From Uloborus plumipes (lineage: Eukaryota > Arthropoda > Arachnida > Araneae > Uloboridae), in assembly GCA_038373865.1 (NCBI GenBank), contig JAXGGA010000073.1:309844-373843 (forward strand): DNA of 64,000 nt, given 5' to 3'. The translations under genes were made by a program, and so were the position numbers. Below, piece after piece: positions 1 to 64,000 of this stretch (positions within the stretch are counted from its first letter, which is position 1; every line of letters begins with the position of its first letter). A model generated the notes under the pieces. That model was not told the DNA's origin. It did no database searches and saw only the letters and a list, made by a program, of their open reading frames with translations.

Positions 1-53
1 ACATCCATCCATCCATCCATACAAACTTTCGCATATATATATATATATATATA
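1..53. repeat. (CATC)n and (AT)n microsatellites
   Basis: The first 20 bases are a CATC-type tetranucleotide run. Positions 33-53 are an AT/TA dinucleotide run that directly abuts the transposon starting at 54. The TA run continues on the far side of that transposon, so it was probably the insertion target. Confidence 0.85.
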
Positions 54-300
54 CAGGGTGTTCCGTAACAAATTGTACAAACTTTGAGGGGAGTTAGAGG
101 GGATGATAACAAGCAAGAATCACCTAGGAACATAGGTTCCGAAACGCATAGTTGACGAGCTACATATTCACAAAGTTGTCAAATTGTGTCAGAATGGTTC
201 GTTATTACGACGGTTGGTTATCATCATTTCGGTGCATTTTTTTGGGCAACAGGCAGAAAAGTTTCAACAATTGCTTTAACCTTTCTTAAATATTTAATAT
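54..300 (+). repeat. Left terminal inverted repeat of DD41D transposon
   Basis: It pairs with 1838-2084 on the opposite strand. The outermost ~45 bp match exactly. Further in there are a few substitutions and short indels, and the match still holds at a shared AACCTTTCTTAAA block near 290. Confidence 0.88.
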
Positions 301-674
301 TATGCAAAACCTTTGTTGGATATTAAATTAGTGACTAGAGGTTTTGTGTGTCTGTAGTACTTGAGCATCGCTTTTGCGACCCTATGTTCCCATGCGATTT
401 GCTTCAAATTATCGTCCCCTCTAACAACCCTTAAACTTTGTCCCAATATTTAAGTCATCACTTTGTCCCAATATTTAAGGACAAAGGATGGTAGGGGACA
501 AGGGGAAGTAAGGGTTTAAGAGGAGGTAGGGGACATCACAAGCAATCAAAATTGCAGAACAATCTGTAGTCAGGAATGCCTTCATTAGACGCTAGGCGGC
601 GTTGTTCACAGTAGCACAGAAGCACACGTGCTCTCTCTCAATAGTCATTGTAGCTGCAAGCGCCCACAGAGAAC

Positions 675-1751
675 ATGGAACGTTTCACGGATGCAGAGCT
701 TGCAGATATGCACCTTATTTATGGTTTGGCAAACGGAAATAGAAGAGCGGCTCAGAGGCTGTATCGGGAAAGGTATCTGCAGACAGAAACACCGGACCAT
801 CGAATGTTCAATAATTTGCATCGCAATTTGTGTCAATATGGGTCCCTGCGAAATCATAGATATGGTCACGGCAGGCCACTACATAGTCATAATCTAAGAA
901 TGGAAGAACATATATTGCGTACCGTTAGAAGAAATCCGAGTACCAGCGTACGAGCCGTAGCTACTGCTGTTGGAGGATCTACGACGTTTGTTTATCGTGC
1001 TTTGCGATGTGCACGATTACATCCATATCATCTACAACGCGTACAGTTACTGCTCCCCGCAGATTATCCTATTCGTGAACGTTTTGCACACTGGTATCTC
1101 AATCAATGTAGCCAAGATGTAAATTTCTCATCCTGCGTTTTAATGACGGATGAAGCAAACTTTACGCAAGATGGGATGTTCAACTCCCACAATGCTCATT
1201 TGTGGGCTGATGAGAATCCCCATGGCGTAAGATTACAGACTGCTCAACATCGTTTTTCAGTAAATGTTTGGGCTGGTTTGGTTGGTGACGTCTTAATTGG
1301 ACCTTATTTGTTGCCATCTCCACTGAGATCTCAACAATATCTCATCTTTCTGCAAGAGGTTCTACCAACATTACTTAACTCTGTGCCACAACATATCAGA
1401 CGCCATATGTGGTTTCAACATGATGGGGCACCTCCCCATTATGGAACACATGTTCGGGAACATCTGAATCGTGTGTTTGGTCACCGATGGATTGGTCGTG
1501 GTGGACCAGTTCCCTGGCCACCACGCTCTCCTGATTTAAACAGTCTCGATTTCTTTCTTTGGGGTGCTTTGAAAAGTGCTGTGTACGCAACTCCTGTGGA
1601 TTCAGAAATGGATCTAGTTGCAAGAATCGCCTGTGCTGCTGCAGATATCCAAGAAAATCCGGGTGTATTTGAGAGAGTTCGCCAGTCTATGGTCCGACGG
1701 TGTAACGCATGTATCGCTAACAATGGTGGAAACTTTGAACATAATTTATGA
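675..1751 (+). CDS. DD41D mariner-like transposase, intact
   Basis: 358 residues. It would bind the element's inverted repeats and catalyse cut-and-paste transposition in the nucleus. An N-terminal helix-turn-helix-like region (about residues 1-110) precedes the DDE/D core. The first Asp is in LMTDEANFTQDG (about residue 158), the second in FQHDGAPPHY, and the third in PDLNSLDFFLWG. I count 41 residues between the second and third Asp, which fits the DD41D class rather than classical mariner (34). The FFLWG motif is typical of a lineage often seen in arthropod genomes. The start at 675 is the first Met before the conserved core, and no stop or frameshift is visible. One oddity is LNSLD where relatives usually have LNPLD or LTPCD. 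Confidence 0.88.
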   Translation: MERFTDAELADMHLIYGLANGNRRAAQRLYRERYLQTETPDHRMFNNLHRNLCQYGSLRNHRYGHGRPLHSHNLRMEEHILRTVRRNPSTSVRAVATAVGGSTTFVYRALRCARLHPYHLQRVQLLLPADYPIRERFAHWYLNQCSQDVNFSSCVLMTDEANFTQDGMFNSHNAHLWADENPHGVRLQTAQHRFSVNVWAGLVGDVLIGPYLLPSPLRSQQYLIFLQEVLPTLLNSVPQHIRRHMWFQHDGAPPHYGTHVREHLNRVFGHRWIGRGGPVPWPPRSPDLNSLDFFLWGALKSAVYATPVDSEMDLVARIACAAADIQENPGVFERVRQSMVRRCNACIANNGGNFEHNL

Positions 1752-1837
1752 CATTTTCTAACATTATTTACATTAAACGTGTAATGTCTTTGACCAATAA
1801 ACATTTCGGATGATCCCAATCTTGTGTCTCATTGAAC

Positions 1838-2082
1838 AATATTAATTTTTAAGAAAGGTTAAAGCGGTTGTTAAAATTTTGCTGCCTGTTGCTCAAAAAA
1901 ATGCATCGAAATGATAATAAAAAACCGTCGTAATAACGAGCCATTCTGACACAGTTTGACAACTTTGTGAATATGTAACTCGTCAGCTATGCGTTTCCGA
2001 ACCTATGTTCCTAGGTGATTCTTGCTTGTTATCATTTCTTCTAACTCCCCTCAAAGTTTGTACAATTTGTTACGGAACACCC

Positions 2083-2084
<2 letters not shown>
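1838..2084 (-). repeat. Right terminal inverted repeat of DD41D transposon
   Basis: Inverted partner of 54-300. It lies about 85 bp beyond the transposase stop codon. Confidence 0.88.

Positions 2085-2085
<1 letters not shown>

Positions 2086-2171
<86 letters not shown>
2086..2171. repeat. (TA)n microsatellite
   Basis: An almost pure TA/AT run with a short TG-rich start, lying immediately beyond the transposon's right end. It continues the run at 33-53. Confidence 0.9.
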
Positions 2172-2174
<3 letters not shown>

Positions 2175-4142
2175 ACCAGTTTCTTTTCAAAATAAAACTT
2201 ACTTATTGCTCAACATTCTAAGACCCTTTAAGGCTTGAAAAGATGTATAAGATGTAAGAAAATAACATTAGATTCTAAGGAGAAAATTCGACTTATAAAA
2301 CAAAACTCGTAATCAAGCATCTAGATTTGCTCCGGACAAATTTTATTTGTAAGAACTCTAAATATATCATGCTCGACAGTGGCGGTGATTCGGAGGGAGG
2401 AAGGCAAGAGGGCACCGTGCCCTCACTTTTTTTCACTATAAAAGATCGCCTAAGAGTAAAATTTTAATTTCGAAAAATTTCCAGAAAGATCAGCCTAAAT
2501 CTAAATTTACCAAAGATTGCTCAAAGTTACGATTTTAAGGCTTTAATTTCAATTCCCTCCCTCGAATACACTGTATTTTACCTATCTGCAGATATTCCTT
2601 AAATTTTCGTTACTATAAAATTCCAGTTTATGTATTGGTATCTTTCCTACATCAATAAATATAGCATAAAATTGTGTTTTTTAAACTTCAATTTTGAAAA
2701 AATCTAGGGCAGTCCTCGAATCGTCCTACGAAATCACTAAAAGAAGTCTAAAATTAAGTTTTTAGGACTTTGTCACCTCAAAAAAGGTACGAGGGAGAAC
2801 ACCCAAGCTCCTTTCATCCTTTGCCACCCAAAAGTAGCCTGAAATAAACTTTTTTTAATGCTTTAACTTAGCAAAATCTTCGTGAAAGACCATAAATTGA
2901 AAGTTCGCCAAAAATAGACAAAATTTGCGTTTTCAAAATAACAATTTCAGAGTTTTTTTTTTTTGGGGGGGGGGGGGGGGTCTTATCCTCTCTTTTGAAT
3001 CACTAAGCAGAGCCCAAAAGTTTTTTTATTTTTAAATCGTAGATGAAGCTTTCAAACCTCCTTCCTCTCCATCTTGTAATCGCTGCCAACTATGCTAAAA
3101 CTGAATTTTTAAAATTACAATTCCGAAGCATTTGTGGGAGAGTCTCCGAAGTCTCTCTTCATGTCACCAAAATACAGCCTAAAATCAATGGCACAGATTT
3201 CAAAAAAAAAATTTGCCCCTCACTTTTAAGCCCCAATCCCACTGAAGCTCGGATACACCTTCTGATTTTGGAGGGATCATTTCCGTAGGAGGAGGGGTCT
3301 CATAAGTCATAAGTGTCACTTTTGGGCATAACTAGGATGCCTGGAGAGAATTTTGCGAAATGTAAGTCCCCAAAATCAGGACGGCAATACTGAGGCTAAA
3401 AAAAACCCATAGCTAGGGTAGTGGCGTGGATTTTTTTTTCCTGTCGTACTAAGTTGAACATAGTGCGTCAAGCTTGTGCCATTACCTTTTTCTCGTTAAA
3501 AAAACATTTTAAGCTTTCTCTGTCATAAAATTGTCGCCCTCAGTCATTCACGATTGAAATTTGCATTTGAAAAATGGCTGTTTTGTGCTTATATTTTCAT
3601 TTTTTCTCAACATTTTTGTGGAGCTAAAAAGAAAAAACCGCTTTATAGTATCGACCTTTATTATTAAAAAAAAAATAAATTAAAAAAATTAAAAAATTAA
3701 AAATTTAAGTATTAAAGTTCTGAACATAGTTTCTTAAAAATTTGGACACGTTTAAAAAGAAGCCGTTTTCTTTTAAATGTTTTGAATTCACCCATAAAAA
3801 AGGTGCCAGTGGAAGGCAATGACTCTTTAAATTTTAAAAGCAAAATCAAAAGCTGATGTATCTAATGGTTTAACGCTAGTTCGAAATAAAATATTCTCAA
3901 TTTTTCAGATACCTCCTTCGGTCTTCTAATTTGATTATTGTGTAGACCCAGCATAGTCGACTTCGATTTTTCTCTTATTTCTTCTTCTGATGTTAAAAAA
4001 AGTTCAAACAAGCGTTTTCAAAAGTGTAAAACTACATAGTACGTGGAAAACGCGAATAACGGAATTTATTGAAGTAATGCAGTTTCAGTTCTGAAAACTG
4101 TTGGCACAAAGCTATAGCACGCTGTCTCATTTTAGAATGGAC
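2172..4142. other. AT-rich intergenic stretch, no gene recognised
   Basis: Many short A and T runs, a poly-G tract near 2965-2980 and no open frame with recognisable homology. A CAGTGGCGGTGATTC-like sequence near 2378 resembles hAT element ends, but I found no partner for it. Confidence 0.5.
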
Positions 4143-4146
4143 TTAA

Positions 4147-4643
4147 CCCTTCACTGCACGGTGTGCCAGATCTGGCACAAACCAAATAAACCCTCATATA
4201 TTCCTATGATTTTTAAATGCAGTAAAACTGAGCTTTGTGCCCCTTCTGGAACATTGCTATAACAGTTCAGTGTGATTTTTATGCACTAGTTAGATGCACT
4301 AGTCTAGATATTACAGTTCTTGCTTTAAAAAAAAAGGGTCTGCATTTCCGTTAGAAGTGTGCTTAGTCATTATTTCCTTTGTTCTAAAAATGTTTAAATA
4401 CACTTAGTGAAAAATTTGTTTATACCACTTATGGCACAAAACACATTGTAGATTATTACACTTATCGGTATATAAAGCATATGCTATGTGCTTTGTGCCA
4501 TATATAGAACAAACAATTAAAACATGATTTTTGGCGCACATTTTTAAGATTAATTTTTTTCTTCATTTTCCTGAACTCAGGGTTATTTAAAAGGTAACAA
4601 ATGATTTTTTTCATGAAAATATAAAAAATCGTGCAGTGAAGGG
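4147..4643. mobile_element. TTAA-flanked MITE (piggyBac-like), family CCCTTCACTGCACG
   Basis: The ends are CCCTTCACTGCACG and its exact reverse complement, each flanked outside by TTAA (4143-4146 and 4644-4647). A TTAA target duplication with a terminal CCC is the hallmark of piggyBac-superfamily elements. The 497-bp interior is AT-rich, has several GGCACAAA-type motifs and a TGCCAGATCTGGCA palindrome, and codes for nothing, so the copy is non-autonomous. Confidence 0.72.
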
Positions 4644-4647
4644 TTAA

Positions 4648-6960
4648 CCCAGCACTTAAACTAAACAATTTATCTACCCACTGGTTCAGGTTATTAACTT
4701 TCGATGATGCAATAATTTTAAAATATAGCTTAAAAAAACTAAAAATACGCTTTTAGAGTTAATCAAAATATTTCATGATACTCTGATTTCCCTCTGATTT
4801 TCAAAATTACTGAATATCCGCAAAGTTTACATGCATTTATAATACATCAACAAGCAATATAGTTTAACCTTTAGTATTAACAACAGTATTAAATATATTA
4901 CTTTGTATTTGCAAAGAACGTGAATTTTCTTTTATTCAGAGTTACATACATACATACATACATACATACAAACAAACAAACCCACATGTGAAACTAATAA
5001 AAGCGTATTAAAAATACAACTGTTAACTTTCCAAGAACTTAAAGTAGAGGGGAGCAGAACACAGTGAGACAGTTTTTACTTCTTTTGTCATAATCTCTTT
5101 GATTTTAGTGCTAAATGAAATTTCAATTGCAGAGCATGATTACAGAGCTCTAAAGCTGTCAATAAAACTTTTTTCAGTTTTCCCTTATTCTATTAATTTA
5201 AAAAAAAAAAAAAAGATTTTCACAAGGCTCTCAGAAATTATATAGATATTTTTTTGTTGTTTTTGAGTCACTAACAGCAAAAGGTTTTTGTCAATTTCAC
5301 AGTACTATAACATGTTTGGAAACAAAAAAAAAAAAAACCTCAGAATTCACTTTATAATTTATAAGAAATATTAATTAGTAATAATATAATCAGGGCCATC
5401 ATTTCAAGTTTTTCCAGGGGGGGGGGCAAAGGGTCCAAAAACCATCGGAAAACATCAAAACCCAAACCCACTTATATGTAAATACATTGATTTCTCAAAG
5501 TCAGGGGGAGGGGAATTGACCCCCTCTGACCCCCCTAAATGACGGGCCGGAATATAATAGTATCAGTGGATAAATATGATAGTAAATGCATGCTTTAGAT
5601 GTAGGTAAATGGCACTGAAAATACAGTTGAACAAAACTTCTTTATAATTAATGTTATTTAATAATTTAATTTAAAACTCCACTAGATATTCTGAAATACT
5701 TCGCAATATTATAAAATGTTTAATTTATGGAGGAGAGTGTTTAAGCTAGATTAGGACGCTGTCCTATTGTACCAGCATCAACATGTCCCACCCCTTAAAC
5801 CAAAAATAAATTTTAAGAGTCAAACACTTCATATAATTTATTAATGAAACTAAAAACATTATATGCATGCAATGAAGAAAATTTCCGCTTTAAATTAATG
5901 CTAATTGATAATGACTATTGAATGATAATTTATGCTTCAAACTCAAAAAGCAAAACTTGCATAAATTCTAGAACAGTGATAACAAAAATTAAAAATTCTA
6001 CAGCTTCCCAAAAAGATCAAATGTGGTACTGGCTAGTCTCCATGCATTGCCAAACATATTAACTAAAATATGGTACATCATTTTTAATGTTTAGTATTTG
6101 AATCGTTGGCAAAACTTAACATTCAATTTATTTGTAGTCACACAAAGGTTATAGGCTTAAAAACAGCAGGCATAATTTTCTTCAAGATAGAGCTGCACTG
6201 TAAAATTTTTTGGAAGCTTTATTTGCATTTTGAAAGTCACAGTAAAATCATTTTAGTATATATACTAGAGGTAAAATAATTATTTTCAACATGTTTTCTA
6301 AAAATTTCAACAAATAAATTAGATTAATTATCAAAAAAAAAAAACAACTTAACGTACTAACCAAGATTTAAACTAACTAGCCAGAGCACAAGTTAAAGGG
6401 CGTAAATAGATAGAAATCATTTTCCCCAGATGAAACAACATTAATAAAAGGCTAACTCATATTTTAAAATGTGTGTGAAAGCATTAATAAAGAAACATAA
6501 AACTTTATTTTTTTACCATACTCACAACTACAATTCAATTCAAGTAATAAAAGTATGTTTTTATCGACCTATTTTAAAAACTCTAGAACAGAGATTTACA
6601 CTTTTAGTAACAATTTTTCAAACCTACCTTGAGACTGCAATACACAAACAGAAAACAAAAATGAAGGAAGAAGACATCTTCAAAGGGAATATTTAAGGAA
6701 CACGTTTATTTTCCTTCAAAAGATGGCACATTAAACTGCTGGCATACAATTACTTAATTTCCCCTGATAAGAGGTACGAGGGTACAAAGGTAAGGACAAG
6801 CGAAATTCTTGCCCGAGTGACGAAGGTCCTAAATAAAGGTTTGGTCCATGGAAAATTCTTATTTATTTTCAGCGATGAGATTTCAGTTGTTAGTTACGAT
6901 GACCGGGGCCGAGTAAAAATTTCGTTTGCGTCATTTTTTTTTAGTTGTTTCAAACAAATA
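4648..6960. other. AT-rich intergenic stretch, no gene recognised
   Basis: Contains a (TACA)n microsatellite at about 4944-4975, poly-A tracts near 5200 and 5325, and a G/C-tract segment at about 5390-5548. The ends of that segment (GGGCCATCATTT and AAATGACGGGCC) are imperfectly inverted and may be another small element. No coding homology was seen. Confidence 0.5.
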
Positions 6961-7343
6961 GGGTAGACAGACCAGTGAATGAACACTTTCGCAAATTTCA
7001 GTTTCCAAACTTCATAACGTCGGAAAGAATAGTAGGATTTGCCACATGACAGTAAAAACTTCAGATGATATACGTAGTATTTAAAAAAAAAGTTGGGGAG
7101 CTTTATGGTTCTGCATCACGTTTTATGGGGGTTAAAACGAAAAAAAGGGCCCAGACCCAGTGAATGAACACCCCTACCAGGGAACAAATGCAGCATTTTT
7201 TAGTCTTTTTCCTTCTGTAAATATGTAGAAAGGAGTTAAATCTGCTAATTCATCTGAGAAAAATGCTTAAAAACCTTATTTTTTTAGGGAAAATACGAGA
7301 TGTTCATTCACTGGAAGTGTTCAATCACTGGTCGGTATATCCT
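6961..7343. mobile_element. TA-flanked MITE with GGGTAGACAGACCAGTGAATG ends
   Basis: The left end (GGGTAGACAGACCAGTGAAT) and the reverse complement of the right end (GGATATACCGACCAGTGATT) match imperfectly over about 25 bp. TA lies outside each end. The motif CAGTGAATGAACAC recurs internally near 7152 and inverted near 7303. There is no coding capacity, and the superfamily (probably Tc1/mariner) is inferred only from the TA flanks. Confidence 0.55.
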
Positions 7344-9087
7344 ATGTAAAGTTTCAATGGACATCAAGTCTACATTTGAAGATTTGTCCATAGTGACTTC
7401 TCATTGATCTTCTCAATCTCCAGTTTTCGTTTAATGGGGGAAAAATCAAATTCTACTGAAGCAGCCCATCTTAGTCCGTCATATTTTTTAGATTCAGTGC
7501 CCAGTGAGCAAATTTAAGTGTTCCCCGATGGAACGTCCCGGTGGGTCACTGTGACCTCCTTAATTTCCTTATTCGACAAATTTTGTCGAATGATTCGGCA
7601 ACATTTGGAGACATAATTGCAATATTGCAACTATTTAAACTCCATAAATGTTTCTTTTCATTTAATGTACTTAAATTATTTTTACTATATGTTTTTATAA
7701 AACTTAAAAGTTTTAATTTTCAATGTCCCGAATGCAGAGTGCTGAACTTTTGTTTGGGAGAAGAGATGCTTTTTCACATAAAAATTTCATATTTCGCGCT
7801 TGATGATTCTCGAAAAAGAAATTTCAATTTGTACACTGAATAACTAGATCCCTCAGCCAACAGAAACCAGCAAGGTCAACCGGTTAAAGAGTCGTTTCTC
7901 TGATAATTTCGTTGACCTTCGACCGCACTTAACAAGTTCAGTTGTTGTGTTTTTTAATGTGAGCAAAGAAGAGTAATTTACTTTAATTATAGAAATTTGA
8001 ATATTAAAATACACTACAAGGGCTTTAGAGATGAAGGGGTTATGTGACAAAACAGAAATTGCGAATAATTTAAGTTCAAAGTTTTATTTTTGCAGCTGTT
8101 GCAGCTTTTTTTTTTTTTGGTTTTGTTGTTAGTGTGCGTATGAAATTGGTCTAACGATATCTACTTCTTGATATACCAAGCTTTATTTGCTTACCTGTAT
8201 CCATTGCTTATCATCTTCCAAAGTGTTCATTTTTTAAAATGGAACATAGCTCTTTCATCCTCCAAGCACTTCAATTTCGGAACTGACGTTTTGAAACACT
8301 GCTTCGCTGGTTTGTTTCCAACTTCCATTTTTAATACGCATTGTAATTTTTTTTTCTATGGAGTGAACTTAAATATACCTTCCTCATTAAAATTGAAATG
8401 GGTTTTTTAATTTGAAGAGGCCGTCAGCAGCGCGTAAATTATGTTACGATTCGAGTTAATTTAATTTTCTAAAATGCATAATTTGCATATAGTTTTTTCT
8501 CGATCTTCGCTTTTCGTTCTTGCATCAAGATCACGTTACGCATATGCAAATTGCCGGCAGCATTTAAGCTCGCTACCGGCACTTTGCTTGGTTCGTACTT
8601 GTTTTTCAATTTGATCGGCGACTCGGTTGAGTCGACCAATCTTTAAGCCGATAGTTTCGGCATTATACCTTCAGAATGAAATTCGTACCAAGAAAGGTAA
8701 TCATTGTAAATAAGTTCATCATGAATAAAGCAATTAGTTTCACTTTGGCTATTGTGTTCACTGACGAGACTACAGGTTGGGCTTTGTAAGCTGATCCAAT
8801 ACATGCAGCTTAACAAATTACACAAAAATCGCTTCTTCTGTGGAAAGTATTCGGTGTTTATCATTGACATAATTATTATTGCTTCGCTGTTATGCACAAA
8901 AACACTTTCATACAAAGGTATAAAAACTGAAAATAATTTGTTTAAAAACATCGAAACAGATTTCTAACAAATTTTCCAATATAGACCTGTGGAATTGCTT
9001 CAATGACTTATTTACGGCTTACCAAGATAAACGCGTTTCAAACATTCTATCATCATACCATAAAAATTAGAGTTACAAGAGCATATA
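7344..9087. other. Intergenic stretch, no gene recognised
   Basis: AT-rich with scattered short frames lacking recognisable domains. A small GCCGGCAGC...GCTACCGGC hairpin lies near 8550. Nothing else could be assigned. Confidence 0.5.
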
Positions 9088-9437
9088 CACTGTTAAAAAA
9101 ATTGTTGTTTTTACAGTTTCATACAGCTAAATTTTATAGTAATAAACTATAGATTGCTAATTTTACGATGCTAAACTGCAAAATTGCTACTTTAACGGTT
9201 TATTACCGTGCATTTTACAGTTTTAAACTGGAACCTCTGCTGCAAGTTTTATACTGTTATTTTTACAGTTTCATACAGCTAAATTTTACGGCAATGAACT
9301 GTATAATTGCTAACTTTACAGTAAGAAACTGTAAAATTGCTAGTTTTACAGTTTATTACTGTGTATTTTGCAGTTTTAAATTGCAATCTCGGCTACCAGT
9401 ATTATAATGTAAAAACAACAGTTCATTTTTTGCAGTG
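9088..9437. mobile_element. ACTGTAAAA-rich MITE, copy 1
   Basis: The imperfect inverted ends (CACTGTTAAAAAAATTG and CATTTTTTGCAGTG) are each flanked by TA (9086-9087 and 9438-9439). The 350-bp interior is dominated by TTTACAGT/ACTGTAAAA motifs and looks like a tandem dimer of a ~175-bp unit. A second copy in the opposite orientation lies at about 34977-35329. Non-coding. Confidence 0.65.
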
Positions 9438-10738
9438 TAGTGTACATTACAGATGAATACTTTCATTTTAAGAAATTGATTTTACGTAGCTGAATGAAGC
9501 GTAATATGACTGATGAACTAAAGAAATGACATAAGGTTATGGAGTATAACTTTTGCCATTGCCAAATTGACATCTGTCATTTACTATCCACTCTAGTTTA
9601 CGAAAAAAATAAAATAGTTCCCATGACAACAAGAACTTTTGTGTCCGTATTTACTTTATGGTAAGTGCAAAAGTTAGACGTGTATTTTTACTAATGATGT
9701 GCTCAAAGTGATTTATGATTTTCGGATGATGAAAATAGCTTCAGAACAAAATTCAGAGTAGAAGTTTTTTTCTTTTGCATTTAATTTTTAAAGCAAATTT
9801 TGGTTCTCCTCATAACGAATGTTTTTATGTAGGGGTGAGTCGGTGAATTGGTGGTTAGTTCACCCTTCAGGTAATTCTTTTTTTACGAAACCACTTTCTT
9901 ATCCTGCAGAATTTGTTTCAATTCAACTTTCCCCGTTGCTTTGGTTTTACGCAATCATTATGATGTTTTCCTTATTTAATTTCTTTATCAAAACCTTTTC
10001 CCAACAGTTTATAGAATTGTTTAATAAGACCAGTTGTTTCAAAAATCATTCTCGTGTGCAAGAAACATTAATTCTTCAATCAATATCTCCACATGGGGTT
10101 ATTTCAGTAAAAGGGGCTTATAAGCTATATTCGGGTATAATAGGGGGTCTGGGACAATCTTTTCAAAATATGACTCCTTAAATTGCAGCTTTAAGTTACT
10201 TTTGGTCGTTTAAAGATGGGGGGGGGGGGGGGGGGGTCATGACCCCATGACCCCGAGACCCCGTTCCCGTTGCTTTTGCCTGTTGGATGTCTGTGCATTC
10301 ATAAGTTCACATTTTTTTTTTTTGCTTTAAAAAAGGCGTTCCTTGTAACGCCGAAACACAAAGCATTCCTGCGCATTTGTGCTTTTAACAACGTTGAATT
10401 TATGTTATTAAGATTAAGATTAATCTATTTAAATAGAGTTCTCTTATACCATTCGAGCAGCGAAAGGATGCGGGAAAAAACGGACAGTTTCATTTTTGAA
10501 TTTGCTTCCCATTTCGGGAGAGGTTCAGACTCCCTGGACCCTATTATGTCACTGACTCCAAAGCACAGATACTTTGTACAGATACTCCCTTGAAAACAAA
10601 AAAAGTTTAAAGTATTTTTGAAATATTTTCAAACATATTTTGCTCAAAAATTTTTATTATTTACTTTCATAAGCAGATTGTTTATTTATAAATAATCATT
10701 ACTTTAAACTATTTTGAAAACGCTTGTTATCTATATAA
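9438..10738. other. Intergenic stretch with one dispersed repeat fragment
   Basis: No gene recognised. A poly-G tract lies near 10220. A ~70-bp segment at about 10298-10370 (CATAAGTTCACATT... TTCCTTGTAACG) recurs at about 13600-13660, so it is a dispersed repeat. Confidence 0.5.
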
Positions 10739-12331
10739 GGGCGATTCTCTGTAAACTCGTCATTTTTCACACGAAATCTGTCCGGGCACGGTTTTTTGAA
10801 ATGTTCGTATAATTATAATACTATTTCTCAGAAAATGAATCTATTACTTTGGTTTGAAAGAGGGCCAATTGAAGTTTGTGTTTTTCTGATAAATCGTGAT
10901 AGGGAGTGTCCCCAGCCTAGTATAACTAGGCAGGGGACTGTGCCAGGTGACTGTGTTTTTGCTCTTTGTTGCGTAATATCTGCAAAACTATTAGAACATA
11001 ATTAGTTACGAGACTACCTAAAAATCGAGGCACAAATCGTGGACATAATAACTAATATGTTTTATAATTAAATTAATTGACATTAATAAAATCACTTCCC
11101 AGAGGACTGTTTTCGCAACGATCCTGATGCATACTTTCATCACAAATGTGGCTCTCAAACTAAGCAAAGTAGCGTTTCAACACCGTTCTCGGCGATTTCG
11201 GCAAATTCACACTGATTAGTTTAAACTTCATGCCAAAAAGAATTTGCAAAAGTTATAGATTTTTCATATTACAGCTTTGAATTTGTTGCAGGGGACTGTT
11301 TGAAAAAACTCCGGACAGAATTTACGTGACAATTTTAAGTTTTAGAAATACGTAATTATACCTTATTTCATAGGGAAAATATAGCTTCATTATTCTATTT
11401 TTAGATATTAATTGCAAAATTTATGTAGTGTTAATAGGTTTTTTGAAATACTATCTTTAAAAGCTCAACTATGGGATTGGGACAGCCAGGGGACTGTGTT
11501 TTTGGCGCTTAGATAAGTTCTAGAAAAAAAAAATTAAATTGTTATCACTCTAAATACAGGGTGTCCACTCCAATCGTGGACCAATAGCTAATTTCTAAAC
11601 CATTAGAGATAAGCATATAGTTTATTTAGGAAAAAATCTCCAAATTATGAAAGGAATTTTGGGTCTATTAAATGTTTTTCAAAAAATCAAATTTTGAAAG
11701 AGTTACGAAATTTAAATTTTTATACAGCCCCCCAGTCCTATCAATCATCTTTAGTAAAACATTCTTGACACTGTAACGTTTAAAACTAAAAAAAAATCAC
11801 TCTTCTACCACAAAAATTGACCGAGTTATGACGTTTTGAAAAATTAAGATTTTGAAGGAGTTCGCATACGGTCCGTTAAGCGATCTCTCGATGACGTCAT
11901 GAAACAATGTAAAATCTTGATTTTTCAAAACGTCATAACTCGGTCAATTTTTGTGGTAGAAGAGTGATTTTTTTTTAGTTTTAAACGTTACAGTGTCAAG
12001 AATGTTTTACTAAATATGATTGATAGGACTGGGGGGCTGTATAAAAATTTAAATTTCGTAACTCTTTCAAAATTTGATTTTTTGAAAAACATTGAATAGA
12101 CCCAAAATTCCTTTCATAATTTGGAGATTTTTTCCTGAATAAACTATATGCTTATCTCTAACGGTTTAGAAATTAGCTATTGGTCCACGATTGGAGTGGA
12201 CACCCTGTATAATTGGGCCACAAAGTATTAATGCTTTGCTTGTATTAAGAGCGATAATTACTTTATTACAGTTAATTATTTTTGAAATACTCAGTCGGGA
12301 CAACCAATTACCAGTTTACAGAGAATCGCCC
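10739..12331. mobile_element. TTAA-type non-autonomous element, family GGGCGATTCTCTGTAAACT, copy 1
   Basis: A 19-bp inverted end, GGGCGATTCTCTGTAAACT, is found at both termini. Four-base flanks ATAA occur on both sides (10735-10738 and 12332-12335), consistent with a duplication of a TTAA-like target. A second copy at 32807-33740 is flanked by TTAA, which supports the boundaries. The interior carries AGGGGACTG motifs and no coding frame. The copy is interrupted by a 651-bp fold-back element at 11557-12207. Confidence 0.75.
11557..12207. mobile_element. Fold-back (near-palindromic) MITE nested in the TTAA element, copy 1
   Basis: The sequence from CAGGGTGTCCACTCCAATCG is repeated in inverse at the right end. 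The two arms are about 318 bp each (11557 to ~11875 against ~11890 to 12207), nearly identical, and separated by a short loop. TA is present at both edges. The other copy of the host element (32807-33740) has the uninterrupted empty site, AATA-CAATTGGGCC, which proves insertion with a TA duplication. Transcripts would form a long perfect hairpin. No coding capacity. Confidence 0.85.
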
Positions 12332-14062
12332 ATAAATATGATTGCAGCTTCAATTTCAGGATTTATGGTCTGAATTTAAGGCCCAGACCTTGTGCATTGC
12401 ATTAAAAATATTTGAACCGAATACAGAATTAGTAAAATAGACATAAATTTAAAACTCATTATTTATTAAATTAGAAAAAAAAATAAACCGTGAATTTATT
12501 AATTTTAGAAGTGTTTCATTTCTACCAAACCACTCAGCAGTTATCTAATATTTACTTTTCTGAGCTTCAAATTAAACGTAACTTCAGCTGTCATCATTAC
12601 GGTAATGGAAATAAGATAAATAGAATGCTGAAAACAAAAATACACATGACGTACTAGTCAGTACGTTAGAAGGCAAAACCCTTTTAACCTAATTATTCGT
12701 TAAGATTTTAAAATACCAAGTACATTTGCATAGTAATAATTGATTACAGACAGCTGCTATGAAGGGAAAAGGAATCATGCAAACTTTATTTATTAATTTC
12801 ATGGCAGTGCTTAGATTTGAGATTTAATCAACAATTACGTCTTTAAAGAACACCTCAACTTCACGTATTTGGGTGTTACAACTAAAAAGTGCACTTGTGT
12901 TGGATTGAGAATATGAGAAAATTTCGTGTAAAATTTGCTGCGGTAAGACAATAAAAATAGAATAATTTTTACTTGATAAAGTAAAAAATATTTGATTGAT
13001 TACAAAGTAATACACTCTTGTAAAATTGAAGAATTTTTTTCGATTTTTATTTAACAAAGAGTGTTATTGAACCTTTATTCGAGTTCACTTTAAACATTGG
13101 GAAATTATGTTATTTGGAGTCTGGAAAACCTCATAAAATGAAGCTTCTTGCAGCTGGAATGTGCATCTTCAGTGAGACGTGCCGATACTAAGTTGTGGGG
13201 ATAAAATCTTAATTCATCCATTTTTTTTAGCAAAACTTGCACAAAGTTGTCTAAAAAAATTCGGAACGAAAATCAATAGGATAGTGCATTCAAATATTTT
13301 TCTGTTGGAAAAAAGTAAGTAATTTCCTGAAAATAATTAGACAGACACCCCCCACAACGTTCCAATACGTGTACTTCGTGTGATATTTTCTCCCTTTGCT
13401 ATTGCAGCTCTAGTTCCACAAAATACTTGTGTACAGTTCTTGAGGGGGTGAGAGGGAATTGATACTGCTTTCCTATTTGTTCTTTATCGGTTCATAATTT
13501 TCTTATCTGTGTTTGGTTTGTTCGCTATATTTATTTTTTAAGCTGTTTGCTTCTTCGCCGTTTGCTTGCTTCTTAACTTTTGTCGAATGTCTTTTCCTCC
13601 ATAAGTTCACATTCTTTGCAGTGAAAATGGCATTCCTTGTAACGTTGAAATGCGTGTCTGGAGTTTTCCTGATCATTTGAGTTTTACCTTGTTTTATTTT
13701 CTTTAAATTTTATAAGGCTGAAAGTATTAGCTGAATTGTTCTGAAAACAGTGAAACTAATATTCGATTTTTTTCTTCCTAAGTAGATGCTATATTTCAAT
13801 AAAAAATCAATTCTGAGAAGCTTTTATTCGGGTAGCTAAAATTTTAATTATAATTAGCTTTTTAGTTACGCTTAAAAATGCATTTTGCTGTCTTTTCAAG
13901 AACCGTATAGCTCATACCAATGGTTTCCAAACTTTTTAGAATTTTAGGACACAGATATTTCAAAGAACTCCATTCTTGTGAAGGATTAAACGGCAAAATT
14001 TTAATGACCTGGAAGTTAAATGCTAATTATTCGCTATTTTAACTATTTTCTTTTATAAAGAT
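12332..14062. other. Intergenic stretch, no gene recognised
   Basis: AT-rich. Contains the second copy of the 10298 dispersed repeat at about 13600-13660. Near 13917 there is a CAATGGTTTCCAAACTTTTT sequence resembling a hAT terminus, for which no partner was found. Confidence 0.45.
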
Positions 14063-15225
14063 TAGTGTTGCGACAACGATGCCGATATTTTCGAAACACC
14101 GATGTTTTCATCATTGATGTTAGAGTGCCGATGTTTTTCCAACATCGATGTTTTGTAATTGAACCTAAAATATTCTTTAAGAGCAAGAATCTGAGAGAGT
14201 GTCACGCCTGTGATTCATGACCTCTCAGATTTTCTCCCAAAAATTACCAAATGTTTATTACCTTATTGAAAGACCAAATCCAGAATGTTTTGCTCTAACT
14301 CTTTGCTTTTGCTTCACTGACCTTACGGCAACAACTTACCACAAATTTAACAAAGTTTCAACCTTCTATGCTCTATATATAAAAAGAAAATTGGAGTTAA
14401 ACAGTTCCTGGTAAGAGTTTTGGCTCACGGCAACTTCCATGTCTTGAAAATCCGCTTAATTTTTGATACCGCACCTTCATCTTTAGGGATCCATAAAAAC
14501 TAAACAACTCAACTTTAGAGCAAAACATTCTGGATTTGGTCTTTCAATAAGATAATAAACATTTGGTAATTTTTGAGAGAAAATCTGAGAGGTCATGAAT
14601 CACCTCATAATGCTAGGCGTGACAGTTTCTCAGATTCTTGCTCTTAAGCATCTGAATATGTTAATATATAGCTGCGATGAAATCATTTTTATTAATTAGT
14701 TACTGCGACATCTATGAGATTGGAAAGAGCTTTTTTAAAAATAGTTGTCTGTAGAAAATACTTATAGAACATGTTATCAGCTTTAAAATATTTAACAAAT
14801 TCCTTTAATTGATTTGCATTAATCATTGAATAACTTACTTTCAGTCTGCTCATTATTCAGCTGGAAATTAAAAAGATGCTACGAAATTATTCCAGTGAAT
14901 TTGTATTGGTGTTTCAGTTTTTTGTGCTTCAAATACACAAGTTATTTATCTCCTGGCATTACTTAATTTAGGACGTTAATAATTAATGGTCATTATTATT
15001 TTAAGCTTATTCTTGACAATTCAAAAATCTTCTTGATTAATAAATTGATCACTGGGAATTTATTTGTATCATTAAACAAAGTGTTTTTAGTCTATTATGC
15101 AGGATTATTCATCGATGTTTGAAAACATCGATGTTTTGGGATCGATGTATCGATACCATTGACATTTTAATTTCTAACATCGAGTTTCCAAACATCGATG
15201 TTTTGCCATTGATGTCGCGCCACTT
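14063..15225. mobile_element. hAT-like non-autonomous element rich in AACATCGATGTT motifs
   Basis: The left end TAGTGTTGCGACAACGATG and the right end (reverse complement AAGTGGCGCGACATCAATG) are imperfect inverted repeats. Both subterminal regions carry many CATCGATGTTTT motifs. The 8-bp flanks ATAAAGAT and ACACAGAT agree at 6 of 8 positions, compatible with an aged hAT duplication. The middle is occupied by a TTAA-flanked MITE (14181-14643). Non-coding. Confidence 0.5.
14181..14643. mobile_element. TTAA-flanked fold-back MITE, family GAGCAAGAATCTGAGA
   Basis: TTAA precedes 14181 (14177-14180) and follows 14643 (14644-14647). The ends GAGCAAGAATCTGAGA... and its inverse extend into arms of more than 100 bp, which contain the paired block CCAAATCCAGAATGTTTTGCTC against GAGCAAAACATTCTGGATTTGG. 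It lies inside the hAT-like element at 14063. Non-coding. Confidence 0.75.
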
Positions 15226-15442
15226 ACACAGATGAAACTTGGCGAGTGAACCGAGCTAAGGTTCTGCAAAACACTGGCGTTACCATTGCTGACTGAAATA
15301 ACGAATAATGAAATATTCTTAGTTGACTGAAGAGCTAAACAAAATGCACAGAAATGGTAGAATATTTGTCAAACAAAATACTTAAAATGCTTTGTATTTC
15401 ACAAAGAACAGGAACAGGGCTTAGTTTTCTGATTTCAGTTAA

Positions 15443-15963
15443 CCCATTTATGCCCAGTAGCCTAAAAACGGGACGCTTGTTAGTTACTGCATACAGAAAC
15501 CTGTAATGGGTATATCATTTTACTAAAGCTGTTTTTCACAAGTTACATAGTCCTTCTTCTTTAGAAAACCAGTTAGAGCCAATATTTGGGCATCAGGGTT
15601 TATTTATTGACAGCTATTTTCAGACAAATCAGTCAAGCAACGATCCAGCATGAGTAGCCCCAGAAAGTAAAAGTTTTTTGCGAGCTTTTTTGTCATAAAA
15701 TTAACCTTTTTCTAAAATGATTTGCTTAAAATTGATCACAGTTGCCTTCTGTAAGGTTATTTTGCAAAAGTCAAGTCAAGTAAGGTCGTATTTTGCTCAC
15801 ATATCTGCCCAGTGTCTGAAAAACAGGATGTTAAATAACTTAATAAATATGGCAACGACGATGTTTCTTACGCCTAAAATGTATGTAAACCATTCCACGT
15901 AAGAGTTTTAAGCAGAAAAAAAATTGAAAAAAATTGTAAAAAAAAAACTTGGGCATAAATGGG
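15443..15963. mobile_element. TTAA-type MITE (piggyBac-like), family CCCATTTATGCCCA
   Basis: Perfect 14-bp inverted ends, CCCATTTATGCCCA at 15443 and TGGGCATAAATGGG ending at 15963. TTAA lies on the left. The right flank reads TTAT, one base different, which could be post-insertion decay. The 521-bp interior is AT-rich and non-coding. Confidence 0.65.
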
Positions 15964-16019
15964 TTATTAAATGACTGCAGTTATAGAAATTTAAATTGTT
16001 GTTCCTATTATTTATCTTA

Positions 16020-16530
16020 CACTAGCTTATTACCCTGCTCTGCCCGGGTGCTTATTAGAACTGCTCGCAAAAATAAGAAATAAATATCTGTTGGAACCTT
16101 TTAATTTTTCTGTATTATACAAGATTTGTGCCAATGTTCCAAGGTAATTAGAACATGAATTATAATGGTTTTTAATTTATTTCATGCTAAAATGAAATAG
16201 GTGAGCCTTAAATTAGATTATTCATTGTTAATCGTAAGCTTTGCTGGAAAAAATACTCATATTTAAATGTGTTAAATTTTATCAATTTGTATGCTTAAAT
16301 TCTTATCTCTAATACTCTATCTATTCAAAATTGAAAGAAAATGGCCATTTTGTGACAAAAAAATTTGAATTTTGGGTTTTTTTGGAGTTTTTTAAATTTT
16401 CAAACCTCCGCCTATGTAAATTCTATTGCACCAAGGAACCTCGATTCCAAGTTTGACGAAAATCCGACGAAAACTGTGGATTTGTATAAGGAACAAGCAT
16501 ACAAACAAATATACATGTACATCCATTTTT
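16020..16530. repeat. Degenerate interspersed repeat fragment
   Basis: Begins with CTAGCTTATTACCCTGCTCTGCCCGGGTG and later carries CCAAGGAACCTCGATTCCAAG and AAGCATACAAACA stretches. The layout resembles the non-coding 3' remnants of retroelements common in arthropod genomes. No termini or coding sequence could be identified, so the class is uncertain. Confidence 0.3.
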
Positions 16531-16683
16531 AAGATTTTGCATTTAATAAAGTGTACAGTTCAGTAATTTTCTAAGTATTTCATCTCAGGTGTTGAAAATT
16601 CCGCATCAGTTAACTGCGGTGTTTTATTCTTAAATCCTTGATTTTTTTTAAAATTTTAATTATGATGCATTATTTACTTTCAG

Positions 16684-16784
16684 TGGCGTCCATGGAATTT
16701 GAGTAAATTTAAAGGCAATGAAACGCTTATTGATGGAATCGCTGCAGACTTTTACGAAGATATGCGAAAACGGATAAATTTTGA
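16684..16784 (+). CDS. IR gene 1 exon a (start of ligand-binding lobe S1)
   Basis: TTTCAG precedes and GTAAGT follows. Translates from WRPWNLSKFKGNETL to KRINF plus two bases (phase 2 exit). It matches the exon at 40093 of IR gene 2 in position and phase. Confidence 0.82.
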
Positions 16785-19700
16785 GTAAGTAACTCTTTTT
16801 TCAATTCTACTTAGGTGCATTTTATACCTTTTCTTGCGTAAGTGCATAGGGAGATGTTATATGCCTTCTCTAATTTGATTCCTCAAAATAATCAGTCATA
16901 ATTTTCTGATCAGCAAACGGAAAAAATATATTTTAAATAAAATTACTTTAATACCTTGAAGAAAAAAAAAATACGACGAATGAATTTATAAACAACTTTC
17001 TGAAAACACATGTATAACATGTAGTACGAAAATGTACTGAGTAAAATCAAAACAAATAATTGAAATAATGGGAAAAAAATCCTCACATAATATTTATAAA
17101 TTTTCAAATACATTAATTTTCCTGTTTTGAATTAACATACGCTTATAGAAAATGTTGCAACATTTTTCATGTGTAGATACTATTTTCTTGAGTATCCTTA
17201 GCATAGTGTTTTTAGATAACCTCTATTTTTCACAAAGAATAAAAGTCAAAAATATATATGCCTACTAGTTACTGAAAAATAAATTAAAAAAATACTCCTA
17301 AATTAGAATGCTCATCATAGTTCACAGCTCCTAATTTTTTTGCTCTAATTTTCATGCCTAACAATGTGTTAACGATATTATTTGTTAATAATGTTATGTG
17401 TTAATGTAATTTTATTAACTATAATATTAAAATTGGTTCAAAGAAATTGGATATTTTTTTTAAAATAATAGGAACAATTGGAAAAAATAAATCTCTCAGA
17501 AATAAATGAGTAACTATATTTAAAACCGGAATTGTGTAAAGGAAAAAAACAGCGATGTTGTAATTGGTAGTATTAAATTTAATTATCATAATCATTAATT
17601 TGCCGATTATCAGCAGTCTATTAATCCGTAATTGGTCAATTTGCTTATCTGTGCATCCCTAGTTAGAAGTTATATTTTTTTTGCGCAACGATACTTGTTG
17701 GATAAGCCTATTTGGAGTTTCAAAGCACAAAGTGTGACACTTGCTTCGTATTTCCTTAGATATGAAGCCAAAGTTCAGGAGGATCTCATATTTGGCCTGA
17801 AGACAGCAGATGGGACATGGTCCGGAATGCTAGGATCAACTGCATACAACGTAAGTGCTGCTTCTACAACTAAACCCATAGAGTTCAAAATGATAGAGAA
17901 CAAAATTTGATTAGAAATAGAAAAATTAGCACTGGACAATCTTGCTTTTAAAAAGCTTGAAAAACAAATGAAACGTTTAACGAAAAATGCTATAATCCAT
18001 TTATAGATTTCTCGAACTCGTAATTACTTCAAAACAGATTCCTAAACCCATACTTGACAGCTGCATGCTTCAGCCATCTAAGAAAAATGACTTAACAGTT
18101 ACAAATTGCAATAAAGACAATAAAAACTATTGAAGTTTCACTAAAATATACCGAACTGTTCTTGAAAAAGTTTGTGCGAGTAACATATCAGGCAAAAACA
18201 GGGAAGTTCCCACTAAAAGTTAGTAACCTTTCTGAAATTAACGTGGAATCTTGCTGAAGAATTCAGAGCCTTATTCGTCAAAAACTTGCGGTATTCAGAA
18301 TTTGAAGGAAAATGATGTATTGTTTTCTAAGAAATGATGCTCGCAATAACTACTATAAAAATAAATATAGCAGATAAAGAACTGATTGTGTACAATTATT
18401 CAATAATAATAATTCATTTTTCATATAAAATTGAAAAGTAAATAAAATAAATAATAATAAAACAGTAATATATATATTTAAAGTATAATGGAAAACATTT
18501 TTTGGATTTCGGAGGGGGTTCGAACACTAAAAACCCACGAATTAAATACGGCTTTGCCTGAAGCTTATATAGCCAAGACTAAGTCAGAATTGCAAGTTAA
18601 TACAGGACAGCACACTTAAACACATCTAATTGAAATATCTTGTCAAACTTGGTACCATTTTTTATAAAAGTTTTTTTTTTTTTTTAAATCGCAGAAATGT
18701 GATGTTTCTGGGCCATACTTTATCAACGAACAACGTACCCATGCCGTAGAGTTTGGGGTTCCGATTGGCTTTTCTCAGCTCGCTATAGTGTCTGGAATGG
18801 TACCAGCGAACAAAGATCCTTGGTTAATTTTCGAGATTTTCTCTCTGGAGGTAAGGAAAAAAAGTTTTAAAGTGTATTTTATAGTAGTGACTTGCATGAG
18901 AATTTAAGTGTGTGTGCACATCTCTAAAAGTCAAAAATGGTTAAAATTATGAAGGATATGAATAGGGTTAGTTGTACACTATGCGTATTGTGCCTTAGAA
19001 ATTAGTGCTTCCTTGTTTTTAAAACTTTTTTTAGGGGGGGGGGGGACAAAGGTATAAAAACATTTCTTCTGCCATTGGTGAATAAGTTATAAAAAATGTC
19101 AAATTTTAACAACTGTAATCTGCCCTGAAATTATTTTCCATGGGTAAAATATCCTGCTAAACTATGGGGAAAATATCTGAGCCCTCCCCCCTCCCTAAAA
19201 ATTCTCATATGGACGCCCTTGCCAGGGGCTTCTTTTGATACACGCTCTAAAGCGGAAAGTTTTCACATTCACATAAGGTTAGAGAAAAACTTGACGTAAT
19301 AGAGAGAAGAAAACAAACTACAGTTTTGAAATCAGCTTGCCTATTTAATTTAAAAATAGCTCAGAAAAAGAAAAAAAATGTGTTTCAGATTGCTTCAAAG
19401 GGTTATTTTACAATAGAAGACGTGGTTTGCTAAATCCTTCATCACCTGGCATACGTGCAAAGTGGATTAAAAGTTTAACGGGCAGAATTTAAGCAAGCAT
19501 CTCTCAGTTGTTTCGTATAAAAATATTTCGAACTTTAGAAGTTCAACTAAAATTAAAAAAAAAATTAACACATTGATTTAAGGTCCTGTCCATAAAAGAT
19601 GTCACGTTTCGAGGGTGGAGGGGGGCTCGTGAAGTTCTGACGAAGTTCACGACTGTTCGTGACGAAGGGGAGAAAGAGGTAACAAAAAGTATGTTATTAT

Positions 19701-22700
19701 TCATTTTTAAAAGAATATGTTTATGAAAAATAGTGACCACATGGGACATTTAGCATTTAGCACCCCAGAGACCCCCGTACCTTCCAATTTACTTGGATTA
19801 ACCGGTTTTGTATGGGTCTCTGGGACATTTATTTAAAAAACAAAAGTACATATTTTGAACAAAAATTTTGAGTAAATTTCGACGTACAACAGATTTTTGA
19901 CATAAACATGACATATAAATATAAACATTCAAATACACATATACAATTAAATAATAATAATAATAATAATAATATAAATAACTTGTACGTGTGAAAAAGA
20001 AAGATGAATTTAAAGGAAAAAAAGAAGAAAAAAAAGGGGGGGGGGAGTCACGTATATAATTAACTTCATTAGATGCCTTGAAAGAGGAATCCTTCATTTG
20101 AAAGCCTTAAGAATAGTTCATTTATCAAAGAGCGAGTGTTATTATGAGATAATGCTTTTAGAATATTCTGACTGAAGGTTTGAGTAGAATCTCTGCGTAG
20201 ATGGAGCTCTGAAGTTAAGGTACATGTAAAAAGAAAATGTTCGGGAGAACCCAGTTCTCCGCAAGAGCAAAGAGGGGAATCTGCCAGAGAGAAACGATGC
20301 AAGTACTGAGGAAAAGAACCGTGTCCAGAGATGAAAATAGTTTCAGACCTGTTCTTGATTCTAGGGGTAAGACGAACACGAGGGAAAAACTCAAAAACTC
20401 GACGTCCTGTTTCTCCTTCATTCCAGCGAGCCTGCCAGTCTTCCATTAGTTGACGGCGAAGATAACCATTTAAAGTTGATTTTGGAAAAGGAAGAAGCAG
20501 GGTATTAAAATGTTGAGGGTCGTTGGCCGCCGTTCGATCTAAATCATCCGCTCGATCGTTCCCAACATCGCCCGAATGCCCCTTAACCCAGTGTAAAGAA
20601 GCTGAAGGTAGAGTGAGAAGTAGCTCTTGTATTTGCGCTGATAGAATGTTTCGCTGGAGGGGATTTTTTAGTGATTGAAGAGCAGATTGACTATCTGATA
20701 TAATTTGAATATTTTCACTTTTTATTTCCTTTGAAAAATTTATTGCCTCCTTGAGTGCATAAAGTTCGGCCTGAAATATACTGTTGTCAGTATGCAGACG
20801 TGTACTCCAACCAGAACTAAAATCATTTCCCTGGAAATATGCATGAGCCGAAGCAACTCCCATTTCCGTTTTGGATCCGTCAGTGTAAATTCTATGGTAA
20901 GAAGGAGGCGGAAGAGTTGGAGTAATGGATATTGGATAAGAGGCAATCTGAAGATAAGAATGAAGAAACCATTTGGGAGAAAATACTTCAAACTGAGAAG
21001 GAAGGAAAGGAGTGCCATCTAAGGTAATTTCACGTAATTCAACTTTCAGTGTCCACAGCCAGACCTTCTCCCTGATCGTGAGATCAATGGGAGGAGTACC
21101 AGACAGAACATGAAGTGCCGCGTGAGAGCAAGTGTTATAGGCGCCCGTGACCGTGAGAAGAGCTCTTCGTTGAATCGAAAGAATTTTCTTCTCCAAACGT
21201 ACGCTAAGACATCTACCCCACAAACCAGCAGCATACAGAATAGAAGTCTCAATCACTTGTCGATATATTAATCGACGATGATGCCTTTTTATTCCCCAAT
21301 TACCCCCAGCAATTCTTTGGAGGCAGCTTTGTTTGTAGGTAGTTTTCTGGCGTATCCAATCAATATGTGCATCCCAAGTTAGATTTTGTGTAAATCTGAC
21401 TCCAAGATATTTAAGGACTTTAGTCCGTTTTATAAAATAGTCTCCGAATAAAAGGGAAGGAGAGCGGACCAGATCACGAGGGACCTTCAATACTAAAGCC
21501 CTGGTCTTCTCTTTAGAAGCCTTTAGTTCATGTTCTGAAAGCCAATTATGAAGAATACGTAAGGATTCCCTAGCATTCGCTTGAAGCTGATCAAGAGTTT
21601 GTGAGTACACTAAAATAAGAAAATCGTCAGCAAAAGCTTGAATCCTGGTGTGGTCCGGCCAAGGAGCCGATAGCAGCGATGCTGCTACCAAGTTCCAAAG
21701 CTCGGGGCCGCTACAAGAGCCCTACGGACAACCCTTATACTGTGGAGTGGTGAAATAACCAGATGAAGATGAAAGAAAGATATGCCTGTTTGAGAGAAAG
21801 CTTGCATAAAGCTGTACGAGGGCTGGATCCCAATTTGTTAAACTAAGATAACGTTGGATTATATGCCAAGGCAGGTTATCAAAGGCCGATACAATGTCAA
21901 CCGAAATTGCCACCATCAAGTCATTGGAGTGAATGCCATGTTGAAGGTTTTTATAAAAATTGGCTAGGGCGTGCTCAGTCGACCGCCGAGGAGTAAAGCC
22001 AAACTGATTAGGATGATGAAAACCATTTAAAGCTAAATGACTCTAAAGCCGGAAAAGCATCACCTTCTCCAAAATCTTTGATATAGTTGGCAGGAGAACA
22101 ATAGGTCGATATGAGGAAAAGTCGCTAGGGTCTTTGCCCTCCTTTAAAAAAAGAATCAATACACCTTCCTTAAAAATGATGGGAAAGTGATTGAGATTCA
22201 GACATGTATTAAATAATGTACACAAAAAATTCGGAAAGGTAGAGTGCAGGATAGTCCAGATGACTGCATCTAAGCCATTTTTGCCCGGAGCTTTGTTTCT
22301 CGGAAGGAGTTTTACTGCTTGATTAACTTCCTGCTCGGTAAAAAGAACAGATGGAGAAATAGGAACTATATGACCAGGTGTAGAAAATGAAGTTGGATTC
22401 GGGGCAGGATAAAAGTGGTTTAGTAATGAAGTAAGAAATTCCTGCTGTGTTTTAAAAGAAGGAAAATGTTCTTGAATATGAGATGGGGTAAAATTCTTTC
22501 CAAAAGAAATTTTATATGGTTTTCCAAAAGTTTTTGTGCTGTTGGAACAAAATTTTTGCCATGCTACCTTCTTGGACGTACGAATTGCCTTTTTAAAAAT
22601 TGCTATTGCTTAACGGTGTGCACTTTTGTAAGTCGGTTTGAGGCTTTCATCTGAGCAACGTTGATAACGCCTTCTCGTTGCAATGACTCTTTTCTTTAAA

Positions 22701-25700
22701 ATCGTTAAACCATCATGACACCAGGTGGACGGAGAAGGTGTAGCGAACTGTTTTTTCTTAAAAGAAGACTCCGCACAATCTTGAATGGCTTGAAAAAGGC
22801 CAGAAATGTATTTATCTAGGGTTAACTGATCATGAATTGTTTCCAGAGCTTCTAAGAACGGAGGAATTCTATGAGTTAAATTCCTTTGAAATTTATCAGT
22901 GTTATGGAAAGTTTTAAATCTTATAAAACGTGACCTTGAGAAATTTGTTGAGATGATAATATTTATAAATTTATGATCACTTACTGAATATTCCTGACTT
23001 ACTTCCCACAAAATCGGAAGATGAAAATTCCTACCCAATGATAAGTCGGGCCATCCTTTTGCATAAGGTGTCTCAAAAGTAGGAGGAGAGTCCCTCTTAT
23101 TTAAAATGTCAAGATTATTAACAGCTATAAAATCGAGGAGAAGTTCTCCCCTTACTTCATTATGAGGGTAACCCCAGGTTCGTGAACGAGCATTAAAATC
23201 ACCGGAAATTATAACTGGAGTTGGAGAGGTTGCTACTAAGAATTCGTTGAGCTCTGCTATTAAGAATTCTAGAGGTTCAGCAGGAGAACAATAGGCCGAA
23301 ATAAGAACTATTGTTGAGTTATTGAGAGTAACTTTTGCAGCTACAAAATCATAAGAAATAAAACTTGTAAAAGGGAGAAAGATACTAGAAGGAAAGAGGA
23401 GGGCTGCCCTACCACTGTGAGAAAGCATTCTGTCCCACGAGCTCGGAATGCCAGAGATTTTAGACTTAACTATATATGGTTCTTGAACAAGAAATGCTTG
23501 AATATTTTCTGTACTAGCTATATTTACTAGATTTGAAGTTGGGGCTTTTGCCCTCTGTAAATTAATTTGAGTTAGTTTGAGGGGAGAATGAGATGATGTA
23601 CAGTAGAGTGGAGGAAGAGAAGAAGAGAAAAATGAAACATCAAATGAAGAAATAAGAAATTGAGTCGAAGGAGAAGAGATGAGAAAAGGAGAAGAATAAT
23701 CCGTTGAATTAAGATGATTAAGATATATTAGTGACCTATTCATAATTGATTGATTTTTTTAAGTGTTTAACATACATTTGATAAGATGGGCACACATTTG
23801 AAAAAGTAGGATGATCTATTGGATCATTAACATTATTTCTACGGTTATTGTAAATGCTGTTCGTACAACTGGGGTATTCGGCTCTACAAGGTGTTCTAGG
23901 ATGTGATAGGGAGCAAAAACTACAATAGTGATCATCTGATCTGCAATTAATTGCCGTATGTCCGAAAGCTTGACATTTAAAACACCTTAGAACTCCAAGG
24001 AATTCCCGTATGGGAACAACAGTCCAATTAAAATTAAATTTTGGATTATGCATGATTTTATGAAATGCACAAGGGGAAGTTTCTATTATCAGATTTTCAG
24101 TGTTTCCTTTCCCCGACAATTTAAATTTAAATGAAAAGTCTTTTCCTTCTTCTAAATCAAACTTTGATGATAGTGCTGTTGATATATCATCCCAAGCAGT
24201 ATTGGGTTTGATACTGTAGAGGACAAAGCGAGGGTTTCTTTTCCGTGGTGTACGGGTAGTTATAAGTTGAGAAAGACTTCTGTTATTTTCAAGTTTTTGC
24301 TTTAGAATATCACAATCTAAGGGTGTGGCTGCATCTACTGCGATTCCTCCTTTGGCAACGAAACGAACTCGGTTTATTTTAATGCCATCTCTATGCGGCT
24401 GATAATTATTTTGAAGGACCATTTTTAAATCGCGTGAACTGGTTTTATTGTTTGTAGGATAGACCAGTAAAGTGGTTTCATTAGCTAGTGCTTGAGCATA
24501 TGTAGGTTTATCATTCATTTGATTAACTGTAACATTATCGTTATTATGTAGGGCTAGAGGTGGGAATTGATTCAACTGCAAATTATCATCATAAATTTGA
24601 CAGTTCACCACATCTTTCTGTGAGCTGTATTCAGAAGCGGAGCAAGTTTCTGTTTGTGAGGATTGGTCAGTTGCAAGCAGATTTTTCTGCTTGACCTTAT
24701 CTTCTAGTAAATCTATAAGAGCAACGATATCTTTTTGAAGGTCTAATTTTATGAAATACCGGTTAAGCGTATCTTTGCCTGTAATAAGCTGTCGCAAAAA
24801 CGTAAAGATGACTTCTGCTGAAGAGGCAGTAGAGAAACTATCTTCTGTCGGACACCAGTCCGGGTGAAATATTTTAGCAAGAGGTCCGATAACGGTATCG
24901 GAACAAGACTGTTGATTAAAGACTGTTGATTCTTTGTTAACAGATGAATCATATAATAAATCCGGTTGCGAGAAGCTGTTTCTACTGTTCTTTAATTTTC
25001 CTAATGATTGAAGCTTGGAATTCAATTCCGGAAAAGGAACACTAGAGTCTATAGGTTTAAATGTTTGTTGTTCAGTCATTTCATGGCACTAGTCATAAGA
25101 ACGAAATTAAGGCTATTAAATGAAAGCAATAAGTTTAAGGTATTAAATCTTATTGGCAACAATGAAGCTATAAGAAAAGAAATCGCTTATAATTGAGCAA
25201 ATTAAAATTTTCCAATTGGAGACTTAATTTTTTTAAAAGCTTATTGAGAAAATAAATAGAGAGCCAAAAATAATTCAAATAATTCAAATTCTGTTTGGCC
25301 TACAGTTTTTGGCTGAAAAAATTTATCTGCGAAAGAGAACAAAGTCGCCGCGTTCCAAAGATTTTTGTAAATAAAAGACACTTGTAACTTGATAAAAACT
25401 CGTAAAAAGATCTTACAGACTTGTGCAGGGTGTCATTTTGTAGGGAACTTGATTCCGTTTCTTTGGATGGTTATCTTGTTCGAAATAAAATGGTTTGAGT
25501 TGATTAACAGATCTTAAAAAGATGAATATGGTGCAAGTCCCGTGTTAAGCAGATCTGATTAAAATACTGAGAGGAATCCAATATTGATGCGGTTCCAAAA
25601 AGCAACTTGAAATGGATCAAATTCGAAGCGATGCGTGAACTTCAGACTCCAGAACACATTCTTATGGATGAAGAGCAAATTTGGAGATCCGGATAGCGTT

Positions 25701-28700
25701 TGTAGAGTTTTAAGCTGTATAAATTACCGTTGAGTTGACAGTTGGGTTATTATGGTGAGAAATTTCCTAAGTCCTAGAAGTCGTAATTATTGGAATTTTG
25801 GACAGAAATTCAAAAGTGAGGTATCAAATTGAAGATTTTTTGATGCCGAATATTTTGAAACCAGAAATAGAATACTTGACTCATTATTAATGCTGATATT
25901 GGATTTCAATACGAGCCCGTCGAAAGATCAACAAACATGTTAAATGCAAGAATCAATCCGACCACATGGGACAAGGGGGGGAGGTCATTGTGACATTATG
26001 TGACGAAGGGGGAAAGGGGGGATCAAAATTTTGAAAAAAAAAGGGTAGCATTATTTATGTACAGCGCCTAAATATAAGTTCAAGGAGACAAGGGAAAGCT
26101 CCTAATAAAAGAAAATTTCTAATTAGAGATGTGCAATTTAAAACCAGGTTCGTTGTAAAAAGGCAACTTTGTCCTGATAATTTTATTTTTTCTTCTCTAG
26201 GTTTGGTTATATACTGTGCTAGTAACATTTTTTGCAACTTGCACAGGCTATCTAATTTACACGTATTTTCCATCATCGGAAGGAAAACGAAAAGGCGAAA
26301 TAGTGTTCAAGTATGCTTGGATGTTCTATGGATCGCTTCTCGGAAAAGGTTGAATTTAAAATTGTTCAATTTTTTAACATTTTTTGATCACAAATTAATG
26401 GTTGCATAATTTGTAAAATGTGAGCGAAATTCCAACTGATTCCAATTTGATTTTGCTATTTTTCTGACAGTATAACAGAGGTAACAGTTTGATCGGAAAA
26501 TGTTTTGAGTTATTTGGTCCATTTAAAAAAGCTGTTCGGGGAAGAAAAGGTGTTCAAAAGCGTTCTCAAAAATATTTTACGTATGTTAAGCTTTATTTAT
26601 ATATAAAACATCGTATACAAAATGGAATTTGAAAAGTTTTATCGGATTTTTCACTATTCTCAAGATACGAGTACAATCCTAGAAAAGAAATTATGTTGAT
26701 ATGAGTACAGAAGAAACAAAGGACCAATTTACGAATGCAATGCTTTCAAAATGATTATTTAATTACAGCAGATCAAATTTGAATGCATAAATATCTTTAA
26801 ATTAATCCATATTCTACTTATCACAAATAAAAATTGAATAAGACTTGTGAAGTTAGGACTTTCATCACTAATTTACTATAATTGGGTTATACCTAACCTG
26901 GTAGCATTGTGCAGGCTACGCACAACCTAATCACAGCATTATGATGCTGCAAGGTTAGGTTTTTTTCAAAATATAGATTACATACTTTGCAACTTTTCAA
27001 AAAAAAAAAAAAATATATCGATGATTAAAAAATTTTTGGTGAGGAAAAACTAAAACTATTTTTGTTAAAGCTTAAAAAATATGAAGAGCGAATTGTTTCG
27101 GCTACAGGATATTAAGCAATCTAACGTTTCCTTTTTCCAAATCAAGCATAAATACGTTTTTACATTTTGATGTAGCATTTTGATTCCAACCATAGGTGCA
27201 ATAAGGAAGAACTTTGGATCCTCCCAGCCAAGAACCCCTGATTTTAAGACATTCCAATCTTAATGCGATAGTTTATAGGCATGAAAGAGCTGTTATGCCC
27301 CCCCCCTTCCTCTTTCCGAAAGTTTGCTGTGCTAATAGTTCCAGCTAATAATATTTCTGAATACATGCATTTACTATATGGGTGATTCTACGCTATTTGA
27401 ATTCAGACGGCCAATGGAAAAACTTCATGTAAAGCTGATTTTATTATTGTTTTTGTTTGCTTAAGCATTACAGATTATTATCTTTTTACATGGACCACCC
27501 AACTAATTCACTACAATTATTTTATTTTAGCATTTATAGCTAAAAATAGTCATAAATGTATACTACCCTGGCCTGTCCAAATACTAGCTTTTATACAAAC
27601 ATGTTCGACGTTCAATTTTTGCTAACTTGGCATAATGTTTCTTGCCATGATCATACACTTACATTAACAGAGAAACATATTTCATCAGTAAACATTGAAA
27701 AAATATTTATTATTATTTAAAAAAAGTACACTTTTCAACGGGCCATATCAACAGTGTCACTTCACCTGGCAAACTTCAAAAACTGAAATTTAGCATAAAA
27801 AATGCATAAGGATGATGTTGATTGCGAATAACCAGTGTAATACTGAGTAAAGTTAAAAGCAAGCTAAGAGGTTTTAAAAAAATTCGAATATTATTGCATC
27901 GGTTCTCGTTGAAAGGGCCGAAAAGCGTATTGGGCCAGTCGCTGTAGTATTTCCCCTGGTAAGTATAACTTTTCATATTTCATCGTTACATAAGTGTGCG
28001 TATGTATAATGTAATGCTCATTGTGTGCAGACATCACGGTTTATGTGAAGTTCTGGTAAGAAGAACGCGTGATATTGTTTTTATAGGTAATGTGTGATTT
28101 TGTCACTTCTCTGGCGCCACTCCCCTGGCAGTTTTGTTCCAAAAAACTGTAAATATACATTAAAACTGTGTCATAAGCATAATTAATTTCATTTTTAATC
28201 TTAACTCCCCCTGTGAAAGCAATTTGAATGATGGTAAATAATGTGGGAAGTATTTTTATTTGGGATCTGTGGTGCGACTTGTATGCAGAATGTTGTGTTC
28301 TCAAGATTGATTTTTTTTATTTTATTACAACGCGAAATTTTTTTTTGAATACAGGTCTTGTAGGAATAAGTCCATACTATATACTTTTAAAGACAAACAG
28401 AAAACTGGCAAAATTTATGTTTTGTTCTGAGATTCATTACAATTATTCTGCAGGATAGATAATTTTGATATCAATTTGCAACAGCTTACAAAAATAGAGC
28501 TGAAACTGAGACAGCTCAGTTTCGCTCACATTTGAGTAAGTAAAAATGTTATTTTCGTACTTATTCCCATGAAATTTTCATTCAGATTCTCATATTTTCA
28601 ATCTTTTGCAGAAATTGGTCCGAAGCACAGATGGTTCCTTCGTTCTGTTTGGACATCCGCAAGTTTCCGAGGCTTCATGTGCTTTTGGTTGATGGGACCA

Positions 28701-31700
28701 GCTCTCATCCTGATGTACACCTACCAAGGTGCTATCACCTCTGCATTTGCTGCTGACAAAATGAAACCCAGAATTGAGACTCTTGATCAGCTTCAGAGAG
28801 ACACAAGTGTTCGACCTGGAACCTTCCTGAATTCTTTTCCGTCTGCTTGTTTACGGGTACGAGAATCAAAGACTGGATTTGTTACAGTTAGTTTTTGCAC
28901 TTTTGAGAAAATAAATATAACTTTACCCTCTTGAGACAGTGAATCTCTTTTTGCAATCTTGAGACAATAAATGCAACCCTGCACTGTTGAAACAATGAAT
29001 GCAAGTTTACACTCTTGAGGCAATGAATGCATATTTGCACCTTTAAAATGATGTTTGCATATTTGTTCCTTGAAAGGATGTATGCAACTTTGCAGTCTCG
29101 AGAAAATGAATGCAACTTTGCTTTTTTAAGACTGAATGCAATTTAGCACTCTTCAGGTAATAAATGCCACTTTGCACTGTTGAGGCAACGAATGCCAATT
29201 TGCCCTTTTGAGACAATTAATGCAGGTTTGCACTCTTGAGACAATGAATGCAATTTTGCAATTTTGAGACAATGAATTCAACTTTGCAATTTCGAGACAA
29301 TGAATGCAACTTTGTGTTCTTGAAACAATGAATGCAACTTTGTGTTCTTGAAACAATGAATGCAACTTTGTGTTCTTGAAACAATGAATGCAACTTTTCA
29401 CTCTTGAGTCAATGAATGCTATTACGCACAGATGTTAACCCGGCAGAAGGCGTGCCTAACAGTGACAGTGCTTAACAGTCACCCCGATCCGTTTTATCTA
29501 AGAAATTTCTGCAAATTAGAAGAATAAACGTATCTGAATTATAAATAATAATAAGAGTATTAGTTCTTTAAGAAAATGCGATTTAGAAGGATATTGAAAG
29601 GGTGATTGATTTCAGATAAATATTTACGTTGTAACGCGTTTAGATAAGAATGAAGTGAATGTGTGACCCGAGTGATCTCTTTCGGGTTCAGAGTAATAAT
29701 GAAATAATTAGCAATGATAAATATATAACGAACCGGAAAGGGATTAAATTTACGGATGCAGAATATCACGACTCGTCATTAATGCTTAATTAATAGAATA
29801 ACCAATCAATATCTGTCATGGTGGCCTAATCGGTGAGGTGTTGAGCTTGTAACAGGAAGTCCGGCTAATCAAAGGTTCACTGTGTTTACTAATGGTGGCT
29901 GGAGCACATTAAGTATGTCGTAGTGAAGAAGTCCTCTAAGTTTCTATTTCGAATCAATCTCTCTGTTGGTCCTGAACCAGAATTTGTTCGGTTTCTGGTT
30001 TGGAGCTTAGTTATCGAAATTTTGATAGTTGATACTTTAATCTATCATGCACCGTCTGAGCTCGTTTTTGATTTTGATGTTTTAACTTGATATTTCAACT
30101 GTATTTCTAATTTCTGATACATTTGTGCACGAAATTCTTATTTAAAAGAAAAAAATTCTACTAACTCTAATATCTACATTTTCAGCACTTGAGCGGAACC
30201 GAGTACGATCCACTGTGGCGAAGAGTAGAGCAAAACTTACAAATACCCTCAAACGACAAAGTGCTTCCCTGGTTGGAGGAAACTGCTGAGGAGAAGGGGA
30301 TATGGATCGCTGAAACTTTCTTCATGAAATCCCTCGTTGGAGAACGTTTCAAAAATACCGGAAAATGCAACGTGCGTGTCGTTCCTATTGATTTCTGCTC
30401 GGCTTACATTGCTTTCGGATTCAATAAACAGTTTCCTAAGAAAATGCTGAAAGCATTTAATAAGAGGTATGAGTTTTCATTTTATGCTCCGTGAAGGTTA
30501 TTATTAATCTATCACGCTGGTCTACAAATAATAAGAGTAATAATAATTTTGTTCCTGCCATAAATAAAAAAAGTTGATTCTAACCAGTTGCAAGAAATTT
30601 TACTTTTATATGCTCAAGTGAGAAATGGCGACATATAATTTGCTTAGGTTTTCTCTCTTCAAGCTAATTAATCTCTTGCAGAAGAGAATCGTTAGGAAAC
30701 AAATTTATTTTGTGCTTATGACTTGTAGTCATTTTTGGCACTTTGAGCTTCGAAGCGTTGGGGAAAATTTCTAAGTGTTTATTTTTATAAACTTCTAACA
30801 ATATCAAATTCGAAAAGATTGGATTATTTTTTAGCACAGACATATGTTCATGTGCACGTAAAAATGAGTTCCGAATCAATATTTTCGTTTATGTATGTCT
30901 TACAAAGACAAGACTAGCCTATTCGTGATCCTCGTAAAATTTCGACTTTTTTTAATGCCTGATTCAACGCTGAAATCTAGCTCTGTCTTGAGCATATCAT
31001 ATATGAGCGTGCACCCCCCCCCCCCTTCCATCCTCAACATCTAAATCAAAATGTCCAAAAAATCTATTAGCACGCTCCTGCATTATAAAATTAACCTACG
31101 TTTCAAATTTCAGCTTTTAAGAGTAGGTAGTTTTATCTGTGCGTTGACAGATGAATCAAGATCAGCTTTTGTATAGATATGGATCAATAATAAAATTAAT
31201 TTTGAACCTAAATAGATTTAAAAACCCGTAATAAAACAAGTCGATGCAATCCCCTTTAAACTAGCATTGAAAAAATTAAAACTATTTTCAATAATCCTAA
31301 AATTTATTGGTGGATGTGGCGGAGAGGGGGCTGAAATAGTAATGCACAGATAATTAGGAGTTTGCAGCAAAACTTGCTGTCCCCGATAATGTTAAAGTGA
31401 TAATTTGCTTCAAATAAATAAATAAATAAGTACAATAAATCAACTTCAGTTACACGAGGTTTTGGTTAAAAATTATTGGATGAACAATTTTCTACTCTCT
31501 ACTGCAACGGTACGCAAGCCGTCGATCGCGATCGACCGGTCAATCTCGCGCCCATGTTGAGTCGATCGGGACTATCTTTTGGAAGTTGCTTTTTGTCTGT
31601 GTAGTATTTAAAAACATTAATATCTAGAGCAAAATTAGGTTTTTCACGTCTATGTCAAAAGTTATTTAGAAATTTTTCTATACTTTTTATAATCTGGAAA

Positions 31701-32333
31701 TTCTCATAGTGACTATTTTTACTTTTGAAGCAAACAGTATGCTTGTTTTTGGAATGTTTTGATAAGAGTTAGCATAACACTATTTTAGTAGCTTAAAGCA
31801 ACTGCCTAATAAGTATCTAAGTTTTTTTTTTTTTTTTAAGAGTTAACCTTCCAGTTGAAGTCAGCGTAATGTCAGTTTAACCATGTAGGAAACACATTCG
31901 TAATGCATCGAGCCCCCCCCCCCTCCCACACACACCAAGTAGATCTCTTGTTCACAGTAAACTTGGAAAGTAGATCTTCTGTCAATTTAGGTTGCCGACA
32001 GCTGCTTTACTGCATATGAAAATTACATAGAGTGACTTTTCATAAATTTAAGTTACATGTTAATAAGTAATTCCTCCTTTCTTTTCTTTTTTACTTAGAT
32101 TACGATGGTATAACGAAGGGACACTCACTCATCGCCGTTTTCTCTCCTCCACCCTCTACTACGACATCTGCACCCAGACCTCCGTTTCTGCCACCAAAGC
32201 CCTAGAACTGAACGATTTGTTCGCTGCATTCCTCGTTCTGATAACTGGGATAGTGTCTTCAGTTGCGATATTTTCTCTGGAATTTTTCGCAAACCTGAGG
32301 CGTTGTAACAAACTTAAGGTTGAAGATGCATGA
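16684..32333 (+). CDS. Ionotropic receptor (variant ionotropic glutamate receptor) gene 1, seven exons, N-terminal exon not found
   Basis: Predicted ligand-gated cation channel of the sensory-cell membrane. Exons: 16684-16784, 17760-17850, 18695-18850, 26201-26348, 28612-28856, 30186-30466, 32099-32333. They join in frame to 418 codons plus TGA, all with AG/GT borders. Order of parts: ligand-binding lobe S1 (exons 1-3, with DVSGPYF and the Arg of NEQR where iGluRs bind the ligand carboxylate); TM1 (VWLYTVLVTFFATC) and the pore segment (WMFYGSLLGK) in exon 4; the main channel helix ending LMYTYQGAITSAF in exon 5, the counterpart of the iGluR SYTANLAAF signature; S2 in exons 5-6, with a possible ligand-contacting Glu in WIAETFF; last transmembrane helix (LNDLFAAFLVLITGIVSSVA) in exon 7. 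There is no amino-terminal domain, as in short arachnid and insect IRs. The upstream signal-peptide exon was not recognised. Intron 3 holds an antisense LINE. Chemosensory role is inferred from family. Confidence 0.85.
17760..17850 (+). CDS. IR gene 1 exon b (S1)
   Basis: 91 bp, exactly the length of its gene 2 counterpart. Encodes YEAKVQEDLIFGLK then DGTWSGMLGS, the lobe-1 segment that usually carries the W-GM-G pattern in IRs. Exits in phase 0 at GTAAGT. Confidence 0.85.
18695..18850 (+). CDS. IR gene 1 exon c (end of S1)
   Basis: 156 bp and 52 codons, beginning KCDVSGPYFINEQR and ending FEIFSLE before GTAAGG. By hand count, 28 of 52 residues are identical to the gene 2 exon. The Arg in INEQR aligns with the iGluR agonist-binding Arg. 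Confidence 0.88.
19585..19748. repeat. Left half of a GTCCATAAA/GTGACGAAGG repeat split by the LINE
   Basis: Begins GTCCTGTCCATAAAAGATG and contains the G-rich GTGACGAAGGGG motif. The other half lies beyond the LINE at 25974-26075 and ends with an inverse-like CATTATTTATGTACAGCGCC. The two halves look like one imperfect inverted-end repeat of the type found widely in arthropods, into which the LINE inserted. Confidence 0.5.
19735..19748. repeat. Target-site duplication, left copy (LINE)
   Basis: GACCACATGGGACA, repeated exactly at 25960-25973 on the other side of the LINE. Confidence 0.88.
20069..23743 (-). pseudogene. LINE ORF2: endonuclease, reverse transcriptase, RNase H; three in-frame stops
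   Basis: The four open segments (23743-22610, 22607-22043, 22040-21722, 21719-20069) are all in one frame, separated only by stops at 22610-22612 (TAA), 22043-22045 (TAG) and 21722-21724 (TAG). Domains: apurinic-type endonuclease (INLQRAKAPT, LVQEPY, ISGDFNARSRTWG, SDHKFI), reverse transcriptase (YRPIVLLPTISKILEKV, QFGFTPRRST, AFADDF) and RNase H (IYTDGSK, FQAELYALKEA, ISDSQSAL, WVKGHSGDVGND). A trailing Cys-rich segment (SPLCSCGELGSPEHFLFTC) resembles the zinc-like tail of I-type elements. It overlaps the ORF1 end by 8 bp, the usual arrangement for translation coupling. Each stop is one C-to-T change away from a Gln codon. Confidence 0.88.
23736..25079 (-). CDS. LINE ORF1 (gag-like RNA-binding protein)
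   Basis: 447 residues without an internal stop. The C-terminal third carries a CCHC zinc knuckle (CFKCQAFGHTAINC) followed by a second Cys/His cluster (CSFCSLSHPRTPC). The region ahead (VVLQNNYQPHRDG-like to FKFKLSGKG) fits the RNA-recognition-like fold seen in ORF1 proteins of this group. The product would coat LINE RNA in a ribonucleoprotein particle. The chosen start at 25079 gives the longest frame. Its stop overlaps the ORF2 start. This is an element gene, not a host gene. Confidence 0.82.
   Translation of the reverse strand: MTEQQTFKPIDSSVPFPELNSKLQSLGKLKNSRNSFSQPDLLYDSSVNKESTVFNQQSCSDTVIGPLAKIFHPDWCPTEDSFSTASSAEVIFTFLRQLITGKDTLNRYFIKLDLQKDIVALIDLLEDKVKQKNLLATDQSSQTETCSASEYSSQKDVVNCQIYDDNLQLNQFPPLALHNNDNVTVNQMNDKPTYAQALANETTLLVYPTNNKTSSRDLKMVLQNNYQPHRDGIKINRVRFVAKGGIAVDAATPLDCDILKQKLENNRSLSQLITTRTPRKRNPRFVLYSIKPNTAWDDISTALSSKFDLEEGKDFSFKFKLSGKGNTENLIIETSPCAFHKIMHNPKFNFNWTVVPIREFLGVLRCFKCQAFGHTAINCRSDDHYCSFCSLSHPRTPCRAEYPSCTNSIYNNRRNNVNDPIDHPTFSNVCPSYQMYVKHLKKSINYE
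25960..25973. repeat. Target-site duplication, right copy (LINE)
   Basis: GACCACATGGGACA, exact match to 19735-19748. Confidence 0.88.
25974..26075. repeat. Right half of the repeat split by the LINE
   Basis: G-rich GTGACGAAGGGGGAAAGG motif followed by CATTATTTATGTACAGCGCC, the approximate inverse of the sequence at 19589. Completes the repeat at 19585-19748. Confidence 0.48.
26201..26348 (+). CDS. IR gene 1 exon d (TM1 and pore region)
   Basis: 148 bp. Acceptor TTCTCTAG. Encodes a hydrophobic helix, VWLYTVLVTFFATCTGYLI, then a linker and the pore segment ending GSLLGK. The donor, AAAAG|GTTGAA, is weaker than consensus. The preceding intron is 7.35 kb, mostly LINE. Confidence 0.85.
26891..26962. 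repeat. Short hairpin repeat with CCTAACCT/AGGTTAGG ends, copy 1 (IR gene 1 intron)
   Basis: ACCTAACCTGGTAGCATTG pairs imperfectly with its inverse TGCTGCAAGGTTAGGT across a short loop. A homologous hairpin lies at 44304-44376 in an intron of IR gene 2. The ends resemble two units of the arthropod telomere repeat TTAGG, although that may be chance. Confidence 0.6.
28612..28856 (+). CDS. IR gene 1 exon e (channel helix and start of S2)
   Basis: 245 bp, identical in length to the gene 2 exon. Encodes the segment from EIGPKHRWFLRSVW through MYTYQGAITSAF to KMKPRIETLDQL and ends at CLR|GTACGA. This is the most recognisable iGluR-like part of the gene. Confidence 0.9.
28893..29430. repeat. 28-bp minisatellite in IR gene 1 intron 5
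   Basis: About 19 units of a 28-bp repeat with consensus close to CAATGAATGCAACTTTGCAC plus TCTTGAGA. The best-preserved run, with three near-identical units, is at about 29300-29390. It starts only ~37 bp after the donor of exon e. The minus strand is open in all three frames through it, so the apparent long frames there are artefacts of the repeat. Confidence 0.88.
29818..29893 (+). repeat. tRNA-like sequence, probable SINE head
   Basis: TGGCCTAATCGG fits the RNA polymerase III box A pattern, and AAGGTTCACTGTG about 40 bp downstream is a weak box B. The spacing is tRNA-like, but the arms do not pair convincingly, so I read it as a tRNA-derived SINE relic rather than a tRNA gene. Confidence 0.42.
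30186..30466 (+). CDS. IR gene 1 exon f (S2)
   Basis: 281 bp, identical in length to the gene 2 exon. Begins HLSGTEYDPLWRRVEQ, contains GIWIAETFFMKSLVGERF with a Glu at the usual agonist-contact position, then GKCNVRVVPIDFC. Exits in phase 2 at AAGAG|GTATGA. Confidence 0.88.
32099..32333 (+). CDS. IR gene 1 exon g (last transmembrane helix and stop)
   Basis: Acceptor TTACTTAG. Encodes LRWYNEGTLTHRRF, the final transmembrane helix LNDLFAAFLVLITGIVSSVA and a short basic cytoplasmic tail, ending in TGA at 32331-32333. Confidence 0.87.
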
Positions 32334-32373
32334 AATGCCCTTCTCCAAATGATTGACATGTATGTGAATGTAC

Positions 32374-32379
32374 AATAAA
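32374..32379 (+). promoter_or_regulatory. Candidate polyadenylation signal of IR gene 1
   Basis: AATAAA about 41 bases after the stop codon, in TACAATAAAAAG. Distance and context fit a short 3' untranslated region. The motif is common in AT-rich DNA. Confidence 0.55.
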
Positions 32380-32806
32380 AAGAATAAGTTCTGAGACGTG
32401 GAATTGTTTTAAAAAATAAGTGTTAGAATTGTAAATACCAATTGGAAAGAAAATTAGTCCTTTTTAAAAATTCTAAACCAGTCGACAAACAAAAGAAGTT
32501 TTGTAAAAGCTTTTGAAATATGTGAGTTCTAAAACTGAAAATGAGCCTCCAAGTACAGATGAGACCAATTTATTTGTTATGAATTTCACACATAATGAAG
32601 GAATGAAAATGATGAATGGGAAAAGATACACAATGAGGAACATTACACAGAAACATTACATTCAATAAAATAAAAAAGGCTGGGGAGACACTTAATATTT
32701 TCAGGCCAGTATACATTCTAAAATCTGTGAAGGTATATAAGATAGTATTATTTCTGTCTAATTTTTTTTTTTCGTCATTATTGAGTTGTAAAATAAACTT
32801 GTTTAA
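32379..32806. other. Intergenic stretch downstream of IR gene 1
   Basis: AT-rich. No feature recognised between the putative poly(A) signal and the next TTAA element. Confidence 0.45.
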
Positions 32807-33740
32807 GGGCGATTCTCTGTAAACTGGTAATTGGCTGTACGGACTGAGTATTTTAAAATAATAAAGTGTAATAAAGTAATTATTGCTCTTAATATAAGTA
32901 AAGCATTAATACTTTGTGGCCCAATTGTATTTGGACTGATAACACTTTTTTTTCTAGAAATTATCTAAGCACCAAAAACACAGTCCCCTGGCTGTCCCAA
33001 TCCCATAGTCTAACTGTTAAAGATAGTATTTCAAAAAACCTATTAACACTACATAAATTTGGCAATTAATATCTAAAAATAGAATAATGAAGGTATATTT
33101 TTCTTATGAAATAAAGTATAATTACGTATTTATAAAACTTAAAATTGTCATGTAAATTCTGTCTGGAGTTTTTTCAAACAGTCCCCTGCAACAAATTCAA
33201 AGCTGTAATATGAAAAATCTATAACTTTTGCAAATTCTTTTTGGCATGAAGTTTAAAGTAATCAGTCTGAATTTGCTGAAATCGCCGAGAACGGTGTTGA
33301 AACGCTACTTTGTTTAGTTTGAGAGCCACATTTGTGATGAAAGTATGCATCAGGGTCGTTGCGGAAACAGTCCTCTGGGAAGTGATTTTATTAATGTCGA
33401 TTAATTTAATTATAAAACATATTAGTTATTATGTCCACGATTTGTGCCTAAATTTATAGGTAGTCTCGTAACTAATTATGTTCCAATAGTTTTGCAGATA
33501 TTACGCAACAAAGAGCAAAAACACAGTCACCTGGCACAGTCCCCTGCCTAGTTATACTAGGTGGGGGACTTACCCCCTATCATGATTTATCAGAAAAGCA
33601 CAAACTTTAATTGGCCCTCTTTCAAACTAAAGTAGTAGATTCATTTTCTGAGCAATAGTATTGTAATTATACGAACATTTCAAAAAACCGTGCCCGGACA
33701 GATTTCGTGTGAAAAATGACGAGTTTACAGAGAATCGCCC
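32807..33740. mobile_element. TTAA-type non-autonomous element, family GGGCGATTCTCTGTAAACT, copy 2
   Basis: Flanked by TTAA on both sides (32803-32806, 33741-33744). Inverted ends GGGCGATTCTCTGTAAACT. Relative to copy 1 at 10739-12331 it is in the opposite orientation and lacks the fold-back insertion, so it gives the empty site. 934 bp, non-coding, with AGGGGACTGT-type motifs. Confidence 0.82.
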
Positions 33741-33744
33741 TTAA

Positions 33745-34976
33745 ACCAATAACACATGTTCCAACATGCAGCAAACAGAAAAGGAAAATCAAAGTGTTAA
33801 CTATCTCAAGTTAGGGTGAATGATTTCTTCCTTGCGATATTATTATTGTTATTATTTTTCGTACTATTATTGTTTTGAAAGGATACATCTTCGTATCTAA
33901 ACCTTGCTCTGAGATAAACAGTTGCTGCTTTAAAAAAGAGTAATTTTTGCAAAATGAACATATATGATTGCTATGCTACTAAAGGTAAAAGTTCAAAAAG
34001 ACTCCCCCAAAGGAGGTCACTTGACTGTACATGGAATAAATTTAATTTGCAAATACGTCTTGGAAATTTTAACTCACTTTTTATAAACATTACTATTTTG
34101 ATCAAAACTAGGCTGTTTGTTTTTCAATTTATCACATTTCACACATAGGTTAAATATTTAGTTAAACATAAAAGATAAGTTAAGCCTTTTTCTACTTTTG
34201 TGTAAGAAAAGAATTTCGAGGCTTTTTCTCCATAACAAAGTTTCAACACTTTGAAACTGACTGTAATTAAGATAAGTTTTATCAAGAGTGCGTACGAGCA
34301 AGAATTTTATCACAATTGCTGAGAGTTGTTTGTTTTTAATTTTGTGTATTTCTCGATGAATGCATTTTGTTGTATTTCTATATTCAGACAAAAATAAGGT
34401 TAAAGGTGATGTTTCAAGCTTAAAAGGGGTCATTCAAAAGCTTAATTTTGTTCAAATTCTTTATCAACTTAATTTTGTTCAAATTCTTTATCAACTTAAT
34501 TTTTATTATTAAAATTGCAATCATGTTAAAAAATCTGTAGCAGATATTCATTTGCAAAGAAAAGTTTTTAAGCTAGCACAGAGCAAAACTAGTTTGGATT
34601 CGAGTTTAATTTATTTTCTCTCGAAATCTTATGCTTCATAACTAATTGCGCAGTGTTTTTAGTCATTATTATGCATAGACTTGGTGTTATAGATTCTTTA
34701 TTAGTACTACTACGAAAAGAGTATTCATAAATCGTAATATTGGAAAAGTTATACAATTACACGTAAAGCAACCACCAAAAAAATAAAAGTATGCACTAAG
34801 AAATGTTGTACTGTTGAAGAACTGAAATGTTAAAAAATAACCCTATTCATATGAAAGCATACAAAATGAAAAGGAAAAACAGATTCGAAACGAATTTTTT
34901 AGTCTTTGGTACAAGAATTTATTAAGTTATATTTGATTTATGGAATAATCATTTATTGCCACATCAACCGCATCTA
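33745..34976. other. AT-rich intergenic stretch
   Basis: No gene recognised. A 27-bp direct duplication (CTTAATTTTGTTCAAATTC...) lies at about 34440-34496. Confidence 0.45.
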
Positions 34977-35329
34977 TACTGCAAAAAATTAATTGTTGTT
35001 TTTGCAGTATAATACTGGCAGCCGAGGTTCTAATTTAAAACTGTAAAATACACAGTAATAAACTGTAAAACAAGCAGTTTCAGTTTCTTACTGTAAAAAA
35101 AGAAATTTTACAGTTTATTGCCGTAAAATTTAATTGCATTATAATGTAAAAATAACAGTATAATACTGGCAGCAGAGGTTCCAGTTTAAAACTATAAAAT
35201 GCACGGTCATTAACTGTACAGTTAGAAATTTCACAGCTTATTACTGTAAAATTAGCATATTCTACAGTATATTACTATAAAGTTAGCTGCATTATATTGT
35301 AAAAACAACATTCATTTTTTGCAGTGCAT
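34977..35329. mobile_element. ACTGTAAAA-rich MITE, copy 2
   Basis: Opposite-orientation copy of the element at 9088-9437. Starts TACTGCAAAAAATTAATTG, ends CATTTTTTGCAGTGCA, with the same ACTGTAAAA motif array and dimeric structure. The CAGCCGAGGTTC and CAGCAGAGGTTCCAG blocks mark the two monomers. Confidence 0.62.
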
Positions 35330-35399
35330 AATGGGAAAAAAATGATTTCATTTGAGTTTTTCAAACTCAATAGATAACCTTTTCTCTGCTGAATCCACA

Positions 35400-35640
35400 T
35401 CAGGAAGTCTTGTCAATGCGAATTACCCTATCAAGACAATTGATGAAATCCTCAACAGCTTAAGAGATTCGAGTTATTTTTGTGTACTAGATTTATATAA
35501 AGCATATTTTCACGTTCAAGTAGATGATGCAGGCTCTATCGTTTAAACAATATCAACTCACCATGGTACATATCGAATGAACAGATTGCCTTTTGGTATC
35601 AAAACGGCTCCTAGTGAATTCAACAGAAAGGATTGCTTAG
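35400..35640 (+). pseudogene. Ty3/Gypsy reverse transcriptase relic
   Basis: Translates to YPIKTIDEILNSLRDSSYF then VLDLYKAYFHVQVDD, and after a stop or frame break to HGTYRMNRLPFGIKTAPSEF. This order is conserved in Gypsy reverse transcriptases (the LDL..AYHQ and PFGL.NAP blocks). Only about 75 codons remain, without the YLDD motif or LTRs, so this is an isolated dead fragment. Confidence 0.75.
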
Positions 35641-36825
35641 TTTCTTTTTAGCACATTGTTTGAACAAACCCAATCGATTTTCTTTACGCGTAGAACAATA
35701 GAACTAAGGAAGGCTGCAATGGTAATCCGAATTTAAAATATATCATTAGCATTATTTCTTTCTCCTTTTTTGAAATTACAGTATGAAGCAAGGCTTACAG
35801 CACAAACAAAAAATTATGTTGATGATTTCTAGTTCTAAGTAAATACACGCAGTCCATTGGAATAAATACCAGCACTACACAAGATAAAAAAGATCGACAA
35901 CGGTCAAAAGTGGAATCTGGTTATCCATTGTAACTGCGTGACACGACATTCCTCAATAAACAGTAAAGACAGGACATCATCTATAGGTTACAAAACGGTT
36001 TTTTCAATATTTGTCTGCTCTGAACAAATAAAGATTCTTGAAATAACATCATGTAGTACAAGGGATTTGAATTAAATTTTCGCAGAGAAATGAGAGGTAA
36101 ATTTTCTAAAATTGTATTAGAACAAACATTTTTCAAAACAAAACACTGTCCTGCTTCTTGTACTTGGTAATGTAGCGGATTTATTTGATTTCTCAAGCCT
36201 TTCCAGGATGACGGTGTTTCGTATAAGATATGGCCCGGTAAGTCCATTGAAACACGTTCCGCTTTAACTTTCACATTATTCTTGGACATCAGTAACTACT
36301 GTAAAACGGGGTGAATCGGTACACTTTTCAGCTTTGATTGTAAAACAAGAAGTTCTGTCAAGAACTAAACGAGCCTACTTTCCCGTACATCGACATCGGC
36401 ATTCTAGCATCTGATCATTATTCTCTTGATTATCTACGACTAAAAATTATGTCAAACATACCTTTTTAGCACTTGAAGCTGATTTCTAAAAGCAAAATAT
36501 ACCCCTCTCATCAGATGAAATAGACACATAAAAAGTAAATAAATGAATAAATAAAGCTTTGTCGCACCTTTTAAAGAATGTAACTGTTACAGTTCTTCCG
36601 TAGAAAAATTCCTCAATTGTTTTCAAAAAAAAATTAAAAGTACAAAGTACATCAAAACACATTTTATCAAAGAAAGAAAAAAAATAAAGAAAAAAAAAGA
36701 AAAACTCGTCCGTTGATAAAATGTCTCGAACTTCACTTTTAATCCGTTGCCAGTTGTTAAATATAAATAAAGAATAAAATGCCCTCTTGAATGAAACATT
36801 TTTGTTACAAAAAAAATCGTCTGCC

Positions 36826-36862
<37 letters not shown>
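36826..36862. repeat. (TAA)n microsatellite
   Basis: A pure AAT/TAA trinucleotide run. On the minus strand it creates a spurious poly-Leu frame. Confidence 0.9.
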
Positions 36863-36865
<3 letters not shown>

Positions 36866-37019
36866 TCAATAAAACAAATGAATAAATAAACAAAAAATCG
36901 TCTGCACAGTCAGTCATTTTTTTTTCGGACTGTTTACTCAAAAGTTATTGCTTGAGCGGTTCAATGTTGAACGAAAAATTGTTCAAATCGGAAATGTAAA
37001 TACGGGAATGAAGTATCCT

Positions 37020-37480
37020 TGAAAAGTTCTTTCCAACAAAAAAAAGTTTGTTCAAATCGGACTGTTCATTAAAAAGTTAGTATCGCGGGACCGGTTATTT
37101 GAACGGCTCAAAGTTGAACCAAAAATTGTTCAAATCAAAAAATCAAATATGGGAATGAGCTGTACTCGCCGAGATCTTTCCAACAAAAAAAAGTTTGTCC
37201 AAATCGGAATGTTCATTCAAAAGTTATTAGGGGGGGGGGGGCAGACAGACAGACAGACAGACCGACCGACGCACAAATTCCCCATCTCCATACCCTACTT
37301 TCAAATTTTTAATTTTTCGATATTTATTTCATTTTTTTTTGTTTCTTTTTGACTTTTTTTTACTTGGCGATATTTTTTGAACTTGGCGATATTTTTTGGA
37401 CTTGGCGATATTTTTTGGACTTGGCGACATTTTTTAGATGCATTAAGCCAATTTTAATGCTTTTTTCGTCTCTTTATTTT
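37020..37480. repeat. Degenerate interspersed repeat with CAGA tract and 20-bp tandem units
   Basis: Near-duplicate segments TTCAAATCGGACTGTTCATT (37054) and GTCCAAATCGGAATGTTCATT (37197) are followed by poly-G, (CAGA)n at about 37243-37262, and four tandem units of ACTTGGCGATATTTTTTGGA at about 37360-37435. The arrangement resembles the 3' part of a common arthropod retroelement remnant. No coding region is left. Confidence 0.45.
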
Positions 37481-37536
37481 CAACGGGAAAGTAGGCTAAA
37501 AAGTAGTTGAAAGATTTTTTTTTTTAATTTGATTTT

Positions 37537-37632
37537 TTGGGCATACTTTGATTCAGGTGACTTTTTCTGCATACATTTTATGACCGGAAATACTACAGTG
37601 GAAGTACTTTCTGTGCGTTTTAACTTAACACG
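37537..37632 (+). repeat. Direct repeat, left copy
   Basis: Shares the block from GGGCATACTTTGATTCAGGTG to AGTGGAAGTACTTTCTGTGCG with 38126-38222, at roughly 85% by eye. The spacing is about 590 bp. Confidence 0.6.
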
Positions 37633-38125
37633 GTAAAAACTTCGGTCTTGCTTTATTTTGATATTCCGAGCAAAGACAAAACATTTTGAGCCAGTTATGA
37701 TTTTTATATATCGGAATTTAGGGGTGTTCTGAATCACCCCGCTGATAGGGGTCAATCGGAATACATATTAATTTTTTTTTCAATTGAACCTGTAACACCT
37801 GTCTCACAAACATGAGTAATATTAATGGGGAGAATAAGAATAGATAGTTACTGTCAAATAAAAGTTTATTTTCTATACCAGTAAACGTTATGAGTTGTCA
37901 AAATTCAAAATAATTTTCAACTTATGAAAAATGAAGCAGCGCACCCCAAATTGCCAGCTTTGCTGGCACAAGACAGCACAAGTTCAACTTCCTCAGTTGT
38001 CTGTCAGAAAATAATTTGCCGATGTTGTCAAGGTTACAAATTCGAAAATAATAAAGATTTTTTACCCTAAAATTAATGGATTGATTTTGTGTTTAGTTTT
38101 AATGATAAAATTTTTTTTACTATAA

Positions 38126-38222
38126 TTTTTGCTCATACTTTAAATTCAGGTGGTTTTTTCTGCATATATTTTATAACCAGAAATACTAAAGTGGAAGTAC
38201 TTTCTGTGCGTATTTCAAATAA
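38126..38222 (+). repeat. Direct repeat, right copy
   Basis: Second copy of 37537-37632 in the same orientation. Either a segmental duplication or the flanks of a decayed element. No TG...CA borders were recognised, so an LTR origin is not supported. Confidence 0.58.
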
Positions 38223-38394
38223 CTTAACCCGCCTTTTTGTTTTTCTTGTCTTGTTAATTAATCAATTAACTTCTTTGGACAGTCTAAATACATGGTGTTT
38301 CATATTGAATGTGACAAAAAAAGAACACGATTGTGAAGGTTGTAATTGATATATTCAGAAAATTCAAATTCATCTGAAAACTACATTTATTCAA

Positions 38395-38830
38395 GTTTCT
38401 ACTGGTGCTCAATATGTACATCTCCGATGACACGACAAATGTCTACAAGGTAATCAAGCTCCAGCCACACTTGTGATAGCATATCCCTTGTGATGGAGTT
38501 CAACACTGCAGTTATCCGCTGCTTCAGTTCCTCTAGTTCTGAGGAAATGGAGGCACAAACACCTAGTCTTTAACCAAACCCCAGAGAAAAAATCAGAAGG
38601 CGTTAGATCTGAGGATCTTGCCGGCCAATGAAGAAATGTTAAATCATTTTTCTCAGAACGGCCAATTCATCGATGGGGTAGACGTTCATTTAGGAACTCA
38701 CGTACGTTTTTATTCCAACGTGGGGCTGCACCATCTTGCTGCGAAAGGAAATCAGGAACAGCTTCCTCAGCTGGGACAGCAACCAATCAGAGAGGTGACG
38801 TCGTAACGTCCTCATCTCTTGGTAAACGTC
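38395..38830 (-). pseudogene. Mariner-like transposase fragment (FFLWG lineage)
   Basis: On the minus strand it reads SQQDGAAPRWNKNVREFLN, a stop, IGRSEKNDLTFLHWPARS, then SSDLTPSDFF and, after a one-base frame break, LWGLVKD. These are the second and third catalytic-Asp blocks of this transposase type. Several stops and indels follow before the terminal segment near 38400 (QVWLELDYL-like, out of frame). The N-terminal half is not recognisable. Non-functional. Confidence 0.7.
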
Positions 38831-39001
38831 CCCAAAAATTGTTGTACGAAAACGCATTACGCTTTATCCTGCATGGACGACATTTTGTTTAACAGCACCT
38901 CTAGCACCGTGTTCGTCATTCGATGATTTTTAACTGCTACCAAACAAAACTTGTGTAATTGTAGTTGCAGAATAAATTTGTTTTGGCTGAATAAATATAT
39001 A

Positions 39002-39659
39002 CAGGGTGTCCACTCCTATCGCGGACCAATAGCTAATTTCTTAACCGTTAGAGATAAGCATGTAGTTCATTTAGGAAAAAATCTCTAAATTGCAAAAGGA
39101 ATTTTGGGTCTATTCAATGTTTTTCAAAAAGTCAAATTTTGAAAGAGTTACGAAATTTAGATTTTTATACAGCCCCCCAGTCCTATCAATCATATTTCGT
39201 AAAACCTTCTTGTCACTGTAACGTTTAAAACTGAAAAAAAAAAAAAAATCACTGTTCTCCCACAAAAATTGACCGAGTTATGACGTTTTGAAAAATCAAG
39301 ATTTTGAAGGATTTTGCATACGATCCCTTAAGCGATTTCTCGATGACGCCATGAAATAATGCAAAATCTTGATTTTTCAAAACGTCATAACTCGGTCAAT
39401 TTTTGTTGTAGAACAGTGATTTTTTTTAAGTTTTAAACGTCACAGTGTCAAGAATGTTTTACTAAATATGATTGATAAGACTGGGGGGCTGTATAAAAAG
39501 TTAAATTTCGTAACTCTTTCAAAATTTGATTTTTTGAAAAACATTGAATAGACCCAAAATTCCTTTCGTAATTTGGAGATTTTTTCCTAAATGAACTATA
39601 TGCTTATCTCTAACGGTTAAGAAATTAGCTATTGGTCCACGATAGGAGTGGACACCCTG
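39002..39659. mobile_element. Fold-back MITE, copy 2, nested in the decayed mariner
   Basis: Same family as 11557-12207: starts CAGGGTGTCCACTCCTATCG, ends in its inverse, with TA on both sides (39000-39001 and 39660-39661). Arms of about 320 bp are separated by a loop near 39310-39350. Its host transposon continues on both sides, so this is a second independent insertion into another mobile element. Confidence 0.83.
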
Positions 39660-39719
39660 TATATTAGGGCAGTCACACTGCGCTATCCTTTTTGTCCCAT
39701 TCAATATGAAACACCCTGT

Positions 39720-40092
39720 GTTATGGAAAGCCATGGCAGTGACAATTTCATTTTAGAACACGCAACGTTGTGACGCACATTTTTTGAGTGTATTTTAATT
39801 ATCTAAACGAAAGTAGCGGTTGATGTTTTTTTTTCATTCTTTCTTTTTTTCGGGTGATTTTAAATTGGGTTTTTGGCACTTGTTTTTAATTTTTGTTTCG
39901 GGTAGCACAGTGGATAGAAATGCCGCAAGTAATTCACAGAACATTATTCGACAGGAAGGATATTCGATAAGTTATAAAGAGCTCTTATTTTACCATTTAA
40001 ATTCTGTTTGGTTCCAAGTCATTTATTTACTGGAAGCATTCCTACTTTTCCTAAAGTATTTCTTTTCACGGTTCGATTTATTATTTTTCCAG
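39720..40092. other. Stretch immediately upstream of the first recognised IR gene 2 exon
   Basis: T-rich and open in the frame of the exon at 40093 back to an ATG at 39820. The translated sequence is low-complexity and unlike an IR, so I do not treat it as coding. A short signal-peptide exon for gene 2 was not identified. Confidence 0.4.
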
Positions 40093-40196
40093 TGGAATCC
40101 GTACTCCATTCTTCGCAAGGATAAAAACAACGTAACCTACTTGGACGGCATAGCCAGAGATGTTTATGAGACAATGGAGTGGTCCATGAATTTTAA
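40093..40196 (+). CDS. IR gene 2 exon a (S1)
   Basis: Acceptor TTTTTCCAG, donor GTATGT. Encodes WNPYSILRKDKNNVTYLDG to WSMNF plus AA (phase 2), one codon longer than gene 1. Confidence 0.8.
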
Positions 40197-43100
40197 GTAT
40201 GTAAATGATTCCAAAATTACAGTGGTATATATTTTATTAATGAACATTTTTTTTTTGTTTTTTTGTAGTTTATGAGATATACTATGCTGGTATGGGATAA
40301 ATTAAAACTGGATGGTATCTCAATGTCATCGTGCAGAAATATTTCATATTAAGACAACTAATATCTGAGAAGCGTAAAAGCATCATAAAAATTTCATGTA
40401 TTGCTTCATTAATGTGAAGATAAAACTGCAAAAAAGAACTATGTAAGAGGAATCTTCATGTACGAATCCTAGTTCTCCGAACTCGAAGCAGAATCACTTC
40501 GAAATGAAAGAAACACGTGCATAAAAATTCCCTCACTACTTTTCCTTTTCCCTTGCTAGACTCATTAGTTAGAGTCGTCTCTCTCAATTAGCATTGTGCT
40601 TAAAGTTTTTTGGGTACGTAGTCGAAAAGTAAGCTGTTCGCTGCAGAACTGCTTACTTTCCGTATTCAACGGAACTTTTGCAACTTTCACACGGATTGTG
40701 ACAGTGATCAAAGTTTGATCGAAAAAATAAATGAATAAATAAGCAAATAAAATGTCTTCGATACACGCGAGATTTTGACCTTCGATACAGGAGGGAGATC
40801 GTGACCTTCGAAACTGGATGGAATCGTGACTCTCGATATAGGGAAAATAATGACTTTGATCGGCGAAATAGTGACTTCATACAGGCAAGATTGTGACTTT
40901 CGACACTAGATGGAAAGTAAAAGTAGGAGATTGTGGCTACGCTACTCATTTTGTCTCGAAGTTCCGCCGCTTGTTTCGTTCTATCCCAAGATAATGTGGG
41001 TATATTTGCACGAGCCACGGAAAAAAAAATCCATGAAATAAGAGCAACTAATGGTTAAGACATTTTGTTTCATTTTTTATATAAATGAACTTTATTCATA
41101 CAGATGTATATTTCACATGACTATGAAATTCGTTTTTTTCACAGTCGATTAATGTTTTATAGGTATGAGTTGAAGATGCAACCGGATCTTGTATTTGGCT
41201 CTATAGGACCAAACAACACGTGGTCGGGGATGATTGGATCAATGCTTGCTAAAGTAATTTTACGCTTATGATGAGCTCTTGAAGCAGATGAACTAATGTT
41301 TTAGTATTTTCGTATTTTATATGCCTAAAATATGTATCTCAAATGGCAAAATTTATAGCACTCGATTAAGTCAATCCCTATATCGGCGTTTTTCTTGTTT
41401 GATTTTCATTAAGAGAAACATGTTTCCAGTTTGGTTACCAGCCACAAAATTAGCTGTCATTACGTGAATTAGCGTTGGGTAACTTCACGCAGCCCTCAAT
41501 TTCTGACTTCTATAAAAGGCTCAGTGCTGCAGTCTCGTAGATAGATAATGAAATAGGTTTTCTACTCAGATTTATTTTATACTTAAAAAAAGTTGGCAAT
41601 ATTGCACTCAATAGTTCTGGAGTTACCGTTTGGAAGCAACTTCTGGAATTAGTTGACAGTCCTCTGTCTGTATTGCATATCCATTTATAGTATTACCGTG
41701 CAATGCCATAAATGATAAAAAATTTGTGATGTTGTCAAGTACTAGGGTTAAGTTTTTAAAACAATTAGAAATTTTATTTTTCTGCTTTAAAGTTGCACTG
41801 CTTTTATTAAAATAGTTTTTCTCATCTTATTTCTACCGCTACTCAATGTTGCTCTAAATGGCAAGAGAACTTTAAACCAGGCTAACACTTCATTCAAGAA
41901 AGATTTAATAGACGACAGGTACCGAAATCGACATACCATTTAGTTTTTCAGCTCTAAACCTATATCTGAGGTTCGATACTAGCAAGTTTAAGCAGGTATA
42001 TAAATTAGAATCTTATATTCTGCCGAAATACACTGCTCGACATTGAAAATGCAACACCAAGAAGGAGTGGTCAGAAATTGATGAAATTTGGTAAGAAGAC
42101 AGAGACAGCATGGAACAATAAGTGATATTTATTTCAAAATAAATAAGCAAAATTTAGAGCGAGGACGGCGTCGGCTCAGTAAGAAGTAGGACCACCGCGA
42201 TGCACGAAGAAACACGTCTAGGCATGGAGTCAATAAGCCTGCGGATGGTGTCCTGAGGGATGGCACTCCATTCCCTTTCAACCATTTGCCACAGTTCGTC
42301 CTCTGAACGAGGCAGTGACAGGCTCTGCAAACGGCGTCCAATCACGTCCCACACATGTTCGATTGGTGACAAGTCAGGAGAGTATGGTGGCCAGGAAAGC
42401 ATCTGTACACCTCGTAGAGTATGTTGGCTGATTCGAGCACTGTGAGGCCGGGCGTTATCCTGTTGAAAAATTGCATTTGGCAGACCCTGAAGGTAGGGGA
42501 TTGCCACCGGCCGCAGTACATTATCTACATATCGTTGGGCCGTCATAGTGCCCCGAATACGAACTAGAAGTGATACGGAATTGTATGCAATAGCGCCCCA
42601 AACCATTATGCCACGTTGTCGCGCTGTGGGGCGTTCCACAGTTACTGCCGGCTTCAATCTTTCTCCACGTCGACGCCACGCACGTATGCGATGACTATCG
42701 CTGGAAAAACAGAAGCGGGATTCATCTGAGAACACTACGGTTTGCCATTATGCCATCCACGTCGCTCTGCTCCAGCACCATTCCAAACGTTGGAGTCTGT
42801 GCTGTGAGGTCAATGGCAGTCTTCTTAGCGGGCGCCGTGATTGCAGGCCACGTGCAACCAGTCGACGGGAAATGGTTCTGGTCGACACAGGAACATCCAG
42901 GGTACCTTGCACGTGCTGCAGAATCGACGTACAAGTGACTTGCGGGTCCGCCACAGCTTGTCGGTGAATCCGTCGATCCAAGCGGTCTGACGTCACTCTG
43001 GCTGCACCTGCACCCCTCAATGTGGCTACATTTCCTCTTTCCAACCATCTCCGACACAGCCGATGCACAGTGCTTGCATCCATGTGGGTATCAGCTGCAA

Positions 43101-46100
43101 TTTGACGTATGAACCAACCTCCCCTTCTCAGTCCGATCACCATACCCCTTGTAAAGTCGTCTATATGCTGGAAGTGTCTTCCTTGAGAACGCCTTGGCAT
43201 TTCCTCCTTTCACACGTATCCTTCGAGACAAAAACCAAATTTCTCCGATAATTAGTCTGGCAGAAAAACCAACATGAACATAGCCCACTTTTCAACTTCA
43301 TTCTCTTATATCTTACTTCACGTGCGTCGGAGAGCTGCGCATTTCATATCATTTGCATAACTCAGTGACGTGCGTCTACGGTAAAATTTGCATGAATTTC
43401 TGACCACTCCTTCTTGGTGTTGCATTTTCAATGTCGAGCAGTGTACATGCCAATTTTGTGCAAAATGTACATATTTGGAAAATTTGTATTTGTTTAGATT
43501 TTTTTTAATGACACTGCTAGAAATGGGACCACAAAACCGACATACGAACAAAAAGCACCCGACGAGTCAGTCAGATATTGCAACAACTCCTTTTATTAAC
43601 TCACAATGACATAAAATTGTTCTTCGATTATCACTTTAATATTTTGGAACCTATATTTGCGTTATGTGAGACTTACAGAGCCTATTATATATCAACAACA
43701 ACGAGATATGAAAATATTTATATAAAAAAACAGAAAACCATCAAAAATAAAATTCTGAAGGTTTAAACAATGAAATATTATAAAGCAAAATCAGTCAAAC
43801 AAAGTTTAATCGTACTGAAAATGTTGCATTTAGTCTAATGCTACGGTAGTTTGCTTATAAGAAATACGCTCAAGTATATCGGTTTACAGACACACTCAGG
43901 TGTGTCGATTTATAAACAACACAAATATATACTCCTGCAATTTTTCTATGGTAATGATTAATTATTAGTAAAAACTGTAGTTATTTGAAAAGTTCAGTAT
44001 TTCAGCAATAAAATAGTATGTTGAAACATTTTTTACCTCTATTTCTGGAACAGTAAGCTCTTGAAGATAGCAGACCAAAACATTCAGCGTGAACAAAAAC
44101 TAATTACATATTTCTGCAATACAATACACACTGACACTTGACTGAAATGACACCCACTGTCCATTGTGTTAATTCCAGCTACTGCATACAATAGAAAAAG
44201 TTCATATTTTCCCCGATAAGGTGGAACACATTTTAGGATAGAAAAACACTGGTATGTCGGCTTTCGTACCGATGTCGGTTTTCGAGCCACTCCTCAAAAA
44301 GATAAACCTAATCTGGCAGCGTCGAATGCTGTAATCAGGATCTGCGTAGCCTCCGCAATGCTGCCAGGTTAGATTTGCCCCAACCATAGTTATTAATTCT
44401 TCTATAGGATAAATATACAATAGTTTGAAATATTGCTCCTTCCCCTTTTCTGACAAAGACAGTATAGGTATCAAAATATGAGTGAGACAGTTGAAAATTA
44501 AATGTAGCTCCAAGTTACCCTGAACATAACAACCATGGCTTTTAAATTATTTACACGAATAAAAAAAGTTTTTTACACATTTCTTGATTTATATTCTTTT
44601 CTGTTGCTTCTTTCTTTTGCAGGAGACTGACATATCAGGACCCTATTTCATCACCACTCAGAGAGCTTCAGTTGTTGACTTCAGTCAGGCATTTTTATTC
44701 TCGGAGCAGGGTATAGTCTCGGGTCTTGTGCCAGCCTCTAAAGATCCCTTAGTTATATTCAAAATATATTCCTTACAGGTTTGTTTTTGAACATTTGGCA
44801 TCAATCTGACATAATAGAGTCGCACCTCTTTAATTCGTTCATGCTTAAAACGAATTACTGCTAAAACGAGCTAATTTTTTTTATCCCTGTCCGATTGCTC
44901 GTTATTTGCTTCCTTAGGAATAAGACAAACTACCGTTAAGATAATTCATTTTTGAGGTCTCTTGAAGTTTGTTTTAACAAGATTCGACTGTTGTATTTAT
45001 AACAGTAAGAGAGACATTTTCGTTCAACATGATGTTCAAAAAGTTACCGGCCATAAGCCATGCAGCACCAAAAATAATACATCACAGCTAGGTCATGACA
45101 TCCTGATATCGCAGTTTCGTCATTATTACGGATTCATCAGTCAGTATTAAGGCTTATGGGAGTAACTTACTGCATATTACTTAAGCTTTTGCCTTCATTT
45201 TTCGAGTTAGCGGACAGTGGTAATTCTAAGATTATCTGCCATTAAAAGCATGGTGGAGCGGACCTTCATTTCTGCCTAAAGTGAAAAAATAATGCCTCAG
45301 TTCCTTTTCTGGGAGGTTAAGAAAAGGTTCTCTGCATTTCCTTAAAGACAGGTCTGGATTTGCTCCAAATTTAGGCCACGAACTTCTTTATCTACTACAG
45401 TCCAACCAATATAGTCATGTAAGAAATATGTTCCACTCCTCTTTTCCTTTGGATTAAGTCATTGGTGCCCAGCCTATCGCCCGCGAGCTGTATGTGATAT
45501 ATATATAGCCTGTTGTTAAGTTCAATGTTATAGCTTGAAAAATATGTACTGAAACCTCTCAAATGAACTGATCATGTTCATTCAGTATTATGAATGGTTA
45601 CTACAAATTTGAAGGTAAATATTCAGAAATTGGCTTCTAAAAAACAGATGGAAATTTTGTGACAATAGAATAAACATTTAGTAATGATAAAAACGATTCT
45701 TGGTATGTACGTTTCTTTCATTAGTTTTGTTTTCCCATGCTATCTAGAAAACAAGTAAATGTATTTTATTTTGTATGTGTTCTGGGCTCGAGAGGTTTGT
45801 TTTAATGTGATATTTTTCCAGTGGGTAAAAGAAGGTTGAGTACCACTGGGTTACCTGTGATTACCGCTTCATTATTCTCCAAAATTTTAAGTATTACCAC
45901 ACTTCATTGGTGTCCAAATTGGGTAAATAATCGACAACATTGGCGCAGTATAGCCTATGATATGAAGTTGCTTGTGACATTAAACCAAATAAAACCAACT
46001 TACCGATTTTAACTACATTGGATATAGTATCACGTAACCAAATAATTTAGTGTGATGCATAATTCCATATTGTTTTCAATAATAAAATTGCTTTCTTGTA

Positions 46101-49100
46101 ATTTTCAGGTATGGTTGTGGACGATTTTCGCAATAATGATAGCTACGTGCACAGCCTTTGCGACTTACACGTTGCATTCAGAGCATAAAACAAAGCGGGT
46201 AGCAGCATTCTTTAAGTTCTTTTGGCTGTTTTACGGCACTTTGCTTGGGAAAGGTAAGCTGTCCAAGCTTTTTGTTCAAAAGCGGGTGAAAATATTTTTT
46301 CTTTTTCAAATACATATATCTAATGAAATACTTATTCACTTTAAAAAAAGCTGACAAGCTTATTAAACGATAGAATTGCTTTTCGTGAGTTTTTTTTTTT
46401 TTTTTTCAGTTATAATGATACTAATACACTGGCGGAAAAAAAAAACCCAACACCAAGAAAAAATTACTGTAGTAATGAAATTTGGGTAATGCAATTGTCT
46501 AGTTGACATGTTTAATTGATTAAATGTACAAGATCACTGGCTAATTTAAGCTCAAGAAAATGCTGTGCAAATGTGAAATTATAGTAATTTAATTGAGGGT
46601 GTAACCTCCAGAATTTTGAAGGTAAGCCTGAAAGCGTGGATGCATTATGTCACACAGGTGCCGAATGTCACTTTGTGGTATGGAGTGCCATGCTTGTTGC
46701 ACTTATTGTGTCAATATTAGGACCGTCGTTGCTGACTGTGGATGATGCTCGAGGTGCCGTCCAATGATATCCCATACGTTACCAATTGGAGATAGACCTG
46801 GTGATTTTGCAGGTCGTGGTAACATGTCAGCACTCTGCAGAGCACATTGCGTTACAGCAGCGATGTGAGGGCGAGCGTTATCCTGTTGGAAAACTCCCCC
46901 TTGAATGCTACTCATGAAGGGCTGTTCTACTAGTTAAATTACCAGACTGACGACAAATTTTCAGTCAGTGAGTTTGGGATAACCACAAGAGTGCCCCTGT
47001 TGTTGTTGGAAATCGCTCCAGAGTCCATGACTCCAGGTGTGGGTCCCGTGTGTCTAGGCCGTAGACCGCTTGGATGCAGGCGGTCCCCTGGCCTCCTTCT
47101 GACCAATATACAGCCACCACTGGCACTAAGGCAGAATCTGTTCATCAAAAATTACAACAGATCCTCCAATCCGACCTCCAGTGACATCTGTCTTGGCACC
47201 ACTGCCGTCGAAAACGGCAATGGTTTGCAGTCAATAGAATACCGGCTACAGGCTGCCTGGCTCGGAGCTGTCCTTGAAGTAAACAGTTTCTTAAAGTTCC
47301 TTGGGTCACGACGGTACCAACTGCAGCTCGAATGTCAGCCGCGGATGCAGTACGATGCGCCACAGTCGTACGCAAGATTCGGCGATCTTCCTTGTCAGTC
47401 GTGTCACGTGGCAGCTCGGAACTCGATCTTCTTGAGGTAGTACCATCCCTTGACCATAGCTTTCAATAATCATGCATGGGGGAAACATTCCACCCCAAGT
47501 CTTTCTGCAATATCGCGAAATGAAAATTTACCTTCTCGTAGCCAAATTGTACGACCTCGTTTAAACACGGTGAGCTGTTGATAATGACTTCTTCGTCTTC
47601 TTAAAGGCATTCCTGACCAACATGAACGCAATTCATCAAATTTCACGGAAAAATAATACTCACGAGCTTCACAACACGCTTTTAAAACAAGTCTTATTTG
47701 CATGTTTTGAGTGACGCCAGCTGCGCCACACTTATGCGCGGAGCGCGAAATTTCAATCAATGTCATCTTTCAGTTGTATAAACACGCCTATCAAATTTCG
47801 TTTATCTAGCTCAAGTCTTTCTTGGTGTTGGGATTTTTTTTCCCGCCAGTGTAGCTACTAACACAGCTAAATTTTAAAAAGAATTAGTTTTCACATCGTT
47901 TTATTCAAAAAAAAAAAAAAAAAACTTAGTGGATGTACTTTGTGTGCTGTGTTGCTTCTGTATGTGTGTGTGGGGGGGGGGGGACTGCATTTTAACCGCT
48001 CCAATTATCAATTCTTTTCCTTTCTTGTTTAAAAACAAATTTTTGCAATCTGGACTTTCTTTCAATGCCTACAAAATCAGTTAAGTGTTTTGTTGATTTG
48101 ATTCTTTGGGTGACATGAAATAATCAACTAATGGAAAATTGATTATTTTAATAATTATTGTTTGAAGTAAAATCGTAGTCAGATGCAATTGATAGGAGTT
48201 TTGAATTCATGAGTTTTTACAACTACCATGCTTTTCAAAATATTAAAATGGAAGTAACATAAATTTAATTATTTAAATATCATATTCCTAAACTAACCTC
48301 CTTCATAGTTTTTGTCATGTTGCTCTATTTTGACACACTGAAGAAAACTGATTATTTGCATTCTGAAACATTTCCGGCTAACAGTTTGCAACAACAGAAA
48401 ATATAAAGAGTAAAAGAAGTAAATATTATAAATCTTCAACAGAATTATTTTGAAAAAAGAGAAGCAAGTAGTTCCACGTGTTTTTTAACTTGTTTTGTTA
48501 GAACGTTTAGTCGCAGAAAAGTAATGTTGTACTTTTGACTTCCGTCATATTTTCGCGCTGGCTTCATTTTGTCCACTAATTGTTGATTGACGCAAGATGC
48601 TGATTTATTTTTAATGACTAAATTCACCGTGAGCAACTGTTGCAAATGCTTTACGTCAGAAATTCTTAGAAAAATGCTGAATGTGACGTCTTCTATATTT
48701 ATAGTCGATGTATCGCGAATCGGCGTGTCAAGGTCAGATAACTTTTCCACTCTCCACCCTTTTCTCCTACTGGTTGTCATAGTTTCGTCGCGATCGTATT
48801 ATTATCCCTCTCCAGACAATGATTTTTTCAATTACATGTGTGCAGAAGTAGCGTGGGATGGAACTTGGGGGCCGCAACCATGACAACAAGAAGGGGGAGA
48901 GGGTGGAAAGTGGAAAAGTTATTTGACCTTGACACGCCAATTCGAGTTAAAGTTTGACCACGCAGAGATGGCTGGTGACCTTGAAGCGGAAACGGGCCGC
49001 TTCACTTTATATAAGGCAAATGCGGATCCAGAATTGTTCCAAGGGAGGGGCGATTGCTTTTTTTTTCTACTTGCCCCCCTTTTTTTACCACATATCCTGG

Positions 49101-52100
49101 TTAACACATGTTTATTACAAATATTTCAGTCTTCAATTTCGAAAAAATTCCAGATCATAGCCCCGAATCCCAACCACTTCTTATAGTATCATCGAAGACC
49201 ATCTAAAATTGCTTTTTTTGAACTTAATAGTCGAAAAAATGTTTGAGAAGAGTCCCTCAAGGGAGGGGCGATTGCCCCCGTCGCCCCTCCCTCGTATCCA
49301 CCCTTGATATAAGGTAGCATCATAGAGATTATGCAGTCAGTAAAAACTTGTTTGTTCTTCGTAAGTAAAAAATCAGTGTTCTCGCTAATCCTACCTATTT
49401 TAAATTGAAGTGGTCAGTTTCCGACTCAAGGGCACGCGCCATCTCTCCGTGGTCAAGCTTTGCATGGACTATAGCTTAAAGTGTAGATATTTTTCTCGTA
49501 GTGGATGAAAACCATCAATTAGTATTCTGATTTTGCATTATTCAATGTATGAAGTTATTTCAAAAAAAAAAACAGTTTGAATAAAATAACAAATCCTCCA
49601 ATACCTTTAGATATCGGAAGCAAGAACGGATGGGTTTTGCGAAATGTTTTTGCAGTCGCCAGCTTCAGAGCTTTGATCGCAATCTGGCTGCTCGGACCTG
49701 TGCTCGTCTTGATGTACACTTACCAAGGGGCCATCACGTCGACTTTTGCATCCAACAGAATGAAACCGCGAATAGAAAATATGATGCAACTCTTCAAAGA
49801 GACCGATGTCGAGTTATGTACTTTGCGAAAGTCCTACCCAGAAGACTGCTTTAAGGTTGGTATTCTAAAATGTCAAACGAAAAGTTGCTTCTTTTAGCAC
49901 TAATCCTTGAAATGTGATGAACGTGTACGTGGTTAATTATAAAGTTAGTTGTTAGTAATGTAAAAAAATTAATTTCAAGCCTGACCTGGTGCCTTGAAGA
50001 GGCATCTTTCAGTGAATTGTTGGCTTTTGGAACCTTTTTAAACAATTTAGATTTTTAAATAATTTAGTTTTTCAAGGATCTTCGGGATTAGAGTAGTCAA
50101 GTTGAAAGTTTTTCTTGTACTTTCCTGTTTGTTTGATGTTTAACCTGTGCTGTTGTTAGCATTCGTACTTTCCTCAAAATGTCTGTTAATACGTGAATCT
50201 TTAATTGGATTTACTTTAGGGCTGGGGGCCACGTGGGCCTATAGGTAGCGTATTCTCCTCGTAAGTAAGTGGTCGAGCTTTCGAGTCCCGCCTTGCCCAT
50301 GGTTGCTATTTCAACCTCTCTGTGCCGTAAATCTGTCCTGTGCTTTTCAGGAGGCAAGGCGCATAGTACGCAGTTCTCATGTATGTCGAAGCTGATGGCA
50401 AGGGCTGTCCATAATTGGCGCAATGCTTTGAAGGGGGAGGGAGTTCGAGAAATTGTGACAAGGAGGAAGGAGGGTAGCACCAAGATGTGCTACATAACGC
50501 ATTTTTTACAAGAATCGCAGGGAATCAGATAGCGCAATGTCAGGTGAGTATTATAAGTGAAGCAGTCAGATTTCCCTCAGTTCTGATTGCTAAAACACTT
50601 TATACTGTACAAAAACTTGAAAATGTAGCTTGTATATAAGATGCCATTTCAAGATATTTTGTTCTAAAAATCATTTTTTTTTTTAAATATCTATCCGCAA
50701 TTTAAAATTTACCACTAGATGGCAAAAAGTTTTTAACAATTGATTTGCTTGAAAAAAGCGACATTACTTTCAGCGGTCCCCCTAATACATCGAATATAAC
50801 TTATACTGAAGCTTTACTAAGGCAGGAATTCAAGTGAAACACGGACGATCGCAACTCACCAATGCAATCGCAAATTTCAAAATTTGGATTTAAGTGAAAC
50901 GAATTCACTTGAATTCGACTTACAGTAGCGGTTGCAATATGCAATCGCCTCGAAGCGACTGCAATGGTGTTTCACTTGAATTCGGCCCTAAGTTCGTTGA
51001 AGATTATATTCGGTTACTTTAAAATAGGCGTATCAAGTTTAGAAATCTTGCCTCGTCTCCATGGAAACCGTACGAAAGAAAACAGCTCCACTCTTTTTTT
51101 TTTTTGATGCACTGCTGTTGATGCATTTCATTTATTTTATGTAAATCGAATTAGGCTTACGCTTTTATTTATATTCTCGTCTCAGTTGTTTCTCAACGTC
51201 CACGACTATTCCAAAAATCTGGCCAAAAGATTCTTTGAAAGAATCCCCACTGCTGGACAGATTTCCGTCCTACGACCCGGCTGATCCAGCTAATCATCGC
51301 CGGCCCCGTGCCTTGTTAAGATAAGAAACGCACGGCACTTTCCGCGGGGGGCTGCCGTTTTGCTAGTAGGGATTTCTCCTGGCTAGGACTAACACCCCCC
51401 ACAACGTTTGCTACTCTCTTTTTTTAAGGGCTCCTTACTTTTTAATTGATTTTTATATATATTTATACTAGATTTTTGATAGATTTCAAAACTTAAAAAC
51501 GCTTGGTTTTCGACCTTGCGGGGGAAAAAAAAAGACTGCACTTCGTACTTTTCACACTTCTTTAAGTATCTTCTTTTAACTATTTTAAGTAATTATGATT
51601 TTCTTCATTTTAAAATTTTTTAAACTTCTGATAAATGCCAACTCACCACTGGTTTACAAGTAAGCTCATGCTCATTTCACCCAAATACAGACCTCCGAGG
51701 CCACGCCCTAGGTACTCGGAAGGTTCGCCGTATTTAGAGATTGCGTTCTATTTCTCAACGTTTTCTAACAGATCTAGTCACACATTAATTCAGCAAAAAT
51801 TTCTAAGAAACTGTTGTACTTCATTGACGTTGATTTTTCAATAGAATAATAGTTTACGCACAAAGCCATTTTAACCGTTTGCATTTAACCATTGTTGCTA
51901 AAGCTAAGTAGGGAAAAAGTCCGTAGCGCCATAACTATGACAACTACTATAAGTGCGGAATTAATTTTACTTTGAGACGCCACAGCTCTCGTTACATGGG
52001 GTATAATTCTTTCCTTTCCAGAAATTGATCGGTACCGAGTACGAGTCGCTGTGGCACCGAGCAAAGAGGAACCTGAAGGCACCCCCGACCGAGACCTACC

Positions 52101-52302
52101 CCCCCTGGCTGGATGAGGTGGAGGATGGGAAATGCGTCTTCGTGGCAGAGACTCTTTTCATGAAGTCCATCGTGGGACAGAGGTTCAAGAAGACCGGGAA
52201 GTGCGCCCTTCGCGTCACGCCCACGGACTTCTGCACTGCTTACATAGCGTTCGCCTTCAGGAGGGATTTTGCTGCTGCGTCGTTTAGAAAGTTTAATCAA
52301 AG
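40093..52302 (+). CDS. Ionotropic receptor gene 2, six exons, 5' exon and last exon not found
   Basis: Tandem paralogue of IR gene 1. Exons: 40093-40196, 41163-41253, 44623-44778, 46109-46253, 49611-49855, 52022-52302. They are 104, 91, 156, 145, 245 and 281 bp (gene 1: 101, 91, 156, 148, 245, 281) with identical intron phases. They join in frame to 340 codons plus 2 bases. S1 contains ISGPYFITTQR with the agonist-type Arg. TM1 is VWLWTIFAIMIATCTAFA. The main channel helix ends VLMYTYQGAITSTF. S2 has CVFVAETLFMKS with the Glu retained. The exon with the last transmembrane helix is absent up to 64000, where only repeats and transposons follow. The gene is therefore either truncated or has a final intron longer than 11 kb. 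Expected role as for gene 1. Confidence 0.82.
40750..40925. repeat. Degenerate ~28-bp tandem repeat
   Basis: Recurring GATTGTGACTTTCGA/GATCGTGACCTTCGA motifs at ~25-30 bp intervals in the first IR gene 2 intron. Strongly diverged, so unit number and length are approximate. Confidence 0.4.
41163..41253 (+). CDS. IR gene 2 exon b (S1)
   Basis: 91 bp. Encodes YELKMQPDLVFGSIG then NTWSGMIGSMLAK. The W-SGM-GS pattern is shared with gene 1. Phase 0 exit at GTAATT. Confidence 0.82.
42031..43443 (-). mobile_element. Tc1-like transposon, copy A (IR gene 2 intron)
   Basis: Ends CACTGCTCGACATTGAAAAT and inverse, a ~49-bp inverted repeat, with TA on each side (42029-42030 and 43444-43445). 1413 bp. Same family as the copy at 60149-61567. 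Transposase on the minus strand is broken. Confidence 0.9.
42154..43200 (-). pseudogene. Tc1-like transposase, copy A, disrupted
   Basis: Starts MPRRSQGRHFQHIDDFTRGM at 43200 with paired helix-turn-helix regions, then the DDE core (MFSDESRF, FQQDNARPH, PDLSPIEHVWD). One in-frame TAA at 42748-42750 replaces a Glu codon found in copy B just before the first catalytic Asp. A 7-base deletion near the C-terminus (about 42193) shifts the last residues relative to copy B. All catalytic blocks are otherwise preserved, so the lesion is recent. Confidence 0.87.
44304..44376. repeat. Short hairpin repeat with AACCTAAT/AGGTTAGA ends, copy 2 (IR gene 2 intron)
   Basis: AAACCTAATCTGGCAGCGTCG pairs with CTGCCAGGTTAGATTT. 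Contains GCGTAGCCTCCGCAATGC, the inverse of the CATTGTGCAGGCTACGC block in the copy at 26891. Confidence 0.6.
44623..44778 (+). CDS. IR gene 2 exon c (end of S1)
   Basis: 156 bp. ETDISGPYFITTQRASVVDF to FKIYSLQ, with acceptor TTTTGCAG and donor CAG|GTTTGT. The VDFS motif is closer to canonical iGluRs than gene 1's VEFG. Confidence 0.87.
45460..45848. mobile_element. hAT-like MITE
   Basis: Left end CATTGGTGCCCAGCCT and right end (reverse complement CAGTGGTACTCAACCT) match at 12 of 16 positions and fit the hAT terminal pattern. The 8-bp flanks GATTAAGT and GGTTACCT agree at 5 of 8. 389 bp, AT-rich, non-coding, and old if correctly identified. Confidence 0.5.
46109..46253 (+). CDS. IR gene 2 exon d (TM1 and pore)
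   Basis: 145 bp. Acceptor ATTTTCAG, donor AAAG|GTAAGC. Hydrophobic VWLWTIFAIMIATCTAFA, a linker, then FFWLFYGTLLGK at the pore. Confidence 0.85.
46427..47851 (-). mobile_element. Decayed Tc1-like transposon with CACTGGCGGAAAAAAA ends (IR gene 2 intron)
   Basis: Inverted ends CACTGGCGGAAAAAAAAAAC and its partner near 47851, followed by shared CCCAACACCAAGAAA. TA on each side (46425-46426, 47852-47853). 1425 bp, a different family from copies A and B. Minus-strand transposase in pieces. Confidence 0.85.
46703..47766 (-). pseudogene. Tc1-like transposase, multiply disrupted
   Basis: Frames switch repeatedly on the minus strand: a helix-turn-helix part (LREGKFSFRDIAERLGVE, near 47500), a middle part (RTTVAHRTASAADIRAAVGT, near 47340), a core fragment around 47140-46940, and VFQQDNARPHIAAVTQ with SPGLSPIGNVWDIIGRHL near 46750. 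In the last block the expected SPDL..IE reads SPGL..IG, so two conserved acidic residues are lost. Clearly dead. Confidence 0.85.
48717..48943. repeat. Inverted repeat (fold-back), ~67-bp arms
   Basis: GAATCGGCGTGTCAAGGTCA... at 48717-48783 is matched in inverse at 48876-48943 (...TGACCTTGACACGCCAATTC) with a ~92-bp loop. Possibly a small MITE. No target duplication could be fixed. Confidence 0.6.
49015..49310. repeat. Segment with direct repeat AAGGGAGGGGCGATTGC
   Basis: The 17-base motif occurs at 49041-49057 and 49258-49274. The outer parts (GGATCCAGA near 49024, CGTATCCACCCTTG near 49292) are loosely inverted, suggesting an old small element. Confidence 0.35.
49611..49855 (+). CDS. IR gene 2 exon e (channel helix and S2 start)
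   Basis: 245 bp. DIGSKNGWVLRNVF, then LIAIWLLGPVLVLMYTYQG and RMKPRIENMMQL. The invariant TYQGAITS block is identical to gene 1. Donor AAG|GTTGGT. Confidence 0.9.
50225..50300 (+). repeat. tRNA-like head of a SINE
   Basis: TAGGTAGCGTATTCTCCTCG followed by AAGTGGTCGAGCTTTCGAGT resembles a degenerate tRNA body. GTGGGCCTATAGG approximates box A with one extra base, and TTCGAGTCCCG approximates box B. The sequence continues into a non-tRNA body to about 50540. Its folding is too poor for a working tRNA. Confidence 0.5.
50405..50520. repeat. GTCCATAA.../GTGACAAGG repeat, related to the 19585 repeat
   Basis: CTGTCCATAATTGGCGCAATG, then GGGGGAGGGAG, TGTGACAAGGAGGAAGG and GTGCTACATAACGCATT occur in the same order as the motifs around 19585 and 25974. 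Forms the body downstream of the tRNA-like head. Confidence 0.45.
50819..50992. mobile_element. Small palindromic MITE with GAATTCAAGTGAAACAC ends
   Basis: GAATTCAAGTGAAACAC near 50827 and its inverse GTGTTTCACTTGAATTC ending near 50983, with an inner AAGTGAAACGAATTCACTTG palindrome around 50893. About 174 bp. No clear target duplication. Lies in IR gene 2 intron 5. Confidence 0.6.
52022..52302 (+). CDS. IR gene 2 exon f (S2)
   Basis: 281 bp. KLIGTEYESLWHRAKRN, CVFVAETLFMKSIVGQRF, GKCALRVTPTDFC, ending FNQR at CAAAG|GTGACA. Third codon positions are G or C in 68 of 93 codons by hand count, against 46 of 93 in the gene 1 exon. Without splicing the next codon is TGA. Confidence 0.88.
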
Positions 52303-52880
52303 GTGACACTATCAATTCAGGAAAAAAAAAAAAGAAAAAACAACAGCTTGCATAACATTGACATCCAGACGGAATTTTGATGCTGAATCTGCGAAAGTTT
52401 GACCAAAAATGATTAGCATTATTATATCATTTTTTTTTTTTTAAAGTTTACATAACATCTGCATTTTGAAGGAATTCTGCTGCTGAATCTTTCCGAAAGT
52501 TTGATCAAAGATGACTGGCATTATTAATTGAAAAAAAAAAAAATCATAGCGTTAGCATGCATGAAGAATTTTACTGATGAATAATTTAAAAAGTTTGACC
52601 AAAGATGATGGGTATTATTAGTTAAAAAAACAGCTTAAATTGCACTCATATGTTAAGGGGGAATTTTGCTGATGAATCTTTTCGAAAATTTAACCAAAGG
52701 TGATTGGCATTAGTAATTAAAACAGAAAAAAACAGCTTACGTAACATTGCCATTTAGGAGAATTTTTTCTGCTGAATCATTTCGAAAGTTTGACCAAATA
52801 TGATTTAAACTTGGGATTTGATTTTTGGAGAAATTGTGCAGCAAAATTCTTTCGAACCTTTGACCAAAAGTTAAGTTGCG
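52263..52880 (+). repeat. Tandem array derived from the 3' end of IR gene 2 exon f and its splice donor
   Basis: The exon end GATTTTGCTGCTGCGTCG...AAGTTTAATCAAAG|GTGA is followed by about six degraded copies of the same block, at roughly 52370, 52470, 52565, 52660, 52755 and 52825. Each has GAATTTTGCTGATGAATC-like then GAAAGTTTGACCAAAG-like sequence, then GATTGGCATTATTA and an A-run. Spacers share AACAGCTTACGTAACATTG-like sequence. Unit length is about 95-110 bp. Only the copy near 52700 keeps the CAAAG|GTGA donor. Confidence 0.85.
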
Positions 52881-52923
52881 ATAACTTATAAAATTATATA
52901 GGGCTAAAAGAAAAAAAAATATT

Positions 52924-52925
<2 letters not shown>

Positions 52926-53010
<85 letters not shown>
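52926..53010. repeat. (TA)n-(CA)n microsatellite
   Basis: A long TA run ending in a short ACACAC run. The Tcb2-like transposon begins at its right edge. It creates a spurious Ile-Tyr repeat frame on the minus strand. Confidence 0.9.
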
Positions 53011-53014
<4 letters not shown>

Positions 53015-53154
53015 AGAGACAAAACATTATGAATACCCCTACATTTTGCAGTGAACTCGCTGGATGACATTTAAGGCATGTGATCAGGTTTAAGTGGTAT
53101 TTAACTGCTGTTTGAGAGTCTGAATAATCATTCTTTCACTTACTACTGTGTGTG

Positions 53155-53779
53155 ATGGGCAAGGCTGCGGATCTAAGCGACTTTGATAGAGGGCAGATTG
53201 TAATGTCTCGAAGGCTCGAAACAAATATTTCCGAAACTGCAAGACTCGTGGGTTGTTCGCGATCTACAGTTGTTAGTACTTATGCAAAGTAGATGAATGA
53301 CGGTGAAACCAGCAGTAGACGACATGGTGTTGGGCGTCCCCACGTAATCACAGAAAAAGGTCGTCGGATACTGTCTCGGTTGGTGAAGCGAAACCGGAGC
53401 CAGACAGTGGCTCAGCTGACAACCCAATACAATGCAGGACCAAGTAGAATAGTATCGGGGCACATTGTTCGGCGGACAATGTTCGATATGGGGCTACGCA
53501 GCAAACGTTACACTAGTGTACCTTTGCTGAGCAAGCGTCATCGCCAACTACGCCTACGCTGGGTCAGGGAACATCGCGACTTGTCCATGGAACAGTAAGA
53601 GAGAGTTGCCTGGTCAGATGAATCACGGTTTACCATTCATCACGCCGACAGTCGTGTCAGAAGAAACCGTCTTTCAAGCCAACAGTTGCTCCCTCAATGT
53701 ACAGTAGGTCATACACAGGCCGGTGGTGGCGGTATTATGCTTTGGGAGACGTTCTTTTGGGCGTCTCTATGACCCGTGG
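53155..53779 (+). pseudogene. Tcb2-like transposase, N-terminal part
   Basis: [20 protein letters not shown] at 53155 opens the paired helix-turn-helix domain, followed by ETSSRRHGVGRPHVITEKG and VAWSDESRFTIHH with the first catalytic Asp. The frame is broken by TAG at 53290-53292 and TAA at 53596-53598, both probably at former Trp codons, and by TGA at 53770-53772. The reading continues across the hAT into 62161. Confidence 0.85.
53772..53779. repeat. hAT target-site duplication, left copy
   Basis: ACCCGTGG, identical to 62161-62168. Confidence 0.88.
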
Positions 53780-53888
53780 CAGTGGCGTAACTACTCGTTG
53801 GTTTCAAGGGGGGTTATATTCTAAGTCGTCACGAGGTTTAAAAAACGGGCGCGGCGGGGAGGGGGGGGGCTTTTTACCCACACTTTGC

Positions 53889-53928
53889 ATGTATGTATGT
53901 ATGTATGTATGTATGTATATATATATAT
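53889..53928. repeat. (GTAT)n-(TA)n microsatellite inside the hAT
   Basis: Pure GTAT units passing into TATATAT, continued after the Gypsy element at 60142-60148 and after Tc1 copy B at 61568. It served as target for both later insertions. Confidence 0.88.
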
Positions 53929-54544
53929 TGTAACGAGTCCGTAGCACCTTCAACTTTCTTAAATGAGCATTCCAATCTTGAGGAAGTAACTATAAATTTA
54001 TTTACAAGTATGTACACTATTTACAATAAAGCAGGAAACAATTGCTAAACATCCAGCAATTAGATAGCAAAACAGTACACTGTACTCTCAACAGTTACTC
54101 AGCACCACGTATCAAACGTGAACAGTAATTAAGCAATTACAAAAGCAAAAACACATTCGCCCAAAGCGAATAAAAACGAGCCTCTCAATAATCCAATCTG
54201 AGAAAAACTGACTGACTTGTGTTCAAGGCCAGCTATTTATACACGGAAAGAATTCCCGACAACTTTCTAGTAATATCTGGAATATTCCAAATCATTCATA
54301 ACTTTAAACAATTCATTCAAGAAAACGCTAGAAATAAAAAGAAAAACACCACTCCGAGCGAAAATGTCTTCACGCTTATTAAAGTTAGGGCAAGTGTAAA
54401 AACTACAAAGTGTTACGGGGCCGGTATACAAGTGATAAAAGTGATATCTTCAGATACTTTTGCAACATGACGTCAGATAAAACCAAAACTAATAAAAATG
54501 ATGCAAGGCAGGAAAAACAACAACTATTTACAAGATTTGTAACA
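53929..54544 (-). repeat. 3' LTR of the Gypsy element
   Basis: 616 bp. On the minus strand it starts TGTTACAAATC and ends ACTCGTTACA (TG...CA). Same length and no difference noticed from the 5' LTR at 59526-60141. Confidence 0.93.
53997..54002 (-). terminator. Candidate poly(A) signal in the 3' LTR
   Basis: AATAAA on the minus strand, about 235 bp downstream of the LTR TATA-like box, as expected for the end of R. The same motif occurs at 59594-59599 in the 5' LTR. Confidence 0.5.
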
Positions 54545-54558
54545 TTGCCCCCTTCCCT
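54545..54558 (-). other. Polypurine tract
   Basis: Minus-strand AGGGAAGGGGGCAA directly before the 3' LTR, the usual primer for plus-strand DNA synthesis. Confidence 0.8.
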
Positions 54559-54871
54559 AGGACTGCACGTCCCGGGCAGTACAATCCCCAGAAAGGAAGC
54601 AAGGGAAAATTTACAGGTGCACACATTACATGATGACCAATCATAAACATGATAAACAATAACAATGAGAACATGAAAGAAATAATAACATTGATGAAGT
54701 AATATTACAGACAATTAAAGGCAAAAGTTATTTACAAAATTTACAAACAAATTACCATGGTAGCTTTAGATTTACTTTACGAACTATGGCCATAGTATGG
54801 GGCTAGCCGATCATAATGTACAACCCTAGGTTTTGAATGTGATGACTTCTGGATCCTCACTACGACGTCGT

Positions 54872-57800
54872 TCAGCCGGTGAAGGACTGTGTAGGGTCCC
54901 CATCCCAATGTGACTGCAATTTGGGTGACAGACCTTTACGTCGGATGGGATTCCATAGCCACACCTTGTCACCTTCTTGAAAGTCATGGCCAGTGGACCT
55001 TGTGTCGTATCGGGTATTCATTTTCTCCGTCGCGATGTTGATTCGCTCCCGTGCGAAGTGATGAACGTCTTCCAACCGGGCCCGGAGATCCTGGACGTAC
55101 TCCTCAGGCGATGAAGGCGCATCTGGAGGGAGACCGAAGACGAGATCACAAGGTAGCCGAAGCTCTCGGCCGAAGAGCATCTGTGATGGGGAATATCCGG
55201 TGGTCTCGTGGACAGCACTGCGGTAGGCCAGCAGGAACAGAGGAAGTTTCTTGTCCCAATCCTGTTGATTTTTGGAGACCATAAGCGAGAGATTATTAAG
55301 GATTGTCCTGTTGAATCTCTCCACCATGCCGTCCGATTGTGGGTGTAGTGGTGTCGTTCGAGTTTTCTCAATTTTGAGGATTTTACATAGGCCCTTAAAC
55401 ACAGCAGAGATGAAGTTCCTTCCCTGGTCAGAATGGATCTGCAAAGGTGTCCCATATCTCGAGATCCAATGCTGGACTAGAGTCTCTGCCACAGTGGTAG
55501 CTTCTTGATCCGGAATGGAATATGCTTCGGGCCATTTGGTGAAATAGTCAATGGAAACGAGGATGTATTTGTTCCCATCAGTAGTTTTCGGTAGAGGACC
55601 AAGAATGTCGATCCCGATTCGTTCGAAAGGAGCTCCTACGTTGTAAAGATGTAGCTTCCCGCGGCTTCTTCTCTTCGGTCCTTTACGGGCAGCACAGGCG
55701 TCACAAGAATGACACCACTTCTCTACGTCATCCTTCGCCTTGCTCCAGAAGAAGCGCTCTCGAACCTTGTGGAGGGTTTTCAAGATACCAAAGTGTCCTC
55801 CAGTCGGACTACTGTGCAATTCCTTTAGAACGTCTGGAATTCTTGATCTGGGAAGGAGTAACTGCCATTTAAATGCTTTGCCATCGTCAGATTCCCATTT
55901 CCGATACAGGACGCCATTTCGCAACTGGAGAGATTTCCATAGAGCCCAGTATCTTTTCGTTGCAGGACTGTAGATAGAAATGTCTTGCCAACTAGGTCGC
56001 CGACTGTCTTTTTCCATTAACTCCATGATAGGCTTTAGGTCTGGGTCTTCAAGCTGATCTTTTCTTACTTGGTCGTCACTCCATGGATCAGGATCTGAAG
56101 ATGATGAAGTAGCAGTAACTTGACAGGCAGTAGGGATTGTCGTCCCGTACTGTTTCTCAATTCGGGAGCAATAATGGCAGTTCTCGGAACAAGGTCTTCT
56201 TGATAATGCGTCAGCATTCCCGTGTGACATGCCTTTTCGGTGCTTAATCTCGATGTCATATTCCTGGAGCCGCTGTATCCACCTGGCTACCTGGCCCTCT
56301 GGATTCTTGAAATTCAACAGCCAAGTTAAAGAGGCATGATCAGTCCGGAGCAGGAATTTACGGCCGTAGAGGTAATGATGGAAATGTTCTACAGCTTTAA
56401 CTATGGCGAGCAATTCCTTTCTCGTGACACAATAATTTCGCTCCGACTTGGATAAGCATTTGCTCCAGTAGGCGATGACATGCTCGTTACCGTCTATTTC
56501 TTGAGATAAAACAGCTCCAACGCTCTCGTGGCTCGCATCAGTGTCGAGTATGAAGGATTTTCCAGGCTGAGGATAAGAGAGAATAGGCGTTGATGTTAAA
56601 GCCTCCTTCAGCTGTAGAAATGCATCCTCGCATTCTTTGGACCATTCAAATTTCTGTTTGCTCTCCGTCAGCTTATGCAAAGGTCGTGCAGTGTTGGAAA
56701 AATTCTTCACAAACTTCCTGTAGTACGTGCAGAGCCCCAGGAAACTGCGCAGCTGATGGACATTTTCAGGGCGGCTCCAATTCTTGACTGCAGATACCTT
56801 ATCTGGATCTGTTCGTACACCCTCAGAAGAGATAATGTGACCAAGGTAGTTCACCTCACGGCGGAACAAATTACATTTGGACGGGCTTAACTTCAGGTTG
56901 GCTTCCTTAAGCTTTTGAAGCACCTTCCTAAGATTAGCCAAATGTTCCTCAAAACTGCGTCCTATGATGATAATGTCGTCCAAGTAGACAAGACAGGATT
57001 CATAAGACAGTCCTCGTAACACTGATTCCATAAGACGCTCGAACGTGGCTGGTGCATTGCAGAGGCCGAACGGCATCACTTTAAACTGCCACAAGCCTTG
57101 TCCGGTTGTAAACGCCATCTTCTCTCGGTCGTCGGGGTGTATCTCCACCTGCCAGTAGCCGCTCTTTAAATCCAGGGTCGAAAACCACTTGTGTCCGGAA
57201 AGGGTGTCCAGCGTGTCATCGATCCGTGGAAGAGGGTAACTGTCTTTCTTGGTGATGTCATTCAGGCGTCGGTAATCAACACAAAATCTGGTGGAGCCGT
57301 CTTTCTTTCGGACCAAGACGATAGGGGATGCCCAAGGACTGGATGAGGGTTCGATGATGTCATTCTCCTGCATCTCTTTTACGAGGATCTCAACCTCTTC
57401 CTTCTTGGCGAACGGTAGTCGTCTTGGATGCTGCTTGATAGGGAGATGATCTCCAGTGTCGATCCTATGCTGCGTTAAATTCGTGCGACCCACATCCTCG
57501 GATGTAGATGAAAACACCTGCTTGAAGTTGTCCACCAATTTTTCCGCAGCGTATCTTTGATCATTCGATAATGGTGCACTCCCAATTAATTTCGAAGTCA
57601 AGGACTCGGATGACACAGTCTCGGAGGAATCTATTCTTCTGATGATGCAGTTTACGGGAGTACAAGTTGCCAACACTTCTCCTTTCTTAATATTCCTCGG
57701 TCTTTCACTCACATTGGCGACTCTCACAGGAACTGCATTCCTTGAAAGGTCCACAAGCGTAGATGCCACCAGTACTCCCTTTGGGCTATTATTCTGGTTA

Positions 57801-59425
57801 GGATATTCAATTAGGCCGAATTTAAAGCTGTTGTTTTCCTTGATGGAGCCGGGTATTAGTACTTCTGATCTAGAGGGAATCAATGAATCAGTTTGGGCTA
57901 TTATTTGATGAGCAGATTTTAAGTTATTTTCGCTATTGAAAATCACTATGTCTTCCCTCATCGAGTGCAGCTCATTATTTTTAAAGTCAATAGAAAAATC
58001 AAATTTTCTCAAAAAGTCCAGTCCGAGAATGAAGGGATCTGTAATGTCAGCGACGAATGCCGTGTGATGGTAAGTGGCGCTTCCGAACATTATTTCTAAG
58101 TTCACTTTTCCTTCAATCTCGATTTTGTCACCTGTCACAGTTTGAAGAGTAACGCAGGGCGGCGTCCATAAGATCTTGAGTCCAAATTGACGAGCCACAT
58201 CAGTCTTAATAATGGTAACGTTGGCTCCTGTGTCCACAATCATTTCGCAGGGAAACCCATTCACATAAGCGTAAATGAAGAGTCCGTTGCAGCCGCCACT
58301 TCTTGGGGAAATCTGGAAAACTTTGGGAGACTTCTTCTTTTCTTGGCGAGCTTCGCAGTTCTTCCGTACGTGGCCCTCACCGCCACATTTCCAGCACTTC
58401 AGTGGTTGTTTACTTTGGTCCTTGTGAGCCGTAATCTTCTTCAGGGTCCCCGAGAGCTCTTGAATTTGTCGCTTAATTTCCACGAGACAAGTTGAGTTCG
58501 AATCCGGAGCACGCACTTCCACGCCCCTGATTGAATGGCGATCCTTGCGGGACGTTTGCTGTGCAGCCTCGAACTTCATTGCGTAGACCAGACCGGATTT
58601 AAGATCTTTAATGTCCGCCATCCGGAGAGCCGTCTGAATTTCTGGATTTCGCACTCCATCTATGAAGTAGTTCAGGGCCAGGCTATCGCGAACACCCGAA
58701 GGACAGTCCGAGAAGGCGAGATGGGAAAGCCTCTCAACGTCTGCTGCAAAAACTTGTAGAGTCTCTCCAGCCCTCTGGAGTCTGGATTTCAGCTGGAGTT
58801 GGCTGAATTCTTTTTGGCATGCTTCGCCAAAGCGAAGCTCCAAGGCCGATGATAAGGCATCGAAGTCGCGGTGCTTGTCCTCTGGGAAGGTCTGTAGTAT
58901 GTCGGCTGCATCCCCTCTCAGCGAGGCTGCAAGGTGACAGGCTTTCGTGGAAGAGTCCCAGGAGTTTGCTTCTGAAACGATGAGGAACTGCTTCTTGTAA
59001 ATATTCCACGAGGTCTTCCCGTCAAACGTGGCCAGTTTGATGGACGGGCGAGAAGTTCCAGCTGCAGCTACACAGTCACTTGAGTTGTTGGAGGATGCTG
59101 ATAATTTCGATTCAAGTTCTTTAATTTTCTTTTCCACATGATTTTCTACTGTGGTGATTCGATCTTCAACGCTGTCAACTTTCTCTTCTAGAGCCTCCAC
59201 TTTATTTTCCATATTGGTAAATTTACTTTCCACCAAACTTTTCATTGACGTTAGATCGCATTTAATTTCTTCAGCTAGATCCTTTTTTAATTGTTCTTGA
59301 TTAGTAGCCAGAGTCGCCATATCACTCTTAAACTGTTCTTGATTCGCAGCCATGTCATTTTTAACAGCGTTGATCGCATCAAGGAGTTGTTTCAGTTGTT
59401 CATCCATTGCTCGAGTAATTACCAT
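54872..59425 (-). CDS. gag-pol: Gypsy Gag-Pol polyprotein
   Basis: About 1,517 residues from the Met at 59425 (VITRAMDEQLKQ), which is the first Met after the primer-binding site. The frame is open further upstream to 59614, inside the LTR. Order: coiled-coil-rich Gag N-terminus, capsid-like domain (FDGKTSWNIYKKQF), zinc knuckle (CWKCGGEGHVRKNC), protease (IVDTGANVTII), reverse transcriptase (VMPFGLCNAPATF, YLDDIIIIG), RNase H (ILDTDASHESVGAVLS, RTDHASL), integrase zinc region (H..H then CHSCDAC) and DDE core (IGIDILGPLP, SDQGRNF, Glu in GMVERFNRT). Gag and Pol share one frame. Near 54898-54904 the frame slips, so the C-terminal tail of the integrase ends early. The continuing homology lies in another frame to about 54780. 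Confidence 0.92.
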   Translation of the reverse strand: MVITRAMDEQLKQLLDAINAVKNDMAANQEQFKSDMATLATNQEQLKKDLAEEIKCDLTSMKSLVESKFTNMENKVEALEEKVDSVEDRITTVENHVEKKIKELESKLSASSNNSSDCVAAAGTSRPSIKLATFDGKTSWNIYKKQFLIVSEANSWDSSTKACHLAASLRGDAADILQTFPEDKHRDFDALSSALELRFGEACQKEFSQLQLKSRLQRAGETLQVFAADVERLSHLAFSDCPSGVRDSLALNYFIDGVRNPEIQTALRMADIKDLKSGLVYAMKFEAAQQTSRKDRHSIRGVEVRAPDSNSTCLVEIKRQIQELSGTLKKITAHKDQSKQPLKCWKCGGEGHVRKNCEARQEKKKSPKVFQISPRSGGCNGLFIYAYVNGFPCEMIVDTGANVTIIKTDVARQFGLKILWTPPCVTLQTVTGDKIEIEGKVNLEIMFGSATYHHTAFVADITDPFILGLDFLRKFDFSIDFKNNELHSMREDIVIFNSENNLKSAHQIIAQTDSLIPSRSEVLIPGSIKENNSFKFGLIEYPNQNNSPKGVLVASTLVDLSRNAVPVRVANVSERPRNIKKGEVLATCTPVNCIIRRIDSSETVSSESLTSKLIGSAPLSNDQRYAAEKLVDNFKQVFSSTSEDVGRTNLTQHRIDTGDHLPIKQHPRRLPFAKKEEVEILVKEMQENDIIEPSSSPWASPIVLVRKKDGSTRFCVDYRRLNDITKKDSYPLPRIDDTLDTLSGHKWFSTLDLKSGYWQVEIHPDDREKMAFTTGQGLWQFKVMPFGLCNAPATFERLMESVLRGLSYESCLVYLDDIIIIGRSFEEHLANLRKVLQKLKEANLKLSPSKCNLFRREVNYLGHIISSEGVRTDPDKVSAVKNWSRPENVHQLRSFLGLCTYYRKFVKNFSNTARPLHKLTESKQKFEWSKECEDAFLQLKEALTSTPILSYPQPGKSFILDTDASHESVGAVLSQEIDGNEHVIAYWSKCLSKSERNYCVTRKELLAIVKAVEHFHHYLYGRKFLLRTDHASLTWLLNFKNPEGQVARWIQRLQEYDIEIKHRKGMSHGNADALSRRPCSENCHYCSRIEKQYGTTIPTACQVTATSSSSDPDPWSDDQVRKDQLEDPDLKPIMELMEKDSRRPSWQDISIYSPATKRYWALWKSLQLRNGVLYRKWESDDGKAFKWQLLLPRSRIPDVLKELHSSPTGGHFGILKTLHKVRERFFWSKAKDDVEKWCHSCDACAARKGPKRRSRGKLHLYNVGAPFERIGIDILGPLPKTTDGNKYILVSIDYFTKWPEAYSIPDQEATTVAETLVQHWISRYGTPLQIHSDQGRNFISAVFKGLCKILKIEKTRTTPLHPQSDGMVERFNRTILNNLSLMVSKNQQDWDKKLPLFLLAYRSAVHETTGYSPSQMLFGRELRLPCDLVFGLPPDAPSSPEEYVQDLRARLEDVHHFARERINIATEKMNTRYDTRSTGHDFQEGDKVWLWNPIRRKGLSPKLQSHWDGDPTQSFTG

Positions 59426-59503
59426 AAAATTCCGAAGTCGAAAAGTCCGCAGGAAGAAAAGTCCAAGTTCACAAATAATAATTCCAAGAAAGTCCTTGAA
59501 GAT

Positions 59504-59521
59504 GCCCCACGTTGGGCGCCA
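59504..59521 (-). other. Primer-binding site, tRNA-Lys type
   Basis: The minus strand reads TGGCGCCCAACGTGGGGC, the sequence complementary to the 3' end of tRNA-Lys(1,2), located 4 bases inside the 5' LTR. Confidence 0.88.
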
Positions 59522-59525
59522 AAAT

Positions 59526-60141
59526 TGTAACGAGTCCGTAGCACCTTCAACTTTCTTAAATGAGCATTCCAATCTTGAGGAAGTAACTATAAATTTATTT
59601 ACAAGTATGTACACTATTTACAATAAAGCAGGAAACAATTGCTAAACATCCAGCAATTAGATAGCAAAACAGTACACTGTACTCTCAACAGTTACTCAGC
59701 ACCACGTATCAAACGTGAACAGTAATTAAGCAATTACAAAAGCAAAAACACATTCGCCCAAAGCGAATAAAAACGAGCCTCTCAATAATCCAATCTGAGA
59801 AAAACTGACTGACTTGTGTTCAAGGCCAGCTATTTATACACGGAAAGAATTCCCGACAACTTTCTAGTAATATCTGGAATATTCCAAATCATTCATAACT
59901 TTAAACAATTCATTCAAGAAAACGCTAGAAATAAAAAGAAAAACACCACTCCGAGCGAAAATGTCTTCACGCTTATTAAAGTTAGGGCAAGTGTAAAAAC
60001 TACAAAGTGTTACGGGGCCGGTATACAAGTGATAAAAGTGATATCTTCAGATACTTTTGCAACATGACGTCAGATAAAACCAAAACTAATAAAAATGATG
60101 CAAGGCAGGAAAAACAACAACTATTTACAAGATTTGTAACA
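59526..60141 (-). repeat. 5' LTR of the Gypsy element
   Basis: 616 bp, apparently identical to the 3' LTR. Drives minus-strand transcription of gag-pol. Confidence 0.93.
59831..59838 (-). promoter_or_regulatory. TATA-like box in the 5' LTR
   Basis: Minus-strand TATAAATA followed by GCTGGCC. Duplicated in the 3' LTR at 54234-54241. Position within the LTR suits a U3 core promoter. Confidence 0.55.
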
Positions 60142-60148
60142 ATATATA

Positions 60149-61565
60149 CACTGCTCGACATTGAAAATGCAACACCAAGAAGGAGTGGTCAGAAATTCAT
60201 GCAAATTTTACCGTAGACGCACGTCACTGAGTTATGCAAATAATATGAAATGAGCAGCTCTCCGACGCACGTGAAGTAAGATATAAGAGAATGAAGATGA
60301 AAAGTGGGCTATGTTCATGTTGGTTTTTCTGCCAGACTAATTATCGGAGAAATTTGGTTTTTGTCTCGAAGGATACGTGTGATAGGAGGAAATGCCACGC
60401 CGTCCTCAACGAAGACACTTCCAGCATATAGACGACTTTACAAGGGGTATGGTGATCGGACTGAGAAGGGGAGGATGGTCCATACGTCAAATTGCAGCTG
60501 ATACCCACATGGATGCAAGCACTGTGCATCGGCTGTATCGGAGATGGTTGAAAAGAGGAAATGTAGCCACATTGAGGGGTGCAGGTGCAGCCAGAGTGAC
60601 GTCAGACCGCTTGGATCGACGGATTCACCGACAAGCGGTGGCGGACCCGCAAGTCACTTGTACGTCGATTCTGCAGCACGTGCAAGGTACCCTGGATGTT
60701 CCTGTGTCGACCAGAACCATTTCCCGTCGACTGGTTGCACGTGGCCTGCAATCACGGCGCCCGCTAAGAAGACTGCCATTGACCTCACAGCACAGACTCC
60801 AACGTTTGGAATGGTGCCGGACCAGAGCGACGTGGATGACAGAATGGCAAACCGTAGTGTTCTCAGATGAATCCCGCTTCTGTTTGTCCAGCGATAGTCA
60901 TCGCATACGTGTGTGGCGTCGACGTGTAGAAAGATCGAATCCGGCAGTAACTGTGGAACGCCCCACAGCGCGACAACGTGGCATAATGGTTTGGGGCGCT
61001 ATTGCATACAATTCCGTATCACCTCTAGTTCGTATTCGGGGCACTATGACGGCCCAACAATATGTAGATAATGTACTGCGGCCGGTGGCAATCCCCTACC
61101 TTCAGGGTCTACCAAATGCAATTTTTCAACAGGATAACGCCCGGCCTCACAGTGCTCGAATCAGCCAACATGCTCTACGAGGTGTACAGATGCTTTCCTG
61201 GCCACCATACTCTCCTGACTTGTCACCAATCGAGCATGTGTGTTACGTGATTGGACGCCGTTTGCAGAACCTGTCACTGCCTCGTTCAGAGGACGAACTG
61301 TGGCAAATGGTTGAAAGGGAATGGAGTGCCATCCCTCAGGACACCATCCGCAGGCTTATTGACTCCATGCCTAGACGTGTTTCTTCGTGCATCGCTGTCC
61401 GCGGTGGTCCTACTTCTTACTGAGCCGACGCCGTCCTCGCTCTAAATTTTGCTTATTTATTTTGAAATAAATATCACTTATTGTTCCATGCTGTCTCTGT
61501 CTTCTTACCAAATTTCATCAATTTCTGACCACTCCTTCTTGGTGTTGCATTTTCAATGTCGAGCA

Positions 61566-61567
<2 letters not shown>
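60149..61567 (+). mobile_element. Tc1-like transposon, copy B, complete
   Basis: Starts CACTGCTCGACATTGAAAAT after TA (60147-60148) and ends with the inverse ...ATTTTCAATGTCGAGCAGT before a TA run. About 49-bp inverted repeats. The same family as copy A (42031-43443), in the opposite orientation. Lies in the TA tract of the hAT, 7 bp from the Gypsy LTR. Confidence 0.92.
60392..61423 (+). CDS. Tc1-like transposase, copy B, intact
   Basis: 343 residues, uninterrupted. Starts MPRRPQRRHFQHIDDFTRGM. Paired helix-turn-helix DNA-binding region (residues ~15-110, with SIRQIAADTHMDASTVHRL and a GRPR-hook-like basic stretch LQSRRPLRRL), then the catalytic core: Asp in VFSDESRF, Asp in FQQDNARPH and Glu in PDLSPIEH. 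I count 32 residues between the second Asp and the Glu, two fewer than in canonical Tc1. The motif after the Glu reads IEHVCY where copy A and most relatives have IEHVWD, caused by a two-base difference. So the protein is full-length but may be impaired. Confidence 0.9.
   Translation: MPRRPQRRHFQHIDDFTRGMVIGLRRGGWSIRQIAADTHMDASTVHRLYRRWLKRGNVATLRGAGAARVTSDRLDRRIHRQAVADPQVTCTSILQHVQGTLDVPVSTRTISRRLVARGLQSRRPLRRLPLTSQHRLQRLEWCRTRATWMTEWQTVVFSDESRFCLSSDSHRIRVWRRRVERSNPAVTVERPTARQRGIMVWGAIAYNSVSPLVRIRGTMTAQQYVDNVLRPVAIPYLQGLPNAIFQQDNARPHSARISQHALRGVQMLSWPPYSPDLSPIEHVCYVIGRRLQNLSLPRSEDELWQMVEREWSAIPQDTIRRLIDSMPRRVSSCIAVRGGPTSY

Positions 61568-61604
<37 letters not shown>
61568..61604. repeat. (TA)n microsatellite
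   Basis: TA run at the right edge of Tc1 copy B, the continuation of the hAT's internal microsatellite. Confidence 0.9.
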
Positions 61605-61607
<3 letters not shown>

Positions 61608-62160
61608 CTCACTTGAAAATACGTACTTCCGAAGTTCGAAAACCCAGACAGCTTTTTAAAGAGTTAAGAAATATTACTGTAGAAAAATGGGAGGGGGGTC
61701 CGGGGGTTCGCCCCCGGAAATTTTCATAAATTGTACCTCTGAAAACTCCATTCTAGACTATCTTAGTGATGTTCGATCTCTTCCTCAGTCAGCAAAACAC
61801 GATTGCCAGCCATTTTTAATAATGTGAAAGAAAATGATAGTATACAGAAATTCTTTACAGCGATTGTTTCGAAATTTCAGTTCTAAAAACGCAATTTCAG
61901 ACGAATTTCGATCATAATGGGAGGTTTAGAGGCCTACCTCTGGAAATTTTTGACATTTATTTCCTAAAAAAGACAATCCTTAATGGTTCTGGGAAGGGGG
62001 GGATGGCAATGAGAAGTCTGTAACACAATGATATTAGCTGGAGAATCGTACTTTTTCATAGGAGTTTTATATTTTTTGATCTCATTTTTTCATTTTTGGA
62101 CCAACGTTTCGGGGGGGGGGGGGGGTTGTCCCCAAAACACCCCCTATAGGTACGCCACTG

Positions 62161-62168
62161 ACCCGTGG
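62161..62168. repeat. hAT target-site duplication, right copy
   Basis: ACCCGTGG, identical to 53772-53779. Confidence 0.88.
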
Positions 62169-62474
62169 TTGTGGTAGAGCACATCATGAATGCTACAGGG
62201 CATCTGAATACCATTGCGAACCAGTTACACCCTTACATATGGTGTCTGTTTTCCAACTGAAAATGGAACTTTCCAACAGGACAGCGCCCCATGTTACAAG
62301 GCTCAAATTGTGTCGGAGTGGTTCGAGCAACATACCGCAGATTTCCAGTTAATGTCCTGGCCGCCTAACTCACCGGATCTGAATCCGATAGAACACATTT
62401 AGGATGTCATGACACGGCGGCTCAGAGCTCAAAGGCCATCAATTCGCAATATCTCGGATTTGCGCTACCGTTGC
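62161..62474 (+). pseudogene. Tcb2-like transposase, C-terminal part
   Basis: Continues from 53779: VVEHIMNATGHLNTIANQLH in the original frame, a break, then TFQQDSAPCYKAQIVSEWF and LMSWPPNSPDLNPIEHI (second Asp and Glu of the DDE triad), a stop, and DVMTRRLRAQRPSIRNISDL. The end of the protein is missing because another element starts at 62479. Confidence 0.85.
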
Positions 62475-62478
62475 TTAA

Positions 62479-64000
62479 GAGCGATTCCATACCAACTCAC
62501 CGAAACGCACCAACTCACCAACGCACGACCGACTCGGATTTTTTTTTTTAATTTGGTACACAGATTGATGGTATAGAGGTATGAAAAAACCCAAAAGGAA
62601 AGTTACCTGCTCCACTTATTTCCCGAGATACGGGTCCTCAAAGTTTGTCCGGACATTCAAAATACGAAAAAATTGATGTTTTTTAATAATTTTTTCTTAA
62701 AATTTCTACTCATGCAATATGAAAGTGTTTGATATCTACGGAAACTAGCTACTCCTAGCATTCAGAAAAAAAATATGGCAATGTTTATAACGGAAAATGT
62801 TAAGGTACAGCACTCTTAGAAGTTGCCATCACAAAAATTTGATTTTCCCGATTTTGCTAAAATTGAGGAATTTATTCCAAAAAAAGGAAGACAGAACCAA
62901 AGGTTTACTCACTTTCTGGTAGTGTACAGATGTTTACTAAAAATGGTTACACAATGCATAACTTTGATTTCTCACTCCTTCTTGGAAATATTTTAGCTTA
63001 AAGATAAGCCATAAGCCAAAAAATGCGTTTTTGGCCATCTTGGCAGCCATTTTTCTCATATAGTCCGTGGAGTTAGTGCAAACATATTTCACTTCCGGAT
63101 ACCAGTCTGAAATTTTATGTGGGGCTTAAATTCACGTAGGAGGACAAAAAAACGCCGGGAGACACTTGATCGGAGGTCAAGGTCATTCTGTGATGACGTC
63201 ATCAAAATGACCGCTTTTACAGGTAAATAGGCTCGTTTAACTGCTTAAAACTCCATCCTAGATTGTTTTTTGCAAAACGCAAATATATCATCTGAAAGCT
63301 CTTTAAAAGAGCTATTTTGAAAGATTTAATTTTTCTTTCTGAGGTCAAGGGTTCACCTGTGATGACGTCATCAAAATCGTCGCTTTTGCAGGTAAATACG
63401 TTTGTTTAACTCCCCCTAAAACTCCATCATAGATTCAAATATTGCAAAACTCAAATACATCATCTGAAAGCTCTTTAAAACAGCTATCTAGAAAAATTTA
63501 ATTTTTCTTTCTAAGGTCAAGGCCCCACCTGTAATGACGTCATCAAAATGGCCGCTTTTACACGTAAATACGTTTGTTTAACTCCCCCTAAAACTCCATC
63601 ATAGATTCAAATATTACAAAACTCAAATATATCAACTAAAAGCTCTTTAAAATAGCTGTCTAGAAAGATTTAATTTTTCTTTCTAATTTTAAGGGCCCAC
63701 CTGTGATGACGTCATCAAAATGGCCGCTTTTACAGGTAAATACGTTTGTTTAACTCCCCTAAAACTCCATCATAGATTCAATTATTGCAAAACTCAATAT
63801 ATCATTTGAAAGCTCTTTAAAAGAGCTATTTAGAAAAATTTAATTTTTCTTTCTAAGGTCAAGAGCCCACCTGTGATGACGTCATCAAAATGGCCGCTTT
63901 TGCGGGTAAATACGTTTGTTTAACTCCCCCTAAAACTCCATCATAGATTCAATTATTGCAAAACTCAAATATATCAACTAAAAGCTCTTTGAAAGAGTTA
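62479..64000. mobile_element. TTAA-type element, left end only (runs past the window)
   Basis: TTAA at 62475-62478 interrupts the Tcb2-like transposase and is followed by GAGCGATTCCATACCAACTCACC, similar in style to the GGGCGATTCTCTGTAAACT ends at 10739 and 32807. Everything to 64000 may belong to this element, including the satellite from about 63170. No coding frame recognised. The right end is not in the window. Confidence 0.5.
63170..64000. repeat. ~170-bp satellite array, each unit with the palindrome TGATGACGTCATCA
   Basis: Units begin at the palindrome or its close variant at 63191, 63360, 63532, 63704 and 63874, a spacing of 169-172 bp. They share GTAAATACGTTTGTTTAACT, AAAACTCCATCATAGATTC and AAAGCTCTTTAAAA blocks. 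The array continues past the window end. Confidence 0.92.

What the first reader, a model, noticed from the sequence alone, without database searches (positions are those of the whole stretch)
52263..52880. The 3' end of an IR exon, with its splice donor, has been turned into a tandem intronic array
Directly after the IR gene 2 exon f donor, the exon's last ~40 bp plus ~60 bp of intron recur about six times in decayed form. One copy near 52700 still has the CAAAG|GTGA donor. This shows a coding exon edge seeding a minisatellite and creating decoy 5' splice sites. Failure to use the true donor gives an immediate TGA, so the array could influence how much functional receptor is made.
Basis: seen in the sequence. 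Interest (0 to 1): 0.75.

Follow-up and report, generated by a model that had tools for sequence, protein, structure and literature searches.

The report
Exon edge copied into intron array
In a spider chemoreceptor gene the end of one coding exon, with its splice site, was copied in tandem into the next intron and has since decayed; the copies keep an older version of the exon and one still carries a good-looking splice site, but an effect on the gene is untested.

Summary
A profile built from five intronic units, exon left out, finds the end of exon f at E=5e-14; outside exon and array the next hit in the window is E=0.15. The shared exon part is the last 64 bp (52239-52302), plus 20-40 bp of intron. 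Six decayed copies follow. None of 11 other exon ends tested shows this. The array matches only itself in the genome, in a search of limited sensitivity.

The exon is the source: seven spider homologs hold it as coding sequence. The array consensus, read in the exon's frame, keeps the Uloborus diversus residue at three of the four places where this exon end differs from U. diversus, so it looks like a fossil of an older exon. Unit changes are even over codon positions and the tree is unresolved, as in a neutral relic.

'Decoy donors' holds for one unit: 52700 pairs with U1 about as well as the true donor; four of six units lost the GT, and u6's pairs poorly. A last exon of matching phase lies on another contig. 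No RNA was available, so a splicing effect is unshown. Precedents exist (human IFI6; boundary repeats in human duplicated genes).

The parts
52022..52302 (+). Exon f of IR gene 2 (94 codons, last one split AG|G)
   Evidence: 51.6% identical to the matching exon of gene 1; 87 of 94 residues as in U. diversus P0001
52239..52302 (+). Part of the exon that recurs in the array (seed)
   Evidence: profile from u1-u5 hits 52238-52312, E=5e-14
52303..52308 (+). True donor GTGACA; read-through stop TGA at 52304-52306
   Evidence: 7 pairs to U1, duplex -6.6 kcal/mol; frame
52345..52425 (+). Unit u1 (donor GT now AT, 2-bp deletion)
   Evidence: in the training set of the profile
52446..52529 (+). Unit u2 (donor GT now AT)
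   Evidence: in the training set
52544..52623 (+). Unit u3 (donor GT now AT)
   Evidence: in the training set
52632..52718 (+). Unit u4; keeps the donor CAAAG|GTGATTGG at 52700
   Evidence: 8 pairs to U1, duplex -6.7 kcal/mol
52734..52816 (+). Unit u5 (donor GT now AT); reads through the exon part in the exon's frame
52823..52871 (+). Unit u6, truncated and most decayed; GT kept but poor
   Evidence: held out of the profile, E=5.1e-5; 5 pairs to U1

Best explanation
The last 64 bp of exon f of a spider ionotropic-receptor gene, with its donor and the A-rich start of the intron, was amplified in tandem into the intron, leaving six copies. Since then the copies have decayed without visible constraint while the exon went on evolving as protein, so the array is a fossil of an earlier exon end. 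It leaves one good-looking spare donor (52700) beside a middling true donor. SHOWN: the homology, the direction exon to array, no second locus found, the older coding state in the copies at three of four diagnostic residues, loss of GT in four of six. INFERRED: amplification by replication slippage or unequal exchange at the A-rich joints; neutrality. NOT SHOWN: use of the spare donor; if used, the transcript would carry an early stop and should go to nonsense-mediated decay (general knowledge).
For: Held-out profile hit on the exon, E=5e-14, nothing comparable elsewhere in the window. Scores far above 300 shuffles and 11 other exon ends. Exon end coding in seven spider homologs. Array consensus AYITLAFRRNFAAESFRKFDQR; N, E and D, each in 5 of 6 units, agree with U. 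diversus against the window exon. Unit changes by codon position 21, 23, 27 (p=0.67); in-frame stops in u2, u3, u4 and 2-bp indels in u1, u4. One match in the genome for the 642-bp stretch and for one unit. No array in the loci around the other exon-f-like matches (L003-L006) or gene 1's last exon (L009).
Against: At one diagnostic residue (D) the window exon's N is also seen in gene 1 and P0002-P0005, so N may be ancestral there; P0006 has D. At the fourth diagnostic residue (S) the array agrees with the window exon. Exon against consensus leans to third positions (4, 1, 7) but not significantly. The unit tree has no split above 45%. The genome search missed neighbouring units, so it would also miss diverged copies elsewhere.
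Confidence: 0.85

Rival explanations
1. The array is functional: the u4 donor, or the array as a whole, competes for U1 and lowers or tunes correct splicing of the receptor.
For: u4 pairs with U1 as well as the true donor (8 against 7 pairs, -6.7 against -6.6; fixed register -5.6 against -2.5), and six of the 11 other donors of the two genes form stronger duplexes than either. The gene appears intact, with a last exon of matching phase, so there is something to tune.
Against: Four of six units lost the GT and u6's is poor. Units decay evenly over codon positions. No unusual RNA fold: z +1.16, 18 of 20 shuffles fold at least as well. No RNA data at all.
Confidence: 0.12
2. The lost donors show selection against decoys: copies survive only if the GT is destroyed.
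For: The same base (G to A at +1) is changed in 4 of 6 units.
Against: A single early loss cannot be rejected: forcing u1, u2, u3 and u5 together costs 1.3 log-likelihood units without that column. Other G columns are changed as often or more. The best decoy, u4, survives.
Confidence: 0.08
3. The units are a dispersed repeat or retroposed element that happened to land at, or to contribute, the exon end.
For: Units are joined by A- or T-rich tracts.
Against: The exon end is alignable coding sequence in gene 1 and in spiders of other families. One match in the genome, none elsewhere in the window. No Rfam family at the gathering score in 51900-53000.
Confidence: 0.03

Closest known systems
Human IFI6 (6-16, G1P3) minisatellite that provides multiple splice donors (Turri et al. 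1995; original not held; seen as one sentence in PMC4526556 and as reference-list entries)
   Same: Tandem units that each carry a splice donor, next to the true exon end.
   Different: There downstream units are stated to be used as donors, giving several mRNAs. Here only u4 keeps a good donor, the unit is about 100 bp, and no use is shown.
Internal tandem repeats at exon-intron boundaries in human segmental duplications (PMC2812944, passages)
   Same: Minisatellite growth across an exon edge that can alter splicing.
   Different: Those are young, often variable and with transcript support; this one is old, decayed and without RNA evidence.
Tandem duplication across an intron-exon boundary in a potato RdRp gene (PMC4974935, abstract)
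   Same: A tandem copy that spans an exon-intron boundary and carries splice signals.
   Different: One duplication that made a new intron at an acceptor-side boundary; here several copies at the donor side, inside the old intron, with no new intron known.
CeRep25B intronic minisatellite in C. elegans (PMC4039745, abstract)
   Same: A minisatellite near splicing decisions.
   Different: A repeat present near many genes, linked by motif statistics; not derived from the neighbouring exon.

Membership tests
Exon-edge (donor-spanning) minisatellite | Tandem units homologous to the end of the adjacent exon and the start of its intron | tested here: met
   held-out profile hit 52238-52312, E=5e-14; shuffles and 11 control exon ends
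Exon-edge (donor-spanning) minisatellite | Units carry the splice donor | tested here: inconclusive
   GT kept in 2 of 6 units, good U1 pairing in 1 of 6; ancestral presence inferred from the exon
Exon-edge (donor-spanning) minisatellite | Unit donors are used in mRNA | not testable with these tools
Exon-edge (donor-spanning) minisatellite | Unit number varies between individuals | not testable with these tools
   one assembly only
Dispersed repeat or transposable element | Copies at many loci | tested here: not met
   one match in 1.42 Gb, at limited sensitivity; none elsewhere in the window
Ionotropic receptor (host gene) | Ligand-gated ion channel domain and orthologs named as such | tested here: met
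   Lig_chan on exon e of both genes at E=7.1e-5 and 8e-4, below the curated cut-off on single exons; homologs carry PF00060 in the database's own annotation, 5 of 5

The most novel reading that the evidence does not exclude
The array predates the split from U. diversus and works both as an archive of the ancestral exon and as a decoy-donor switch: the u4 donor draws a share of transcripts into nonsense-mediated decay and so sets the receptor's level.
Probability: 0.08. Interest if true: 0.7.

Novelty: new member of a known kind. Interest (0 to 1): 0.4.

Why it matters
It is a clear case in a spider of a coding exon edge seeding an intronic minisatellite. Because the copies left protein selection, they record an earlier coding state that a related species' protein independently supports. 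That gives an internal outgroup for reading recent amino-acid change in a chemoreceptor, and a natural test of how decayed donor copies beside a true donor affect splicing.

Tried and rejected
Tandem Repeats Finder gave no array. The RNA fold of exon end plus array is no more stable than shuffles (z +1.16; 18 of 20 shuffles at least as stable). No Rfam family at gathering score in 51900-53000. Parallel selective loss of donors cannot be told from one early loss. Faster protein change in the exon end: 4 of the last 22 residues differ from U. diversus against 3 of the other 72, p=0.0497; a first test wrongly counted a residue before the exon (4 of 73, p=0.08). This is borderline, chosen after seeing the data, and I put no weight on it. 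Codon-position contrast between exon and units: not significant. Unit tree unresolved. Literature: nine searches; I looked only at the listed results and found no report of this array; two of them returned nothing. The library holds open-licence papers only.

Full report
What was checked. The finding says that the end of an ionotropic-receptor (IR) exon, with its donor, recurs in the intron after it. I read 51800-53200 and found six copies after the exon, at spacings of 94-102 bp with a last step of 70. A profile built from units u1-u5 only, exon and u6 left out, finds the exon end 52238-52312 with E=5e-14 and u6 with E=5.1e-5. The next hit in the 64-kb window is E=0.15, and the reversed window gives at best E=1.9. 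Aligning the last 64 exon bases to the following 578 bp gives 62, 60, 58, 54, 47 and 24. The best score of 300 dinucleotide shuffles was 30, and 20 of 300 reached 24, so u6 is supported by the profile only. The 11 other exon ends of the two IR genes gave best scores of 15-22.

Gene and species. Exons of two IR genes in a row are recognisable by mutual similarity. Exon e of each matches Lig_chan weakly, below the curated cut-off on single exons. Gene 2 as joined exons finds five spider proteins: Uloborus diversus (P0001), Stegodyphus, Caerostris, Trichonephila and Nephila. Later searches added two from Caerostris and one from Argiope. P0001 begins with a stretch that matches gene 1's last exon (89% over 66 residues), so the same gene order probably exists there and that model is probably a fusion. 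In the window's own assembly (1.42 Gb, 25,906 contigs, unnamed) exon f gives five matches: itself, gene 1 at 52% and three at 28-30%. P0001 is therefore most likely an ortholog from another species, with the caution that the assembly may be incomplete. Uloborus plumipes (1.46 Gb, 31,189 contigs in PMC11646306, one section and passages seen) is a candidate for the window's species; this is not proven.

Is the gene intact? The last exon is not in the window, and the contig ends with the window. A last exon 90% identical to P0001's lies on another contig, 3.7 kb from that contig's end, with an acceptor CAG and a first base that completes the AG|G arginine codon of exon f. If the two contigs are neighbours, which is inferred, the last intron is at least 15 kb. 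In gene 1 the same intron is about 1.6 kb. The two contig ends do not share sequence that would prove the join.

Direction. All seven homologs compared (P0001-P0007; P0008 was not) match the exon to its end or its last full codon, and gene 1 aligns there too. So the exon is old and the array derived from it. The 642-bp stretch and one unit alone each match one place in the genome. That search is not sensitive: the single unit did not find its own neighbours. The unit profile also finds nothing at E of 0.1 or less in the loci around the other exon-f-like matches, gene 1's last exon or the last exon of gene 2.

A fossil of the exon. In the exon's reading frame the majority of the six units reads AYITLAFRRNFAAESFRKFDQR. 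The window exon reads AYIAFAFRRDFAAASFRKFNQR and U. diversus AYIAFAFRRNFAAETFRKFDQR. Exon and U. diversus differ at four of these 22 residues. The array agrees with U. diversus at three (N, E, D; each in 5 of 6 units) and with the window exon at one (S; 3 of 6). The simplest reading is that the copies were made before the window lineage changed those three residues. Against it at one site: gene 1 and P0002-P0005 have N where the array has D, so N could be ancestral there, though P0006 has D. At two more residues (A/T and F/L) the consensus differs from both proteins; u3 and u4 keep A at the first and u6 keeps F at the second, so these are likely changes within the array.

Decay. Differences of the units from their consensus fall evenly over codon positions (21, 23, 27; p=0.67). 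Exon against consensus gives 4, 1 and 7, a lean to third positions that is not significant (p=0.17 and 0.22). u1 and u4 carry 2-bp indels, and u2, u3 and u4 have in-frame stops. The tree has no split above 45%. Distances from consensus are 0.10-0.39 substitutions per site. This fits an old array without constraint. It does not prove the absence of function.

Decoys. By pairing with the 5' end of U1 (recalled sequence), the true donor has 7 pairs (-6.6 kcal/mol) and the u4 donor at 52700 has 8 (-6.7); in fixed register u4 is better (-5.6 against -2.5). u6 keeps GT but pairs poorly, and u1, u2, u3 and u5 have AT. Six of the 11 other donors in the two genes form stronger duplexes than either, so the true donor is middling. 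There is thus one plausible decoy, 397 bp past the true site. Its use would retain the TGA at 52304 far upstream of the next junction, which by general knowledge predicts nonsense-mediated decay. Nothing here shows that it is used. Whether donor loss was selected cannot be told: forcing the four GT-less units together costs 1.3 log-likelihood units.

Known kinds. Repeats that span an exon end and its donor are known: the IFI6 minisatellite (one sentence and reference entries; original not held), boundary repeats in human segmental duplications (PMC2812944, passages) and a boundary duplication in potato (PMC4974935, abstract). This is a decayed member in a spider receptor gene. The most useful part is the archived older exon, supported by a second species.

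Assembly caution. If the assembly is the CLR long-read one described for U. plumipes, lengths of the A and T tracts between units may be unreliable. The unit sequences themselves would not be created by such errors.

Noticed in passing
53927-60141: An LTR retrotransposon in the last intron of gene 2, on the minus strand, with two 618-bp LTRs that are 100% identical and an open frame of 1581 codons: a very recent insertion into a receptor gene.
   Followed up: partly
60147-61571 and 42028-43445: Two copies of a DNA transposon, 97.3% identical, in opposite orientation, in two introns of gene 2; the copy at 60147 has a 345-codon open frame, the other is split into two.
   Followed up: partly
63170-63997: A tandem repeat with a period of about 168 bp (about 89% alike) at the very end of the contig, probably what broke the assembly inside gene 2's last intron.
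   Followed up: partly
52926-53002: A perfect 77-bp AT microsatellite shortly after the array.
   Followed up: no
52430-52446: The joint between u1 and u2 is a run of T where the other joints between units are runs of A; a plain substitution cannot explain this.
   Followed up: no
protein P0001 (Uloborus diversus) against window 32067-32264: The public U. diversus gene model starts with what is gene 1's last exon in the window, so it is probably two receptor genes run together.
   Followed up: partly
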